This document shows positions 1-64,000 of a DNA stretch of 64,000 nucleotides, piece by piece (positions within the stretch are counted from its first letter, which is position 1; every line of letters begins with the position of its first letter). The position numbers and the translations under genes are program-made. The stretch is from Candidatus Peregrinibacteria bacterium. Its GTDB lineage: Bacteria > Patescibacteriota > Gracilibacteria > Peribacterales > Peribacteraceae. Below the pieces are notes generated by a model. That model was not told the origin of the DNA and did not search any database. It saw nothing but the letters and a program-made list of their open reading frames with translations. The stretch lies in contig JABGQH010000009.1 of NCBI GenBank assembly GCA_018648865.1, positions 26,142-90,141 on the forward strand, given 5' to 3'.

Positions 1-73
1 ATTCGAATCTTTATGAAAAGAATGGTTTACCATGAGAGAGGAGTTGTTGCACTAGCAACAATGACTAATCGAA

Positions 74-161
<88 letters not shown>

Positions 162-256
162 ATATACGAATATTTCAGAGATCGATTAATAGTTAATCTA
201 ACTCAATTGTAGAAAGAACATTTTGATTTGTACAGAAACAATAGATGTTCTTCTAT

Positions 257-1519
257 TTAGATAGGTAGTGATTCAACATCTAAAGATGGCAATTCTCTTT
301 CTGCTTTAACGCCTATATCCATAGGTAGGCTAGTTATTGGGTCAACTTCCTGAGAAGTAATTATTAGTCTTCGTAATGTTGTTCCAATTGGAGTACATGT
401 CATTAAAGTCCCAATTCGTTTATTAATTGGTTGGTCTAGCACATTTACATTTGTTGGCTTAACCTCTTTTTTCTCTTGAACAATGTACCTGTGTTTATCT
501 CCACCATAATAAATCCAATATTCATCACCTGGTTCTAGTTGATGCAAGCCAGCAAAAACTGATTTATATGCCCCTGGTGCCCATGGGTAATACGAACTGT
601 GCCCTGTTATGAAAAAGTTACCAGCTTGCCCAGGTCTAGCTGTTCCGGGGTAATGAACAACTCCGAGCTGCAATGCATCTTGAATGTCTTCCTCTAGCTC
701 ATCCCATTCTTCATTTAGCAGCGATTGATAAGAAGGCGTAATTAGAGGGACATTTAAATGCAACTTTGGAATAATAATTCTATTTGTTGGTGGCCCAACT
801 TGTGGCAAGAAGCTGAGCATATTCCCATTGCTGTCACCAGATACAGCAAGAGAAGGACTCCTGAGTAGTTTCTGCTTCATTGTGTCGTCAACACCAGTCA
901 GCAAAGATGATTCCTGAATCTTTTGAATTGGATTTAGATTAGATTTGGTTATCTTCCAGAAACTTTGGAAATTTAAAGTTATAAACAAAAGCAGGAATAA
1001 TCCTGCAAAAGTTCCACCGAATCTAACAGTATCAATTAGGAATAATGTGAGTCTGTTATATTGTTTCATTTCATTTTTTTTCTTTTGCACTACCCAAACT
1101 GGTTGAGTTAAAAAGTTCCAAATTGGTTTTTTTATAGACTTTGAATTCTTGGCAACATTTATACATTCGCTCTTGCATGTTTTTAAACAAGAGCTGTATT
1201 GATTTGTGCCTTCTGAAAATACTGAATTTATAGTGTTAAATATTTTCTTACGTGCTGATATAAAAATATGGTGATCCTTGGATACAGAAAATGATTTCTC
1301 CAAAGAAGGTGAAATCTCATCTTCAAATGGAACATTATGTCCATGTTGTTTTCTGGAGACTCTAATACTCTGATCTTCTAAATTTGAAATTGGAGTTGAG
1401 TCTTCTTCTGTAACTGTCCATGAATTATTCTGATTAATATCATTATCAGCATCTGGAAGACGTATATTTCCATCTTCATCATATTCAGCCTCGTGATCGT
1501 GGTTATGCGCAGAAATCAA
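257..1519 (-). CDS. Sortase family protein (class D/E-like) with long N-terminal region and one TM
   Basis: IPKLHLNVPLI...GTARPGQAGNFFITGHSSYY...GTLMTCTPIGTTLRRLII: sortase His (TGHS), Cys (TLMTC) and Arg (LRR) motifs. Confidence 0.88.
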   Translation of the reverse strand: MISAHNHDHEAEYDEDGNIRLPDADNDINQNNSWTVTEEDSTPISNLEDQSIRVSRKQHGHNVPFEDEISPSLEKSFSVSKDHHIFISARKKIFNTINSVFSEGTNQYSSCLKTCKSECINVAKNSKSIKKPIWNFLTQPVWVVQKKKNEMKQYNRLTLFLIDTVRFGGTFAGLFLLLFITLNFQSFWKITKSNLNPIQKIQESSLLTGVDDTMKQKLLRSPSLAVSGDSNGNMLSFLPQVGPPTNRIIIPKLHLNVPLITPSYQSLLNEEWDELEEDIQDALQLGVVHYPGTARPGQAGNFFITGHSSYYPWAPGAYKSVFAGLHQLEPGDEYWIYYGGDKHRYIVQEKKEVKPTNVNVLDQPINKRIGTLMTCTPIGTTLRRLIITSQEVDPITSLPMDIGVKAERELPSLDVESLPI

Positions 1520-1625
1520 TTTATTATACCTGAAAATGTCTTAAATTGCACGGTGTGACATGCATGTCATTCTAGCAAATAAACAATGAGTCAAGCAGTG
1601 TTTTTATCAGATTTAAGGGCTATTC

Positions 1626-2711
1626 TCAAATTGAGTCAGTGCGCAAAATTATTCCCCCGCCCAAAACTTCGTCTTCTAGATAAAACACAATAGATTGGCC
1701 GTCTGCAATCCCACGAATTGGCTGATCAAAAGTGAATTTTGGATATTTGTTATCAAATTCAAGAGTTCCTGACTTACATTCTCCTAGTGAGTGGATTCTT
1801 GCAGATACCTTCTTGGTATCAAGAATATAGTCTGGATTGATCCATTTAAGATTTTGTATAAACAAAGATGAAGAAAAATCATCTTTGCTATCCGCAACTA
1901 TAATTTTGTTATCTATAATATCCTTTCTTTTAACATATAAAGGGATTTTTAATCCTCCAATACCAAGTCCTTTACGTTGCCCAATCGTATAGAATGGCAA
2001 CCCTTTGTGCTCTCCAATTATTTCTCCATCTTCTGTACAGATATCACCAGATTTAATCCCTGTTAAATTTCTTTTTAGGAATTCATCTGGCCCATCTTCT
2101 GAATAAAAACAAATATCTTGGCTTTCCTTATATGTTTCAGGAATTGCTAGTTTAAGCGTTTTAGCAATTGAGAACACTTCTTTTTTAGTCTTACCTCCTA
2201 GCGGAAACAAGAGTGAGGAGAGAATTTCTTGTGTAAGTGTATACAGGTAATAGCTCTGGTCTTTCTTTGGGTCTTTTCCTTTTAATAAGTGGAATATTCC
2301 ATCTTTATTTTCACTAACCTGAACATAGTGTCCAGTCGCCATCTTGTCACAGCCAAGCTCTTTTGCTTTTTTGAATAATGCTCCAAATTTTATATATCTA
2401 TTACACTCAATGCATGGGTTTGGCGTCGAACCAGTTTCATAGCTTTTTAAAAATGGCTTAACAACATGCTTAATAAACTCTTCTTCAATGGTAATTAAAT
2501 GAAATGGAATGTTTAGGTTGTCGCATATCAATTTTGCACTTTCAGCTTGTTCTGGCGAATAACAAGTATTAGCTGAGCTATTAGATGGAGAATCTTTCCA
2601 AAGTTTCATCATTACACCTATTAGTTCATGCCCCTGTTTATGTAGAAGATGAGCTACTGTACTTGAATCTACGCCGCCAGACATTGCTACAAGGATTTTC
2701 ATGCGTACCAT
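1626..2711 (-). CDS. mnmA: tRNA-specific 2-thiouridylase MnmA
   Basis: ILVAMSGGVDSSTVAHLL PP-loop, NPCIECNRYIKFG, KKDQSYYLY, ESQDICF, YTIGQRKGLG. Confidence 0.96.
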   Translation of the reverse strand: MVRMKILVAMSGGVDSSTVAHLLHKQGHELIGVMMKLWKDSPSNSSANTCYSPEQAESAKLICDNLNIPFHLITIEEEFIKHVVKPFLKSYETGSTPNPCIECNRYIKFGALFKKAKELGCDKMATGHYVQVSENKDGIFHLLKGKDPKKDQSYYLYTLTQEILSSLLFPLGGKTKKEVFSIAKTLKLAIPETYKESQDICFYSEDGPDEFLKRNLTGIKSGDICTEDGEIIGEHKGLPFYTIGQRKGLGIGGLKIPLYVKRKDIIDNKIIVADSKDDFSSSLFIQNLKWINPDYILDTKKVSARIHSLGECKSGTLEFDNKYPKFTFDQPIRGIADGQSIVFYLEDEVLGGGIILRTDSI

Positions 2712-2757
2712 GCTATATTCTTTCTTACGCTTCTGCTAAAGTTTTACAGAATTTAGC

Positions 2758-3837
2758 ATGATAAAAAAATTAAAAGCATTGGCGGAAGAATACGCAGATC
2801 TTCAAATGAAAATCCAAGAACCAGAGGTTTTAACTGATCCTAAAAAAATTGCGACTATTGGTAGAAGGTTATCTCAATTAGAGCCAGGTCTAGAGCTTTT
2901 GCGCGAGTATGAAGGCTGCAAGAAAGCAATTGATTTTGTAGAGGAGGCTAAAGGAGATCCAGAACTATTGGAAATGGCTCAGGAGGAAGCAGAAACGGCA
3001 AAGGCTAGGATAGATGTATTAAATGAAGAGATTCAATTATTCCTTTTGCCGAAGGATCCAAATGACATGAGACCAGTAATTTTAGAAGTTCGCGCTGGCA
3101 CAGGAGGAGAAGAAGCAGCTCTATTCGCAGCAGAATTACTCAGAATGTATTTACGATATGCAGAAGAGAATGGATGGTCTACTGAATTACTTAGTAAGGC
3201 AGACGCAGACGCAGGTGGGATTAAAGAGGCAGTTTGTAGAATAGCTAGCTCCAAATCGTCAGATATTGGTGTATATGGTGAATTAAAGTTTGAATCTGGT
3301 GTCCATAGAGTTCAGAGGATTCCAGAGACTGAAAGTAAAGGGCGTGTACACACTTCAGCTGCATCTGTTGCAATACTGCCAGAAGCAGAGGAAGTTGATG
3401 TTAAACTAAACAATGAAGAAATGCGTGTTGATGTCTTTAGGTCTAGTGGTCCTGGTGGTCAGTCTGTAAACACAACTGACTCTGCAATTAGAATAACTCA
3501 CATACCAACAGGGCTTGTAGTAACGTGCCAAGATGAAAAGAGTCAACTAAAGAACAAGAACAAAGCAATGAACATTTTGCGTTCTAGACTCTATGCCTTA
3601 GAGCAGGAAAGACTTTCTAAAGAAAGAGGGGATATGAGATCAGGACAAATTGGAAAAGGTGACAGGAGCGAGAAGATTAGGACTTATAATTTCCCTCAAG
3701 ATAGAATTACAGATCATAGGTTGAATCAGAACTTTAGTAATATGTCTAAAACTTTAGAGGGGGGGATTGGTGAAATCATTACAGCACTAAGAGAAAAAGA
3801 CGTAGAAGATAAACTTATAGAGATGAGTAAAAAATAA
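2758..3837 (+). CDS. prfA: Peptide chain release factor 1
   Basis: GGQ motif in RSSGPGGQSVNTTDSAIRITHIPTG; PRVEVRAGTGGEEA-like segment; full-length 359 aa. Confidence 0.95.
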   Translation: MIKKLKALAEEYADLQMKIQEPEVLTDPKKIATIGRRLSQLEPGLELLREYEGCKKAIDFVEEAKGDPELLEMAQEEAETAKARIDVLNEEIQLFLLPKDPNDMRPVILEVRAGTGGEEAALFAAELLRMYLRYAEENGWSTELLSKADADAGGIKEAVCRIASSKSSDIGVYGELKFESGVHRVQRIPETESKGRVHTSAASVAILPEAEEVDVKLNNEEMRVDVFRSSGPGGQSVNTTDSAIRITHIPTGLVVTCQDEKSQLKNKNKAMNILRSRLYALEQERLSKERGDMRSGQIGKGDRSEKIRTYNFPQDRITDHRLNQNFSNMSKTLEGGIGEIITALREKDVEDKLIEMSKK

Positions 3838-4039
3838 GTTCATACTATCCCCCTTTTAATAGGGCTGAATCAGAATCAGCGATAGATTATATTTGTGATA
3901 GTTATTATTTTGATAATATTGATTGACAGACTTAAGTCTACTTTTTCTCATTTAAACATATGAATATTCTTATTTGAATGCAAAGAAGAAGGATATTATT
4001 AAACAGACATCTAGAAGCATAAATATGAATAGCAAAGGT

Positions 4040-5365
4040 TTATGAAAACAGATGTTTTACTGTGTTAACACGCTGTTGCATTAACTCTTTTGTTCCTATG
4101 TCATCTCTAAAGCGCACAGGGCCTTTTACTTGCTCACAGAGCCCCTGAGCAATTGCTTGAGCTTCTTCTATAGTATCCCCAATTCCAACTATTCCAGCTG
4201 TCCTAGAGCCTCCCAGTATCAAATTTCCATTACTGTCTTCTGTTAAATCGCCATAGAAAAGTTCTGCGTTTTCAGGCATTTCGGGGAACTCTATTTGCTG
4301 TCCTTTCTGATCCTTATTATTTGGGTATCCTTCTGGGGTAATGTATTTACAAACAGTTGCTTTTTCATGGAAGGAAACTAAATCATCTGTAAGGGAATTA
4401 GTTAATATTGCCTGACAAATATCTACAAAGTCTGTTTTAAGTAGCGGCAGGATGTTAAGTGCTTCGGGATCACCGAATCTTGCATTGTATTCAATTAGCT
4501 TTACTCCTTCCCTTGTAATTATAAAACCACCATACAAAATTCCTTTATAAGGTACTCCACATTGTTCTTGCAGAGCAGCAGCCACTTGCCTGTTGATTTC
4601 TTTTGCTCTATCTAGATGTCTTTGCTCTATAAATGGAAGGCTATGATTAGCATCACTTACTGTACCCATTCCTCCTGTGTTAGGACCTGTGTCTCCGTTG
4701 TATGCACGTTTGTGATCCTGAACAGCTGGGGTGTCTACAACCAGCGTTCCACTGGTAAAACTTATTAGACTAAATTCAACACCGTTAAGCTTTTCCTCTA
4801 TTACTGTTTGTCCACACTCTTCTATACATTCGATTGCGTACTTAACCCCTTCTTCTGTTGAGTTTAGATGTTCTCCACTTATTTTAACTCCTTTACCTCC
4901 TCTTAATCCGTCGTACTTTACTACGAATTCACCAGATAAATCTTGTTCAATATATTTACTCAGGAGTTCGGGATCAGCCCTATCGAAAGACATAAACTTG
5001 GGTGATGCATTTATGCCATATTGCTCTAATAAATTCCTTGTAAATGCTTTGCTGGTTTCTACTCGTGCAAGTGACTTAGTAGGTGCCACAGATGGAATGC
5101 CAATAGAATCAAGAGCATCGGCCATTCCAGCACCTATTGGATCATCGGGTCCAATAAACGCAAAGTCAATATCGTGTTTTTTGGCTATATCTAGGGCTGA
5201 ATCGAAATCCATTAAATCAGAAACATATTCTTGTTTAGCGATCTTCTTAATCCCAGGATTAGATCTTGGGCTAATAGATATTATATCCGGATTGTGTGAA
5301 CTTTTACTTAGCGACTCTGCAATTGCATGGCCTCTAGCCGAGGAAGTTAGTAACAATATTTGCAT
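4040..5365 (-). CDS. purD: Phosphoribosylamine-glycine ligase
   Basis: ATP-grasp: IGPDDPIGAGMAD, VKYDGLRGGKGV, YNGDTGPNTGGMGT, EYNARFGDPE. Confidence 0.95.
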   Translation of the reverse strand: MQILLLTSSARGHAIAESLSKSSHNPDIISISPRSNPGIKKIAKQEYVSDLMDFDSALDIAKKHDIDFAFIGPDDPIGAGMADALDSIGIPSVAPTKSLARVETSKAFTRNLLEQYGINASPKFMSFDRADPELLSKYIEQDLSGEFVVKYDGLRGGKGVKISGEHLNSTEEGVKYAIECIEECGQTVIEEKLNGVEFSLISFTSGTLVVDTPAVQDHKRAYNGDTGPNTGGMGTVSDANHSLPFIEQRHLDRAKEINRQVAAALQEQCGVPYKGILYGGFIITREGVKLIEYNARFGDPEALNILPLLKTDFVDICQAILTNSLTDDLVSFHEKATVCKYITPEGYPNNKDQKGQQIEFPEMPENAELFYGDLTEDSNGNLILGGSRTAGIVGIGDTIEEAQAIAQGLCEQVKGPVRFRDDIGTKELMQQRVNTVKHLFS

Positions 5366-5409
5366 ATATAATATGTAAAATAATTAATAAATATTCTTAA
5401 AAACTTAAT

Positions 5410-6924
5410 TTAAACCAAGCTCATATTTCTGTAATTTTCTCCTTCCTCGTCTGTGCCTTCACTTAGGTAGGATGTTCTTGTTCTATTTCGATCATTTCCT
5501 AATTCCTCTAGCATTTCAGAAGTAATTTCTGGTGTTGGATATTTTTTAGTAAAACATCCATCACTAAATTTATTGATATCATTATTTCCTATTTGAATTG
5601 CCTCTCTAATATTTTCGATTGTGTTATAAAATAGTCCATCTGCGCCGATAAATTTACGTATTTCTTCTATAGAAGAATTGGCAGCAATTAACTCGCTTGT
5701 AGTAGGCAAATCAATTCCATATGGATCTGGTGAAACAATTTGGGGGGATGCAGATGCGAAATAGACGTTCTTAGCACCTGCATTTCTAGCTATTTCAACG
5801 ATCTTTTTGCTCGTATTACCTCTTACAATAGAATCATCAACTATTAAAACTGAGTTATTCTTAAATTCCAAATCGATTGGATGCAGCTTAAATTGAAGGC
5901 TTCGCTTTCTGACCTGTTGGCCAGGCATAATAAATGTTCTTCCTATATATCTATTTTTTACAAAGCCTTCCCTGTATCTAACTTTCAATTTATCCGCGAG
6001 TCCAGTAGCCATTGGTCTACCTGTATCTGGTACTGGAATTACTGAATCTATCTGTATTCCAGATTCAATAATCTGATCTGCTAGGGCTTCTCCCATTCTT
6101 ATTCTAGATTTGTATACACTTACACCATCTAGCATAGAATCTGGAGCAGCTAGATATACCCATTCAAATATACATGGGCTGAATCTATCTGCACTTACTA
6201 TCTGCTTTGTATGTAAATTATTTTTTCTATCTATAAATACTGCTTCTCCTGGTTGTATATCTTTAACAAACTCAAAGTCTAAAGCTTTAAATGCAGTGTT
6301 TTCAGATGCTATTATATATTCTTTCTTCATTCCAAACTTTCTTACACCTAGCTGAAGTGGTCTGATTCCATGGGGGTCTCTAAATCCAACTATTCCTTGC
6401 TCACCAACTAGAGCAACTGCAGAGTATGCTCCTTTGCATTTACTAAACACCTCATTTACAGCCCCAAAAACATTATCCGCCGTTAAGGTTTTAGTTGGTT
6501 TCTGATTTCTTAATGCAACAGAGAATACATTTAGTAAGACTTCTGAGTCAGATGTAGTATTTAGATGTCTGTAGTCTTTATCTCTGAGCTCAATTGCAAG
6601 CTCTTTTGAATTTGTTAAATTTCCATTATGAGCAAGTGCGATTCCGTAAGGTGTATTTACAAAAAATGGTTGTGCTTCAAATTCACTACAACAACCAGCT
6701 GTTGGATACCTAACGTGGCCTATTCCCATTCTTCCTTTTAATCTAGCAAGCGACCTAGAGTGAAAAACATCTCTAACCATTCCATTACTTTTCTTTAAAT
6801 GGAATTGCTCATCATAAGTTACTATTCCCGCGGCATCTTGTCCTCTGTGTTGTAGCAGTATCAGACCGTCGTATAAGTCTTGAATTACATCTCTAAAACC
6901 TGACACAGCTATTACACCACACAT
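5410..6924 (-). CDS. purF: Amidophosphoribosyltransferase
   Basis: MCGVIAVSGF N-terminal Cys nucleophile, LLQHRGQDAAGI, GHVRYPTAG, PRPP motif VLIVDDSIVRGNTS. Confidence 0.96.
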   Translation of the reverse strand: MCGVIAVSGFRDVIQDLYDGLILLQHRGQDAAGIVTYDEQFHLKKSNGMVRDVFHSRSLARLKGRMGIGHVRYPTAGCCSEFEAQPFFVNTPYGIALAHNGNLTNSKELAIELRDKDYRHLNTTSDSEVLLNVFSVALRNQKPTKTLTADNVFGAVNEVFSKCKGAYSAVALVGEQGIVGFRDPHGIRPLQLGVRKFGMKKEYIIASENTAFKALDFEFVKDIQPGEAVFIDRKNNLHTKQIVSADRFSPCIFEWVYLAAPDSMLDGVSVYKSRIRMGEALADQIIESGIQIDSVIPVPDTGRPMATGLADKLKVRYREGFVKNRYIGRTFIMPGQQVRKRSLQFKLHPIDLEFKNNSVLIVDDSIVRGNTSKKIVEIARNAGAKNVYFASASPQIVSPDPYGIDLPTTSELIAANSSIEEIRKFIGADGLFYNTIENIREAIQIGNNDINKFSDGCFTKKYPTPEITSEMLEELGNDRNRTRTSYLSEGTDEEGENYRNMSLV

Positions 6925-7025
6925 AGATATGAGGAGAAAAATGAAAAGAACCGGCAGGTAGCACTGTACTCCATGTATGCATTCTACTGAGAAGATTTAG
7001 CAGAGCAAGAAAAAAGTATGTGCTA

Positions 7026-7877
7026 TTAACTTAACTCCAATTGTCTTTTCTTAGCTCGAACACAATTTCTAATTAGGCTAGCTACTGTCATTGGGCCAAC
7101 ACCACCTGGGACAGGTGAAATTGCATAGGCTTTCTCTTTAACTGCTTCGAAATCCACATCTCCGCATAGTCCGTTTTCTGTTTTCGTGATTCCAATATCA
7201 ACGACAACAACTCCATCTTTTACCATATCTGCAGTGATTAGATTTGGTTTACCTACAGCTACGCAAAGTATGTCTGCATCTTTTGTATGATGCGCTAAAT
7301 CCTTTGTATAAACATTACAGGTTGTAACAGTTGCATTCCTATTTAAGAACATAGTAGTTAGAGGCTTGCCAACAGTGTTACTGTGCCCAACTACAGTTAC
7401 ATTCTTTCCTTCGAAGGGTATGTCGTAGTGCTCAAGCAATGTAATTACACCAGATGGTGTTGCAGGCGGTAGATGTTCAAATTCTGTTGAGAGGAACATT
7501 TTTCCTATGTTATATGCAGAAAAACCATCTACATCTTTTTTAGGATCAATTTGCCTAATTATCTGTGGTACAAATTCATTTAGATGTTTTGGGAGAGGTA
7601 ACTGAACAATAAATCCAGTTACGTCATCATCATTATTTAAATCATTAATAATTGTCATTAGATCATCAAGATTAGTTTCTTCAGGAAGATGAAGATGCTG
7701 ATGTCTCATTTTAACTGCGTCACAACTTTTGATTTTTTGTCTTATGTAACTAGAACTAGCTGGATCTTCGCCAACTTGAACAACTACAAGTTTTGGGTCT
7801 AGATCGGCAACATCTTTTTGCAAGGATGTTAGGAGTTCTGCTGCCACTAATCTTCCGTCTAATAATAAAGCGCTCAT
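7026..7877 (-). CDS. folD: Bifunctional methylenetetrahydrofolate dehydrogenase/cyclohydrolase
   Basis: VGEDPASSSYIRQK, GFIVQLPLPKH, KDVDGFSAYNIGKM, VVGHSNTVGKP, SPVPGGVGPMTVA. Confidence 0.96.
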   Translation of the reverse strand: MSALLLDGRLVAAELLTSLQKDVADLDPKLVVVQVGEDPASSSYIRQKIKSCDAVKMRHQHLHLPEETNLDDLMTIINDLNNDDDVTGFIVQLPLPKHLNEFVPQIIRQIDPKKDVDGFSAYNIGKMFLSTEFEHLPPATPSGVITLLEHYDIPFEGKNVTVVGHSNTVGKPLTTMFLNRNATVTTCNVYTKDLAHHTKDADILCVAVGKPNLITADMVKDGVVVVDIGITKTENGLCGDVDFEAVKEKAYAISPVPGGVGPMTVASLIRNCVRAKKRQLELS

Positions 7878-7897
7878 TTGATTATATTGTATAGTGC

Positions 7898-8500
7898 TTA
7901 ATCCAATTCTGGAAATCTCTTCTTTACATGACTAATAATCATTTGTGATACTTCTTCTTTGCCTCCAGTAGTATCTACTGTAAATGTATTTTGATTATTA
8001 ATATTAGAATACCCACTGTGTACACTTTCTTGAATAGTATTTGTTTCTAGAGGATCCTGATTTTCACGACGGTTAATTCGCTCTAGGCACACAGAGAGTG
8101 GCGGTAATGCTATTAGGGTTAAATCTGGTACAGGAAAAATTGAATTAACCGATTTGAGCCAATCTCGGTTTAGCCCAAGAGTTGTCCCATAAATTATTGT
8201 AGATAACGTATATCGGTCAGAAATGACTATTTTACTCTGCTCTAAGGCAGGCAATACTATATTTTCAACATGATCTGATCTGTCAGCACAAAATAGTAAT
8301 TGAAGTGTAGATGGCTCAATTTCCTTTCTATCTTTAAGCATAGTTCTAATCATACTTCCAATTGGCCTATCAGTTGGCTCTCTGGTCAAAACGACCTCTT
8401 TCCCAATACTTTCAAGATATTCAGATAATAAACGACTATGAAGAGTCGTTCCGCTGCCATCTGGACCTTCTAATACTATAAATTTGCCTTTTTGTTGCAT
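7898..8500 (-). CDS. tmk: Thymidylate kinase-like protein (variant P-loop GPDGSGTT)
   Basis: FIVLEGPDGSGTTLHS, TREPTDRPIGSMIR, ISDRYTLSTIIYG: TMP kinase motifs; canonical P-loop Lys is Thr. Confidence 0.85.
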   Translation of the reverse strand: MQQKGKFIVLEGPDGSGTTLHSRLLSEYLESIGKEVVLTREPTDRPIGSMIRTMLKDRKEIEPSTLQLLFCADRSDHVENIVLPALEQSKIVISDRYTLSTIIYGTTLGLNRDWLKSVNSIFPVPDLTLIALPPLSVCLERINRRENQDPLETNTIQESVHSGYSNINNQNTFTVDTTGGKEEVSQMIISHVKKRFPELD

Positions 8501-8563
8501 GTTCCAATAATAGGGAAATTCTGCTATAATTACAGGATAATATTCAAATTAAAGAAAAACTAA

Positions 8564-8962
8564 ATGATTCATGCGATACTCTCATTCCCCGGCATATTAT
8601 TGCTTTCGTTTCTGCCATGGTATTACGGAGAATATCCTGTAAGAATCTTTAGGCAGTATATAGCATATGCAAAAGCATTTCTGGAAATTATCTCAATCGT
8701 GTTTTTGATTAAGACTTTCTTGTCTCCTTGGAAAAGTATTGTGGATGAATATCCAAAAAATCTTACAAATATAGGAGAAATTGCACAGGTATTTACACTC
8801 AATTGTACAACTAGAATAATAGGAATGATTTTTAGAACAGTAGCTTTGTCTGTAGCAATTATTTTGCATGCAGCATTGATTGTGCTGTTTACAGTTTATT
8901 TAGTTTTATGGCTTTCTTACCCAGGTATTTTAATTGTTTTAGCTTACCTTTCATTTTCATAA
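8564..8962 (+). CDS. Hypothetical multi-TM membrane protein upstream of Clp-like ATPase
   Basis: 132 aa, several hydrophobic segments; stop immediately abuts the next ATG (8963), suggesting co-translation. Confidence 0.75.
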   Translation: MIHAILSFPGILLLSFLPWYYGEYPVRIFRQYIAYAKAFLEIISIVFLIKTFLSPWKSIVDEYPKNLTNIGEIAQVFTLNCTTRIIGMIFRTVALSVAIILHAALIVLFTVYLVLWLSYPGILIVLAYLSFS

Positions 8963-11407
8963 ATGACTGTGCCTAAATGTGATATTCGGCAAACTAAGGC
9001 AAATACTGGTCTCGTATTGCATAATATACTGGCTGGTAAGCTATCTATAGTTGTATATCTATCATTATTGATTGCATTACTTAAAACTGCTGTAGAGTCG
9101 GGGGACTATACAATATTCTCGTTTGTTGCTGGACTTATATTATTTGGACTGCACATCGAGACAATATTTATGAAAGAAAAATTTAGTGGGATAGATGAAC
9201 AGATAGAAGAGAGCAACCTCGCAAGTTATTTATCAACTGAAATAGTCCGCCATATACATGGCAAAGGAAATCTAACTACAAACAAGTTGTTCAATGCATC
9301 ATTAAAATCAATTAGATCATCTTTTGTTATAAACATGCTGGGTATAGAAAAAAGTTCGATGGCAAAGAAGGTTAAAAGCAGTTTGCAGAATATAGATGCG
9401 CAGTCTTTTCTAAAAGATGCTTTAGCGCATGCAAAAGATCTTGGAATAGAAACCATAACAGCACCAGTCATACTTTCTACATTTTTAAGAAGTGGAGGAG
9501 TATTTAAAGAGTTATTAAATGAATGCGATATATCTATTAATGATTTAGATGAAATTGTTCAGTGGGAGGTATTTAGCAGGAGGGTTAACGCAAGTGAGTC
9601 AACTCTTTCACCTGAAAGCTTTGTTAGGGCATTTGGTTCATTTGGAAGAGGGTGGGTTCAGGGTTATACAAGCGAACTTGATCGTGTTACAGATGAGATA
9701 AGTGGAAGTGTTCAATGGAGATCAAAGAAGCGTGGATTAATGATTCATAAAAAGAAAATTGAGTCAGCAGTTCATATTCTTTCTAGAAGCGGACAGAAGA
9801 ATATGTTATTTGTAGGCGATAAAGATGTAGGTAAAGAGACATTAATAGAAAACATTGGGACTCTATTAAGAAAAGATGAGATGGAGAATGGGAAAGAACT
9901 AACTCGTCTATTAGTTTTAAGAACAGAAGAGATCCTTTCGGGTTACAAGCACCCCGATCGTGTATTACTTAGAGCTTTAAGTAAGGCAGAAAAGGCAGGA
10001 AAATTTGTAATAATCATTAAGGATATTTCATTATTCATGCAGTCCTCTGATAGTAATGTCCGTACAGTTCTTTCTAAATTTCTACAAAGTAAGTCTATTG
10101 GGGTGTTTGCTGTTGCTTCTGCTGATTCTTATCACAAATATGTAAAAGGCAACTCAGCATTTGATAGTCAATTTGAAAAAATATATGTAGAAGCAGCATC
10201 TGGAAAAGAGGCACTTTCTACACTTATGGTTAGATCTATTCAATTACAGAAAGAGAAAGGTAAAAATACATATATCACATTCAGGGCTTTAAAAATGCTA
10301 TTAAGGCTGACAGAAAGATATATGACTAATGCGGGGTTACCTGGTAGTGCGATTTCTGTATTAGAAGACGCAATACTTACAGCGAATAACGAAAAACAAA
10401 AATATGTTTTAGAGTCTCATATAAGAAAAGCAATATCACTAAAAGCTCGAGTGGATGTAGAAGATGTTTCAACAGACGAGAAACAAAAGCTACTTCAGTT
10501 AAAGGAAACTCTTAGTACAAGCATAATTGGTCAAGACGAGTCCATTGATGCTCTTGTAGGCGCTTTAAAAAGAGCCAAAATGGATATTAATGCAGGCAAC
10601 AGGCCTCTTGGGACATTCTTGTTCTTAGGGCCAACAGGAGTAGGTAAAACACACACTGCAAAAATACTTTCTAATGAGTATTTTGGTGGTGAAGAATCAC
10701 TAATAAGAGTAGATATGAATGAATATGGCACAGAGGAATCTGTATATGGGATTATTGGTGATACGAACCCTAGTGGTAGTGGCCAGAGTTATTTGACCAA
10801 AAGAGTTCAGGATCATCCATTCTCTTTACTGCTTTTAGATGAAATAGAAAAAGCACACCCTGCTGTGTTAAATGTATTTCTTCAAATATTAGATGAAGGA
10901 CACTTAACAGATAATAAGGGTAAGAAAACTGATTTTAGAAATACTATAATTATTGCTACTTCTAATGCAGGAGCTTTATTTATTAGAGACTTTATTGCAA
11001 AGAATAGTAATAAGAAAAAAGATGAATTTAAAAAATCACTAGTAGATACAATAATAAAGGACAGAACATTTTCACCTGAATTTATAAATAGATTTGATGA
11101 GGTTTTGCTTTATTATCCATTAAATATACACGATACAATTTCTATCGCTTTATTAATGTTAGACGGAATAGTGACCGAGATTGCAGAAAAGAAAGGATTT
11201 AACATACGAGTAGAAGAAGATATAGTCGCAGAGATAGTAAAGAGAGGTTACTCAGTTGAATTTGGTGCAAGAGAAATGAGAAGAGTAATTGTAGATATAA
11301 TAGAAAATTATCTTGCAGACTATTTGTTGCAGAACAAAGCAAAACGAGGAGACACAATAAAAATATCTCTAAAAGAAGTTAAGGATTATCTTAAGTCAAA
11401 AGAATAA
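8963..11407 (+). CDS. Membrane-anchored ClpC/ClpB-like double AAA+ ATPase
   Basis: N-terminal hydrophobic segments, Clp-N-like region, second AAA with FLFLGPTGVGKTHTAK, LLLLDEIEKAHP, SPEFINRFDEVL; first AAA degenerate. Confidence 0.88.
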   Translation: MTVPKCDIRQTKANTGLVLHNILAGKLSIVVYLSLLIALLKTAVESGDYTIFSFVAGLILFGLHIETIFMKEKFSGIDEQIEESNLASYLSTEIVRHIHGKGNLTTNKLFNASLKSIRSSFVINMLGIEKSSMAKKVKSSLQNIDAQSFLKDALAHAKDLGIETITAPVILSTFLRSGGVFKELLNECDISINDLDEIVQWEVFSRRVNASESTLSPESFVRAFGSFGRGWVQGYTSELDRVTDEISGSVQWRSKKRGLMIHKKKIESAVHILSRSGQKNMLFVGDKDVGKETLIENIGTLLRKDEMENGKELTRLLVLRTEEILSGYKHPDRVLLRALSKAEKAGKFVIIIKDISLFMQSSDSNVRTVLSKFLQSKSIGVFAVASADSYHKYVKGNSAFDSQFEKIYVEAASGKEALSTLMVRSIQLQKEKGKNTYITFRALKMLLRLTERYMTNAGLPGSAISVLEDAILTANNEKQKYVLESHIRKAISLKARVDVEDVSTDEKQKLLQLKETLSTSIIGQDESIDALVGALKRAKMDINAGNRPLGTFLFLGPTGVGKTHTAKILSNEYFGGEESLIRVDMNEYGTEESVYGIIGDTNPSGSGQSYLTKRVQDHPFSLLLLDEIEKAHPAVLNVFLQILDEGHLTDNKGKKTDFRNTIIIATSNAGALFIRDFIAKNSNKKKDEFKKSLVDTIIKDRTFSPEFINRFDEVLLYYPLNIHDTISIALLMLDGIVTEIAEKKGFNIRVEEDIVAEIVKRGYSVEFGAREMRRVIVDIIENYLADYLLQNKAKRGDTIKISLKEVKDYLKSKE

Positions 11408-11412
11408 GTAAA

Positions 11413-11727
11413 TTACATCCTAGGCCATATCCTAGCTGCGATAAGAAATGGTGCTATGAATACAGCAATTATTTGTAATATAAATATCGAGTATACAAAG
11501 GTGGCCATTGTGTCTGTTCTTCGGTTAAAGAAATATCCTATAGATACAATAAGACCTACAAATTCAAATAATAATAATCCATATTGGATTCCTGTTATTT
11601 CTATTGGTATAGAGCCAGTTGTTGGCACATATTGCATTGCTTGAAAAAATACCCAGAGTACATATCCGCTAATAAAAATGTTTATTGCGGCAAGCCAGCA
11701 TACGAACGTGGAAAAGCAAGATCTCAT
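11413..11727 (-). CDS. Hypothetical small membrane protein
   Basis: 104 aa, about 3 hydrophobic segments; convergent with the Clp-like gene. Confidence 0.6.
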   Translation of the reverse strand: MRSCFSTFVCWLAAINIFISGYVLWVFFQAMQYVPTTGSIPIEITGIQYGLLLFEFVGLIVSIGYFFNRRTDTMATFVYSIFILQIIAVFIAPFLIAARIWPRM

Positions 11728-11764
11728 TGGGGGAAGAGTCTATCAGAAACTTTTTAGTAACACG

Positions 11765-11811
11765 AAAAAACCACGCAGTGATCTAGTAAAAGATTTTGAC
11801 ACTGCGTGGTT
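11765..11811 (-). terminator. Rho-independent terminator of the groES-groEL operon
   Basis: AACCACGCAGTG-N19-CACTGCGTGGTT perfect 12-bp stem followed on the minus strand by a T-run (TTTTTT). Confidence 0.9.
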
Positions 11812-11823
11812 ATTATTGCGGGA

Positions 11824-13473
11824 TTACATCATTCCCATTCCACCCATTCCACCCATTCCTCCTCCAGGTGCTCCGGCCGGTGCAGCTTCTTCCTTTTTAG
11901 GGATTTCACATATTGCTGCTTCTAATGTTAGGAACATGCTAGCTACAGATGCTGCATTCTCTAATGCTGATCTGGTAACTTTTTTAGGATCAATGATCAT
12001 TGCTTTTGCTAGATCTTCATACTTGCCTGTTAGAGCGTTGTATCCCTCGTTGCCTTTAGCTTGCCTTACTTTATCTACTACAACGTCTGCAGGTGCACCA
12101 GCGTTGGAAGCAATGTTTTCTAGTGGGGCACTTAGAGCCTCTTTAATAATCTCTACTCCAATTTGTTGATCATCGTTATCTGTCTTAACTTTTTCAAGTG
12201 CATCTAGTGCACGAAGGTATGCAGTCCCACCACCTGGTAGGATTCCTTCTTCTGCAGCTGCACGAGTGGCAGAAAGAGCATCTTCTACTCTATGTTGTCT
12301 TTCTTTTTGTTCGACCTCTGTAGCAGCTCCAACTCTTATTACAGCTACGCCACCAGATAGTTTTGCTAGACGTTCTTGTAGCTTATCTCTATCAAAATCA
12401 GATTTGCTAGATTCAATACCTGCTTTAATTTGACTAATGCGAGCATCAATATCTTGTTTTTCTCCTCCTCCATCAACTATCAATGTGTTGTCTTTAGTGG
12501 AAACTACTTTTCTAGCAGTCCCTAGATCTTCGATTGTTGCGTTTTCTAGCTTGAGTCCAACCTCTTCACTTATTACTCTTCCTCCTGTTAGTGCTGCAAT
12601 ATCGCTTAGGATTTCTTTTCTGCGGTCACCAAATGCAGGTGCTTTTACAGCTAGCGCATTAAATGTACCACGTAGTCTATTTACAACTAATGTAGCTAGA
12701 GCTTCTCCTTCTATACTTTCTGCGATAATCACAATTTCCTTTCTTCCTTTTTGAGCGATTTGCTCAAGTAGAGGAAGGATCTCTTGAATAGATCCAATCT
12801 TTTTATCTGTGATCAAAATGTATGGCTTCTCAAACTCTGCTTCCATTCTGTTTGTATCCGTAACAAAGTAAGGGGAAATATATCCTTGATCAAACTGCAT
12901 CCCTTCTACGTATTCTTTTTCTAGTCCTAGTGTCTGCCCTGCTTCTACTGTTATAACGCCGCTTTTACCTGCTTCATCTATTACTTCTGCGATTATGTCT
13001 CCAACTTCTTCATCTTGAGCAGAGATAGTTGCAACTGCCTTGTATTCTTCTTTTGAACTAATATCTTTTTTCATTTTGGTTAGCTCATCAGTAACTGTGT
13101 TAACTGCTAAATCTATTCCACGCTTGATAGAGATTGCATTTGCACCTTTACCTATGTGTTTTAGGCCTCGTTGCATAATTGCAAATGCTAGTACGGTTGC
13201 TGTTGTTGTTCCATCTCCTGCAGCATCGTTTGTTTTTGTTGCCGCCTCTTTAACTAGTTGAGCTCCCATATTCTCAAAACTATCTTCTAGCTCTACTTCT
13301 CTTGCTACAGATACTCCATCTTTTGTTACGGTTGGTGCTCCGTATGCTCTTTCTACTATTACATTTCGACCGCTTGGTCCCATTGTTACTCTAACTGCGT
13401 TATATAGCTTTTCTACTCCTTGCAAGATTTGTTCTCTTGCATCGGAGCTAAATTTTATATCTTTTGCTGACAT
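11824..13473 (-). CDS. groEL: Chaperonin GroEL
   Basis: Full-length 549 aa; [27 protein letters not shown]-terminal [12 protein letters not shown]. Confidence 0.98.
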
Positions 13474-13515
13474 ATGGTTTGGGGGAAATTAACGGATTGA
13501 ATTAAAAATTATAAA

Positions 13516-13845
13516 TTAAACGACTTTTCCTAAAACAGAATCTAAACGAAGTACTTTAACTTCTACTTCTTTGCCTTCTTCTGTTTTTAATTTAACTTCA
13601 TCTCCTGAATATTTTCCAAATAGAACTTTGTCTCCTTTTTTCAAGAATTTAGTTGGATCAGGCATATCTTCGCCTGTTCCTCCTTTTCCAAGTGCAAGCA
13701 CTATGCCTTCGCTTGGTTTTTCTCCTGTTGCAGTATCTGGCAACACAATTCCAGACTGTGTAACTTGCTCTCGTTCAAGTGGCATAACAAGTATGCGATC
13801 TCCTAGTGGTTCTACTTCTACAGCGAGTTTTGGAATATTAGACAT
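13516..13845 (-). CDS. groES: Co-chaperonin GroES
   Basis: EPLGDRILVMPLEREQVTQSGIVLPDTA, GDKVLFGKYSGDEV. Confidence 0.97.
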   Translation of the reverse strand: MSNIPKLAVEVEPLGDRILVMPLEREQVTQSGIVLPDTATGEKPSEGIVLALGKGGTGEDMPDPTKFLKKGDKVLFGKYSGDEVKLKTEEGKEVEVKVLRLDSVLGKVV

Positions 13846-13875
13846 ATAATAAGGGGTTAAATGTAATTGAAGTAT

Positions 13876-13902
13876 CTAGCACTTAATGAATGAGAGTGCT
13901 AA
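13876..13902. promoter_or_regulatory. CIRCE operator (HrcA-binding site) upstream of groES-groEL
   Basis: CTAGCACTT-N9-GAGTGCTAA, near-match to TTAGCACTC-N9-GAGTGCTAA, directly upstream of minus-strand groES. Confidence 0.9.
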
Positions 13903-14057
13903 TGACCGAAGTATGGTACCAGTCGTTTATTAGATTTGGTATAGAAAAAGCTTCCTTTATTAAGAATGTTCAAGCCGAGAATATCTTTATATGGTAGTCA
14001 AGTAGAGGAATTAAAATTCTTTGGTATAGTCTTTCACAATCTTTCCCGTTTTTTATT

Positions 14058-15482
14058 ATGAAGAAATTATCAACTTTATTATTTATATCTGGTTTAACAA
14101 CTGGAGTATTAGTTACGTCTGCCATTGGACAGGGTGGTTTGGGATCCCTAATTTTTCCAGACGTACCTGTTGGCTCTTATTATGATGCATCTATTGGCGA
14201 AATGGCATCACTTGGTATTATTACAGGATTCGCAGATGGTACATTTAAGCCAAATGATCCACTAAGCAGAGGCCAAGCAGCTGTTTTAATGAAAAGGCTT
14301 AGGGATGAAATAAAAGGCATAACTTCGTCATCTAGTAGCAGATCATCAGTTTCTTCTAGTTCATCTTCAAGCTCTTCTTCTAGTAGTTCTACTTCTAGTT
14401 CTTCTTCTAGTAGTTCAATTCCATCATCTGGGCTGGTTAGATTTACAGCTTCTCAGTACAGAGTAAATGAGGATGCAGGCACTGTTACAGTCACTCTTGT
14501 GAGGGCAGCTGGCAATAGAGGAGTTGTTACAGTTGATTACACACTTGTTGCAGACTCTGCTACCGAAGACGAGGATTACGAAAAGCAAGAAGGCACAGTA
14601 AGATTTGATTCTGGTGTTACAAGTGCACGATTTGATTTAGCAATTTTAGACGATCAAGACCAAGAAGGAGATGAGACATTTAAAATTACTCTAGATAATA
14701 TTACTGGCGGAGCAGGTAGAACTACTCCAGACGAAGCAACAATATTAATTAATGATGATGAAACAGCTAGCAGTAGCTCAAGTTCTTCTGTTGCAGATGG
14801 TCCAGAAGAGGGAACATTTAAGTTCTCTGCTTTAGACTTTGCAGCTTCAGAGGAAATTGACACAGCAACAATCCGAGTGGTAAGGACAGGTGGAGATACA
14901 GGATCTGTTTCTGTTAATTATGGGATGACAAATGGAACTGCAAGATCATCCAATTATAATAGTACAAGTGGAGTACTTAATTTCTCAGGAGGAGAAACAG
15001 AAAAAACGTTTACTATTACAATTCTGGATAATTCAGATATGGGTGGTAACAAAACAGTAAACTTATCACTATCTAATCCAACAGGAGGTGCAGAGATTGG
15101 CGATTCAACCGCTCTACTAACAATCTATGATGATGAAAATTCATCATTTGGCTCAGGATCACTTAAATTGAGTCATACAGAATTCGAGGTTTTAGAAAGT
15201 GATGGGGAGGCAATTATTACTATAAAGAGACTAGGGGGAGCAATGGGGGAAGTTTCTGTTAAGTTTAAAACCATCTCCAATACAGCAACAGCTGGGTCAG
15301 ATTATGAGAATGTAGATGAAATTATCGTATTTAAAGATGGCGAAGCGTCTAAAACAGTAATCATACCTGTATTAAAGGATTTGGTATCAGACGGAGGAGA
15401 ATCAGTAAATCTAAGACTTCAGGATCCAACAGGTGGTGCGACTATTATTACACCTAGTACGGCAATCCTTTATATATATTAG
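14058..15482 (+). CDS. Secreted SLH-domain protein with poly-Ser linker and Calx-beta repeats
   Basis: Signal peptide; FPDVPVGSYYDASIGEMASLGIITGFADGTFKPNDPLSRGQAAVLMKR (SLH); three Calx-beta-like repeats (DxDYENVD, TVTLVRAAGNRGVVTVDYT). Confidence 0.88.
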   Translation: MKKLSTLLFISGLTTGVLVTSAIGQGGLGSLIFPDVPVGSYYDASIGEMASLGIITGFADGTFKPNDPLSRGQAAVLMKRLRDEIKGITSSSSSRSSVSSSSSSSSSSSSSTSSSSSSSSIPSSGLVRFTASQYRVNEDAGTVTVTLVRAAGNRGVVTVDYTLVADSATEDEDYEKQEGTVRFDSGVTSARFDLAILDDQDQEGDETFKITLDNITGGAGRTTPDEATILINDDETASSSSSSSVADGPEEGTFKFSALDFAASEEIDTATIRVVRTGGDTGSVSVNYGMTNGTARSSNYNSTSGVLNFSGGETEKTFTITILDNSDMGGNKTVNLSLSNPTGGAEIGDSTALLTIYDDENSSFGSGSLKLSHTEFEVLESDGEAIITIKRLGGAMGEVSVKFKTISNTATAGSDYENVDEIIVFKDGEASKTVIIPVLKDLVSDGGESVNLRLQDPTGGATIITPSTAILYIY

Positions 15483-15490
15483 TTTGAATA

Positions 15491-15542
15491 TAAAAAGGGG
15501 AGAGGCATACAGGGTTAGCCCGCATGCATCTCCCTTTTTTTA
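15491..15542 (+). terminator. Rho-independent terminator
   Basis: AAAGGGGAGA...TCTCCCTTTTTTT stem plus T-run just after the SLH/Calx-beta gene. Confidence 0.75.
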
Positions 15543-15552
15543 GACTCGAGGA

Positions 15553-15762
15553 TTATTCCTCTGTCTCTTCTTCTGTTTCTTCCTCTGTCTCTTCTTCTGT
15601 TACAGTTGGTTCTTCTGTTTCTTCCTCTGTAACTTCTACTACTGCATCTTCTTCCATTACAGGTTCTGCATCTGTACCCATAAAGAAGTATGCAAGAGCA
15701 ACTAGCACAGCAATAACGATAACTGTGATGAATAGTTTGGATTTGCAACACTTAGACGACAT
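15553..15762 (-). CDS. Small single-TM protein with acidic EETEE-repeat tail
   Basis: MSSKCCKSKLFITVIVIAVLVALAYFFMG...TEEETEEETEEETEE; start chosen at internal Met. Confidence 0.65.
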   Translation of the reverse strand: MSSKCCKSKLFITVIVIAVLVALAYFFMGTDAEPVMEEDAVVEVTEEETEEPTVTEEETEEETEEETEE

Positions 15763-15984
15763 AAATAAAAGGGAAAATGAATAATGTAAGCCGAAGTATA
15801 ACAAGGAATGCAATCAAAATGCCATACCCTTTTTATTTTAGTGATAATTGCTTCAAATTTGTATCATCGTATACTCAACATATGCCGATCAGCCTTCGCT
15901 CTCACGAGCTTCGGCCGACAAGAGTGGCGGCACGCCGCGAATGCGGGGATGAATACCTCAATAACTGTTCCTTTTATCTATATT

Positions 15985-16049
15985 GCCGAAGTGGCGGAAT
16001 TGGTAGACCTGCCTGCCGGCAGGCAGGCGCGCACATCAAATAAATGTGC
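15985..16049 (+). pseudogene. Truncated tRNA-Leu 5' fragment interrupted by a palindrome
   Basis: 24 nt identical to the start of the intact tRNA-Leu (gccgaagtggcggaattggtagac), then CTGCCTGCCGGCAGGCAG palindrome, then gcgcac and hairpin GCACAT-caaataa-ATGTGC; no 3' half. Confidence 0.75.
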
Positions 16050-16087
16050 AATAATTAACTCCGATATGTTCTTTCTAAAAAAGTTAT

Positions 16088-16174
16088 GCCGAAGTGGCGG
16101 AATTGGTAGACGCGCACGATTCAGGTTCGTGTGAGCGCAAGCTTGTGAGAGTTCGAGTCTCTCCTTCGGCACCA
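16088..16174 (+). tRNA. tRNA-Leu(CAG)
   Basis: GCCGAAG...CACGA-TTCAGGT-TCGTG...GTTCGAGTC...CTTCGGC-A-CCA. Confidence 0.96.
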
Positions 16175-16223
16175 AAGTTAAATTCGAGTAGATTACAAAT
16201 GTAAACAATCCATGTCGTGATTT

Positions 16224-18248
16224 TTGTTATGTCTTATGTCATCATGTCCTAGTATGCGATTAATAAATAAATTGACCCGCGAACAGTGGGTCCAATGGTT
16301 ACTATTATGTTTTGTAGTTGTCGCAGTAATGTGGAGAGGCGGAAAAAGCATAGATGTTACTTGGGTTTTAACTGGTATTGCAGGAGCTGTTGTATTCTCT
16401 TCATTTTTAAGCTTAAAAGAAAAAGCATCAGATCGTATGCCTGCATTTTTGTGGGTAGCTGTTATGTCATTCCTCGTTTTAACAGTTGTTAGTTATTTTT
16501 ATTCTTCTGCAAAAAATTATGGTTTTGATGAAGTAATTAGAACAGGGTCTTTATTACTCTTATTTTTGTGGGCAGTTCGTAAAGCACAGGACTCAGTAGA
16601 TTTAAGAGAGAATGAAACATGTACGCATTTTATTAGGGTGCTAAGTATCGCAACTCTAACTGCATGTGGTATCGGATTAGTCGTTTATACATTTCAGCCT
16701 GTTAATAGATTTGTAGGTACATTTTTCGATTTTAGATTCCATACTGATTATTGGCCTAATGCTTGGGCAAACTATCTATTGCTTACATGGCCTATTGTTG
16801 CTGAGTGGGTATTTAGAAACCCAATAGAATCAAATACAAAATCTCAATACTCAGTAAACATAATTATTAGATCATTAATATTAGGATTTGTTATTGGCTG
16901 TTTGTTCCTTAGTTTCTCTAGAGGCGCGATAATTGCATTTGTAGGACAAATAATTCTTTTGTCTGGGATCTTATATATAAAGAAGCTAGATAAAACTGAG
17001 TGGAAGAGAAAAGCAATTAAGGTAGGAATGATTTTTGTTGTTTCTTTATTAGTATTCCAGTTTGCAAACATTCTTAGGTCAGATGTACATCAAGTATTAT
17101 CTGTAGGAAAGAAAATTACATTTAGTGCAGATGAAGGTGTTTCATCTGTTTCTGAAAGGTCCGAGTTTTGGAAACAGTCAATATCCTTAATAAAAGAAGA
17201 GCCACTGCTCGGATGGGGCCCATATAGTTTTAGGTTTATTCAGCCTCATTCACAGACACAAGTTCTTGCTACATCGGATCATCCTCATAATGTATTTTTG
17301 AAAATTGCAGTAGAAAGAGGAGTAATAGCATCGCTTATACTATTAATATTGCTTGGATTAATTTTATATAAGGGTATCTATTCAGAGGTTAGAAAGGAGA
17401 GCCAATCAAATAATTCACTAAATATTTTGATCATTGTTTCTCTTGCTGGAGTTATTTCTCATAGTTTGATTGATTATAATCTCCAGTTTGTTGGAATTGC
17501 GTTACCGTTTTGGTTACTAGTAGGATTTTTGTCTGGGTCATTATTTAATGATTCTAAATTTGTAGTACATAGAAAAATTTCTGTGTCTTTGGAGGTCATA
17601 TTAGTTTCTATACTACTATTTGCTGCCCTATTTGAGGGCGTGTATCTAGTTACCTCATCTCTAGGTAGGCATGCAGAAGCAAGAGGAGAAGAGAGAATCG
17701 CTATGCGTTGGTATCAAAGGTCTAGTAATGAATGGTTCAGTAGGGACCTACATTTAAGTAGATCCAAAATACTATTTAGTCAGGGCAATCTAACAGAGGC
17801 AGAAAGAGCAGCTAGGCAATACATTAAACTGAATAAGAGTGACTATAGATCTTGGAAACTATTAGGAGAGATCTATGAGGAGATGGGTGTAGATGATAAG
17901 GCTGTATCTTCTTATGAGACTGCGTATCAGTATGGTGTATATAATGATTTAGGAATATTACATGGCTTGGTTCGATCTTATCTAGCCTGGAACAGGGCAG
18001 AGGAAATTGATGCTAGAAGAGAAGAGTTTGATTCTATAATTTCAGATTTTGCTAATGCTTTTACTTATAACACTCATTTTGTAAGTCTTTCACCAAATGT
18101 TGAGGAATTTGTTTCCCTATGTGAGTTATTTGCTCGTTTGTATCCAGAGGATGCTCCATCCTATTTTGTATTAGCTGCTAGAGCAGATCATTATGCAGGC
18201 GTAGAAAGAGACAGAATTGATGCGAGGCCTCCAGGATTCTTGTGGTAG
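16224..18248 (+). CDS. O-antigen ligase/polymerase-like multi-TM protein with C-terminal TPR-like region
   Basis: ~10+ TM segments, Wzy/WaaL-type HPHNVFLKIAVERG motif, C-terminal helical repeats. Confidence 0.82.
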   Translation: MLCLMSSCPSMRLINKLTREQWVQWLLLCFVVVAVMWRGGKSIDVTWVLTGIAGAVVFSSFLSLKEKASDRMPAFLWVAVMSFLVLTVVSYFYSSAKNYGFDEVIRTGSLLLLFLWAVRKAQDSVDLRENETCTHFIRVLSIATLTACGIGLVVYTFQPVNRFVGTFFDFRFHTDYWPNAWANYLLLTWPIVAEWVFRNPIESNTKSQYSVNIIIRSLILGFVIGCLFLSFSRGAIIAFVGQIILLSGILYIKKLDKTEWKRKAIKVGMIFVVSLLVFQFANILRSDVHQVLSVGKKITFSADEGVSSVSERSEFWKQSISLIKEEPLLGWGPYSFRFIQPHSQTQVLATSDHPHNVFLKIAVERGVIASLILLILLGLILYKGIYSEVRKESQSNNSLNILIIVSLAGVISHSLIDYNLQFVGIALPFWLLVGFLSGSLFNDSKFVVHRKISVSLEVILVSILLFAALFEGVYLVTSSLGRHAEARGEERIAMRWYQRSSNEWFSRDLHLSRSKILFSQGNLTEAERAARQYIKLNKSDYRSWKLLGEIYEEMGVDDKAVSSYETAYQYGVYNDLGILHGLVRSYLAWNRAEEIDARREEFDSIISDFANAFTYNTHFVSLSPNVEEFVSLCELFARLYPEDAPSYFVLAARADHYAGVERDRIDARPPGFLW

Positions 18249-18251
18249 TTT

Positions 18252-18301
18252 TGTATTACAATGTATTACAAAGGTGATGAAATGTAATACAATGTAATAC
18301 A
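18252..18301. repeat. Inverted repeat TGTATTACAATGTATTACA / TGTAATACAATGTAATACA
   Basis: 19-nt arms with one mismatch around a 12-nt loop, in intergenic DNA right after the 18248 stop. Confidence 0.85.
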
Positions 18302-18326
18302 ATTTTAATTAATTTATAATTCATAT

Positions 18327-18851
18327 ATGAATAATATCTCATCACTAATGGTAATAAGTCTATTTGCACCACTTTGCCTGCTAACATCCTGTAAAGAAGA
18401 AAAGGTATCTATACAGAAGCCAGATAATCTAGAAACTCATAGCCAGCCAATGCCAACAGGGGGAGTAGTAGTAGATGATAGATTTGGAAAAGAAGTTTGG
18501 TTTGCATATGGTTCAATAAATGGAGAAGGGGACACAAGCGCAAATGGAGTATTGCAGGCACATTATTTTGAAGATGGCTCTTATGCTCAAGAAATGCAAT
18601 TAAATATACAAAGACCAGAGGATGGCAGTTTCTTTGAGGCTTGGTTAATTAATCCAGATACAGGTGATTTAATTAGTGCTGGGCATCTGCATACAATGTT
18701 TGGAGACGTGCGTCACGCCAACCAATTTACAAGTGATATAGATTATAGGTCCTATACTATTGTTCATGTTACAAAAGAATTGGATGACGGTGATCCAAAG
18801 CCATCTGATATTTTAGTAGCAAAAGGAACACTTAAGCCCGTAGAACGCTAA
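18327..18851 (+). CDS. Putative lipoprotein, unknown function
   Basis: N-terminal signal with LLTSC lipobox-like motif; 174 aa. Confidence 0.65.
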   Translation: MNNISSLMVISLFAPLCLLTSCKEEKVSIQKPDNLETHSQPMPTGGVVVDDRFGKEVWFAYGSINGEGDTSANGVLQAHYFEDGSYAQEMQLNIQRPEDGSFFEAWLINPDTGDLISAGHLHTMFGDVRHANQFTSDIDYRSYTIVHVTKELDDGDPKPSDILVAKGTLKPVER

Positions 18852-19355
18852 GCGTCTTGGCTATTAGTGATAAATTTTATTTGCTCGTTGTTTCTTCCTC
18901 TTCAGATTTTACTCTCTAGGGACTAAAGAGTTGGAAGGCTCATCACCATACTTAATGTAAGGAAGGCAATGAGGAACGCGTGCATTAGCACTACATTGGA
19001 AGAAACACGTTGTGTGAAGTGTTTCACGTTACTTATCATACGGGACGGGGGGCAAGCAGAGCAGTGTACGGAATAGGCACTTGTTGTCTAGTAAGAAGTG
19101 ATTAATTCCATTATATGAACAAACTCTTTGTTCAATGTCATACTTTATGGCTATAGCTAGCCAAATAGGAATAGTTTCATAGTTTAATTTAAGAAGGAAA
19201 ATAGTTGTATAAAAAATGTATACACAAATGTCTAAAAAACAGCATAATCCGCTTTAAATGGTCACTTACTCAATTAGATCTCAAATAAAAATCATATATT
19301 TCATTTAGTAATTTGCAATCTTGTATGGCATCTAGTTACATGCTTATATATAAAT

Positions 19356-20054
19356 ATGAAACCTCTAAAATATTTTGATGTTGTAGTCTCTTTCTTTGTA
19401 GCAGCCTTGCTAATTAGCAACATTTCATCTTCTGCAAAGATTGTTGATTGGGGTTTCTCTATTTTCGGCTTAAGGCTAGCGTTTGATGCAGGAACATTGC
19501 TGTTTCCTATTAGTTATATATTTGGAGACATCCTTACAGAAGTATATGGGTATCAAAAAGCACGCAGAGCTATTTGGATCGGATTTTTCATGAGCGCAAT
19601 TATGAGTGGCTACTTCTTGTTAGTTCAAAAAATGCCAGGAGAAGAGCAATGGCTGCTGTATGCAGGTAATGATGCATATTCCTCAATACTAGGTGGTGTG
19701 AGTACTGGGGGGATCGTTATTGCAAGTTTATGTGCATACTTGTTTGGTGAGCTAAGCAACTCTGTAATTTTGGCTAAGATGAAAGTACTAATGAATGGCA
19801 GATATTTGTGGATGAGGACTATTGGATCTACTTTGATTGGTCAGATTATTGATTCTGTAATTTTTGTAACTATTGCCTGTTTATTAGGTGTTTTCCCATG
19901 GGAAATAGCTGTGAGTCTGATTATCGCAAATTACATTTTCAAAGTTTCGATAGAAGTCTTATTCACGCCATTAACGTATAAGATTGTTGATTTCCTTAAA
20001 AAGGAAGAGGGATTAGACTATTTTGACACAAATACTAAATTCTCGATCGTTTGA
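19356..20054 (+). CDS. Queuosine precursor transporter (YhhQ/VUT family)
   Basis: LLISNISSSAKIVDWG, DAGTLLFPISYIFGDILTEVYGYQKARRAIW, IGSTLIGQIIDSVIF. Confidence 0.88.
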   Translation: MKPLKYFDVVVSFFVAALLISNISSSAKIVDWGFSIFGLRLAFDAGTLLFPISYIFGDILTEVYGYQKARRAIWIGFFMSAIMSGYFLLVQKMPGEEQWLLYAGNDAYSSILGGVSTGGIVIASLCAYLFGELSNSVILAKMKVLMNGRYLWMRTIGSTLIGQIIDSVIFVTIACLLGVFPWEIAVSLIIANYIFKVSIEVLFTPLTYKIVDFLKKEEGLDYFDTNTKFSIV

Positions 20055-20061
20055 TAATAAA

Positions 20062-20907
20062 CTATTTGGATTCCTCTGGCATCACACCAAAGATGTGCAA
20101 GTAAACTGAGGATCGCAATTCATCATCAATTGGTCCAATTACACTAAGCCTTTCAATAACTCTTTTTAATTCCATCGCATGCATTTCTGCAATTTTATCC
20201 TCTTTTTCTAGCTGTAATTGTTTTTCTACCTCTGGATTAACTTTATTAAGATATTGATTAGATCTTGCTTTGCTTAATGATCGTTTAACAGAATTTGATC
20301 TTTTACTCTTATCATTTTGGTATCTACTGATTTTATTTTCCAAATATCCATTTCTAAGACTATTTTTATCATTTAAATTTGAATGAATCTCAGACATAAC
20401 ATTTTTAGATCTTTGCTCTTTAATTTGTCTAACACTTATTCTTTTTCTGTGTAAGAAACTTGTTCTGCTTTGTGTTCGAGATTTTTTTAATGCTTCCCAC
20501 TGGTTTCTCCATGCCATTTCTTTTTCCTTCAATGCTGCTTCTTTTTCTTCTCTTTGAATAGCGAAGAGAGATTTAGCATTACTCATCATTCTTTGACGAG
20601 CTCTTAACTGAATCTTATTTTTTAAAGAATGCAATAGTGGTAATTGGCTTAGCAGATCGTTTTCTTCTTGTATTCTACTTTCTACCCAAGCTTTTAAATC
20701 TTCTCTTTCTTTCATTATATCTTTTTGAATTTCTTTTAGTGCAGCAAAGGACCTTGCATATTCATTTTCTTGTACGTCTCTTTGTTGATTAATTGTTTGA
20801 ATATTTTCACTTAATACATTTATATCAACTTCTGATGCACTTGCTAGGCAAGGCAAGATTATTACTGCTGTAACCAATGTATAGATAGATAATGAATGTT
20901 TCATAGT
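20062..20907 (-). CDS. Secreted coiled-coil protein, unknown function
   Basis: Signal peptide MKHSLSIYTLVTAVIILPCLASA; charged helical body; start chosen at internal Met. Confidence 0.6.
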   Translation of the reverse strand, partial: TMKHSLSIYTLVTAVIILPCLASASEVDINVLSENIQTINQQRDVQENEYARSFAALKEIQKDIMKEREDLKAWVESRIQEENDLLSQLPLLHSLKNKIQLRARQRMMSNAKSLFAIQREEKEAALKEKEMAWRNQWEALKKSRTQSRTSFLHRKRISVRQIKEQRSKNVMSEIHSNLNDKNSLRNGYLENKISRYQNDKSKRSNSVKRSLSKARSNQYLNKVNPEVEKQLQLEKEDKIAEMHAMELKRVIERLSVIGPIDDELRSSVYLHIFGVMPEESK

Positions 20908-21057
20908 ATTTGGAGAAAGTTGTGACAGGAGTGGCAGAATACAGAATGGTATAATGATGTCAAATATTCTGCTCAAATGGACAAAACAAAATAATGATTT
21001 TGTAATAAATATCAGCATTTCACTTATGTGATATTTAGTGTGTATAATATTTTGTAT

Positions 21058-21837
21058 ATGAAGTTAAAGTGGTTTTCAGTATGTATTTGTTTGGCATTTG
21101 CAACTCCAATTGTTGCATCTGCTGCATTTTCACTTCCTCCAAACGATGGGTATCTTACAGATGATGCCTCTCTTATAGATGCTACGCAGGAGCAGGTTAT
21201 AGAAAGTGCCCTATCCGGATTAGCAGATCAAACTGGCCAGTTTATTGTTGTGTTCTTTATAGAGAGCTTACTTGGTTATGATGTTGACGATATAACAGAT
21301 CAAGTTAGAGAAGAGTGGGATTTACCATCAAATAGTGTTTTGTTACTTTTCTCATACAGCGATAGAATCGCTAATGTTTCAACTGACTTTCAACTAAGTA
21401 CTATTTTTAGTGATCAGGTAAGAAATGGAATTGTGGAGAAAGATATTATGCCTAGTGTAAGGGAAGGAAAATACAACAAAGCTATTTTGAGTGGTGTAGA
21501 GAGCATCATGAATCACATAACTGGGAAGTACACTGAAGAGAGGTATTACACTGGCCTTGAGTCGAGTAAGTCATTGGCTGTTACATTGCTTTATGCAATT
21601 GTCTTCTTATTTGCTTTGTCTTGGTTGCTTGGAACAATTGCTATATTCACATTCAATAGAAGGTATTCAATCGCAGGTACTTTAATAGGTCCAATTGTTG
21701 GTGTCATACTATTACAGAAACATGGAATGTGGCTTAGTATCCCACCATTCTTGCTACTGGGGGTGCTGTCTGATTATTTTGTTTTCAAATTATATAAATC
21801 CTGTGTTCCAAAAAGAAGAAGGAAGAGATCAAAGTAA
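21058..21837 (+). CDS. TPM-domain (YgcG-like) membrane protein
   Basis: Signal peptide, DGYLTDDASLIDATQEQVIESALSGLADQTGQFIVVFFIESL TPM-like domain, C-terminal TMs, basic tail. Confidence 0.75.
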   Translation: MKLKWFSVCICLAFATPIVASAAFSLPPNDGYLTDDASLIDATQEQVIESALSGLADQTGQFIVVFFIESLLGYDVDDITDQVREEWDLPSNSVLLLFSYSDRIANVSTDFQLSTIFSDQVRNGIVEKDIMPSVREGKYNKAILSGVESIMNHITGKYTEERYYTGLESSKSLAVTLLYAIVFLFALSWLLGTIAIFTFNRRYSIAGTLIGPIVGVILLQKHGMWLSIPPFLLLGVLSDYFVFKLYKSCVPKRRRKRSK

Positions 21838-21857
21838 TTCTTTGCTAGAATATATGT

Positions 21858-22793
21858 ATGAACTCAATTCTGTTTGCATACTTTCTTCATCATTTTAATC
21901 TAGGTCAGCAGAACAATTCTTTGGCAGCTGCTCAGACTCAAAACGTTGTTAGTACAACGAATGCAGTTCTTTCTGTAGAACATGAGCAGGCTACTGTTAG
22001 GTCATTTCCTCGTGGCTCTACTAGGATTCCGTTTTTAAATTTAAGTTTAAAAACATCTTGTGATGAAGACGTGATTTTAGATGGGATTACTGTACGTCAT
22101 AGGGGGTTAGGGAGTGCACAGGATATTAGTTCTGTATATTTACTAGCTGATAATAGGAGAATAACAAGGGGACGAACTGTTCCAAAAGATGGAGAAGTGC
22201 ACTTTAATATTCGCAATATTGTTATTAAAGCATGTTCAACTAAGCTAATTACTGTTGCAGCAGATATTTCTGCAGATGCAGCTATAGATTCGCAGCATGG
22301 GTTTTATATTGATGATGCTAAGGATGTCTCGACAAATTCAAATGTCTACCTTTCCGCCAGACCTGATTTGAAACAAAACAATGTCTATAGGACAGCTACA
22401 AAGAAAGCAGGGACTATCAATGTTACCTATGCGAACATTTCAAGCAGGATCAAGTACGGATTGCGCAGAAAGGTAATGAGATTTCTACTTAAAGCAGACT
22501 CCGTTTCTAATCATAAAATTTCTGCAATTACGATTAGTAATCGCGGAAGTGCTAAAGATGATAATTTGAAAAATATATTTATAGAAACAGGAACGCAGGT
22601 AATTACTCCTGTTGTTAGCCAAATGAATGGTGATTCAATTGATTTGATTTTTGATCCTCCTTTTATCTTAAACAAAAACCAAGAAAGATTGTTTTCTGTT
22701 AGAGCAGACGTAATGGCAAAGAGATCAAGAACCGTGCAGCTAATTATAGAAGAACCGAGTGATATAATTTCTATACCTGTTAGTGGAAGATAA
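21858..22793 (+). CDS. Secreted protein of unknown function, beta-rich
   Basis: 311 aa, signal-like start; repeated beta-strand pattern (ILDGITVRHRG / KISAITISNRG). Confidence 0.55.
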   Translation: MNSILFAYFLHHFNLGQQNNSLAAAQTQNVVSTTNAVLSVEHEQATVRSFPRGSTRIPFLNLSLKTSCDEDVILDGITVRHRGLGSAQDISSVYLLADNRRITRGRTVPKDGEVHFNIRNIVIKACSTKLITVAADISADAAIDSQHGFYIDDAKDVSTNSNVYLSARPDLKQNNVYRTATKKAGTINVTYANISSRIKYGLRRKVMRFLLKADSVSNHKISAITISNRGSAKDDNLKNIFIETGTQVITPVVSQMNGDSIDLIFDPPFILNKNQERLFSVRADVMAKRSRTVQLIIEEPSDIISIPVSGR

Positions 22794-22866
22794 ATATTGT
22801 CTTTACTGTGAACAATTCGTAATTATGCTCTGGTGCCATATCTAAACTGTACGTTCTATTAAAGTC

Positions 22867-23871
22867 ATGGCAAACTACATAGGATCAATTTCTTGTCTGC
22901 TTATTATGATTTCAAATAGTATAAAAAAAATGTCAGTTGTAGCACTAGGTGTTTTATTAATTACAGCTTGTGTTAAACAAAATGCAGACGGAGGTGAGCT
23001 ACCTCCAGAGGAGGTTCTAATGAAATCAGTTATTGCTGCTATGCAAACTGAATCAGCAAAATTTGATGTAGAAGGGAATATTCAAGTAAATAAACCTGAT
23101 AGCTTAATAAATGCTAGCGCAGTTATTAAAGGACGACAGGATGCGATGGGAAAACAGTCACACTTTTCTGCAGATATTCATCTTGTTTCTAACAATGCTT
23201 CTGAATCGCTGTCATTGGATACAAAAATTAAAATTACTACTCTAGGTCCAGACGAAATATATTTGATGGTAGATGAATTGATTGCAGATGGAGAGAACCC
23301 ATTATTTTCTGAATCATTAGTAAAAATGTTCACTGGAAAATGGATCACTGTTAAAAGTAACGAGTCCGATATGGGTAATTCTACTGTAAGTCCTGATCCC
23401 AGATTATTACGTGCACAGGCAAAAGTTGTTAGAGTAAAGGAAGAATTGCCTTTCACGTCTATTGATGACAATGACACGTATCATTATTCGGTATCTGTAG
23501 ATCCAGAAAAGTTAGCTCTATACTTAGAAGAAGTATCAAAGGAACAGGGTGAAGAGTTTGATAGTGAAATGCTTATGGAAATGTACAACACATTAATAGC
23601 ATCAGGAGAAATTTGGATAGATGCAGATACATTTAATGTTAGAAAGATAGTGTGGAATATTGATTCACTTATTACGCAAGATGGCACAGTAATTTCAGGA
23701 GAAATGGATGTTATGTTCTCTGATTTTAATAATGTAGAGCCAATACTTCCCCCAGATGAGAGTATTAGCATCACAGAAGCAATGGGCTCTATATTTGGGT
23801 CTCAATTACAAGACGAAGACGATCAATCTATACAATTAATGCTTCAGCAATCAATTCCACTTAATGAGTAA
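22867..23871 (+). CDS. Putative lipoprotein (start may be the internal Met at 22930)
   Basis: Lipobox-like VLLITAC; 1-nt overlap (taATG) with the next gene. Confidence 0.65.
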   Translation: MANYIGSISCLLIMISNSIKKMSVVALGVLLITACVKQNADGGELPPEEVLMKSVIAAMQTESAKFDVEGNIQVNKPDSLINASAVIKGRQDAMGKQSHFSADIHLVSNNASESLSLDTKIKITTLGPDEIYLMVDELIADGENPLFSESLVKMFTGKWITVKSNESDMGNSTVSPDPRLLRAQAKVVRVKEELPFTSIDDNDTYHYSVSVDPEKLALYLEEVSKEQGEEFDSEMLMEMYNTLIASGEIWIDADTFNVRKIVWNIDSLITQDGTVISGEMDVMFSDFNNVEPILPPDESISITEAMGSIFGSQLQDEDDQSIQLMLQQSIPLNE

Positions 23872-25847
23872 TGGATACTAACCAACAATCTGTAGACGGC
23901 ATTTCGGTTGATCAGCCGGCAATTTCGAAAGCTAATCCTAATATTAAGATGGCTTTATTGATTATTTTTTTAACGCCATATGTAATATTTGTTTTTTGGT
24001 GCTTATTCTTGTTGGCATTTTTGCCAAATGCAAAAGGGGACTTTGAACAGCTAATACCGCTTGGTGTAATGAGTGGATTTTCTGGCGCTGCAGTTTTATC
24101 AATAATCGCTGCATTCTTATTAAAGAGGATTGTATTTGCAGATAAACAGAGAATAATTACAATCTTAGGAGTAACAAAAATATCTGCTGTGATATTGCCA
24201 GGAATAATTATTGCTTTATTTACAGTATATAAAATACAACAAGAGCCATCCCTATCATTGCAGATACTGGCTCCAGAGATTCAAGGAAAATTAATTGCCC
24301 CTTTAACAATTACATTTGGTCTAAATGAAGCTGCAGATGTATTAAGTAGAAGGGGACTGAGTATAGAATCAATTTCTTGGGATTTCGAAGGAGACGGGGA
24401 AGCTAATGAGGAAACAATCGAAACAGAGTCAACTGCATACTACGAAGACAAAGGAACATATGACGTTGCTGTGAAACTTACTTTGACTGATGGTTCATTT
24501 AGATATATATATAGAAAACTACTTATCGCAGATGCTGTATTTTCTGTCTTTCCAATTCAGCCAATAGTAGACGAGCCAGTTACACTTAGTATTGAACACA
24601 TGATTAATGATCCTGTTAAGCTAGTAGAAGCAAAATGGGATTTTCAAAGTGACGGAGAAATAGATGAAATAACAGACAAAACAGATGTTTCATTTACTTA
24701 TCCTAGAACTGGATTAAACACAGTTACTGTAACAATGCTTCTTAGTAATCAAACTCTGTTAACAATGCAAAGGGAGATTACAATTACAGACCCTCCTCCA
24801 CTTCCTTTCCCAGTAAGTATAGAAACTGATCCAATTAACCTAATTGGACCTGCTCCTTTTGGTATTTTATTTAGCATAGAAACCAGTGAGCCATTTCAAA
24901 GTGTAGATTGGGACTTAGGAGACGGTAATAAGGCAAGTGGAGATCGCATAGGCCATACTTTTGAAGATAACGGTAATTATTACGTCACAGCAGAGGTCAG
25001 GTCTAATAGCGGTGTAGTTGCACGCGTGAGTAAAACAGTTCGTGTTGTAGATGTATTAAGGTTACCGGATCTAAAATTCGTAGGAACACCAGATATAAGA
25101 GGTAGAAAGATTTCTGGTGAAGTTCCTTTGCAAATTGAGGTAAGTCCAGAAACAAATCAACCATTAATTGATTTTGTTTGGGAGGCTCCAAATGCTACGG
25201 CTGTTGAATCTACTGACACTGTGTTAAAGGCAATTTATAGAAGGCCAGGAACATATACAGCAACAATGATTGCAACTGGGCCATCTAAAAATGTTTTAAG
25301 AATGTCGCTAACAATAGAGGTATTACCTCCAAGTTCTATAATCGCAATTCGTATGAGTCCAGAGGGCGGTGTTTCTCCTCTCCTAGTTCGTTTTGATGCA
25401 TCTGAAACTGTAATACCAGATGAAGAAATCACTGGGTTTGAATGGAAGTTTGGAGACGGTATACAATCTTCTCCTATACAAAGTGGTGCACAGATTGAGT
25501 ATCTATTTGAACAACCTGGTACTTACAGAATATTAGTTACTGCATTTACAACTAGTGGAAAAACATTCAGCGCAGAAAGAACTATAGTAGTACGTGCTCC
25601 TGTATTAGATGCTTGTTTCACAACTAGTAGAACATCAGGCAAAGCGCCACTAGGTGTTAGCTTTGATATGTCTTGTACTACAGGTAGATCAGACGATATA
25701 GAATGGGACTTTGGAGATGGTTCAACAACAGACGAGAATAATCCTATCCATGTATTCGAGAGACCAGGTACATATAATGTTATCCTTTCTCTAAAAGATG
25801 AACAGGGCTCATTGAGCCAAGAAATGCTTACTATTACTTCCCAATAA
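23871..25847 (+). CDS. Membrane-anchored PKD-domain repeat protein
   Basis: N-terminal TMs then repeated WDFGDGSTTDENNPIHVFERPGTYNVIL / WDLGDGNKASGDRIGHTFEDNGNYYVTAEV PKD motifs. Confidence 0.88.
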   Translation: MDTNQQSVDGISVDQPAISKANPNIKMALLIIFLTPYVIFVFWCLFLLAFLPNAKGDFEQLIPLGVMSGFSGAAVLSIIAAFLLKRIVFADKQRIITILGVTKISAVILPGIIIALFTVYKIQQEPSLSLQILAPEIQGKLIAPLTITFGLNEAADVLSRRGLSIESISWDFEGDGEANEETIETESTAYYEDKGTYDVAVKLTLTDGSFRYIYRKLLIADAVFSVFPIQPIVDEPVTLSIEHMINDPVKLVEAKWDFQSDGEIDEITDKTDVSFTYPRTGLNTVTVTMLLSNQTLLTMQREITITDPPPLPFPVSIETDPINLIGPAPFGILFSIETSEPFQSVDWDLGDGNKASGDRIGHTFEDNGNYYVTAEVRSNSGVVARVSKTVRVVDVLRLPDLKFVGTPDIRGRKISGEVPLQIEVSPETNQPLIDFVWEAPNATAVESTDTVLKAIYRRPGTYTATMIATGPSKNVLRMSLTIEVLPPSSIIAIRMSPEGGVSPLLVRFDASETVIPDEEITGFEWKFGDGIQSSPIQSGAQIEYLFEQPGTYRILVTAFTTSGKTFSAERTIVVRAPVLDACFTTSRTSGKAPLGVSFDMSCTTGRSDDIEWDFGDGSTTDENNPIHVFERPGTYNVILSLKDEQGSLSQEMLTITSQ

Positions 25848-25852
25848 TTAAA

Positions 25853-25945
25853 ATGAAGCAAAAAAAAGTTGTCCGAATCGTAGCTACTGTAGGTGCTTTA
25901 GCAATTGTTGCAGCAGCCTTATTGCCTGTGTTAAGCGCTTTCTAG
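25853..25945 (+). CDS. Small single-TM protein (30 aa), absent from the supplied ORF track
   Basis: ATG...TAG encodes MKQKKVVRIVATVGALAIVAAALLPVLSAF, a Lys-rich start plus a clean TM helix, 5 nt after the PKD gene. Confidence 0.55.
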   Translation: MKQKKVVRIVATVGALAIVAAALLPVLSAF

Positions 25946-26962
25946 TTAGTCAGATGCTTTTCCAGATTTAAATGACTCATATGCGAGATCACCTTTTTCC
26001 CGAAAGAGAAAATATCCAGCTGCAGCAATCATAGACCCGTTATCTGTACAGTATTTTATTTTTGTAGGGCATCGAACAGTTTTATCTTTGAAAGTAGAAT
26101 TCACGATCTCTCTTAAATGATTATTAGCAGATACTCCACCAACAATATGAATTTCATTACATTCATCATGTTCAGATACTGCTCGTTTTAATCTATCTAC
26201 AAGATGAGCGCATATAGCATTCTCGTAAGACGCAGAAATATCAACAAGTTGCTTATCTGTAAGTGATTCAGGCGTATCGATATTTAGATCTCTTAAAAGA
26301 TATTTAAGTGATGTCTTTAGTCCAGAGAAACTAAAATCTAGTGATTTATCATTTGCTAGAGGTAGAGGAAACTTATGTGAAGTAGCATCTCCATCTATTG
26401 CAGTTTTGCTAATCGATGGGCCACCAGGGTAGGGGAGCCCTAGCTGAATTGCTCCTTTATCGAATGCTTCTCCTGCTGCATCATCTTTTGTTGATCCAAG
26501 TAATATTCCCTCTGTATGAGACTTTCTAAGCCAAAGATCTGTATGACCGCCAGAAACAGATAAAGTTAAAATTGGATAACTTGGTTCATCCTCACATTCC
26601 AACCATACGGATGATAAATGACCTAAGGTGTGATTAACTCCAATTAATGGCTTATTCCATATTGAGCAGAATGCTCTAGCAGTAGATGTGCCTACCAAAA
26701 GAGAGCCAAGTAATCCGGGCCCCTTTGTTACTGCTACTGCATCAATGTCCATTGCAGAAAGATTAGCCTCACTAAGTGCAGTATTTAGTACAGGAATCAT
26801 ATATTCAACTTGAGCTCTGGCAGCTTCCTCTGGGATAACTCCTCCTGCATTCTCAAAAAGCTCAATTGAGCTGCTAGTTACATTAGATAAAACCTTTCTT
26901 CCATCTTCTACTATTGCAACAGAGGTTTCATCGCACGATGTTTCTATTCCTAGTATTAGCAC
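25946..26962 (-). CDS. tsaD: tRNA N6-adenosine threonylcarbamoyltransferase
   Basis: MLILGIETSCDETSVAIV, GPGLLGSLLVG, HTLGHLSSVW, GGVSANNHLR. Confidence 0.96.
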   Translation of the reverse strand: MLILGIETSCDETSVAIVEDGRKVLSNVTSSSIELFENAGGVIPEEAARAQVEYMIPVLNTALSEANLSAMDIDAVAVTKGPGLLGSLLVGTSTARAFCSIWNKPLIGVNHTLGHLSSVWLECEDEPSYPILTLSVSGGHTDLWLRKSHTEGILLGSTKDDAAGEAFDKGAIQLGLPYPGGPSISKTAIDGDATSHKFPLPLANDKSLDFSFSGLKTSLKYLLRDLNIDTPESLTDKQLVDISASYENAICAHLVDRLKRAVSEHDECNEIHIVGGVSANNHLREIVNSTFKDKTVRCPTKIKYCTDNGSMIAAAGYFLFREKGDLAYESFKSGKASD

Positions 26963-27057
26963 AAGCTTAGTATACGTAAAATTGAGGATAATGAAGAGAT
27001 AGATTAATAAAAATTGTAATACAATTTATTATATAATGAAGATTAGATTTCGTATTC

Positions 27058-27078
27058 CCTCTCCCGGCGGGAGAGGGT
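27058..27078. repeat. Palindromic repeat CCCTCTCCCGGCGGGAGAGGG
   Basis: Perfect 9-bp arms, followed by ttagggagaggggg. Confidence 0.85.
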
Positions 27079-27157
27079 TAGGGAGAGGGGGTGATCACCA
27101 TAAAGGACAAAGTACATAATTTATTTACTAAAATAATTCATTACATGTTCATTTTTT

Positions 27158-27194
27158 GTCTTGATACAAAAAACGAACCAAAAAAGATCAAGAC
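27158..27194. repeat. Inverted repeat GTCTTGAT-N21-ATCAAGAC
   Basis: Perfect 8-bp arms in a noncoding-looking tract (attttttgtcttgatacaaaaaacgaaccaaaaaagatcaagac). Confidence 0.7.
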
Positions 27195-27320
27195 AAACGC
27201 AGACTCGCTCGTCGCATACTTGCTAGACATAAGTTTAACTCACAGAGACAAGTCATCTGTTCGTGTATCACTAGAAACTATGCAATGCTCCTCTCTCAAA
27301 CAAGTGCGCTTGCATTTTAT

Positions 27321-27353
27321 GCTTAAGGCTCAAAGCTTATAGCTTAAAGCTAT
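27321..27353. repeat. AGCTT-rich repeat (copy 1)
   Basis: cttaaggctcaaagcttatagcttaaagctat; same texture at 29060 and 51175. Confidence 0.7.
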
Positions 27354-27404
27354 TTAAACCGTTCCATTGCTTCACTGTTATACTGCTTCACTGTTTTACT
27401 GATA

Positions 27405-28211
27405 TTAAAGCCTATGCAGACCAATTCTTTTAGCTGTAACAATTAATCTGTCTTTTGTTGTTCCTATAGGGAAGCACGTCATCAACTTAAGTATCTTCTC
27501 ATCCTTTTGTTGCTTTAAAATTTCAGTTTCAGAAACTGGAATTACGTAGGATTCTTGAACAATGTATGTGATTCTAACCCCATCATCTATTAGATATATT
27601 GCATCTCCTTCTTTTAATGATGGAAGCGATCTAAAAATATTTCCATATATACTTTCTGCTGCACGTTCGTCTGGAGGGCTGCTATGACCTGCAATAATTA
27701 TTGAACCCATTTCACCAGGTAAAACAGAATGAGGATATGCAACAGCTCCTTTTAGGAGTCCTATTTGCATTTGCTCTTCTAACATACCCCATTTTCTAGA
27801 CTCCCAATAAGTGATAGACGGTAGCAAAACTGGAACACGTATGTTCAAAGAGGGGATTTGCAATGTAAAGGATCTTTGTAGCCCCCATTTTTCAAGTTCA
27901 TTTTCAGTTTTAGCATTGTCTTCTTCTGAATTTATCTCTCTTGTTTCTACAGTTATATTAACTGGTGCAGACTCATGTAATTCATTTTTATCGATTTCAT
28001 CTTCTATATTAATAAGTGATGCTTCTAAACTCTTTGTCTTAACATTGGAATATTCCAAGTAGCTTAAATTTCTGTTCCAAACATTTTCTTTTGATTCATA
28101 TGTATTGGAATATGCAATATTGGCGATTGCTAATGTCCAAAGCAAAGAGGAAACAACAACAGAGATCCCCGCAGCCGTATAAGCAAATTTCCAGTTTTGT
28201 TTTTGTGTCAT
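27405..28211 (-). CDS. Sortase family protein (second sortase)
   Basis: LQIPSLNIRVPVLLPS...GEMGSIIIAGHSS...ILKLMTCFPIGTTKDRLIVTAKRI. Confidence 0.9.
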   Translation of the reverse strand: MTQKQNWKFAYTAAGISVVVSSLLWTLAIANIAYSNTYESKENVWNRNLSYLEYSNVKTKSLEASLINIEDEIDKNELHESAPVNITVETREINSEEDNAKTENELEKWGLQRSFTLQIPSLNIRVPVLLPSITYWESRKWGMLEEQMQIGLLKGAVAYPHSVLPGEMGSIIIAGHSSPPDERAAESIYGNIFRSLPSLKEGDAIYLIDDGVRITYIVQESYVIPVSETEILKQQKDEKILKLMTCFPIGTTKDRLIVTAKRIGLHRL

Positions 28212-28261
28212 TATGTATAATTATAACATATTATACTAAATATGTCTAACTCTTACATTAA

Positions 28262-29062
28262 ATGGTAAATCTTTCTATACTTAGATATATGATTCAATTC
28301 TTCCCATCTAGAGAGATAGCTGTCCAGATCCTTAGTTTAAGTATTCATTGGTACGGATTGCTCTATTTAATCTCCTTTTGGATAGCATATTTAATACTCC
28401 CCAGACTAGGTAGAAAGCGTAAATTGAACCTTACGCATGATGATTGGGCATCATTGCTCACATGGGCCGTAGTAGGTGTAATTGTAGGTGGTAGGCTAGG
28501 TTATGCTGTTTTATATGAACCTGTATATTTTTTAGCTAATCCATTAAAACTATTTGCAGTTTGGGAGGGCGGAATGTCGTCTCATGGAGGATTCGCTGGA
28601 GTTATTATCCTTTTATCCTATATTTTATGGGAGAGGCAGATTTCCTTAAAAAGGGTGGCTGATGTAGTAGTGATACCTGCTGCGATTGGCTTAGCTCTTG
28701 GCAGGCTAGGTAATTTTATTAATCAAGAGTTGTATGGGACTGTTACGACTTTGCCATGGGGTATGGAGTTTCCTTTAGCAGATGGAATTCGTCATCCACT
28801 TCAGATATATGGAATAATTAAAGATCTATTAATTGCTGGCGCTTGTTTCTGGTATTTAAATAGAAAGCCTATTTGTATTGGTAGAACGGCTGCTTTGTTT
28901 ATGATTCTTTATGGATCACTTAGGTTTTTACTAGAATTCATTCGTGATCAACAATATTCACTATTTGATTTAGGCATTATTACTTTAACTAGGGGGCAAA
29001 TGTATACACTTCCAATTTTGGTTCTTGGTTTGTTTTTGTGGGTTAAATGTAAGGATGAATAG
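28262..29062 (+). CDS. lgt: Prolipoprotein diacylglyceryl transferase
   Basis: WYGLLYLISFW, GGRLGYAVLYEP, WEGGMSSHGGFAG, GRLGNFINQELYG, PLQIYG, RFLLEFIRDQ. Confidence 0.93.
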   Translation: MVNLSILRYMIQFFPSREIAVQILSLSIHWYGLLYLISFWIAYLILPRLGRKRKLNLTHDDWASLLTWAVVGVIVGGRLGYAVLYEPVYFLANPLKLFAVWEGGMSSHGGFAGVIILLSYILWERQISLKRVADVVVIPAAIGLALGRLGNFINQELYGTVTTLPWGMEFPLADGIRHPLQIYGIIKDLLIAGACFWYLNRKPICIGRTAALFMILYGSLRFLLEFIRDQQYSLFDLGIITLTRGQMYTLPILVLGLFLWVKCKDE

Positions 29063-29129
29063 CTTTAAGACTTAAGCTTTAAGCTATAAAAAAATACTTA
29101 AAGCTAAAAGCTCATAGCTGATAGCTTTG
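29060..29129. repeat. AGCTT-rich repeat (copy 2)
   Basis: tagctttaagacttaagctttaagctataaaaaaatacttaaagctaaaagctcatagctgatagctttgc; spans the convergent lgt/Mur-ligase ends. Confidence 0.75.
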
Positions 29130-30384
29130 CTTTTGCTACCTCTCTTTCATCCCAATCAACTGCTCCTCCAATTTTGTTCATTGTGCTAAATGGGCCCATG
29201 CCGCATAGAACAACTGCGTCGCCTTCTTTCGCATTTTCAAAAAGGAAGGAGATTGCCTCACTTCTGTCAAAAATCTTATACGCTTCGCATTTAGATTGAT
29301 CTATTCCATTCCACACTTCATCAAGTACTGAATGAGGATCTTCTCCGTAGGTTTCATCCTCTGTAGCAACTACGAAGTCCGCAAGATCACTACATATCTG
29401 ACCAACTATTGGTCTCTTCTCTTTCATTCTATCTCCACAGCTAGAGCAAAGAACCATTACTCTTCCGTTCCCTCCAACTATTTGTCTAAGTGTGTTTAGA
29501 GTTTTTTCGTATGCATTAGGTGAAACTGCAAAATCTACAAATACAGAGAAAGGTTGTCCTTCATCTATCATCTCCATTCTTCCTGGGATACTACTAAAAT
29601 CGCTTAATGCTTCTACAGCTTCTAAAACAGATATGCCACAAGCTTTGGCACATCCAATTGCACACAAAGCGTTTTGAATGTTGAACAGACCAGGAATTGG
29701 GATAGATAGATTGATATTTTCATCGTTATTATTAATCAATGCAGTACATTTTGTATTTGAGGCTTTAATTTCTTTTGCTTGAACATCTGCAGCCTCCTCT
29801 GTATCTGAAATTGAGATTGTTTTGCCTTTTAAAATAGAAGAGAAATATCCAAAAGATTCATCCGAAGCATTAAGTACTTTAGTTCCGTTTTTACTAAGCA
29901 TTCTAAGCAAAATTGCTTTATCTTTTATATATTGCTTCATTGAACCGTGATAATCCAAATGCTCTAGCGAAATATTGGTGATAGTTGCAATACTAGGAAA
30001 AGTCCAACTTGAACGTCCTTGTACAAGTCCATGAGAAGACATCTCTACGACTGCATGCGTGCATCCCCTTTTAACAAGTTTTCTTAGAAACTTTTGGAGA
30101 ACGAAAGGGCTTATAGATGTTAAATGCGTAGAATTTTCCTCAACTTCATCTTCTATTTGAACAAATGCTGTAGATGCTGCACCTGCTCTAATCCCATTTT
30201 TCTTTAGAATATGAGCAATCATTCCAGCAGTAGTGGTTTTACCATCTGTACCAGTTACGCCTATCACAGTTAGTTTCCTAGCAGGAAAACGGTACTTAAG
30301 TGCTGCAATCAATGCTTTAGATTGATGCCAGCCGAGTCTAAGTGGGCTCCTGTTGCCTATATATTTTTTTAAGAACTTAATCAC
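29104..30384 (-). CDS. Mur ligase family protein (MurE-like)
   Basis: VIGVTGTDGKTTTAGMIAHIL, EMSSHGLVQGR, ITNISLEHLDYHGSMKQYIKDKAIL, FVDFAVSPNAYEKTL. Confidence 0.9.
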   Translation of the reverse strand: MIKFLKKYIGNRSPLRLGWHQSKALIAALKYRFPARKLTVIGVTGTDGKTTTAGMIAHILKKNGIRAGAASTAFVQIEDEVEENSTHLTSISPFVLQKFLRKLVKRGCTHAVVEMSSHGLVQGRSSWTFPSIATITNISLEHLDYHGSMKQYIKDKAILLRMLSKNGTKVLNASDESFGYFSSILKGKTISISDTEEAADVQAKEIKASNTKCTALINNNDENINLSIPIPGLFNIQNALCAIGCAKACGISVLEAVEALSDFSSIPGRMEMIDEGQPFSVFVDFAVSPNAYEKTLNTLRQIVGGNGRVMVLCSSCGDRMKEKRPIVGQICSDLADFVVATEDETYGEDPHSVLDEVWNGIDQSKCEAYKIFDRSEAISFLFENAKEGDAVVLCGMGPFSTMNKIGGAVDWDEREVAKAKLSAMSF

Positions 30385-30766
30385 TGAGTATCATTCTACA
30401 GGCTTCTATGTCTTGCTCAATCTGGTTCTTTAGTTCTTCTGGCCCTTTAAAATTTTGTACTTCTCTTAAATATTGCATAACAGTAATAGTTATCTCTTTT
30501 GGAAGTGATTCTAGATATGAATCAAGTAGATGAATTTCACATGCTCTGGTGTCATTAAAAACAGGTCTGTCTCCGTAATGCATTACTCCAATATAAATAT
30601 TATCATCATCACAGACTTTCACTAAACAGGCATAAATCCCATCATCCATCTCTTCTGGGACAGCAGCCATATTTACGTTGATAGTTGGAATTCCGAGTTC
30701 TTTCCCGCCTCTGTCTGATCCAGTAATTGCAGAAGCTGTGAATGTTAGTGGTAGGGGAGTTGTCAT
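30377..30766 (-). CDS. Stand-alone riboflavin kinase domain protein
   Basis: GSDRGGKELGIPTINV, DDGIYACLVKV, IGVMHYGDRPVFND, EIHLLDS, LREVQNF; overlaps the Mur ligase start by 8 nt. Confidence 0.85.
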   Translation of the reverse strand: MTTPLPLTFTASAITGSDRGGKELGIPTINVNMAAVPEEMDDGIYACLVKVCDDDNIYIGVMHYGDRPVFNDTRACEIHLLDSYLESLPKEITITVMQYLREVQNFKGPEELKNQIEQDIEACRMILSD

Positions 30767-30845
30767 AGGTTCAGTTTACATTATTTACATAAAGACTATA
30801 TGTTTTATATGAAGATTGAAATATAGGTATGTATACTATTATTAA

Positions 30846-32525
30846 ATGAAAAAGATATGCACAAAGTGTTCGGCAGGATTTGAGATCACAGAAGAAGATA
30901 TTGATATGCTGAGTGATTTAAGTCCTGTGATTGGAGGGAAGAAATACGAAATTCCACCACCAACGCTTTGTCCTAGGTGTAGATCCAAAAGAAGGCTATC
31001 TCATGTTAACCAATTAAATTTATATGAGAGGAAATGTAATCTAACTGGAGCAAGCATTATTTCAAATATTAGACCTGAGTTGCCTTATAAGGTATATCGC
31101 CAAGAAGATTGGTACAGCGATAAGTGGGATCCATTAGATTATGGAATGAATTTTGATTTTAATAGACCATTTTTTGAACAATGGAATGAGCTTGTATTAA
31201 ATGTTCCACTCCCCAATCTATTTACAGGATATGAATTTGATGAAAATTGTGAATATACAAACCACGCAGGTAAAAATCAGAATTGTTATTTGGTTTTTGA
31301 TTCAGATGAAGACAGAGACTGCTATTACAGCTACAGCATAAATCAGTGTGTAAATTGTATGGACTGCTATCGAACTAGGAAGTCTGAATTATGTTATGAG
31401 TGTGTTGATTGTGTTAAATGTTATGAGTCTTCATTCTTACAAGATTGTAATAATTGTAGCTCTAGCATGTTTTTAAAAAACTGTACTGGATGTAAAAACT
31501 GCTTGATGTGCTCTAACATGAACAATAAAGAATATTTTGTAGAAAATAAAAAAGTTTCAAAAGAAGAGTTTGAAAACTTTAGATCATTATTGGGTTCATA
31601 TGCTTCTTTAAAGAATGCAAAAGAAAGGTTTATGAAATTAAAATTAGAGTATCCACAAAAATATATACATGGGATTCAAAACGAAGATGTAGTAGGGGAT
31701 TACCTAGTTAATTGTAAAAATGCATATATGTGCTTCGATAGCGAGGACTTATGGGATTGCAGGTATGTTTGCCAAGGTTTTATGCCTCTAAAAAATTGTA
31801 TGGATATAGATGAATGTGGAGAGGCAGAAAAGTTGTATGAGTGCACGGTTTGTGGTTACCAAATTAATTCCTGTTGCTTCTGTGACCATACATTAGGAAT
31901 GATGACTGACCTTTTATATTGTTCCCATTGCCCACATACTACAGATTCATTTGGTTGCAGAGGTGTTCAAAGAAAGGAGTACTGCATTCTAAATAAGCAA
32001 TATACAAAAGAAGAATATGAAGAATTGGTACCTAGGATTATTAATCACATGATTGAAACAGGTGAATGGGGCGAGAACTTTCCATCCACAACATCTAAAT
32101 ACGCATATAACGAGACGATGGCTCAAGATCATTATCCACTAAATAAAGAGCAGGCAGTTAAAGAAGGTTTAAATTGGCTAGATGATGAAAAGAAGATTGA
32201 TCAATACATGGGTCCAGTAAATGTATTACCAGATAATGTGAAAGATGCCCCCGATGATGTTTGTAAAAAAATCTACATTTGTGAGGAATCAGGTGAGCCA
32301 TATAAAATTATTCCTCAGGAACTTTCGTTTTATAAAGAATTAAATTTACCATTACCTAGAAAAGGTTTCTTTAAACGTAATAAGGATAGAATGAAGTTAA
32401 GAAGCCCAAGAAAATTATATGGCAGGAAATGCGAAGAGTGCGGAATTGAATTCATGACTTCTTATGCATTAGATAGAGAGGAAAAAATCTTTTGCGAATC
32501 CTGTTACCAGAAAGCTCTAATATGA
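30846..32525 (+). CDS. Cys-rich zinc-ribbon array protein, paralog 1
   Basis: CTKCSAGFEITEED...CPRCRSKRR; Cys-dense core; YCILNKQYTKEEYEELVPRIINHMIETGEWGENFP; C-terminal CEECGIEF...CESC. Confidence 0.9.
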   Translation: MKKICTKCSAGFEITEEDIDMLSDLSPVIGGKKYEIPPPTLCPRCRSKRRLSHVNQLNLYERKCNLTGASIISNIRPELPYKVYRQEDWYSDKWDPLDYGMNFDFNRPFFEQWNELVLNVPLPNLFTGYEFDENCEYTNHAGKNQNCYLVFDSDEDRDCYYSYSINQCVNCMDCYRTRKSELCYECVDCVKCYESSFLQDCNNCSSSMFLKNCTGCKNCLMCSNMNNKEYFVENKKVSKEEFENFRSLLGSYASLKNAKERFMKLKLEYPQKYIHGIQNEDVVGDYLVNCKNAYMCFDSEDLWDCRYVCQGFMPLKNCMDIDECGEAEKLYECTVCGYQINSCCFCDHTLGMMTDLLYCSHCPHTTDSFGCRGVQRKEYCILNKQYTKEEYEELVPRIINHMIETGEWGENFPSTTSKYAYNETMAQDHYPLNKEQAVKEGLNWLDDEKKIDQYMGPVNVLPDNVKDAPDDVCKKIYICEESGEPYKIIPQELSFYKELNLPLPRKGFFKRNKDRMKLRSPRKLYGRKCEECGIEFMTSYALDREEKIFCESCYQKALI

Positions 32526-34174
32526 AAAACTCTTGCAGCGAATGCTCGGCAAAATTTGAAGTAACAGATAGTGATTTAGAATTCTTTGGTAAATTTAAAT
32601 ACCCCATATCTACACCTACTCTGTGTCCGGCCTGTCGAGTACAAAGGAGGATGTCTTGGAGGAACGATAGAACTTTCTACCATCGAAAATCCTCCTTATC
32701 AAAAAAACAGATGGTATCTATTTATCCAGAAAATACCCCTTGGCCTGTATATCTACAGAGTGAGTGGTATAGCGATAAATGGAATCCTTTGGATTATGGA
32801 ATTGAATTTGATTTTAGCGTTCCATTCTTTACTCAGTTTAAAGAGCTAATGATGACAGTACCTAGACTGGGTATGGATTTAATTAATTGTGAGAACAGCG
32901 AATATTGTAATTACTGTGGTGATGATAAAAACTGTTATTTAGATATTGCAGGTGAGGCCAATGAAGATTGTTACTTCTGTTTATTTACTAAATATTCAAA
33001 AAATTGCTTAGACTGCACATTCGCTTATCATTCAACTCTGTGTCATGAATGCATACAGGTTTACAACTCATATGCATGTAGGAATTCTATGTACTTAGAT
33101 AACTGCAGTGATTGCGCATTTAGTTTCGATCTAAAAGGATGCAAGAACTGCCTACTTTCTATTAACCTTCGTAATAAAGAATATTATATTTTGAACGAAC
33201 CTCATACAAAGGAGGAATATGAAAAGAAACTTTTAGAATTAAATTTGAGTTCTAATGAAGCACTAAAAAGTGTTCATGATATTTGGAAAAAAATGAGAAT
33301 TGAAAATGGAATCTATAGAGACATGTACACCTTGAATTGTGAAGACTGCACAGGAAATAACGTTAAGACATCAAAAAATTGTCATGGATGTTACAACACA
33401 ACAGACTCAGAAGATTGTAAATATTTATATGATGTCCTAGATGCAAAGGACTGTCAGGATTTAAATTACTCACTTTATAAACCAGAGGTAGCATATGAAC
33501 TCTGTTCAACGTTAAATATGACTTATAGCGCCTTCTGCTACGCTTCTCATTACAGTAATAATTGTTTCTATTGTGATAAGACAAATCATAGTAGCAACTG
33601 TTTTGGTTGTATTGGATTAGACCATATGGAGTATTGCATTCTGAACAAGCAATATACAAAGGAAGAATACGAAGAATTGCTGCCAAGAATTATCGCATAC
33701 ATGGAAAAAACTAAAGAATGGGGACAGTTCTTTCCAGTTACACTTTCACCATATGGATATAACGAAACTGTTGCCCATGAATACATGCCACTAACTCAGA
33801 AAGAGGTAGAGAAGAATGGTTGGGTTTGGACGTTGCAAGAAGAAAAGGAAAGTTACATGGGTCCAGAAGTACAAATACCAGATACAATTTCGGATGTAAG
33901 CGATGATATTTGTAATGAGCTTATAACCTGCGATAAAAGTGGTAAGCCTTTTAAGATAATTCCACAAGAGCTTAAATTTTATCGCGAGCAGGGGATTCCA
34001 ATACCTAGGAGGTCCCCAATGCAAAGGCATACAGATAGAAATGACCTAAGAAATCCACGCAAGCTCTGGGACAGAAAATGTGATAAGTGCTCAAATGATA
34101 TTCAAACAAGTTACAGTCCAGATAGGCCAGAGAAGGTTTTTTGTGAGGAATGTTATCTAAAAGAGGTATACTAG
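32522..34174 (+). CDS. Cys-rich zinc-ribbon array protein, paralog 2
   Basis: Start MKNSCSECSAKFEV overlaps the paralog 1 stop (ATGA); same architecture; ends CEECYLKEVY. Confidence 0.9.
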   Translation: MKNSCSECSAKFEVTDSDLEFFGKFKYPISTPTLCPACRVQRRMSWRNDRTFYHRKSSLSKKQMVSIYPENTPWPVYLQSEWYSDKWNPLDYGIEFDFSVPFFTQFKELMMTVPRLGMDLINCENSEYCNYCGDDKNCYLDIAGEANEDCYFCLFTKYSKNCLDCTFAYHSTLCHECIQVYNSYACRNSMYLDNCSDCAFSFDLKGCKNCLLSINLRNKEYYILNEPHTKEEYEKKLLELNLSSNEALKSVHDIWKKMRIENGIYRDMYTLNCEDCTGNNVKTSKNCHGCYNTTDSEDCKYLYDVLDAKDCQDLNYSLYKPEVAYELCSTLNMTYSAFCYASHYSNNCFYCDKTNHSSNCFGCIGLDHMEYCILNKQYTKEEYEELLPRIIAYMEKTKEWGQFFPVTLSPYGYNETVAHEYMPLTQKEVEKNGWVWTLQEEKESYMGPEVQIPDTISDVSDDICNELITCDKSGKPFKIIPQELKFYREQGIPIPRRSPMQRHTDRNDLRNPRKLWDRKCDKCSNDIQTSYSPDRPEKVFCEECYLKEVY

Positions 34175-34180
34175 GCACCA

Positions 34181-35863
34181 ATGCAGAAAAAATGCTGTAA
34201 ATGTCCGGGATCGTTTGAAATAACTGACGAGGATTTAGTATTTTACGACAAAGTTTCACCAATAATTAATAAAAAGAAACACAGAATACCAACTCCTACT
34301 CTATGCACACCCTGTAGAGAGCAGAGGCGTTTAGCAATCCCGAATGTTAGAAACTTCTATTCTAGAGAATGTAATCTTTGTCAGAAGATGATGGTATCAG
34401 CATATGCATCCGATCAACTATTTACAGTCTATTGCCAAGAATGTTGGTGGGGTGATAAGTGGGATGAATTAACTTACGGTGTTGATGTTGATTTCTCACG
34501 TCCATTTATCGAGCAGATGCAAGAATTACAACTAAAAGTGCCACGGCTTACCTTGATGAATAAGGCTGCAGAGAACAGTGAGTTCTGTAACTACGCAGGA
34601 TTCAACAAGAATTGTTATCTAGCAATTGCTGGTTCGTGGTACAACGAAGATTGTTTATATGGAACGTGTTTCGATCACTCAAAAAACTCTGTGGATTGCT
34701 CATTTCTTTCTTACGGAGAATTGTGTTACGAATGCATCTATGGCACTAAATTATACAATTGTGTTTACTGTGTTGATTCCTCTGATTCCTCAGATTGTCT
34801 ATTTTCATTCAATTTAAGAGGTTGTAGAAATTGCATTCTAAGCAGTAATATACGTAACAAACAGTATTACATACGTAATAAGCAATGCACTAAGCAAGAA
34901 TTTGATGAAATCAGGAGTATGATTTCTAGGTACGAAATCTTCCAGAAATATCTAACAGAGTTTCACAAGTGGAGAAAAACACTCTTGCGTCCAGCTAACT
35001 ACAATATTAACTGTGAAGATTGTATCGGCGACTATCTGCGGAATTGCAAAAATGTAGTAAACGGCTTTATTGGAAATGGGGTAGAGGATGCAAAAAATGT
35101 TTTCATGGTTGAGTATTCAAAGGATTTTATGGACTGTTGTTTTGCAGGTTACGATAATGCTCAACTTTTCTATGAATGCATAGCCGCTGGTATAGGAGGG
35201 CAGCGTAATCAATTCTGTTTTCAGAATTGGTCATGCAATGACATACTTTATTGCGATACACCACAGTCATCATCAGACTGTTTCGGTTGCATTTGTATTC
35301 GCAATAAACAATTTTGTATTCTAAATAAGCAATATTCAAAGAACGAATACCAAGAGTTAGTACCAAGAATCATAGATCTTATGAAAAAACATGGAGAGTG
35401 GGGAGAGTTCTTTCCATCTAGCTATAGTCCATTCGCTTATAACGAGACATTTGCTCAAGACTACTATCCTCTAGCCAAAAAAGAAGCACTAATGAATAAT
35501 CTAAAATGGAGAGAGGACACTAATGAAATATTAAAAGTAGATCGAACTATACCTTCTAGTAATCTACCTGATTCTATCCATGACATTCCAGATGATATTC
35601 TTAATTGGGCTGTAATATGTGCAGAAACTGGTAAGCCGTACCGTATTGTAAAACAAGAACTTTACTATTATCGTTCACAGAACCTACCAGTTCCTCGATT
35701 ACACTACGATGCTCGCAATAAGCATCGCATCCAATTACACAATTTGAATAAGATACACAAAAAGCAATGCGACAAGTGCAACAAAGAAATGCATACAGTT
35801 TATTCAACTGATTGTTCTGAAACAGTTTTTTGTGAGGAATGTTATCTAAAAGAGGTATACTAG
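34181..35863 (+). CDS. Cys-rich zinc-ribbon array protein, paralog 3
   Basis: MQKKCCKCPGSFEITDEDL...CTPCREQRR...CILNKQYSKNEYQELVPRII...CEECYLKEVY. Confidence 0.9.
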   Translation: MQKKCCKCPGSFEITDEDLVFYDKVSPIINKKKHRIPTPTLCTPCREQRRLAIPNVRNFYSRECNLCQKMMVSAYASDQLFTVYCQECWWGDKWDELTYGVDVDFSRPFIEQMQELQLKVPRLTLMNKAAENSEFCNYAGFNKNCYLAIAGSWYNEDCLYGTCFDHSKNSVDCSFLSYGELCYECIYGTKLYNCVYCVDSSDSSDCLFSFNLRGCRNCILSSNIRNKQYYIRNKQCTKQEFDEIRSMISRYEIFQKYLTEFHKWRKTLLRPANYNINCEDCIGDYLRNCKNVVNGFIGNGVEDAKNVFMVEYSKDFMDCCFAGYDNAQLFYECIAAGIGGQRNQFCFQNWSCNDILYCDTPQSSSDCFGCICIRNKQFCILNKQYSKNEYQELVPRIIDLMKKHGEWGEFFPSSYSPFAYNETFAQDYYPLAKKEALMNNLKWREDTNEILKVDRTIPSSNLPDSIHDIPDDILNWAVICAETGKPYRIVKQELYYYRSQNLPVPRLHYDARNKHRIQLHNLNKIHKKQCDKCNKEMHTVYSTDCSETVFCEECYLKEVY

Positions 35864-35869
35864 GCACCA

Positions 35870-37561
35870 ATGCAGAAAAAATGTCCTAAGTGCTCGGCGT
35901 CATTTAATGTAACTGACGAGGATATTTTGCTTTTAGATAAATTATCACCAGTGATTAATTCCAAAAAGCATAGTCTGCCAGCTCCTACATTATGTTTTAG
36001 CTGCAGATTACAAAGGAGGCTAGCGTTCTATAATTCTAGATCGATTTATCCTAGGAAATGCGATCTAACAGGAAAAAACATTGTATCTATTTATTCACCG
36101 GATAAGCCATACAAAGTTTACGAGAGAAGAGAATGGTATGGGGATAACTGGGATCCATTTGAATATGGCAGAGATTTTGATTTTAATAGACCTTTCTTTG
36201 ATCAATTCAAAGAATTACTAGATTCGGTTCCACATCTTTCTTTAACAGTACTAGGAGAGACTGTTAATAGTGAATTCACTAATGACAATTTGATAGTAAA
36301 AAATTGTTATCTAATATTCGACGGAGAGAGAGCAGAGGATTGTATGTATGGTCATACATTTGTTGGTATCACTTCATGTTTAGATTTTGCAGCAGCGGTA
36401 GATTGTGAACTCTGCTATGAAACGATCCATTGCAATAATTGTTATAACTGCAAATACAGTAGATATTCTACAAATTGTAGTGATAGTTGGTTTATTAGGG
36501 ACTGCATAGGATGTAAGAACTGTTTTGGATGTGCTAATTTGAGGCAAAAACAATATTGCATATTTAATGAACAAAAAACAAAAGAGGAATACGAGAAATA
36601 CTTAGAACAATTCGATTCAACCTCGTATAAAACTGTTCAGGATATGATTAATAAAACAAATGAGTTCTTTCTGAAATATCCTGTAAAAGAATGTAGAGGA
36701 GAACAGAATGTTGATGTCACAGGGAATAATCTAAATCAATCAAAGGATTCAAAAGACTGCTTTGACTGCAACAAAGTACAGGACTGCCATTACTGCACAA
36801 ATTGCTTGGTAGGAGCAAAGGACTGCAGTGATATACATATATGGGGAGACAGCATGGAGCTCTGTTATGAAAGCTGCGTAATTGGTGTAAAGACTCAAAA
36901 CTTATTGGGCTGTTATTATGTGTCACAAGGTGCAGACAACATACTCTATTCTATGTATTGCAGCAGAAGTGTAAAAAACCTATTTGGTTGCATAGGGTTA
37001 CGGCATAAGAGCAATTGTATTTTCAACAAACAATATTCAGCAGAAGAGTATGAAGATCTAGCTGAAAGAATCGTTGAGCATATGAAGAAGACTGGAGAAT
37101 GGGGGGAGTTCTTTCCATCTTCTATATCTGGCTTTGGTTATAACGAAACAATGGCTCAGACATTCTTTCCCTTAGAAAAAGACGATGCAAAGAAGCTTGG
37201 CTATTCATGGAGTGAATACCAATCTCCTGTAGAGGCAGATCGTACGATTGATGCTTCAAAGTTGCCAGATAGTACAAATGACATCCCAGACGATGTTTTG
37301 AACTGGGCCATCGTATGCACAGATACAGGAAAGCCTTTTAAAATAATTAGGAAGGAACTTGAGTTTTATAGAGATCATAAATTGCCGATTCCTCGTAAGC
37401 ACCCAGACCAAAGGCATTACGATAGATTTGCTATTAAAAATCCATATCACCTTTGGGATAGATCATGCGATAAATGTTCTAAAGAAATTAAAACAACATA
37501 CGCACCAGAAAGGCCAGAAACAATTTTCTGTGAAGAATGCTATCTAAAAGAGGTATACTAA
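35870..37561 (+). CDS. Cys-rich zinc-ribbon array protein, paralog 4
   Basis: MQKKCPKCSASFNVTDEDI...CFSCRLQRR...CIFNKQYSAEEYEDLAERIVEHMKKTGEWGEFFP...CEECYLKEVY. Confidence 0.9.
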   Translation: MQKKCPKCSASFNVTDEDILLLDKLSPVINSKKHSLPAPTLCFSCRLQRRLAFYNSRSIYPRKCDLTGKNIVSIYSPDKPYKVYERREWYGDNWDPFEYGRDFDFNRPFFDQFKELLDSVPHLSLTVLGETVNSEFTNDNLIVKNCYLIFDGERAEDCMYGHTFVGITSCLDFAAAVDCELCYETIHCNNCYNCKYSRYSTNCSDSWFIRDCIGCKNCFGCANLRQKQYCIFNEQKTKEEYEKYLEQFDSTSYKTVQDMINKTNEFFLKYPVKECRGEQNVDVTGNNLNQSKDSKDCFDCNKVQDCHYCTNCLVGAKDCSDIHIWGDSMELCYESCVIGVKTQNLLGCYYVSQGADNILYSMYCSRSVKNLFGCIGLRHKSNCIFNKQYSAEEYEDLAERIVEHMKKTGEWGEFFPSSISGFGYNETMAQTFFPLEKDDAKKLGYSWSEYQSPVEADRTIDASKLPDSTNDIPDDVLNWAIVCTDTGKPFKIIRKELEFYRDHKLPIPRKHPDQRHYDRFAIKNPYHLWDRSCDKCSKEIKTTYAPERPETIFCEECYLKEVY

Positions 37562-37567
37562 CTGCCA

Positions 37568-39247
37568 ATGCAGCAAACCTGCGAAAAGTGTTCGGCAATG
37601 TTTGAAGTCACAGAAGGGGATTTAGAGTATTACGATGAAATATCGCCTATATTTAACGGAAAGAAATACTTAATACCTCCTCCTGTTCAGTGCCCTGAAT
37701 GTCGCTTTCAGAGGAGGTTAATATTTAGAAATGAAAGAAAATTATATAAAAGAAAATCAGATGTTTCAGGAAAACAAATAGTAAGTATGTTTGCTCCAGA
37801 TAATCCACATAAAACATGTACACAGGACGAGTGGCTTAGTAATGATTTTGACGCAATGCAGTTTAGTAGAGATTTTGATTTTGATAGTCCATTTTTCGAT
37901 CAGCTAAAGGAGTTGAATATTGATGTACCGCATCCTGGTTTAAATAATACAAATGTAGAAAATAGCGAATTCACAAACTTTGCACTAAATCAGAAAAATT
38001 GTTATCTGATATTTGGAGCAGGGGATAATGAGGATTGTATATATGGAAAGTTCATTGTCTCTTCTAACAATGTTGTAGACAATTTGTCGTTATACTCCTG
38101 CGAATTTTGTTACGAAGGAGTGTCGTCTCAAAATTGTTATGAATGTACATATTTCAAAAATTGTCATAATTGTGCAAATTGCATGATGGTAGAAGACTGC
38201 AGTTCATGCAAAAACTGTTTAATGTGCTTTGGGTTAAGGAACAAGGAATATTGCATATTGAATGAGCAATTATCTAAAGAAGAATATGAAAACAGGAGAA
38301 GCAAGATTGATCCTTTAACTAATAAGAAGATTTTGGAGATGCAATTTGAATTAGATAAGTTAAAAGAAAACATTCCTCATATTGATTCTCATATATACGC
38401 GAGTGAAGATTGCACTGGTGAAACTATTTATAACAGTAAGGGGTGTCATAATTGCTTTGATATTAAGAATTGTGAGGATTGTAAATATACATCTTATACT
38501 CCGAATGGCGTTGCCTCTTACGACTCCACATTTACTGCTCCGGATGGTGTTAGGTGGTGCAATAATGTTATTTCTGCAATTGGACACAGGTGCATGGGTA
38601 CTTTCTTATGTTGGTATACAAACGATGTTTATTACTCAATTAATTGCAGGAATTGTGACTTCTGTTTTGGATGTGTTGGATTACAGAATCAAAAATATTG
38701 TATTTTCAACAAGCAATACTCAAGAGATGAGTATGAAGTCATTGTTCCTAAGATAATCAAAAAAATGGAATCTGCAGGAGAATGGGGGCATTTCTTGCCT
38801 CCAGAACTTTCACATTTTGCATATAACGAGACAATTGCTAACGAATATTTTCCTCTTCTAAAAAAAGAAGTTGAAAAGAGGGGATTTAGGTGGAGAGAAG
38901 AAGATGAAGTTATTCCAGATGTAGAAAAGATAATTCCTGCTAGTCAGCTTCCACCATCAATATCAGATATTCCGGACGATATATTAAATTGGGCTGTTAA
39001 ATGTGAAATAACAGGAAGACCATTTAGAATTATAAAACCAGAATTGAATTACTACAGAAAAATGGGTCTTCCAATTCCTCATGTTCATCCAGATGAAAGG
39101 CATAATATAAGACTTAGGAAAAAGAATCCTTACAAGCTATGGCAATGTAAGTGTGCAAACTGCTCCAAGGAAATTAAAACAACCTACGCACCAGAAAGGC
39201 CTGAAACAGTTTTTTGTGAAGATTGCTATCTAAAAGAGGTATACTAA
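37568..39247 (+). CDS. Cys-rich zinc-ribbon array protein, paralog 5
   Basis: MQQTCEKCSAMFEVTEGDL...CPECRFQRR...YCIFNKQYSRDEYEVIVPKIIKKM...CEDCYLKEVY. Confidence 0.9.
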   Translation: MQQTCEKCSAMFEVTEGDLEYYDEISPIFNGKKYLIPPPVQCPECRFQRRLIFRNERKLYKRKSDVSGKQIVSMFAPDNPHKTCTQDEWLSNDFDAMQFSRDFDFDSPFFDQLKELNIDVPHPGLNNTNVENSEFTNFALNQKNCYLIFGAGDNEDCIYGKFIVSSNNVVDNLSLYSCEFCYEGVSSQNCYECTYFKNCHNCANCMMVEDCSSCKNCLMCFGLRNKEYCILNEQLSKEEYENRRSKIDPLTNKKILEMQFELDKLKENIPHIDSHIYASEDCTGETIYNSKGCHNCFDIKNCEDCKYTSYTPNGVASYDSTFTAPDGVRWCNNVISAIGHRCMGTFLCWYTNDVYYSINCRNCDFCFGCVGLQNQKYCIFNKQYSRDEYEVIVPKIIKKMESAGEWGHFLPPELSHFAYNETIANEYFPLLKKEVEKRGFRWREEDEVIPDVEKIIPASQLPPSISDIPDDILNWAVKCEITGRPFRIIKPELNYYRKMGLPIPHVHPDERHNIRLRKKNPYKLWQCKCANCSKEIKTTYAPERPETVFCEDCYLKEVY

Positions 39248-39253
39248 TCACCA

Positions 39254-40939
39254 ATGCAGAAAACTTGTACTAAATGTTCGGCTCCGTTCGAGGTAACCGA
39301 TGATGATATTAAATTTTACGAGAATGTTTCCCCTATTATAAAAGGAGAAAAGTATATTATTACTCCTCCTAAATATTGCCCTGATTGCAGATTACAGAGG
39401 AAGGTTTGCTTTCGAAATGAACGCATGTTTTATAGTCGAAAAAGTGATTTAACAGGAGATATGATGGTTTCCATATATGCTCCAGATATTCCATACAAGA
39501 TATATGATCAAGAAGAATGGTGGAGCAAGAAGTGGGATGCCAGAGACTATGGACGTGAATTTGATTTTACAAGACCATTTTTTGATCAAATGAATGACCT
39601 ATGGAAGGAGGTTCCAATAGTTACATTATGGAATTCAAACTGCGAGAATGCCACATATAACAATAACTGCTTCCATTTGAAGGATAGTTATATGAATTAC
39701 AACAGTGACGAAGGAGAGAGAATTATGTATTCATATGGAACGGAATTCTGCACTGATTCTGCTGATTGTACATTCGTACAAAAATCTGAACTTTGTTATG
39801 AATGTACCGATTGTACGAGAGCATATACATGTATATTTTCTAGTCTTTTGGATAACTGCACAGACTGCTCATTCAGTTCAGACTTGATGGGATGTAAGAA
39901 TTGTTTTGGCTGCCATGGACTTAGACAACAAAGTTATTGTTTCTTTAATGAACATCTCTCAAAAGATGAGTGGGAAGATCGTATGAAATCTATTAGTTAT
40001 ACACCACAAAATATAAGTAAATATAAAAAACAATCTGAAGAAGTGCGTATGAAGGTGCCACAAGTTGCTACAAAAATGGTGCAGTGTTCGGACAGTACAG
40101 GAAACTTTTTATATAACTGTGCCAATTCTGAAAATTGTTTTGATATGCATAATTGCGAATTTGTTAAGAATGGAATTTACGTTCCTTGGGACGTAAAACA
40201 TGCGCAAGATGTATACGCACATGCTGGAGCAGAATGGAGTTACGAAGTAATTGCAGGGGGAATAGGAATTTCACATGTTGCATTTATAAATGGTTTAGTT
40301 AGTGGCCTAAGTGATAGTTACTATTCAGTCCAATGCGGATACGGATCTAATAATCTATTTGGATGTGTAAGTATGATGAAATATAAATATTGCATTTTAA
40401 ATAAGCAGTACACAAAAGAAGAATACGAAGAGCTTGTGCCTCGTGTCATAGAACACATGAAAAAGAATGGAGAATGGGGAGAATTCTTTCCCCCTAGTAT
40501 TAGTCCATTTGCGTATAACGAAACAATGGCACAGGAATTCTTCCCTCTAACAAAAGAAGAAGCTCTTAATCAAGGATATAAATGGAGAGATATACAAGAT
40601 GAACTGCCAAAATCTGACAGAGTGATTTCTTCAGATAAGTTGCCACCATCAATCGAAGATATTCCTGACGACATCCTAAATTGGGCAATTAAATGTGAAG
40701 TTAGTGGGAGACTTTATAAAATTACATCTCAAGAATTGGATTTTTACCGTCGCATGAAATTACCGGTTCCGAGATTGCATTACGAGAAGCGCTATCAAAA
40801 CAGGGCAAAAAGTCGACCTCCACGCAAGCTTTGGAATCGCAAATGTAACAAGTGTGATATTGATATACAGACAGTCTATTCACCTGATAGGCCAGAGAAA
40901 GTTTTTTGTGAAGATTGCTATTTAAAAGAGGTATACTAA
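39254..40939 (+). CDS. Cys-rich zinc-ribbon array protein, paralog 6
   Basis: MQKTCTKCSAPFEVTDDDI...CPDCRLQRK...YCILNKQYTKEEYEELVPRVIEHMKKNGEWGEFFP...CEDCYLKEVY. Confidence 0.9.
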   Translation: MQKTCTKCSAPFEVTDDDIKFYENVSPIIKGEKYIITPPKYCPDCRLQRKVCFRNERMFYSRKSDLTGDMMVSIYAPDIPYKIYDQEEWWSKKWDARDYGREFDFTRPFFDQMNDLWKEVPIVTLWNSNCENATYNNNCFHLKDSYMNYNSDEGERIMYSYGTEFCTDSADCTFVQKSELCYECTDCTRAYTCIFSSLLDNCTDCSFSSDLMGCKNCFGCHGLRQQSYCFFNEHLSKDEWEDRMKSISYTPQNISKYKKQSEEVRMKVPQVATKMVQCSDSTGNFLYNCANSENCFDMHNCEFVKNGIYVPWDVKHAQDVYAHAGAEWSYEVIAGGIGISHVAFINGLVSGLSDSYYSVQCGYGSNNLFGCVSMMKYKYCILNKQYTKEEYEELVPRVIEHMKKNGEWGEFFPPSISPFAYNETMAQEFFPLTKEEALNQGYKWRDIQDELPKSDRVISSDKLPPSIEDIPDDILNWAIKCEVSGRLYKITSQELDFYRRMKLPVPRLHYEKRYQNRAKSRPPRKLWNRKCNKCDIDIQTVYSPDRPEKVFCEDCYLKEVY

Positions 40940-40945
40940 ATACCA

Positions 40946-42610
40946 ATGCAGAATTGTATTTCATGTAACGTTTCATTCGAAGATAGTCAGGCAGAGATAT
41001 CTTTAAGAGCAAAGATTGGCGATGCTATACAAAAAGGTGATTTGCCAGAGCCAAAGCTATGTTGTGACTGCAGATTAATTCAACTAATGAGTTGGAGGAA
41101 TGAACGCATTCTATATACGAGAATGTGTGATAAGAGTGGCAAAAAGATAATCTCTGTTTATCCGCAAAATGTAGCTTTCCCTGTTTATGAAAAATCTATT
41201 TGGTGGGGAGACAGTTGGAACGCCACAAACTATGGCCAGGATTATGATTTTAATAGACCATTCTTTGAGCAGTTTGCAGAATTACAAAGAAATACTCCTC
41301 GTGCGTCATTAAATACAAAGAATGTTGAGAATTGCGATTATTGTAATTTTACGTTTGATTCAAAAGATAGTTACTTAACAACGTGTTGTTATTACTCAGA
41401 ATCAATTCTATACAGTTTTTGGATGCTTGAGTGCAAAGATTGTACTGAATGTAGTTATTGTTTTCAGTGTCAGAACTGTTTGCAGTGCACTGACTGCAAT
41501 AAATCATATGGTTGCTATGAGTGTGTGCAATGCAATGTTTGCACTGATAGTTCGTACTTATTTGATTGTCGTGGTTGTACAGACTGTTTTTGTAGTGTCG
41601 GATTAAGAAATGCTAAATATCACATGTTTAATGAGAAATTATCTAAAGAAGAATTTGAAAATAGAATGAAAGAATTTGATTTGCAAAATCCAGTACATGT
41701 AGAAAAGGTAAAAGAACGATTAGATGCTTTAAAATTAAAACACCCACACAAATATTCTGTGCAGGAAAAGTGTGAAGACTCAACGGGGGACCATATAGTA
41801 GAATTAAAAGACTGCAAAAATTGCTATCAGACATTTAGATCCAGAGATTGTATAAATGTAACAGACGCGGACGGAAACAATGATTTGCTTGATTGCTATC
41901 ATACTGGTTGGTCAGAAATGATATATGAAGGATATTCACCAGTTAGACTTAGGAACTCTGCATTTGAGGTACAATGCTGGGATGGCAATGACATCTTCTA
42001 TTCAGATACATGCCAGAATTGCTCATATTGCTTTGGGTGTATTAGCTTGCGACAAAATAAATATTGCATATTGAATAAACAATATTCAAAAGAAGAATAT
42101 GAAGTAATGCTCTATAAAATAATTAATCATATGAAATCTACAGGTGAGTGGGGGAAATTCTTTCCAAATGAAATTTGTATATTTTCTTATAACGATTCTG
42201 TGGCTCAGGATGTATATCCTCTAGAAAAAGAGGAAGCAATTAAACGAGGATGGAAATGGCAAGATAATCTCCCATTTACTATGGGAAAGGAAACTACAAC
42301 TTGGAATAGCTATGAAATGAAGATTGAAAAGGTGCAAGAAGATATATTAAATGAGATATTTGCCTGTGAATGTTGTAAAAAGAATTATCGTATAATTAGA
42401 TCTGAACTCAAGTTTTATAAACAAATGAAGTTACCATTATCTAGGCTTTGTTCAGGATGTAGACACTTAGAAAGGATCAAGACCAGAAATCCAAGAAATT
42501 TACATAACAGAACATGTAATAAATGTAATAAGGAAATTCAAACCACTTTTGCACCAGAAAGACCAGAAAAGGTTTACTGCGAGGAATGTTATTTGAAAGA
42601 GGTTTATTGA
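40946..42610 (+). CDS. Cys-rich zinc-ribbon array protein, paralog 7
   Basis: MQNCISCNVSFED...CCDCRLIQL; extra intact ribbon CECC...CSGCRHLERIK; ends CEECYLKEVY, TGA stop. Confidence 0.9.
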   Translation: MQNCISCNVSFEDSQAEISLRAKIGDAIQKGDLPEPKLCCDCRLIQLMSWRNERILYTRMCDKSGKKIISVYPQNVAFPVYEKSIWWGDSWNATNYGQDYDFNRPFFEQFAELQRNTPRASLNTKNVENCDYCNFTFDSKDSYLTTCCYYSESILYSFWMLECKDCTECSYCFQCQNCLQCTDCNKSYGCYECVQCNVCTDSSYLFDCRGCTDCFCSVGLRNAKYHMFNEKLSKEEFENRMKEFDLQNPVHVEKVKERLDALKLKHPHKYSVQEKCEDSTGDHIVELKDCKNCYQTFRSRDCINVTDADGNNDLLDCYHTGWSEMIYEGYSPVRLRNSAFEVQCWDGNDIFYSDTCQNCSYCFGCISLRQNKYCILNKQYSKEEYEVMLYKIINHMKSTGEWGKFFPNEICIFSYNDSVAQDVYPLEKEEAIKRGWKWQDNLPFTMGKETTTWNSYEMKIEKVQEDILNEIFACECCKKNYRIIRSELKFYKQMKLPLSRLCSGCRHLERIKTRNPRNLHNRTCNKCNKEIQTTFAPERPEKVYCEECYLKEVY

Positions 42611-42652
42611 TTCTTATACGTAATATCAATTTGCTGTTATTATATTTAAGTA

Positions 42653-44320
42653 ATGCAAAAAACATGTAACCAGTGTTCAACTTCATATGAAATATATGAT
42701 GATGACAAAGCGCTTCTACATAAAATTTCGCCTACAATTGGTGGTAGAAAATTTGAAATACCAGTATCGGATATTTGCCCAGAATGTAGGCAGCAACGTA
42801 GAATGTCCTTTAGAAACGAAAGGAAGCTGTATCGCAGGAAATGTGATGTTACAGGCAAGGATATCATTTCTATATTCTCTTCGGACTCTCTTTTTAAGGT
42901 ATGTGATAAGGATTACTGGTATAGCGATAAATTTGATCCCTTGGAATATGGCAGAGACTATGATTTTAATAGGCCATTCTTTGAGCAATTCAAGGATTTG
43001 TCATTAACAATCCCTATGCCATCTATGCGCGTGGAAAGGTCAGAGAATTGTGATTTTAACAATGACATGGGGGATTGTAAGAACTGTTACTTGTGTGCAC
43101 GAACACATCAGTCACAGGATCTTATATACACATACAGAGGCAACAGATCATCTAGTTCAATAGATTGCACTCAGATAACCAGATCAGAGATTCTTTATGA
43201 ATGTGTTGATTGTGTTAAGTGCTACAACTGTAAATATTCATTCTTTTGTAGTGAATGTACAGATTGTTCTTTTCTACTTGATTGTAGGAGTTGCATGTCC
43301 TGCTTTATGTGTACAAATCTTAGGAGTAAACAGTATTGTTTCTTAAATGAGCAACTAACCAAAGAAGAGTACGAGAAAAGACTTTCAGAATTTAATTTTG
43401 GTTCTTATGACCATGTTCAAAGAGCTTACAAAATGTACGCAGATATAAAAAAGAAAGCCATCCGTAGGAATCTTATAAAAGTAAATGCAAACAACTCAAC
43501 AGGCGACAATTTAATAGACTGTAATAATTGCCATATGTGCTTTAGCACTCAGTTTACAGAGGACGGTAGGTATCTGTGGGATGTTAAGGATTACAAGGAT
43601 TCAATGGATGCATATAGCGGAGGAAGAAATAGTGAGCTTATGTACTACACAACTGCAGGGGCTGCTTCGTATAGTGTTCAGTTTTGCTTTAGGACATCTG
43701 GATGTAATGATGTTTTGTATTCGTTCTATATTAATACATCTAAAAACATATTTGGATCTATCGGTTTAAAAAGGGGAAACTTTTGCATTCTAAACAAGGA
43801 ATATACAGAAGATGAATATAACGATCTGATGCCAAAGATTATTGATCATATGATCAGCACTGGTGAGTGGGGCAAGTTCTTTCCGTCTTCCCTTTGTCCA
43901 TTTGCTTATAATGAAACTGTTGCTGACGAATTCTTTCCCCTAGATAAGGGAAGAGCTAACGATTTAGGATATAGGTGGAAAGAAGATGATCCAAAGGATT
44001 TTATGCCTCAAACATATAACATTCCAAATAACATTTCTGATGTTAAGGATGATATTTTAAATGAGGTTTTGGCATGTGATACATGTAATAAGAATTACAA
44101 GATAGTTCCTGCTGAACTTAAGTTTTATAGAAATCATAATCTAGCTATTCCTAGGTACTGCATCGATTGCAGACATATGAGGAGAAATAAAACAAAGAAC
44201 CCAATGAGAATTAGAAAAGACATTTGCAAGAAATGTAATTCAGAAATGGATACTACATATCCAGAAGGAACAGATATGCAGATAATTTGTGATGATTGCT
44301 ATCTAAAAGAGGTTTATTAA
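42653..44320 (+). CDS. Cys-rich zinc-ribbon array protein, paralog 8
   Basis: MQKTCNQCSTSYEIYDDD...CPECRQQRR; extra intact ribbon CDTC...CIDCRHMRRNK; ends CDDCYLKEVY. Confidence 0.9.
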   Translation: MQKTCNQCSTSYEIYDDDKALLHKISPTIGGRKFEIPVSDICPECRQQRRMSFRNERKLYRRKCDVTGKDIISIFSSDSLFKVCDKDYWYSDKFDPLEYGRDYDFNRPFFEQFKDLSLTIPMPSMRVERSENCDFNNDMGDCKNCYLCARTHQSQDLIYTYRGNRSSSSIDCTQITRSEILYECVDCVKCYNCKYSFFCSECTDCSFLLDCRSCMSCFMCTNLRSKQYCFLNEQLTKEEYEKRLSEFNFGSYDHVQRAYKMYADIKKKAIRRNLIKVNANNSTGDNLIDCNNCHMCFSTQFTEDGRYLWDVKDYKDSMDAYSGGRNSELMYYTTAGAASYSVQFCFRTSGCNDVLYSFYINTSKNIFGSIGLKRGNFCILNKEYTEDEYNDLMPKIIDHMISTGEWGKFFPSSLCPFAYNETVADEFFPLDKGRANDLGYRWKEDDPKDFMPQTYNIPNNISDVKDDILNEVLACDTCNKNYKIVPAELKFYRNHNLAIPRYCIDCRHMRRNKTKNPMRIRKDICKKCNSEMDTTYPEGTDMQIICDDCYLKEVY

Positions 44321-44427
44321 TAAAATATAGGGGTGGGGGTATATATATGCATTCAAAAGTGGCTATTTATCGCTAATATATGCAGAGAAAGCTTCACATT
44401 TAGTAAATTTTAAAGTAAAATTCATGA

Positions 44428-46668
44428 TTGATGGCGCTTTCTTATTTGCATATCGTTATTCCACAGGGAAACCCAAATTCTCCTAAGTTAGAATCAAAAT
44501 GGCAGGAGTTGTTAATTGCTCTAAGAAATACGATTACAGGTGAAAGGTTTTCATTTGAGTATTTTGGAAACGAACAATATACATATTTTTATGTAGTTTC
44601 TAAAAAGAAGTACCAAGGAACCATAGAGGGTCGAATATACTCTTCGTTCCCAGATGCAGAAATATATGAAGTAAGTGATTACACTAGCAAGTTTAATCCA
44701 GAAAAAAGTGGATTTGCTGGGACACAGGTATCTCTATCAGAAAAAGATGTTTATCCAACTAGAACATACGAACAATTTGAGGAAGACAGCATGGCACCAT
44801 TCTTTTCAGTGGTTTCTAAGATAGAAAGTGGTGAGCAAGTTTGGACTCAAATAATTGTAGAGCCGCATGACGATACAGGTAGATATCATTTAAGAAGGAA
44901 TTTTAGGTATTGGCTGGTTAGAATGAAAAAGTTCTTTTCTGTGCGGGATAGATTAAGGAAGGAAGGATTGAAGGGAATAAATGCAGTAAGATTTGATATG
45001 GCAAAAGATAAAGAAAAAACAAAACCATTCAAGGTAAGTATCAGATGTTGCTACATTGCGAAAGATTCAGAAATAGCAAAAAGAAAGCTCCGCTCTGTAG
45101 TTAATAGCTTTTATCAATTCAATGATTCAGATATTAATTCATTTGAATCTTCTAGGTACTCAACTTCCGATAAATTCATTGATAATTACAAAAACAGAAA
45201 GCACGCAAAGACATTCATATTAAGTGCTAAGGAATGTGCAACCATATATCACTTACCAAATGCGGACTTTACTCCACATATAGTTCATGTACTTGCTCGC
45301 AAATCAGATCCTCCTAGAGATCTACCAAGAAAAGGAGAGAAAGAAGTAAGTGCTTTTGGTGTTACCAATTACCATAACAACTTTGTTCCATTTGGTATAA
45401 AGAGAGAGGACAGAAGGAGACATTTGTATTGTGTAGGTAAGTCTGGATCTGGAAAAAGTAAATTATTGGAACTATTGATTAATACAGACATAAAAGATGG
45501 TCACGGTGTTGCTGTCTTGGATCCTCATGGTGATTTAGTAGATGCAATACTTAAGCTAATCCCAGAGGAAAGGAAAGATGATGTAGTTTTGTTAGATCCA
45601 GGTGATATAGATTTTCCAATTGCGTTTAACCCACTTCAACAAGTTGATGAGGCATACAAAATGCAATTAACAATTGGATTCTTAGATATTTTCAAGAAGC
45701 TATTTGGAGATAACTGGACATATAGATTGGAGCACGTGCTTAGATATACAACTCTAGCTTTGTTAGACAGCCCTAATACTACAGTCTTAAGCATACTTAA
45801 GATGCTTACAGACAAGAACTACAGACAAAAGATTGTTTCTAGGATCAACGATAATGTTGTTAAGAGTTTCTGGGTTAGCGAGTTTGCTGCATGGAGTGAA
45901 AAGTACGATGCTGAAGCAATTACACCACTGCTAAATAAAGTTGGGCAATTAGTAGCAACAAACATGGTTAGGAACGTAATTGGTCAGCCAGAAACAAAGT
46001 TTGATATCAGAGAGATAATGGACAACAAGAAAATACTTCTTATGAAAGTATCCAAGGGACTACTCGGAGAAGAAAACTCAGCTCTAGTAGGATCAATGAT
46101 TATCACAAAGATGTATCAGGCTGCAATGAGTAGGGCAGATACTGCAGAGGCAGATAGACCTGATTTCTACTTTTATGTAGATGAGTTCCAGAACTTTGCC
46201 ACAGACACATTTTATGAAATCTTATCTGAAGCTAGAAAGTATCATCTTAATTTAACAATCGCTCATCAATATATGGGACAGTTGAGTGATAAGATTAGGC
46301 AAACAGTATTCGGTAATGTTGGTTCTATGATTAGCTTCCGTGTTGGAGCAGAGGATGCAAAGATTCTATCAGAGGAGTACAGTCCTATCTTTAACGAGCG
46401 CGATATTATTAATCTTGGTGTACGTGAGTTCTACACAAAGATGTCCATAGATGGAGAAATTAGAGAAGCTTTCTCTGGCAGAACCATGGATGCTCCAGTT
46501 CCTACAAATGATATATCTAAAGAAATAAGAGAATTATCTCGAAAGAAATATTGTGAACCAAAAGCAAATGTAGAAGTAATGTTAAAGAAATGGGATGAAG
46601 CAGCTTCTGCAGAAGCAACAGAAGAAGAAATGGCAGTAGAAGAAAAGTTTGAGGAGCCAATATTGTAA
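44428..46668 (+). CDS. Type IV secretion/conjugation-type ATPase (TraG/VirD4-like, DUF87/TraM-recognition)
   Basis: LYCVGKSGSGKSKLLELLINTD, GHGVAVLDPHGDLVD, FYFYVDEFQNFATDTFYEILSEARKYHLNLTIAHQY. Confidence 0.9.
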   Translation: MMALSYLHIVIPQGNPNSPKLESKWQELLIALRNTITGERFSFEYFGNEQYTYFYVVSKKKYQGTIEGRIYSSFPDAEIYEVSDYTSKFNPEKSGFAGTQVSLSEKDVYPTRTYEQFEEDSMAPFFSVVSKIESGEQVWTQIIVEPHDDTGRYHLRRNFRYWLVRMKKFFSVRDRLRKEGLKGINAVRFDMAKDKEKTKPFKVSIRCCYIAKDSEIAKRKLRSVVNSFYQFNDSDINSFESSRYSTSDKFIDNYKNRKHAKTFILSAKECATIYHLPNADFTPHIVHVLARKSDPPRDLPRKGEKEVSAFGVTNYHNNFVPFGIKREDRRRHLYCVGKSGSGKSKLLELLINTDIKDGHGVAVLDPHGDLVDAILKLIPEERKDDVVLLDPGDIDFPIAFNPLQQVDEAYKMQLTIGFLDIFKKLFGDNWTYRLEHVLRYTTLALLDSPNTTVLSILKMLTDKNYRQKIVSRINDNVVKSFWVSEFAAWSEKYDAEAITPLLNKVGQLVATNMVRNVIGQPETKFDIREIMDNKKILLMKVSKGLLGEENSALVGSMIITKMYQAAMSRADTAEADRPDFYFYVDEFQNFATDTFYEILSEARKYHLNLTIAHQYMGQLSDKIRQTVFGNVGSMISFRVGAEDAKILSEEYSPIFNERDIINLGVREFYTKMSIDGEIREAFSGRTMDAPVPTNDISKEIRELSRKKYCEPKANVEVMLKKWDEAASAEATEEEMAVEEKFEEPIL

Positions 46669-46802
46669 TCGGATCTTGAAATTAGAAGTAAATTACTTTT
46701 TATAAAAGTAAGTACCCCTTCATTCCGCTTTGCGGAACTTCGGAGCACACAGTATCTTGCGACTCACTGCGTCGCTACGCTCCTTGCTTGTCTGCAATTC
46801 AA

Positions 46803-46897
46803 CTGTGGCGGAGCCATGTAGTAAGAACTTTCTCGTTTTTGTTGTATTTATTGGCCTGCCATGTAGTGAACGAACGAAGTGAGTTCTACTACATGGC
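46803..46897. repeat. tRNA-Ser-associated repeat block A
   Basis: gccatgtagtaagaactttctcg... and gccatgtagtgaacgaacgaagtgagttctactacatggcgga; related block at 56110-56250. Confidence 0.75.
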
Positions 46898-46984
46898 GGA
46901 GAGAGAGGGATTCGAACCCTCGAGACCCTGTAAGAGCCTAACGGTTTTCAAGACCGTCGCCATCGACCACTCGGCCACCTCTCC
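46894..46984 (-). tRNA. tRNA-Ser(TGA)
   Basis: Reverse complement GGAGAGGTGGCCGAG...ACGGT-CTTGAAA-ACCGT...GGTTCGAATCC...TCTCTCCGCCA with long variable arm. Confidence 0.95.
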
Positions 46985-47102
46985 AAAACAATTATAAAGC
47001 AAAAATTGACCAATGTCTTCAATAGTTTCTAAATTTCGATTAATATTATATGACTAAGAAGACCACTTTACCCCGCACTTGAGCGAAGCTCATAGTGTAG
47101 GG

Positions 47103-47117
47103 TCGGCCACCTCTCCA
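47103..47117 (-). repeat. Partial copy of tRNA-Ser(TGA) 5' end
   Basis: tcggccacctctcca identical to the 5' end of the tRNA at 46894-46984; adjoins a CCCGCACT...AGTGTAGGG hairpin. Confidence 0.7.
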
Positions 47118-47159
47118 TAAGGCATTATAGCAATAATAGAAGATTTAGTCTCTAAATAT

Positions 47160-49487
47160 TTATGAAAGATTTTCTTCTATCTTCTTAATTAAATCATCAT
47201 TAGTTGGCATGTTGTCCTTAGGGCACTCTCTATTTGCCCAGAATTCTCTAAGTGAATCACAATATCCTTTTTCGGTTAGTAATTTACTTACGAATGGCTT
47301 TGCTGAATTTTTGAATCTACTGTTTTTCAGATTATTAGAGATTTCAGAGATAGCTGTAACAAAAGCATCTTCTCCTCCACAAACTTCTGTTCTTACCTCA
47401 TCTTCTATAGCATTTTGAATACTCTCTGGATCTATTCCTGCCATAAAGTATAAATCTTTAGCTTTTGCAGATGGGAAATATCTATTAACTCCAAGCTTGC
47501 GCACTGAACAAGGCAAATTAAAGTCAGCAACAATATCAGAAACATGAGAAGCTAATCCACCTTCATTATTATGATCTTCTACAACTATTAGGTGACCTGT
47601 TTCTATTGCTGCCTGAATTATACTTGCTGAATCAATTGGTCTAACACAAGAGATATTTAGTACACGGACCTTTACTCCATCTGACTCTTTGCTTAGCTCA
47701 TCTGCAGCTTCTACTGCGCTATGCACAGGTATACCAGTAGCAATTACAGTAACTTGATCAGTGGTATCACCATTACCTCTAATCAAATCTGCTTTTCCAT
47801 CAAAAATATAATCTGAACTGTAAATTACTGATCCATCTGGTGATTTAAGTTGTTCGTGTCCATCTCTAGGGAAAAATGTATAAACACTCTCTTCTCCTTT
47901 TGCACTTATTTCTATAGCACGCTCTGCCATTGCAGCAGCTTGATTACAATCTGCAGATAGCCACACTTGTGTGTGATCCAATGGAATGTTTAAGTAATTT
48001 CTTTCTTGGTGGGTTTCTCCATCTTCTCCAACACTTAGACCAGTGTGAGTACAATCATGAATTACTCCGCATTTAGTATGACCACAATTGATATCAATCA
48101 ATCTAGCATTTGCTCTAGCCTCGTTTGTTCCAAATGCAGAGAACGTATATGTAATTGGCAATAATCCTGTTTGTCTCATGCCAGCTGCCATCATATACAT
48201 GTTTGCCTCTGCAACTCCTACGTTTATTATTCTTTCTGGTAGCTCTTTCTCTATTGCACTAAATCCACCAGAACCTGCTAAATCTGCATGTAATACTAAA
48301 ATACGATCATCTGCTTTCATCAAATTTAATACATGAACTGCTCCAAAGTCTTTTCTAGCAGCTCCTTTTGCATCTGTGATTGTTCTTTTGTAGCCAGAGC
48401 TATTAAGCTTTTCCATATCTAATTTAACTAATATATTTGTTTCTACAGATGGATTTGCTTCGTATCTCTTTTGCTCCTTTCCTCTAAACTCTTCATATGA
48501 TTTTATCAAATCATTTAGAGGTGGTAATTGAGCTAGAGCTTTTTCTGCTTCTTCATCTGTAAGTGGTGCACCATGGTAATTCTTACCACCTGTATTAGAT
48601 GCTTCTTCCATGAAATCAATTCCATTACCCATGGTTGTGTAATAACAAACAAATATTGGTTTGCCTTTACCTACTAAGTCATTAACTGTCTTTAAGGCAG
48701 TAGACACTTGATCAGGATTATTCCCATCCTGCACTTCTATAACTTGCCATCCAGCTGCTACTGCCATTGCAGAAAAATCAGATGCAAAAACCTCTGTAGC
48801 TGCAGTACTTAATTGAATATCGTTAAAGTCTCCATGAACTACCAAGTTATCTAGTTTTAGATTAGAGGCTAATCGAAATGCCTCATAAACTTGTCCTTCT
48901 TGTGCGTCTCCATCTGCAAGTATCACATCTACAATTCCTTTCTTGTTCTGATGTTTTAGTCCAAATGCAACACCTAAAGCATTAGATGGCCCTTTTCCAA
49001 GAGGCCCAGTTCCAAAAGGAATAGATCCAATACCAGCTTCGACGTGGCCTGGTAGTCCATCTGGAGTTCTAAATGTCTCTATAATACTATTTGGGCTATT
49101 TAAACGTTTGTCGTCTGCTCCTCTTCCAAATAACCATTCTAATCCATATGCCAAGATAGATAAGTGTCCTGCACTCATTCTTAATGGCTGATCTACAGAT
49201 AGGTCTCGTTCCTTATTAATAAAATATCCCAGAGTAAAAGCAGATAGTGATCCACCAGGATGACCAGAACTATGAGCTCTAGGTGCCTGTACAGCCAAAT
49301 GACACAGAATATTTTCTGCGATTTGGTACTGCTTGGCTTCCTCTTCAGTTAGAGAAATGGCTTCATTTGGCCCTATCCATATAGAGTCAACTTGCTCACT
49401 AGTTTCTAAAATTCGTTGGCAAGACATTGGAACAGTCTTGACATCTTTTCCAATTAATGTGGATTTGTCTGGTCTTTGAACGGGCAT
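47160..49487 (-). CDS. tkt: Transketolase
   Basis: SSGHPGGSLSAF, MSAGHLSILAYGL, ADGDAQEGQVYEAFRLAS, VGVAEANMYMMAAGM, GEDGETHQE. Confidence 0.9.
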   Translation of the reverse strand: MPVQRPDKSTLIGKDVKTVPMSCQRILETSEQVDSIWIGPNEAISLTEEEAKQYQIAENILCHLAVQAPRAHSSGHPGGSLSAFTLGYFINKERDLSVDQPLRMSAGHLSILAYGLEWLFGRGADDKRLNSPNSIIETFRTPDGLPGHVEAGIGSIPFGTGPLGKGPSNALGVAFGLKHQNKKGIVDVILADGDAQEGQVYEAFRLASNLKLDNLVVHGDFNDIQLSTAATEVFASDFSAMAVAAGWQVIEVQDGNNPDQVSTALKTVNDLVGKGKPIFVCYYTTMGNGIDFMEEASNTGGKNYHGAPLTDEEAEKALAQLPPLNDLIKSYEEFRGKEQKRYEANPSVETNILVKLDMEKLNSSGYKRTITDAKGAARKDFGAVHVLNLMKADDRILVLHADLAGSGGFSAIEKELPERIINVGVAEANMYMMAAGMRQTGLLPITYTFSAFGTNEARANARLIDINCGHTKCGVIHDCTHTGLSVGEDGETHQERNYLNIPLDHTQVWLSADCNQAAAMAERAIEISAKGEESVYTFFPRDGHEQLKSPDGSVIYSSDYIFDGKADLIRGNGDTTDQVTVIATGIPVHSAVEAADELSKESDGVKVRVLNISCVRPIDSASIIQAAIETGHLIVVEDHNNEGGLASHVSDIVADFNLPCSVRKLGVNRYFPSAKAKDLYFMAGIDPESIQNAIEDEVRTEVCGGEDAFVTAISEISNNLKNSRFKNSAKPFVSKLLTEKGYCDSLREFWANRECPKDNMPTNDDLIKKIEENLS

Positions 49488-49686
49488 GATTATCGGGGAA
49501 ATTTGTGACGTATTCTAGTGTATGTTTAATTTCTTCTCAATGCTACTGGCTTAATCAGAAGAGAATTTTCTTTTTACTGCAAGTTGCGCTTCTTGACCTG
49601 ATATAAAACAGCGGTAACCTTGTGTTCTTCGCGGATTTAACCGCAATTACTTTGATGTGTTATCTTTGATTTCTACCCCTCATTTT

Positions 49687-49785
49687 ATGAGAATAAAATC
49701 CAAAAGTGCCTCAAGTCGTTCACTTATCGGAATAAATGTATCTGTAATCGTATTACTTTCTTTAATGATGTTGGTAGCTGGATAA
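49687..49785 (+). CDS. Possible small membrane protein (32 aa)
   Basis: ATG...TAA encodes MRIKSKSASSRSLIGINVSVIVLLSLMMLVAG; not in the ORF track. Confidence 0.35.
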   Translation: MRIKSKSASSRSLIGINVSVIVLLSLMMLVAG

Positions 49786-49786
49786 A

Positions 49787-50437
49787 TTAAACCTTCTTGC
49801 TAAGTACCAAAACTAAATTATCTCCGTTTTCTATTTCTTCTTTTACTCCCGTCCAATTATGGATGGAGTTTAGGAGTGTATCGAATTCATATTCATACCC
49901 TTCTCCTCTACGTGTACCAGGGTCATTAGTGATGAAATGGGTATCTGTGTAACCAGTGATAACTAACATGTGATACCAAGGCCCTTCACCCGAAAAATAA
50001 GGATTGTCTAATTTTCTACCTGCTGCAGGAACTATAATTGGATTCCCTTCATCTATACTATTTTTTAAATCATCAATCGATGGATTAACTACGATAGCTG
50101 CTAGGTAATCAAAATAAGTTACAGAGATCTCCGCAAGCTCTTGAATTGTAACGTCTTCGGGATACTGATTTTTAGATTCCCATCTAAGTAGAGACAAAAG
50201 TTCACTATTTGCAGATTCTGGATTCATATCTTTGTTTTCAAAGAAGTTATGAACCATTAACAAAGACATCTCTTCACATGCTTCTTGGTAAGGATCATCC
50301 CAGTTCGCAAATGGGGCTTGTGATGAAAAGGGGACTCCTAGAACATTTGAGTTTTGTTCATTTTCTTTTTCAGATTGAATAGTTGAGCAGGAGCTCAGCA
50401 AGAATACACAGGTAATTAGTAGTGATAATTTATTCAT
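49787..50437 (-). CDS. C39-like peptidase lipoprotein
   Basis: LLSSCS lipobox; LGVPFSSQAPFANWDDPYQEACEEMSLLM, WYHMLVITGYTDTHFITNDPGT. Confidence 0.82.
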   Translation of the reverse strand: MNKLSLLITCVFLLSSCSTIQSEKENEQNSNVLGVPFSSQAPFANWDDPYQEACEEMSLLMVHNFFENKDMNPESANSELLSLLRWESKNQYPEDVTIQELAEISVTYFDYLAAIVVNPSIDDLKNSIDEGNPIIVPAAGRKLDNPYFSGEGPWYHMLVITGYTDTHFITNDPGTRRGEGYEYEFDTLLNSIHNWTGVKEEIENGDNLVLVLSKKV

Positions 50438-50520
50438 ATATAAATTTAAGGGGAGATCTTTGCTTCAATGATAGGTGGCCTATGTGGTATACTATACAGC
50501 GTATTCCCACATACTTAACA

Positions 50521-51162
50521 ATGAAACTTTTCCTAGATACAGCAAATATTGCTTACGTAGAAGAAATCGCATCATGGGGTGTATTAGATGGAGTAACTAC
50601 TAATCCGTCTTTAGTCGCAAAAGAAGGTGCTGACTTCGAAAAGACAGTTAAAGCAATGGGGGATTTGGTTCCATGTGTTTCAGCTCAAGTTACTGCAACA
50701 GATTCGCAAGAGATGATTAAGCAGGGTGAACAGTATGCAAGCTGGCATAAGAATGTTTATGTAAAAGTTCCAATGACAGTAGAGGGTCTAAAAGCTCTTA
50801 CATATTTCAGAGAAAAGGGCATTAGAACAAACACAACACTTATATTTTCAGCTAACCAAGCAATACTTGCTGCAAAAGCTGGAGCAAACATTATTTCTCC
50901 ATTCATTGGTCGTTTAGATGATGCAGGGCAAGATGGAATGGGACTAATCGCAGAAATTATGCAGATCTGGAATAACTATAATTTCGATACAGAAGTTCTA
51001 GTCGCTTCAACCAGACACCCAAGACATATTGTGGAAGCTGCAGAACTTGGTGCTCATATAAGCACTATTCCATATGCACTTTTCAAAAAACTTCCAAATC
51101 ATCCATTAACAGATAGTGGAATTATTAAGTTTCAAGAAGACTGGGAATCAGTAAAGCAGTAA
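50521..51162 (+). CDS. Transaldolase/fructose-6-phosphate aldolase family protein
   Basis: MKLFLDTANIAYVEEIASWGVLDGVTTNPSLVAKEG, VYVKVPMTVEGLKAL, NTTLIFSANQAILAAKAGANIISPFIGRLDD. Confidence 0.93.
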   Translation: MKLFLDTANIAYVEEIASWGVLDGVTTNPSLVAKEGADFEKTVKAMGDLVPCVSAQVTATDSQEMIKQGEQYASWHKNVYVKVPMTVEGLKALTYFREKGIRTNTTLIFSANQAILAAKAGANIISPFIGRLDDAGQDGMGLIAEIMQIWNNYNFDTEVLVASTRHPRHIVEAAELGAHISTIPYALFKKLPNHPLTDSGIIKFQEDWESVKQ

Positions 51163-51174
51163 TACAGTACTTAT

Positions 51175-51250
51175 TTAGCTTTGAGCTCTAAGCTATGAGC
51201 TTTAAGTATTTTACTTAGGCTGAGAGCTTAAAGCTTAAGTCTTATAGCTT
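51175..51250. repeat. AGCTT-rich repeat (copy 3)
   Basis: tagctttgagctctaagctatgagctttaagtattttacttaggctgagagcttaaagcttaagtcttatagctt. Confidence 0.75.
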
Positions 51251-51280
51251 TCTGATTTGTTGCAGTGTTACACTGATGCC

Positions 51281-52687
51281 ATGGATTCTCTTGGCATAAT
51301 CGGCCTTGGCACTATGGGAGCAAGTCTTGCTCGTAATGCAGCTAGAAATGGAGTTAAGGTTGTTGTATATAATAGGACGAAGCAGAAGACAGATGAATTT
51401 ATAAAGTTTCACTCAAAGGAAGGGGATTTTGTTGCAGTTTCTAATTATAAAGAATTAGTAAAAGAGCTAAAGCCACCAAGATCCATATTGCTTATGGTTA
51501 AAGCTGGTGATGCGACTGATGCTGTAATTTCTGATTTGATTCCTTTATTAGAGAAAAACGACATTATAATTGATGCGGGGAACAGTCATTTCTCAGATAC
51601 TGATAGAAGAGATTCAGAGCTTAAAGAGAAAGGCATTGAGTTTATTGGAATGGGAGTAAGTGGAGGAGAAGAAGGCGCTCTAAAAGGCCCTAGTATGATG
51701 CCTGGATGCAGTAAGACTGCTTATAAGACCCTCGAGCCACTCCTTAGTAATATGTCTGCAAGAGACTCAGATGGTGGCAGATGCTTAACCCATGTAGGAG
51801 AAGGAGGTTCAGGCCATTTTGTAAAAATGGTACATAACGGAATTGAATATGGTGTTATGCAAATTATTGCAGAGAGTTATGACTTACTAAAAACTCTTGG
51901 GGAATGTTCCAATGAAGATTGTGCAGATATCTATGAATCTTGGAACGAAACAGGTGAGCTAGCTTCTTATCTTTTAGAGATTACTTCTAACATACTTAGG
52001 AAAAATGATGAGATAAAAGCTGGATTATTGATTGATAAAATTAAAGATAGTGCAAAACAAAAGGGTACTGGCAAATGGACTACCCAAACAGCGCTAGATC
52101 TTGGCATTGCTGTACCGACAATAACCGCAGCAGTGGATGCCAGAATAATTTCTGGATCAACACAGGATAGAAAGATTAGAAGTGTTCTTCCTATAGTAGT
52201 AGACGAGACTGAACCTATACCAAAGCCTATGAAGTTTCGTTCAGCTGTAAGGTCTGCAGTAGAACTTTCAATATTCTGTGCATATAGACAAGGGTTTGAT
52301 CTAATAAGAAAAGCAAATGAGGAATTTGGTTGGAATATTGATTTAAGCGAAGTTGCTAGAATTTGGCAGGGTGGTTGTATTATTCGTGCTGTATCCCTTA
52401 GAAAGTATCAACAGCTTTATAACAAAGATAAAAAACAATCTACAATTGCTAGGGAATACTTTGAGAGTCGCTTCGCAGGTGAAAGACAAATTAGCTGGAG
52501 GCAAACTGTAGAAATGGGACAAAGTTATGGAATACCAGTACCAGCTATGGCTGCATCTCTATCTTATTATGATGCCTTTGCTAAGAGCAGCCTCCCACAA
52601 AACCTAGTTCAGGCACAGCGTGATTATTTTGGATCTCACACATATGAAAGGACTGACAAAAAAGGATCATTTCATACTGAGTGGTAA
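51281..52687 (+). CDS. gnd: 6-phosphogluconate dehydrogenase
   Basis: LGIIGLGTMGASLARNAA, GMGVSGGEEGALKGPSMMPG, HFVKMVHNGIEYGVMQ, KGTGKWT, WQGGCIIRA. Confidence 0.95.
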   Translation: MDSLGIIGLGTMGASLARNAARNGVKVVVYNRTKQKTDEFIKFHSKEGDFVAVSNYKELVKELKPPRSILLMVKAGDATDAVISDLIPLLEKNDIIIDAGNSHFSDTDRRDSELKEKGIEFIGMGVSGGEEGALKGPSMMPGCSKTAYKTLEPLLSNMSARDSDGGRCLTHVGEGGSGHFVKMVHNGIEYGVMQIIAESYDLLKTLGECSNEDCADIYESWNETGELASYLLEITSNILRKNDEIKAGLLIDKIKDSAKQKGTGKWTTQTALDLGIAVPTITAAVDARIISGSTQDRKIRSVLPIVVDETEPIPKPMKFRSAVRSAVELSIFCAYRQGFDLIRKANEEFGWNIDLSEVARIWQGGCIIRAVSLRKYQQLYNKDKKQSTIAREYFESRFAGERQISWRQTVEMGQSYGIPVPAMAASLSYYDAFAKSSLPQNLVQAQRDYFGSHTYERTDKKGSFHTEW

Positions 52688-52693
52688 TTTAAT

Positions 52694-53566
52694 TTAAACT
52701 TGAGTTAACAATGCAGCCCCACGTACAGCCGCATCCTTAAGCTCAGCGATTTTTAGGACTGGAACTGGCGTACCAGGTAAAAGCCAATTTTTTAACTCCG
52801 TTTCAATCTTGCTTAGGTGTGGCCCTAGCGCTCTACCAGCGCTTCCGCCAAAAACAATTACAGATGGATCTAGTGTATGAATCAGATTGGTACAGAGCCA
52901 TGTTATTTCTTTGTAAATTTCTGGGTGCATGAATTCACAAACTTCTCCTTGTAGGTATTCATCTGGATTTGAGGCATCTACACATCTTTTACCCATAGCA
53001 GTTCCAGACAAAAACTGCTCAACCTCTCCTCTTATATGGGATTCAATTGCTTCCTTATAAGGAACTTGACCCGGCCTAAGTAGCATATGTCCAAATTCAC
53101 CTGCATAACCTGTGTGACCATGAAAAAGTTTTTCATTAATCACAATTCCTCCTCCAACTCCAGTCCCCATTGTTATCCCAATCATTATTTTGTGCCCCTT
53201 GCCTACTCCTTCAAGCGCCTCTGCTAGGGCAAAGCAATTTGCATCATTATCTACAGTTATTGGTAGATCTGTAGAGTCAGAGAGTAAATCGATTAATGAA
53301 ATATTATCGCTCCCTGGAATGTTTGGCATTTTTAAAATTCTTCCTGTTCCAGTTTGAACTAATCCAGGTACTCCAATTCCTATTCCAGCTGTGTCATCAG
53401 TTTTTAATGTATCAATGATTTTCTTAATCTCTGTCACGACATTATCAAAACCATTTGATGCATTAGTATCAATTTTAATTTCTTCTTCATTCACAAGTGG
53501 ATCTCCACTAAACCTTGCTGCAGCAATTTTAGTTCCTCCAATATCGATTCCAATTACAGATGTCAT
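52694..53566 (-). CDS. ROK family sugar kinase (glucokinase-like)
   Basis: IGIDIGGTKIAAARF, GIGVPGLVQ, VDNDANCFALAE, GTGVGGGIVINEKLFHG, GEFGHM. Confidence 0.9.
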   Translation of the reverse strand: MTSVIGIDIGGTKIAAARFSGDPLVNEEEIKIDTNASNGFDNVVTEIKKIIDTLKTDDTAGIGIGVPGLVQTGTGRILKMPNIPGSDNISLIDLLSDSTDLPITVDNDANCFALAEALEGVGKGHKIMIGITMGTGVGGGIVINEKLFHGHTGYAGEFGHMLLRPGQVPYKEAIESHIRGEVEQFLSGTAMGKRCVDASNPDEYLQGEVCEFMHPEIYKEITWLCTNLIHTLDPSVIVFGGSAGRALGPHLSKIETELKNWLLPGTPVPVLKIAELKDAAVRGAALLTQV

Positions 53567-53608
53567 ACAGATACTGTAGCAAAATTATCTGGTATACTGA
53601 ATGCCGTT

Positions 53609-56095
53609 ATGTATTTTCTACAAACAACGGACGATGTACTCGTTTCATTAGGAACATCTATAAATGGTCTTTCTAATAAAGAAGTACTAAAAAGGCAGCA
53701 GCAATATGGGTTAAATGAACTCCCTAAAAAGAAGAAATCGTTAATAGTTCTCTTCTTGCATCAGTTTAAGGATGTGATGGTTTATATTCTGATTGCTGCT
53801 CTATTCATCTCTGCAGCATTACCAATATTAGAAGGCAAGCCTCTCACTATTGAAAGTTTTTTGGATGCCATAGTAATATTTGCGATTCTTTTACTAAATG
53901 CAATATTAGGATTTGTTCAGGAATACAGAGCAGAAGAAGCAATTGCTATGCTCACAAAGCTTACTTCACCTCACACAAGAGTTCGCAGAGGAGGGGAAGA
54001 AGTACAGATTGAATCTAGGAATCTAGTACCAGGAGACATAATGATATTAGAGGCAGGAGATAAAATCTCTGCAGATGGCAGATTAATTGTAGATTCACAT
54101 ATTCGTGTAAATGAATCTAGTTTAACTGGAGAGTCGCATGCAGTAGATAAAGACATTTTGCCTGTGAAGAAAAAAGTATCTTTAGCGCTCAGAACTAATA
54201 TGCTGTTTGCTGGAACAGTTGTAACCAGAGGTTTTGGAGAATGCATAGTTACTGCAACAGGATTAGATACAGAGATAGGAAAAATCGCAGATATGGTTTC
54301 TCAAACTAAATTACCAGAGACCCCATTACAAAGAAGGATGGCAAGACTAGGAAAAATGCTAGGTGGAATAGTGATCGCTCTTTGTGCAATTATTGTTTCA
54401 GTAGGAATGATCTCTGGTGCCTCTTTTTTACACATGCTTTTAATAGGAGTAAGCCTTGCAGTATCTGCAGTACCAGAGGGATTGCCAGCAGTTGTGACAG
54501 TCTGTTTTGCTATGGGTGTGCGCAGAATGGTTAGTAAAAATGCGATTGTAAGGAGGCTAGATTCACTAGAAACTCTGGGAAGTGTAACTGTTATATGTAC
54601 AGATAAGACTGGAACCATAACGCAAAACAAAATGTCTGTGTCAGAAACATGGATACCGACTTTCGGGAAGAAGACAGATAAATTATTAGTAGCATCTATA
54701 TCAGCATCATGTAATAGAGCGCAGTTACCTGCGCTTGGTGATCCAACAGAAGTTGGATTGCTTGAATTTGCAAAAAAACTAAAAGCCAAGAGGCTTAAAA
54801 TTGATGATGAGCCAGTTCCATTCACATCAGAGAACAAGTACATGAAAACAAAGCATAAAAATAAATTCTTTCTAAAAGGAGCTCCTGAAAAAATTGTTAT
54901 GTTCATTGATAAAAAACACAGAAAAGAAATACTAGAAAAAAATAAAGAATTAGCAAAGAAAGGTTTACGAGTTTTAGCATGCGCAGAAGAAAGCAATGGC
55001 AAGACTAGATTTGTTGGGCTAGTTGCTATGAACGATCCACCAAGGCGAACAGTTAAGGCTTCTATAAATTTGGCTAAGAATGCAGGGATCAGAACAATAA
55101 TGATTACAGGTGACAATCTTCAAACAGCTATAGCAATAGCTAAAGATGTCGGTATAGAAGGTGCTGCAATGGAGGGAAATCACATAGATGAACTAACTAA
55201 GAAACAGCTACAAGGAATATTAAAAACTACATCAGTATTTGCTCGTGTATCACCTGAGCATAAACTTAGAATCCTTGCGGCTCTGCAATCTAATGGAGAG
55301 ATAGTAGCAATGTCCGGTGATGGCGTTAATGACGCTCCAGCCTTAAAAGGGGCCCATGTTGGTATAGCTATGGGAAAGGTAGGAACAGAGGTAGCCAGAG
55401 AGGCATCAAGCATAGTTTTATCTGATGATAACTACTCAACAATAGTAAGTGCAGTAGAAGAAGGCAGACGTATTTATGACAACATAAGAAAGTTTGTTGT
55501 GTATCTACTAAGAGCTAACTTTGACGAATTGCTTTTGATCATCACAGTAATTGTTTTACGTATTCCTTTGCCATATTTGCCAATCCATATTCTATGGATT
55601 AATTTAATGACAGATGGCTTGCCAGCTCTCGCGCTAGGGATGGAAAAAGCTGAGCCAGATATAATGAAAAGACCGCCAAGAAATGCCAAGGAACACTTAC
55701 TGAATGGTGAGTGGGGGAGTTTGGTAGTAGTAGGATTACTAGCATTTGCAGCAGCATTCACATTGTTTTTGTGGGAGCTTAGTTCTGGCAGCACACTTGC
55801 TCAGGCTAGGTCTGTAACACTTACAATGTCTATAATCTTTGAACTACTATTAGCTATAAATATTAGAAGCAAGCGACCAATATGGGAGATCGGATTCTTC
55901 TCTAATCCTTACTTACTTATTGCAATAACCATCCCAATATTCTTACAAGTCGCATTGCTCTACACACCACTAAATGTTGTTTTCCATCTTGTACCTTTAC
56001 CACCAATTGAATGGGTCAAAGCATGCTCAATCGCATTTGGTTGTGTATTCGGGCTAGAGTTAATGAAATTAATTCCTAATAAAGACCGAACATAG
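53609..56095 (+). CDS. Cation-transporting P-type ATPase (Ca2+-type)
   Basis: VICTDKTGTITQNKMSV, LTGES, AVPEGLPAVVT, MSGDGVNDAPALKGAHVGIAMG. Confidence 0.94.
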   Translation: MYFLQTTDDVLVSLGTSINGLSNKEVLKRQQQYGLNELPKKKKSLIVLFLHQFKDVMVYILIAALFISAALPILEGKPLTIESFLDAIVIFAILLLNAILGFVQEYRAEEAIAMLTKLTSPHTRVRRGGEEVQIESRNLVPGDIMILEAGDKISADGRLIVDSHIRVNESSLTGESHAVDKDILPVKKKVSLALRTNMLFAGTVVTRGFGECIVTATGLDTEIGKIADMVSQTKLPETPLQRRMARLGKMLGGIVIALCAIIVSVGMISGASFLHMLLIGVSLAVSAVPEGLPAVVTVCFAMGVRRMVSKNAIVRRLDSLETLGSVTVICTDKTGTITQNKMSVSETWIPTFGKKTDKLLVASISASCNRAQLPALGDPTEVGLLEFAKKLKAKRLKIDDEPVPFTSENKYMKTKHKNKFFLKGAPEKIVMFIDKKHRKEILEKNKELAKKGLRVLACAEESNGKTRFVGLVAMNDPPRRTVKASINLAKNAGIRTIMITGDNLQTAIAIAKDVGIEGAAMEGNHIDELTKKQLQGILKTTSVFARVSPEHKLRILAALQSNGEIVAMSGDGVNDAPALKGAHVGIAMGKVGTEVAREASSIVLSDDNYSTIVSAVEEGRRIYDNIRKFVVYLLRANFDELLLIITVIVLRIPLPYLPIHILWINLMTDGLPALALGMEKAEPDIMKRPPRNAKEHLLNGEWGSLVVVGLLAFAAAFTLFLWELSSGSTLAQARSVTLTMSIIFELLLAINIRSKRPIWEIGFFSNPYLLIAITIPIFLQVALLYTPLNVVFHLVPLPPIEWVKACSIAFGCVFGLELMKLIPNKDRT

Positions 56096-56109
56096 TGAGT
56101 TCTACAAAT

Positions 56110-56338
<229 letters not shown>

Positions 56339-56447
56339 GTGGTAATGGATGCGATAATAACATTATAACACTTTCACCCGCCGAAGCGTAGCGTAGGAGG
56401 GCGACCACCATGCCCTATACCTGAGCTTTTTAGCGATTGGTATGGGG

Positions 56448-56464
56448 TCTGGCACCTCTCCGTG
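56448..56464 (-). repeat. Partial copy of tRNA-Ser(GCT) 5' end
   Basis: tctggcacctctccgtg is a 17-bp direct repeat of the tRNA 5' end; adjoins hairpin CCCTATACC...GGTATGGGG. Confidence 0.7.
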
Positions 56465-56575
56465 TTAGCGGTATTTTAGTTAGAAAATAGCCATTTGGAA
56501 ACAAAAAACTCTAATGTTGCTCAAATTTTATATCTCTACTACCCTCTCTGCTTACAATTCTATACAATACGAGCC

Positions 56576-57601
56576 ATGTCTACCATCAAACAAATCTCTG
56601 AAGATAGAATATTAGTTACAGTACTTGGATTGCTACTTTTATATAGTGTAGGGGCAACTGCCTATATATTTGCGCTTTCACCTAAGCTCTCTTTTGTTCA
56701 TACAGAAAGGCAAGAGGCTCTTGCAAAGGCAGTTGAGCTTGAATATAAGCTAAGAGAAACAACAGGATTAACCGACTCAGATGCAGAATTTACTGTATTA
56801 CTGAGGCAAGATAGTACAGATTCAAATAGCACTCAGGTTTATATTCAAAGAACAGGAACAGAGTATCCTATTGCGAATGTTCCAAATGTATATAAAAACC
56901 ATTACCACCCTGCAGAAATAAGAGGTGGAAACTTATTTATAATTAGAAGGATAGAAGGACAGACTGAGGAATATTCGTTTCAAGATGAGCTTTGGCTATA
57001 TGACATAACAGGAAATGGTCAAAGATTGCATGTTTCAAATGGTATGGATTTTAGAGCTTCACCAAATGGAGAAAAAATATCTATAAATGAGAATGGTTCA
57101 GACTTAAAGATATTTGATTTAACTACAAATAGTATTTCTGAGTTTACTTGGCAAGAACTTGCAGGTGATAAACTTAATACAGCGCATTCCTCAGAAATCC
57201 GGAACACTGTACTCGGTTGGGATAAAGACGGAACTAGATTCTGGGGGCATCTAGGGCAATTAGGAGTCCCATTGGCTTATTATTCAATTGATATCTCTAC
57301 AGGAGCCGTCTCTACTTTTGATGTATCTTCCGTAGGCATAACTGGCGACGAGCTAGAATTTAATACTCGCTCTGGAATGATTTTATTCAGCACTCATCCT
57401 AGATTCTTTGATGTTGACTCTGCAATGGAGTTTGAAAAATCTGAAACTGTCGTTGAGCTATTTACTTATGACTTAGTGCTTAACTCAAAAGCAAAGATTG
57501 CTGAGTCTGTATCAAAATCCTTTGAACCAAAATGGATTGATGCAAAAACTATCGAATATTTAGATCCAATTACCAGATTAAAAGTCTATATATCTATATA
57601 A
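56576..57601 (+). CDS. Membrane-anchored protein, possible beta-propeller, unknown function
   Basis: N-terminal TM (LLLLYSVGATAYIFAL) then WD/TolB-like strands; start chosen at internal Met. Confidence 0.6.
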   Translation: MSTIKQISEDRILVTVLGLLLLYSVGATAYIFALSPKLSFVHTERQEALAKAVELEYKLRETTGLTDSDAEFTVLLRQDSTDSNSTQVYIQRTGTEYPIANVPNVYKNHYHPAEIRGGNLFIIRRIEGQTEEYSFQDELWLYDITGNGQRLHVSNGMDFRASPNGEKISINENGSDLKIFDLTTNSISEFTWQELAGDKLNTAHSSEIRNTVLGWDKDGTRFWGHLGQLGVPLAYYSIDISTGAVSTFDVSSVGITGDELEFNTRSGMILFSTHPRFFDVDSAMEFEKSETVVELFTYDLVLNSKAKIAESVSKSFEPKWIDAKTIEYLDPITRLKVYISI

Positions 57602-57620
57602 ATGATAGATAATTAACAAT

Positions 57621-58070
57621 TTAACCCTTACAAACCATTCCTTCTGTATTCCATGGATGCTCTTCATCTACTGCATCTGGAAATGGAGGAACAGGAGTTG
57701 GTTTTCCTGACTCTTTACTCCAAAGTTGAAATGTTTCTGTATATGGACCATTTCCATATTCAAATGCTTTAAATAATGAGGGATCAAACATTCCTGCAAA
57801 AGCATCTTGTAATCGCTCCAATTGTCTTTCATTTCTTGCAGTGTGAGGATTTACAGTAACTTTTAATCTACCTGAATTTAATACGCAAATTATACGATTA
57901 AACAAATCCTTTCTTATCTCTAATATTTCTAATGTTTCCCTAGTAGTTATTCCTAAATCCATATTTCCTTTCCATTGCATAGCACTAACTGTATTAAAAA
58001 GCTGTTTTGCCTCAAATACTTTTGCATCAAGCTCTGGATCGTTATTTGTAGGGGATTCATTCATGTGCAA
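57621..58070 (-). CDS. Hypothetical protein
   Basis: 149-aa ORF, no recognised motif. Confidence 0.5.
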   Translation of the reverse strand: MHMNESPTNNDPELDAKVFEAKQLFNTVSAMQWKGNMDLGITTRETLEILEIRKDLFNRIICVLNSGRLKVTVNPHTARNERQLERLQDAFAGMFDPSLFKAFEYGNGPYTETFQLWSKESGKPTPVPPFPDAVDEEHPWNTEGMVCKG

Positions 58071-58252
58071 ATATTAAAACTAACCATTTGCCAAATCAAG
58101 GATTTATTGACTTATAAATTAATTGCTTTTCTCTATTCCAGGAGTAGCATCACAAGCTAATAGGTCTTTTACATTTACGTCATTGGGTAGTTTTCTAAGC
58201 CATCGTCTGGCTTGGTTGTCCTGCCCAATTCTTTCTATGAAAGGGGATTGTC

Positions 58253-58561
58253 ATGAAGAAGACTGTTCATGAAGTTTGCAAAGCATTTATGTATAGCTTT
58301 GTAGCCTTCATGGCATTGGTTCCGTCAGGTTATTTCTTTTTGATCCTTCTGCACGTTTGTGTAGTAGTAGTATCATCTGAGTCATTAACTTCGGCTGAGC
58401 CAACAATCAGATTGATCGGATTCAGTCTGATTTACCTAATCTGGCTCGTGTTCTTTCTGAACATGGGATTTCGCAAGGAGAAAAGATCTGCAAAATGTCT
58501 GTACATCCATTTAACGCGGACATGGAAAAGATCGCACCCCAGGACAGAAGACGCTAGATGA
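58253..58561 (+). CDS. Hypothetical two-TM membrane protein
   Basis: AGGGGATTGTC ribosome-binding-site-like leader; two hydrophobic stretches, basic C-terminus; followed by a terminator. Confidence 0.55.
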   Translation: MKKTVHEVCKAFMYSFVAFMALVPSGYFFLILLHVCVVVVSSESLTSAEPTIRLIGFSLIYLIWLVFFLNMGFRKEKRSAKCLYIHLTRTWKRSHPRTEDAR

Positions 58562-58579
58562 AATACTAGCGTCAAATAG

Positions 58580-58612
58580 ACGGCAGAACACTCCCCCCTA
58601 TCTGCCGTTTTT
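58580..58612 (+). terminator. Rho-independent terminator
   Basis: ACGGCAGA...TCTGCCGTTTTT. Confidence 0.85.
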
Positions 58613-58655
58613 ATTATAGAAATGATGTATTATGTAAATATACAATCTTAATCTA

Positions 58656-59834
58656 ATGAAAAGAAACATAGCCTCTAACATCTGGAAACTAAATGTAATA
58701 CGCATATTGCATTGGTTTATGTTGGTTATGCCAATTATTGTTTTGTTCTATCAAGAGAATGGCTTAACAATGATGGATGTATTTATTCTACAGTCTGCAT
58801 ATGGGATTGGAATATTGTTATTCGAGATACCATCTGGATACTTTTCTGATTTATTTGGAAGAAGGAAAACAATGATCATTGGTTGTATTATGTTCTTTTT
58901 GGGATGGTTGATATATTCAACTGGAGGAGATTTTATGACGTTCCTACTAGCAGAAATTATCTGCGGATTTGGATCTAGTTTCTTATCTGGTACACAAGAA
59001 GCGATGCTTTATGACACTCTTATTCAAATAGATAAAAAAGATAAGTTTAAGAAACTAGAGGGTAGAAGGATGGCCTATGGTAATTTTTCTGAGAGCACAG
59101 CAAGCATCATTGGTGGATCACTTGCGCTGATTAGCTTAAGAGCTCCATTTATTGGTGAGGCAATTTTAGCCTTTGTAGCAATACTATTTGCATTAACTTT
59201 AATAGAGCCGGATATTCATGGCGATGAAAAGCCAGCCGGTAATATGAAAGACATTCTTAAGGTTGTTAAATTCTCTCTACACGATAGTAAAGAGGTTAAG
59301 TGGTTAATAATTTATTCATCGATTGTAGGATCATTCACTCTGGTTGCTACATGGTTTATTCAGCCTTATTTGCAAGAAGTTGGCCTACCATTAGCACTAT
59401 TTGGACTTGTTTGGGCAGCACTTAATTTTTCTGTTGGATTATTTTCTATACTTGCTCACAGATACGAGGAATTACTGGGTAAAGGATTATCTATGATTTC
59501 TGTGGTTATGTTTTTATGTCTAGGGTTTTTCTTGATTGCATATACCAATTCAATTTATTCAATCGCATTTCTGTTCCTATTTTATCTTGCCAGAGGAATA
59601 CATTGGCCAGTACTTACAGACTGTTTAAACAGTTGTATAAGCTCTGGCAAAAGAGCAACTGTTCTTTCTGTAAGAAGCTTTGTTTCCAAGCTTCTGTTTG
59701 TAATACTTGGACCTTTATTTGGATGGGTTAGTGATATTTATTCATTACAAGCTGCAATGTACGCTTCTGGAATATCTATATTGGTACTTGGAACAGTAAG
59801 TATCTATTACTTAAAAAGCAGCAAAGCAATTTAA
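58656..59834 (+). CDS. MFS transporter
   Basis: ~12 TM; YFSDLFGRRKTMIIG motif A-like loop. Confidence 0.88.
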   Translation: MKRNIASNIWKLNVIRILHWFMLVMPIIVLFYQENGLTMMDVFILQSAYGIGILLFEIPSGYFSDLFGRRKTMIIGCIMFFLGWLIYSTGGDFMTFLLAEIICGFGSSFLSGTQEAMLYDTLIQIDKKDKFKKLEGRRMAYGNFSESTASIIGGSLALISLRAPFIGEAILAFVAILFALTLIEPDIHGDEKPAGNMKDILKVVKFSLHDSKEVKWLIIYSSIVGSFTLVATWFIQPYLQEVGLPLALFGLVWAALNFSVGLFSILAHRYEELLGKGLSMISVVMFLCLGFFLIAYTNSIYSIAFLFLFYLARGIHWPVLTDCLNSCISSGKRATVLSVRSFVSKLLFVILGPLFGWVSDIYSLQAAMYASGISILVLGTVSIYYLKSSKAI

Positions 59835-59841
59835 AGAATCT

Positions 59842-59869
59842 ATTTGCGTACTTGCGCAAATACGCAAAT
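59842..59869. repeat. Inverted repeat ATTTGCGTA-N10-TACGCAAAT
   Basis: Perfect 9-bp arms between convergent CDSs. Confidence 0.75.
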
Positions 59870-59883
59870 GAAATAAGAAAGTA

Positions 59884-60435
59884 TTATTGATTAAAAGGAT
59901 TCCCTTGCATGGTCTTAACATTTAATAGTTCTCCGTTCTTTTGGTACGTATTTTCTATAATATCGAGTATTGATTCATCAACAATAATGCATCCTATACT
60001 TCTATATCTCATATCTTGTTCTAACATTTCTTGTGCATATTTATGTCCATGAATTCCATATGCAGTTCTAGTACCTTCATCAAATAGTCTTAAAAAGCGT
60101 CCTGTAGGGCCAAAGGTAACGCTTGGGTACTTTTTATGCATAGATTTTACTTCCCACTCGATATCTGGAGTTTTAGCGTAATAAGACCTACCAATGTAGT
60201 AAACATTTCGTAATTGGCCTGTAACTACAGGAAATTCAGCATATGACCCTGTTGTATGCAGTAAATACCCAGAATTGCTCTTTGTGTCTACAATTAGACG
60301 ATCCTCCGCTGCTGGTACCCAATCATCTATTGGGACTTCCACAGGGTATTGCGTGCTAAATGCCGATACGCTGAGTGCTGTACTCAGCAATAGTGCTGAA
60401 CTAAATAACAAGTGTGATATTTTGAAATAAAGCAA
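59884..60435 (-). CDS. L,D-transpeptidase (YkuD family)
   Basis: Signal peptide; AYGIHGHKYAQEM...RYRSIGCIIV catalytic His/Cys motif. Confidence 0.87.
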   Translation of the reverse strand: MLYFKISHLLFSSALLLSTALSVSAFSTQYPVEVPIDDWVPAAEDRLIVDTKSNSGYLLHTTGSYAEFPVVTGQLRNVYYIGRSYYAKTPDIEWEVKSMHKKYPSVTFGPTGRFLRLFDEGTRTAYGIHGHKYAQEMLEQDMRYRSIGCIIVDESILDIIENTYQKNGELLNVKTMQGNPFNQ

Positions 60436-60486
60436 TATCTATGTCAATATTTGTATATAGAAAAAACTACCTATATCATTTGACTT

Positions 60487-61383
60487 ATGTCGCAAGAATT
60501 TGAGCACAAATCGGTATTACTAAATGAAGTAATTGACATTCTAAAACCTGCAAAAGGGGAGTCATTGTTAGACGTAACAATAGGTCTGGGAGGCCATGCA
60601 AAAGAGGTCTTAAGCATGACTGGTAGTAAGGGATCACTGATTGCTCTAGACGCAGATATACAAAATTTAGAAGAAGCACAGCGTAGACTTTCTAAAGTAA
60701 AAGGTGCTAAAGAATTTGTTTGTACTAATTTCATTAATTTGCCAGAAATGGATATAGAACCTGTAGATATGATTCTTGCAGATTTAGGCATGAGTTCAGT
60801 CCATATTGATAATCCAGATAGGGGATTCTCTTACAGAACAGATGCTCCGCTTGATTTACGCTACGATAGAAACAATGGTGAAACTGCACATGAAATCATA
60901 GAAAGAGTATCTGAAGAGGAAATTAACAATTACTTGTGGAGATATGGTGAATTAAAGCAGGCAAGACGAATTGCTGCAGCTATAAAAGAAGCATTGCCTA
61001 AGACAACTTGGCAATTAAGAGATGCAGTAGAAACTGCTATAGGCTACAAAGCAAATTCTGCTCTTCCTCAAGTTTTTCAGTCGCTTAGAATAGTAGTTAA
61101 TAGTGAACTGGATGCTCTGGAATCCTTGCTTCAATTTGGACCAAAGTTGTTAAAAGAAGGCGGCAGAATGGTCGTGATTAGTTTCCATTCATTAGAGGAT
61201 AGAATGGTTAAACATGCATTTAGAGCCATCTCTACTCCAAAAAGAGATCAAACTACAGGTCAGATTTCTGTACCTGCTCCTTTTGATGTATTAACAAAAA
61301 AGCCAGTAACTGCATCAGACTTGGAATGCGAAGAAAATAGTAGAGCTAGAAGTGCTAAATTAAGAGCTATAATTAGAGTATAG
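60487..61383 (+). CDS. rsmH: 16S rRNA (cytosine1402-N4)-methyltransferase
   Basis: HKSVLLNEVIDIL, DVTIGLGGHAKEVL, DLGMSSVHIDNPDRGFSYRTDAPLDLRYD, FQSLRIVVNSELDALE, VVISFHSLEDRMVK. Confidence 0.97.
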   Translation: MSQEFEHKSVLLNEVIDILKPAKGESLLDVTIGLGGHAKEVLSMTGSKGSLIALDADIQNLEEAQRRLSKVKGAKEFVCTNFINLPEMDIEPVDMILADLGMSSVHIDNPDRGFSYRTDAPLDLRYDRNNGETAHEIIERVSEEEINNYLWRYGELKQARRIAAAIKEALPKTTWQLRDAVETAIGYKANSALPQVFQSLRIVVNSELDALESLLQFGPKLLKEGGRMVVISFHSLEDRMVKHAFRAISTPKRDQTTGQISVPAPFDVLTKKPVTASDLECEENSRARSAKLRAIIRV

Positions 61384-61434
61384 AAGCAAAATACAGATTT
61401 ACTGATTTATTACTTTGCTGTTATACTGCTTTCC

Positions 61435-61788
61435 GTGTTGAATTTCCTCAAGCCAGTCTCATCTACGACTAATCGTACTTCTCTTGGTAGATTAGTTAAC
61501 CAAAGTACAAAATTGCTAATGGGCTCAATTGGCTTACTTATTTTGCTACTAGCATTTTTAACACTCTTTCATCAGAACGCTAATGCAACTAGAGGGTATC
61601 AATTGCGTAATTTAGAGCGGGAAAGATCTCAACTTTTATTAGACCAAGAAATAGTTCAAATGCAGGTTGCACAAAAACAAGCTCTTACACTTTTAGAAAA
61701 AGACATATACATACAATCTATGGTTCAGGTTAAAAGACCAAAGTATACGGAAGTAGAAAAAACAGTTGCTGTAAGTAACAAATTGTAA
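61435..61788 (+). CDS. Small single-TM protein, FtsL-like by position
   Basis: One TM then coiled-coil, directly downstream of rsmH; TTG start. Confidence 0.5.
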   Translation: MLNFLKPVSSTTNRTSLGRLVNQSTKLLMGSIGLLILLLAFLTLFHQNANATRGYQLRNLERERSQLLLDQEIVQMQVAQKQALTLLEKDIYIQSMVQVKRPKYTEVEKTVAVSNKL

Positions 61789-61868
61789 ATAGCACTATGA
61801 TTTCATTTAAGGGGGTGTCAATATTTGACAAATGCAAAAACCCTCGAAATGTGCTATAATTATCTGAT

Positions 61869-63986
61869 TTGAATACAAAAAAACACTTACGTCGCAGGGG
61901 GATAATTGGGACACTTATGTGTACTAGTTTCTTATTATTCTTAGTAATTATTGCAAATCAGGAAACAAGAATTCCATGGCAAGCTCAACTGATCAATTGT
62001 GATGGCATGCCTTATGGATATCCTGGATGCCCAACTAAAGAAGAAGTAATAGAAAATCAAACATACCCAGAAAACTGCGGTGACGGTTATATTGACGTTG
62101 CTGATGGAGAGGAATGTGACAATGGAAGATTCAATGGATTAAGTGAGTGTACAGATATATGTAAGTTATTATTCTGTGGAGATGGAATAGTTTCTCCATT
62201 TTTGAACGAAGAATGTGAGCCAGATGTACAGGAGGTATATGTTATAGATGATCAAACTGGACAATTGACTACAGAGATTAGATTTATTGTAGCAAGCTGC
62301 GGAAGAGTCTGTAGCCCACCATCCTGCGATGAAAACGGAGTTTGTATTGGCGGATGTAATGTCACATTCAAAGATGAATGTACTGGCGATGATCCAGCAC
62401 CTGTAAATATTCCAGTAACAGAAGTAGAACAAGAATCTACAATTAATGAAGATGAGCTTCACCCAGCTGCACCAGGCTTTGCTACATGTGGAGACGGAGT
62501 AGTTGGAGGCAGCGAAGAATGTGATGATGGAAATAGATACAATTTTGATGCGTGCACGAATGAATGTAAACAACCACAATGTGGAGATGGGATAAGAGAA
62601 GGTTCAGAAGAATGTGATGACGGAAATAGATATGATTTTGATAACTGTCCAAATGACTGCTTTATTGCAGTCTGCGGCGATGGAGTAAGGGAAAGCAGTG
62701 AAGACTGTGATGACGGTAATCAAAACAATTTTGATAATTGCCCTAACGATTGCAGACTATCAATCTGTGGCGACGGCATAAGAGAAGGAGCAGAACAATG
62801 CGATGATGCTAACCAAAACAACTTTGATAGCTGCCCAAATAATTGTAGAACACCAGACTGCGGTAACGGAATAAGAGAAGGAAAAGAAGAATGTGATGAT
62901 GGAAATTACAATGATTTTGATAGTTGCCCTAGTGATTGCATTCTTTCTATATGTGGAGATAACAAAAGAGAAGGAAAAGAAGAATGTGATGATGGAAATA
63001 GAATAGATGAAGATGGATGTAGTAATTCATGCTCATTGGCAAAATGCTCAGATGGAGTAATCCAAGCAGGAGAGGAATGTGATGACGGTAATAAAGTAAA
63101 TGATGATGCATGTAGCAATACATGTACTATTGCATCTTGTGGAGACAACATCATTCAAGGTAAGGAGGCATGTGATGATGGCAATGAAATAAATACAGAT
63201 TCGTGTACAAATTTATGTACAAAATCTTTATGTGGAGATTCTATTGTTCAGCTAGGCGAGGAATGTGATGACGGTAATAAAGATAATTTTGATAGCTGTC
63301 CTAATGATTGTTTAATATCTTTATGTGGAGATGGAGTTCGTGAAAGCGATGAAGAATGTGATGACGGAAATAGAAATAATAATGATTCTTGTCCAAGTGA
63401 TTGTGTATTACCTGTTTGTGGAGACGGAGTTATGGAAGGAAAAGAAGAATGCGATGATGGAAACAGAATCGATAAAGACACGTGTCCTTCTTATTGCAGA
63501 TTACCAATATGTGGTGACAGGCTGGTAGAAGGGGCAGAGGAATGCGATGATGGGAACACAGATAGCAACGATGGCTGTAGTAACGCATGTAAAAGTGAAA
63601 TATTCTGTGGAGACTCAGTTGTAGAAGGATTAGAAGAATGTGATTCAGGAAAAGAAAATTCAGATATCAGACCAAATACATGTCGCTCAGATTGTAAGGC
63701 AGCAAGCTGCGGAGACGGTGTAATAGATGAAGGAGAAGAGTGCGATGGAGGAAAATCATGCTCTATAAATACATGTACATTTGTATCATTTTGGAATCAA
63801 TCAGACTGGCCAATGATAGGGGGGCTAATTGGATTAATCGGAGTAGGAGGAGGAATACTTATGCTTATGAATGGAAATCTATTCAAACCAAAGCAAAAGA
63901 AAGAACCATCTTCTAAGGAGCCTTTATCTATAGATGATATTCCACTTGATGAACTAGAAATGCCTTGGCATAAGTGGGAGAGATAA
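61869..63986 (+). CDS. Surface protein with DUF4215/Myxococcus-type Cys-rich repeats and C-terminal TM
   Basis: ~17 repeats of CGDGIREGSEECDDGNxxxxDxCPNDC; C-terminal GGLIGLIGVGGGILMLM; TTG start. Confidence 0.88.
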   Translation: MNTKKHLRRRGIIGTLMCTSFLLFLVIIANQETRIPWQAQLINCDGMPYGYPGCPTKEEVIENQTYPENCGDGYIDVADGEECDNGRFNGLSECTDICKLLFCGDGIVSPFLNEECEPDVQEVYVIDDQTGQLTTEIRFIVASCGRVCSPPSCDENGVCIGGCNVTFKDECTGDDPAPVNIPVTEVEQESTINEDELHPAAPGFATCGDGVVGGSEECDDGNRYNFDACTNECKQPQCGDGIREGSEECDDGNRYDFDNCPNDCFIAVCGDGVRESSEDCDDGNQNNFDNCPNDCRLSICGDGIREGAEQCDDANQNNFDSCPNNCRTPDCGNGIREGKEECDDGNYNDFDSCPSDCILSICGDNKREGKEECDDGNRIDEDGCSNSCSLAKCSDGVIQAGEECDDGNKVNDDACSNTCTIASCGDNIIQGKEACDDGNEINTDSCTNLCTKSLCGDSIVQLGEECDDGNKDNFDSCPNDCLISLCGDGVRESDEECDDGNRNNNDSCPSDCVLPVCGDGVMEGKEECDDGNRIDKDTCPSYCRLPICGDRLVEGAEECDDGNTDSNDGCSNACKSEIFCGDSVVEGLEECDSGKENSDIRPNTCRSDCKAASCGDGVIDEGEECDGGKSCSINTCTFVSFWNQSDWPMIGGLIGLIGVGGGILMLMNGNLFKPKQKKEPSSKEPLSIDDIPLDELEMPWHKWER

Positions 63987-64000
63987 AATATGTAAATCTA

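What the first reader, a model, noticed from the sequence alone, without database searches (positions are those of the whole stretch)
30846..44320. Tandem array of eight divergent Cys-rich, zinc-ribbon-flanked paralogs: best candidate for an undescribed system
Seen: eight consecutive same-strand ORFs (550-563 aa), about a fifth of the window. They share CxxC...CPxCRxQRR at the N-terminus, an EWYSDKWDPxxYGRDFDFxRPFFEQ block, a Cys-dense core (ELCYECVDCxxCYNC...GCKNCFxC), a YCILNKQYTKEEYEELVPRIIxHMxxTGEWGEFFP block, and a C-terminal CDKC...CEECYLKEVY. Paralogs keep the scaffold and diverge strongly in the core. Knowledge: paired CxxC knuckles of this kind usually bind Zn. I recall similar proteins in CPR genomes as hypothetical or doubtfully named. 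Inference: a diversified family, possibly a metal-binding or binding/recognition repertoire; function unknown.
Basis: partly seen in the sequence, partly recalled or inferred. Interest (0 to 1): 0.88.

Follow-up and report, generated by a model that had tools for sequence, protein, structure and literature searches.

The report
Cysteine-cored solenoid protein array with motor
Some host-dependent dwarf bacteria (Patescibacteria) carry long rows of related genes whose proteins have two cysteine-lined coils between zinc-binding ends, almost always together with one dedicated molecular-motor gene; this looks like an undescribed many-parts, one-motor system whose job is not yet known.

Summary
The array is real: eight intact same-strand ORFs (550-563 aa, 31-47 Cys) at 30846-44320. 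They belong to a Patescibacteria family with no full-length match in Pfam, NCBIfam, PADLOC or PDB. (1) The "Cys-dense core" is not a set of zinc knuckles. It is two homologous beta-solenoids; in the first, seven 12-residue coils have inward positions (every third residue) that are 50% Cys, the lattice of beetle antifreeze protein. Only the two ends look like zinc (treble-clef) modules, homologous to each other. (2) The next gene (44428-46668) is a soluble VirD4/HerA-like ATPase that is a dedicated partner. A distinct clade of it occurs in 25 of 27 array-bearing relatives and 0 of 32 array-less ones, and again in 11/11 versus 0/6. Many arrays elsewhere also carry TrmB-type regulators. (3) The eight are ancient subfamilies, not a local expansion. 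Between paralogues the core varies most; between orthologues it is the most conserved part (dN/dS 0.04-0.05 versus 0.08-0.13 in ends and cap). That means fixed specificities under purifying selection, not an arms race or artefact. Best reading: many specificity subunits serve one shared soluble motor. Anatomy and association are solid; the mechanism is inferred (about 0.35).

The parts
30846..32525 (+). Z1, array protein 1, 559 aa; its orthologues are often the first gene of arrays elsewhere
32522..34174 (+). Z2, array protein 2, 550 aa (ATG overlaps the Z1 stop)
34181..35863 (+). Z3, array protein 3, 560 aa
35870..37561 (+). Z4, array protein 4, 563 aa; AlphaFold2 model pLDDT 88, pTM 0.90
35870..36244 (+). 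Z4 N-terminal module (res 1-125): treble-clef zinc module C5,C8/C42,C45, then the conserved WYxDxWDPxxYG..FDFxRPFF block; residues 1-75 are homologous to the C-terminal module
   Evidence: (hhalign E 6e-25)
36299..36550 (+). Z4 solenoid A (res 144-227): seven 12-residue coils, inward positions half Cys family-wide
36710..37009 (+). Z4 solenoid B (res 281-380), homologous to solenoid A
   Evidence: (hhalign E 6e-36)
37010..37264 (+). Z4 cap (res 381-465): YCILNKQYTKEEYEEL..TGEWGEFFP..YNET
37265..37558 (+). Z4 C-terminal module (res 466-563): zf_Tbcl-like plus zf_Tbcl_2-like zinc modules
37568..39247 (+). Z5, array protein 5, 559 aa
39254..40939 (+). Z6, array protein 6, 561 aa
40946..42610 (+). 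Z7, array protein 7, 554 aa, 47 Cys; C-terminus passes the Pfam zf_Tbcl_2 cut-off
42653..44320 (+). Z8, array protein 8, 555 aa
44428..46668 (+). Dedicated VirD4/TraG/HerA-like ATPase, 746 aa, no transmembrane segment; obligate-looking partner of the family
34157..34174 (+). Example of the last codons of an array gene (LKEVY-stop, CTAAAAGAGGTATACTAG) that hold the ribosome-binding site of the next gene
   Evidence: sequence
30377..30766 (-). Divergent upstream neighbour, riboflavin kinase; sits where a TrmB regulator stands in many relatives; not part of the system

Best explanation
A many-parts, one-motor system of Patescibacteria. Each array protein is a cytosolic adaptor with the order zinc module, solenoid A, solenoid B, cap, zinc modules. 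The two Cys-lined 12-residue-coil solenoids give each subfamily its own fixed binding specificity. The shared ends and cap are the common docking parts that pass whatever is bound to a single soluble hexameric VirD4/HerA-type ATPase encoded beside the array. In many relatives TrmB-type regulators switch separate operons. Shown here: architecture, duplications, solenoid register, ATPase clade and co-occurrence, lack of signal peptides and membrane segments (by hydropathy), and the selection pattern. Inferred: zinc occupancy, cytosolic location, docking to the ATPase, the motor role and the nature of the ligands.
For: Modular symmetry: the two solenoids are homologous (E 6e-36) and the two ends are homologous (E 6e-25). 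Solenoid: Cys only at i+3 spacing, strongest at 12; 95.6% of solenoid-A Cys in one register, whose positions are 50% Cys, 16% Ser, 9% Leu; AlphaFold2 core pLDDT 95-98 with strands about every 12 residues; Foldseek's best hits are mostly beta-solenoids, though none is significant. Partner: array-linked ATPases form one clade apart from the ubiquitous paralogues, present in 25/27 array-bearing and 0/32 array-less relatives (Fisher p 1e-14), and in 11/11 versus 0/6 further genomes of the class. One such gene per genome even where arrays lie at several places. No membrane segment in the ATPase, unlike several ubiquitous paralogues; no signal peptide in Z1-Z8 (hydropathy only). Fixed specificities: core dN/dS 0.039-0.049 against 0.08-0.13 in ends and cap; core most conserved between orthologues, least between paralogues.
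Against: No physical or expression evidence. Genomes were not phylogenetically weighted. G056 has two family members but no partner ATPase, and G041 has partial relatives only. Linkage may explain part of the co-occurrence, although dispersed copies in G323, G349 and G119 argue against that being all. Ligands are unknown. The window's own array has no TrmB gene.
Confidence: 0.35

Rival explanations
1. Effector repertoire: the array proteins are exported into a host or rival cell by the Patescibacterial type IV secretion system. The ATPase is its dedicated coupling protein and the conserved C-terminal zinc module is the recruitment signal.
For: The ATPase belongs to the VirD4/TraD coupling family. 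Patescibacteria are epibionts with a widespread T4SS and thousands of VirD4 homologues, only a minority of them near virB4 (PMC12102498). The last 33 residues are more alike within than between genomes, as a shared signal would be.
Against: The array-linked ATPases lack the N-terminal membrane anchor that coupling proteins normally have. No T4SS channel genes were recognised among the recurrent neighbours. Core dN/dS of 0.04-0.05 is low for effectors in conflict.
Confidence: 0.22
2. Intracellular defence or recognition repertoire: each paralogue senses one conserved foreign structure and activates or directs the shared HerA-like motor.
For: Whole-array presence or absence differs between congeners (G005/G421, G018/G364). 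Copy number runs from 0 to 24 or more and gene order is shuffled. Weak HerA and mad8 similarity of the ATPase. One motor with many conserved specificities.
Against: No PADLOC hit for the array proteins; no recognisable nuclease or other effector domain; no recurrent defence genes nearby; TrmB regulation is not typical of defence.
Confidence: 0.18
3. Metal or thiol store: the Cys-lined solenoids hold Cu(I), Zn or Fe-S and the paralogues are capacity variants.
For: About 27 core Cys per protein, often all four inward positions of a coil. Treble-clef ends imply reduced thiols.
Against: Inward Cys are freely exchanged for Ser, Leu or Val, which suits packing better than ligation. The outward faces are also strongly conserved between orthologues (dN/dS 0.047), which a mere store would not need. 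No metal transporter or metal regulator recurs next to the arrays.
Confidence: 0.12
4. Arms-race or antigenic diversification of the core, as the reader's 'diverge strongly in the core' suggests.
For: Core identity between paralogues about 0.3 against about 0.5 in the ends.
Against: Strongest purifying selection in the core between orthologues; each window protein has its nearest relatives in other genera for most subfamilies; paralogues within one genome are no closer in the core than those of different genomes.
Confidence: 0.03

Closest known systems
zf_Tbcl (PF13451) and zf_Tbcl_2 (PF23477 / TIGR04272) zinc modules
   Same: The N- and C-terminal Cys pairs and motifs; Z7 passes the zf_Tbcl_2 cut-off, and a 122-aa ORF of the same genome carries both
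   Different: Most array copies fall below the curated cut-offs; here the modules flank two solenoids
Beetle antifreeze protein TmAFP (1EZG), 12-residue beta-helix
   Same: 12-residue coil with inward residues at every third position, including Cys (PMC8038014; weak profile hit E 2.1)
   Different: No significant homology; no TCT ice-binding rows; no signal peptide; Cys at all four inward positions rather than two; cytosolic-looking
Pentapeptide-repeat solenoids (MfpA, QnrB1, AlbG)
   Same: Among the nearest structures by Foldseek, same broad class of beta-solenoid
   Different: Five-residue faces against three here; E 0.03 or worse; TM below 0.3
VirD4/TraD-type coupling ATPases of Patescibacteria
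   Same: The partner gene is a paralogue of the abundant VirD4 homologues whose function in Patescibacteria is open (PMC12102498)
   Different: A separate clade without a membrane anchor, found only with this family in the genomes tested
Large extracellular Cys-rich proteins of Candidatus Peribacter (PMC4736985)
   Same: Cys-rich, clustered, in the same lineage
   Different: Those average 1,655 aa and most have signal peptides; these are about 560 aa without them.
PHROG 15341 (phage family, unknown function)
   Same: Profile match to the solenoid-A region, E 2e-6 in Z1 and present in 6 of 8 proteins
   Different: Could reflect Cys-rich composition; no tblastn match in 50,697 phage records

Membership tests
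zf_Tbcl / zf_Tbcl_2 zinc modules (as parts of the protein) | Two CxxC pairs in the model's register, score above curated cut-off | tested here: inconclusive
   Z7 passes zf_Tbcl_2 (29.5 vs 27 bits); five of the other seven hit a zinc model below cut-off and three have no zf_Tbcl-type hit; Cys 94-100% conserved across 288 members
zf_Tbcl / zf_Tbcl_2 zinc modules (as parts of the protein) | Binds zinc | not testable with these tools
   Needs ICP-MS or a structure
TmAFP-type 12-residue beta-solenoid | 12-residue coils with inward residues at every third position | tested here: met
   Cys autocorrelation peaks only at multiples of 3, highest at 12; 12-residue strand spacing in the model; register table
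TmAFP-type 12-residue beta-solenoid | TCT ice-binding face and sequence homology | tested here: not met
   No TCT rows in coils; profile hit only E 2.1
Pentapeptide-repeat proteins | A(D/N)LxX five-residue repeats | tested here: not met
   No 5-residue periodicity of Cys, D/N or Y/F; no Pfam hit
VirD4/TraD coupling proteins (partner gene) | TrwB/TraG motor core | tested here: met
   PF10412 and PF12696 above cut-off
VirD4/TraD coupling proteins (partner gene) | N-terminal transmembrane anchor | tested here: not met
   Maximum 19-residue hydropathy 0.57 in the first 250 residues; five ubiquitous paralogues reach 2.0-3.0, others 1.2-1.6
VirD4/TraD coupling proteins (partner gene) | Genes of a T4SS channel or relaxase nearby | tested here: not met
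   None identified among the recurrent neighbours of arrays; genome-wide T4SS not examined
Known anti-phage systems (PADLOC) | Hit to a defence component | tested here: not met
   Array proteins none; ATPase only superfamily-level HerA/mad8
Diversity-generating or antigenic-variation families | Accelerated amino-acid change in the variable part | tested here: not met
   Core dN/dS 0.039-0.049, the lowest of all parts

The most novel reading that the evidence does not exclude
A new kind of intracellular machine in host-dependent bacteria: a genome-encoded set of up to two dozen Cys-lined solenoid adaptors, each with a fixed specificity, that share one soluble VirD4-derived motor, used to recognise or move foreign or host-derived molecules.
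Probability: 0.3. Interest if true: 0.9.

Novelty: categorically new. Interest (0 to 1): 0.8.

Why it matters
Patescibacteria have genomes of about 1 Mb, yet some devote up to two dozen or more genes of about 1.7 kb to this one family (24-plus copies), so it must earn its keep. The finding gives a partner to one clade of VirD4-like ATPases, a class that is abundant in Patescibacteria and functionally unassigned (PMC12102498). It describes a tightly wound 12-residue Cys-lined solenoid in bacteria, and it makes a testable prediction: the conserved ends bind the ATPase while the cores bind different ligands. It also corrects a natural misreading, that CxxC-dense cores are zinc knuckles.

Tried and rejected
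Zinc-knuckle reading of the core: rejected by the strict every-third-residue Cys register. Recent tandem duplication: rejected, most of the eight group with proteins of other genera and gene order is shuffled. Arms-race diversification: rejected by dN/dS. Assembly artefact or pseudogenes: rejected. Phage or mobile origin: one 38-residue partial match at a contig end in 2.9 million viral contigs and none in phage records. Known enzyme or fold by structure: none. Gene conversion homogenising the ends: only the last 33 residues show it clearly, and not in the window's own genome, so it is not used as a main argument. Promoter/terminator scan: below or at shuffle expectation, uninformative. Literature searches for a description of the family: nothing found in the open-access library; subscription papers and preprints were not covered.

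Full report
OBSERVATION. Eight consecutive + strand ORFs fill 30846-44320. They are 550-563 aa, carry 31-47 Cys, and share 35-44% identity. Spacing is -4 to 42 bp, and for genes 3 to 7 the ribosome-binding site of each gene lies in the last codons of the gene before it (AAAGAGGTATAC = KEVY). The genome is a 1.13 Mb, 99.97% complete Patescibacteria assembly with only these eight full-length copies plus one 122-aa ORF carrying C-terminal-type zinc modules. Named close relatives are Peribacteria and Peregrinibacteria.

ARCHITECTURE. In 288 full-length members profile comparison shows two duplications. The core halves (Z4 residues 126-250 and 276-403) are homologous at E 6e-36, and the N-terminal module (1-75) is homologous to the C-terminal module (474-563) at E 6e-25. 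Only the ends resemble known domains: zf_Tbcl and zf_Tbcl_2 treble clefs, with one copy above the Pfam cut-off. No NCBIfam, PADLOC or PDB match to the rest.

THE CORE IS A SOLENOID. Cys pairs occur at spacings 3, 6, 9, 12 and so on, at 3-4 times expectation in the first half, and at about 0.1 of expectation at other spacings, with the maximum at 12. The second half shows the same at shorter range but loses register beyond about 15 residues. In the first half 95.6% of Cys share one register; those positions are 50% Cys, 16% Ser, 9% Leu, and residues 144-227 divide into seven 12-residue coils. A core-only AlphaFold2 model reaches pLDDT 95-98 with strands about every 12 residues. The full-length model has pLDDT 88 and pTM 0.90, with the core at 70-80. 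Foldseek's best hits to the core are mostly beta-solenoids such as MfpA, QnrB1 and AlbG, none significant (E 0.03 or worse). The register is the in/out pattern described for beetle antifreeze protein (PMC8038014), which also appears as a weak profile hit (E 2.1). I read this as the same geometry, not common descent. The core Cys are therefore chiefly interior residues; whether some also hold metal is open.

THE ARRAY IS OLD AND ITS CORES ARE FIXED. Z1-Z8 do not form a clade. Z1, Z2, Z4, Z5, Z6 and Z8 have well-supported close relatives in other genomes (Z1 up to 68% identity), whereas Z3 and Z7 have only distant ones. Gene order differs between genomes. Between paralogues outward core residues share about 33% identity against about 50% in the ends; between orthologues the core equals or exceeds the ends. 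For 14 orthologue pairs in two congeneric genomes (G013, G414), dN/dS is 0.039 and 0.049 in the two core halves, 0.117 in the N-terminal, 0.132 in the cap and 0.082 in the C-terminal module; dS near 0.8-1.1 makes the absolute values approximate. Each paralogue thus has its own conserved core. Congeners can differ by whole arrays: G421 has 10 copies and G005 none, G018 has 3 and G364 none.

A DEDICATED MOTOR. The gene 107 bp downstream (44428-46668) is a VirD4/TraG/HerA-like ATPase. Its relatives adjoin the family in 35 loci. Counting genomes with at least two strong family hits as array-bearing, the full-length clade (51% identity or more, or a contig-edge fragment in G017) is in 25 of 27 array-bearing and 0 of 32 array-less relatives (Fisher p 1e-14). 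One exception, G026, has a fragment at a contig end; the other is G056. A second set gave 11 of 11 against 0 of 6. In other classes full-length relatives (42-44% identity) lie beside the family in G071 and G330. In the tree the linked ATPases form one group apart from the ubiquitous paralogues, and lack the N-terminal membrane segment that several of those have. The f90 genomes have only shorter, about 500-aa relatives, so the pairing is less clear there. TrmB-type regulators, mostly divergent from an array operon, occur in 41 loci, but the window's genome has none at E 1e-6.

INTERPRETATION. One motor, many conserved specificities, common ends and no export signal suggest specificity adaptors feeding a shared soluble ATPase (about 0.35). 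Export as type IV effectors, an intracellular defence role and metal storage remain open. Published work notes that most VirD4 homologues of Patescibacteria lie away from virB4 and may have been co-opted (PMC12102498); this locus gives one such clade a consistent partner.

LIMITS. Genomes are not independent samples. Literature coverage is open-access only. Zinc binding, localisation and ATPase docking are inferred. The novelty call rests on the libraries searched here.

Noticed in passing
34157-34174 and the same ends of Z3-Z6: The conserved C-terminal KEVY codons contain the ribosome-binding site of the next gene, so part of the C-terminal conservation may be translational, not protein-level.
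   Followed up: partly
L063, L111, L114: Gracilibacteria and SR1 contigs carry the family in fragments under the standard code, as expected where UGA is read as glycine; the family crosses the code change.
   Followed up: no
G011 and G023: Array-less genomes keep short TrmB fragments 84-96% identical to array regulators, probable remnants of lost arrays.
   Followed up: no
L042 7291-8625; G119, G323, G349: Variant form: a core-only ORF (query positions about 108-410) followed by a separate C-terminal zinc ORF, without the N-terminal module.
   Followed up: no
G253:C19:9079-9948: A 306-aa ORF with two core units and no zinc ends, perhaps an ancestral or reduced form.
   Followed up: no
window 257-1519 and 27405-28211, - strand: Two sortases, near SLH/Calx-beta (14058-15482) and PKD (23871-25847) proteins, suggest sortase-anchored surface proteins.
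   Followed up: no
L050, L096, L101, L105: Family members on contigs labelled delta proteobacterium, Micrarchaeota or Nitrospirota are probably misbinned Patescibacteria sequence.
   Followed up: no
phrog_15341: A phage protein family of unknown function matches the solenoid-A region of 6 of 8 proteins (E 2e-6).
   Followed up: partly
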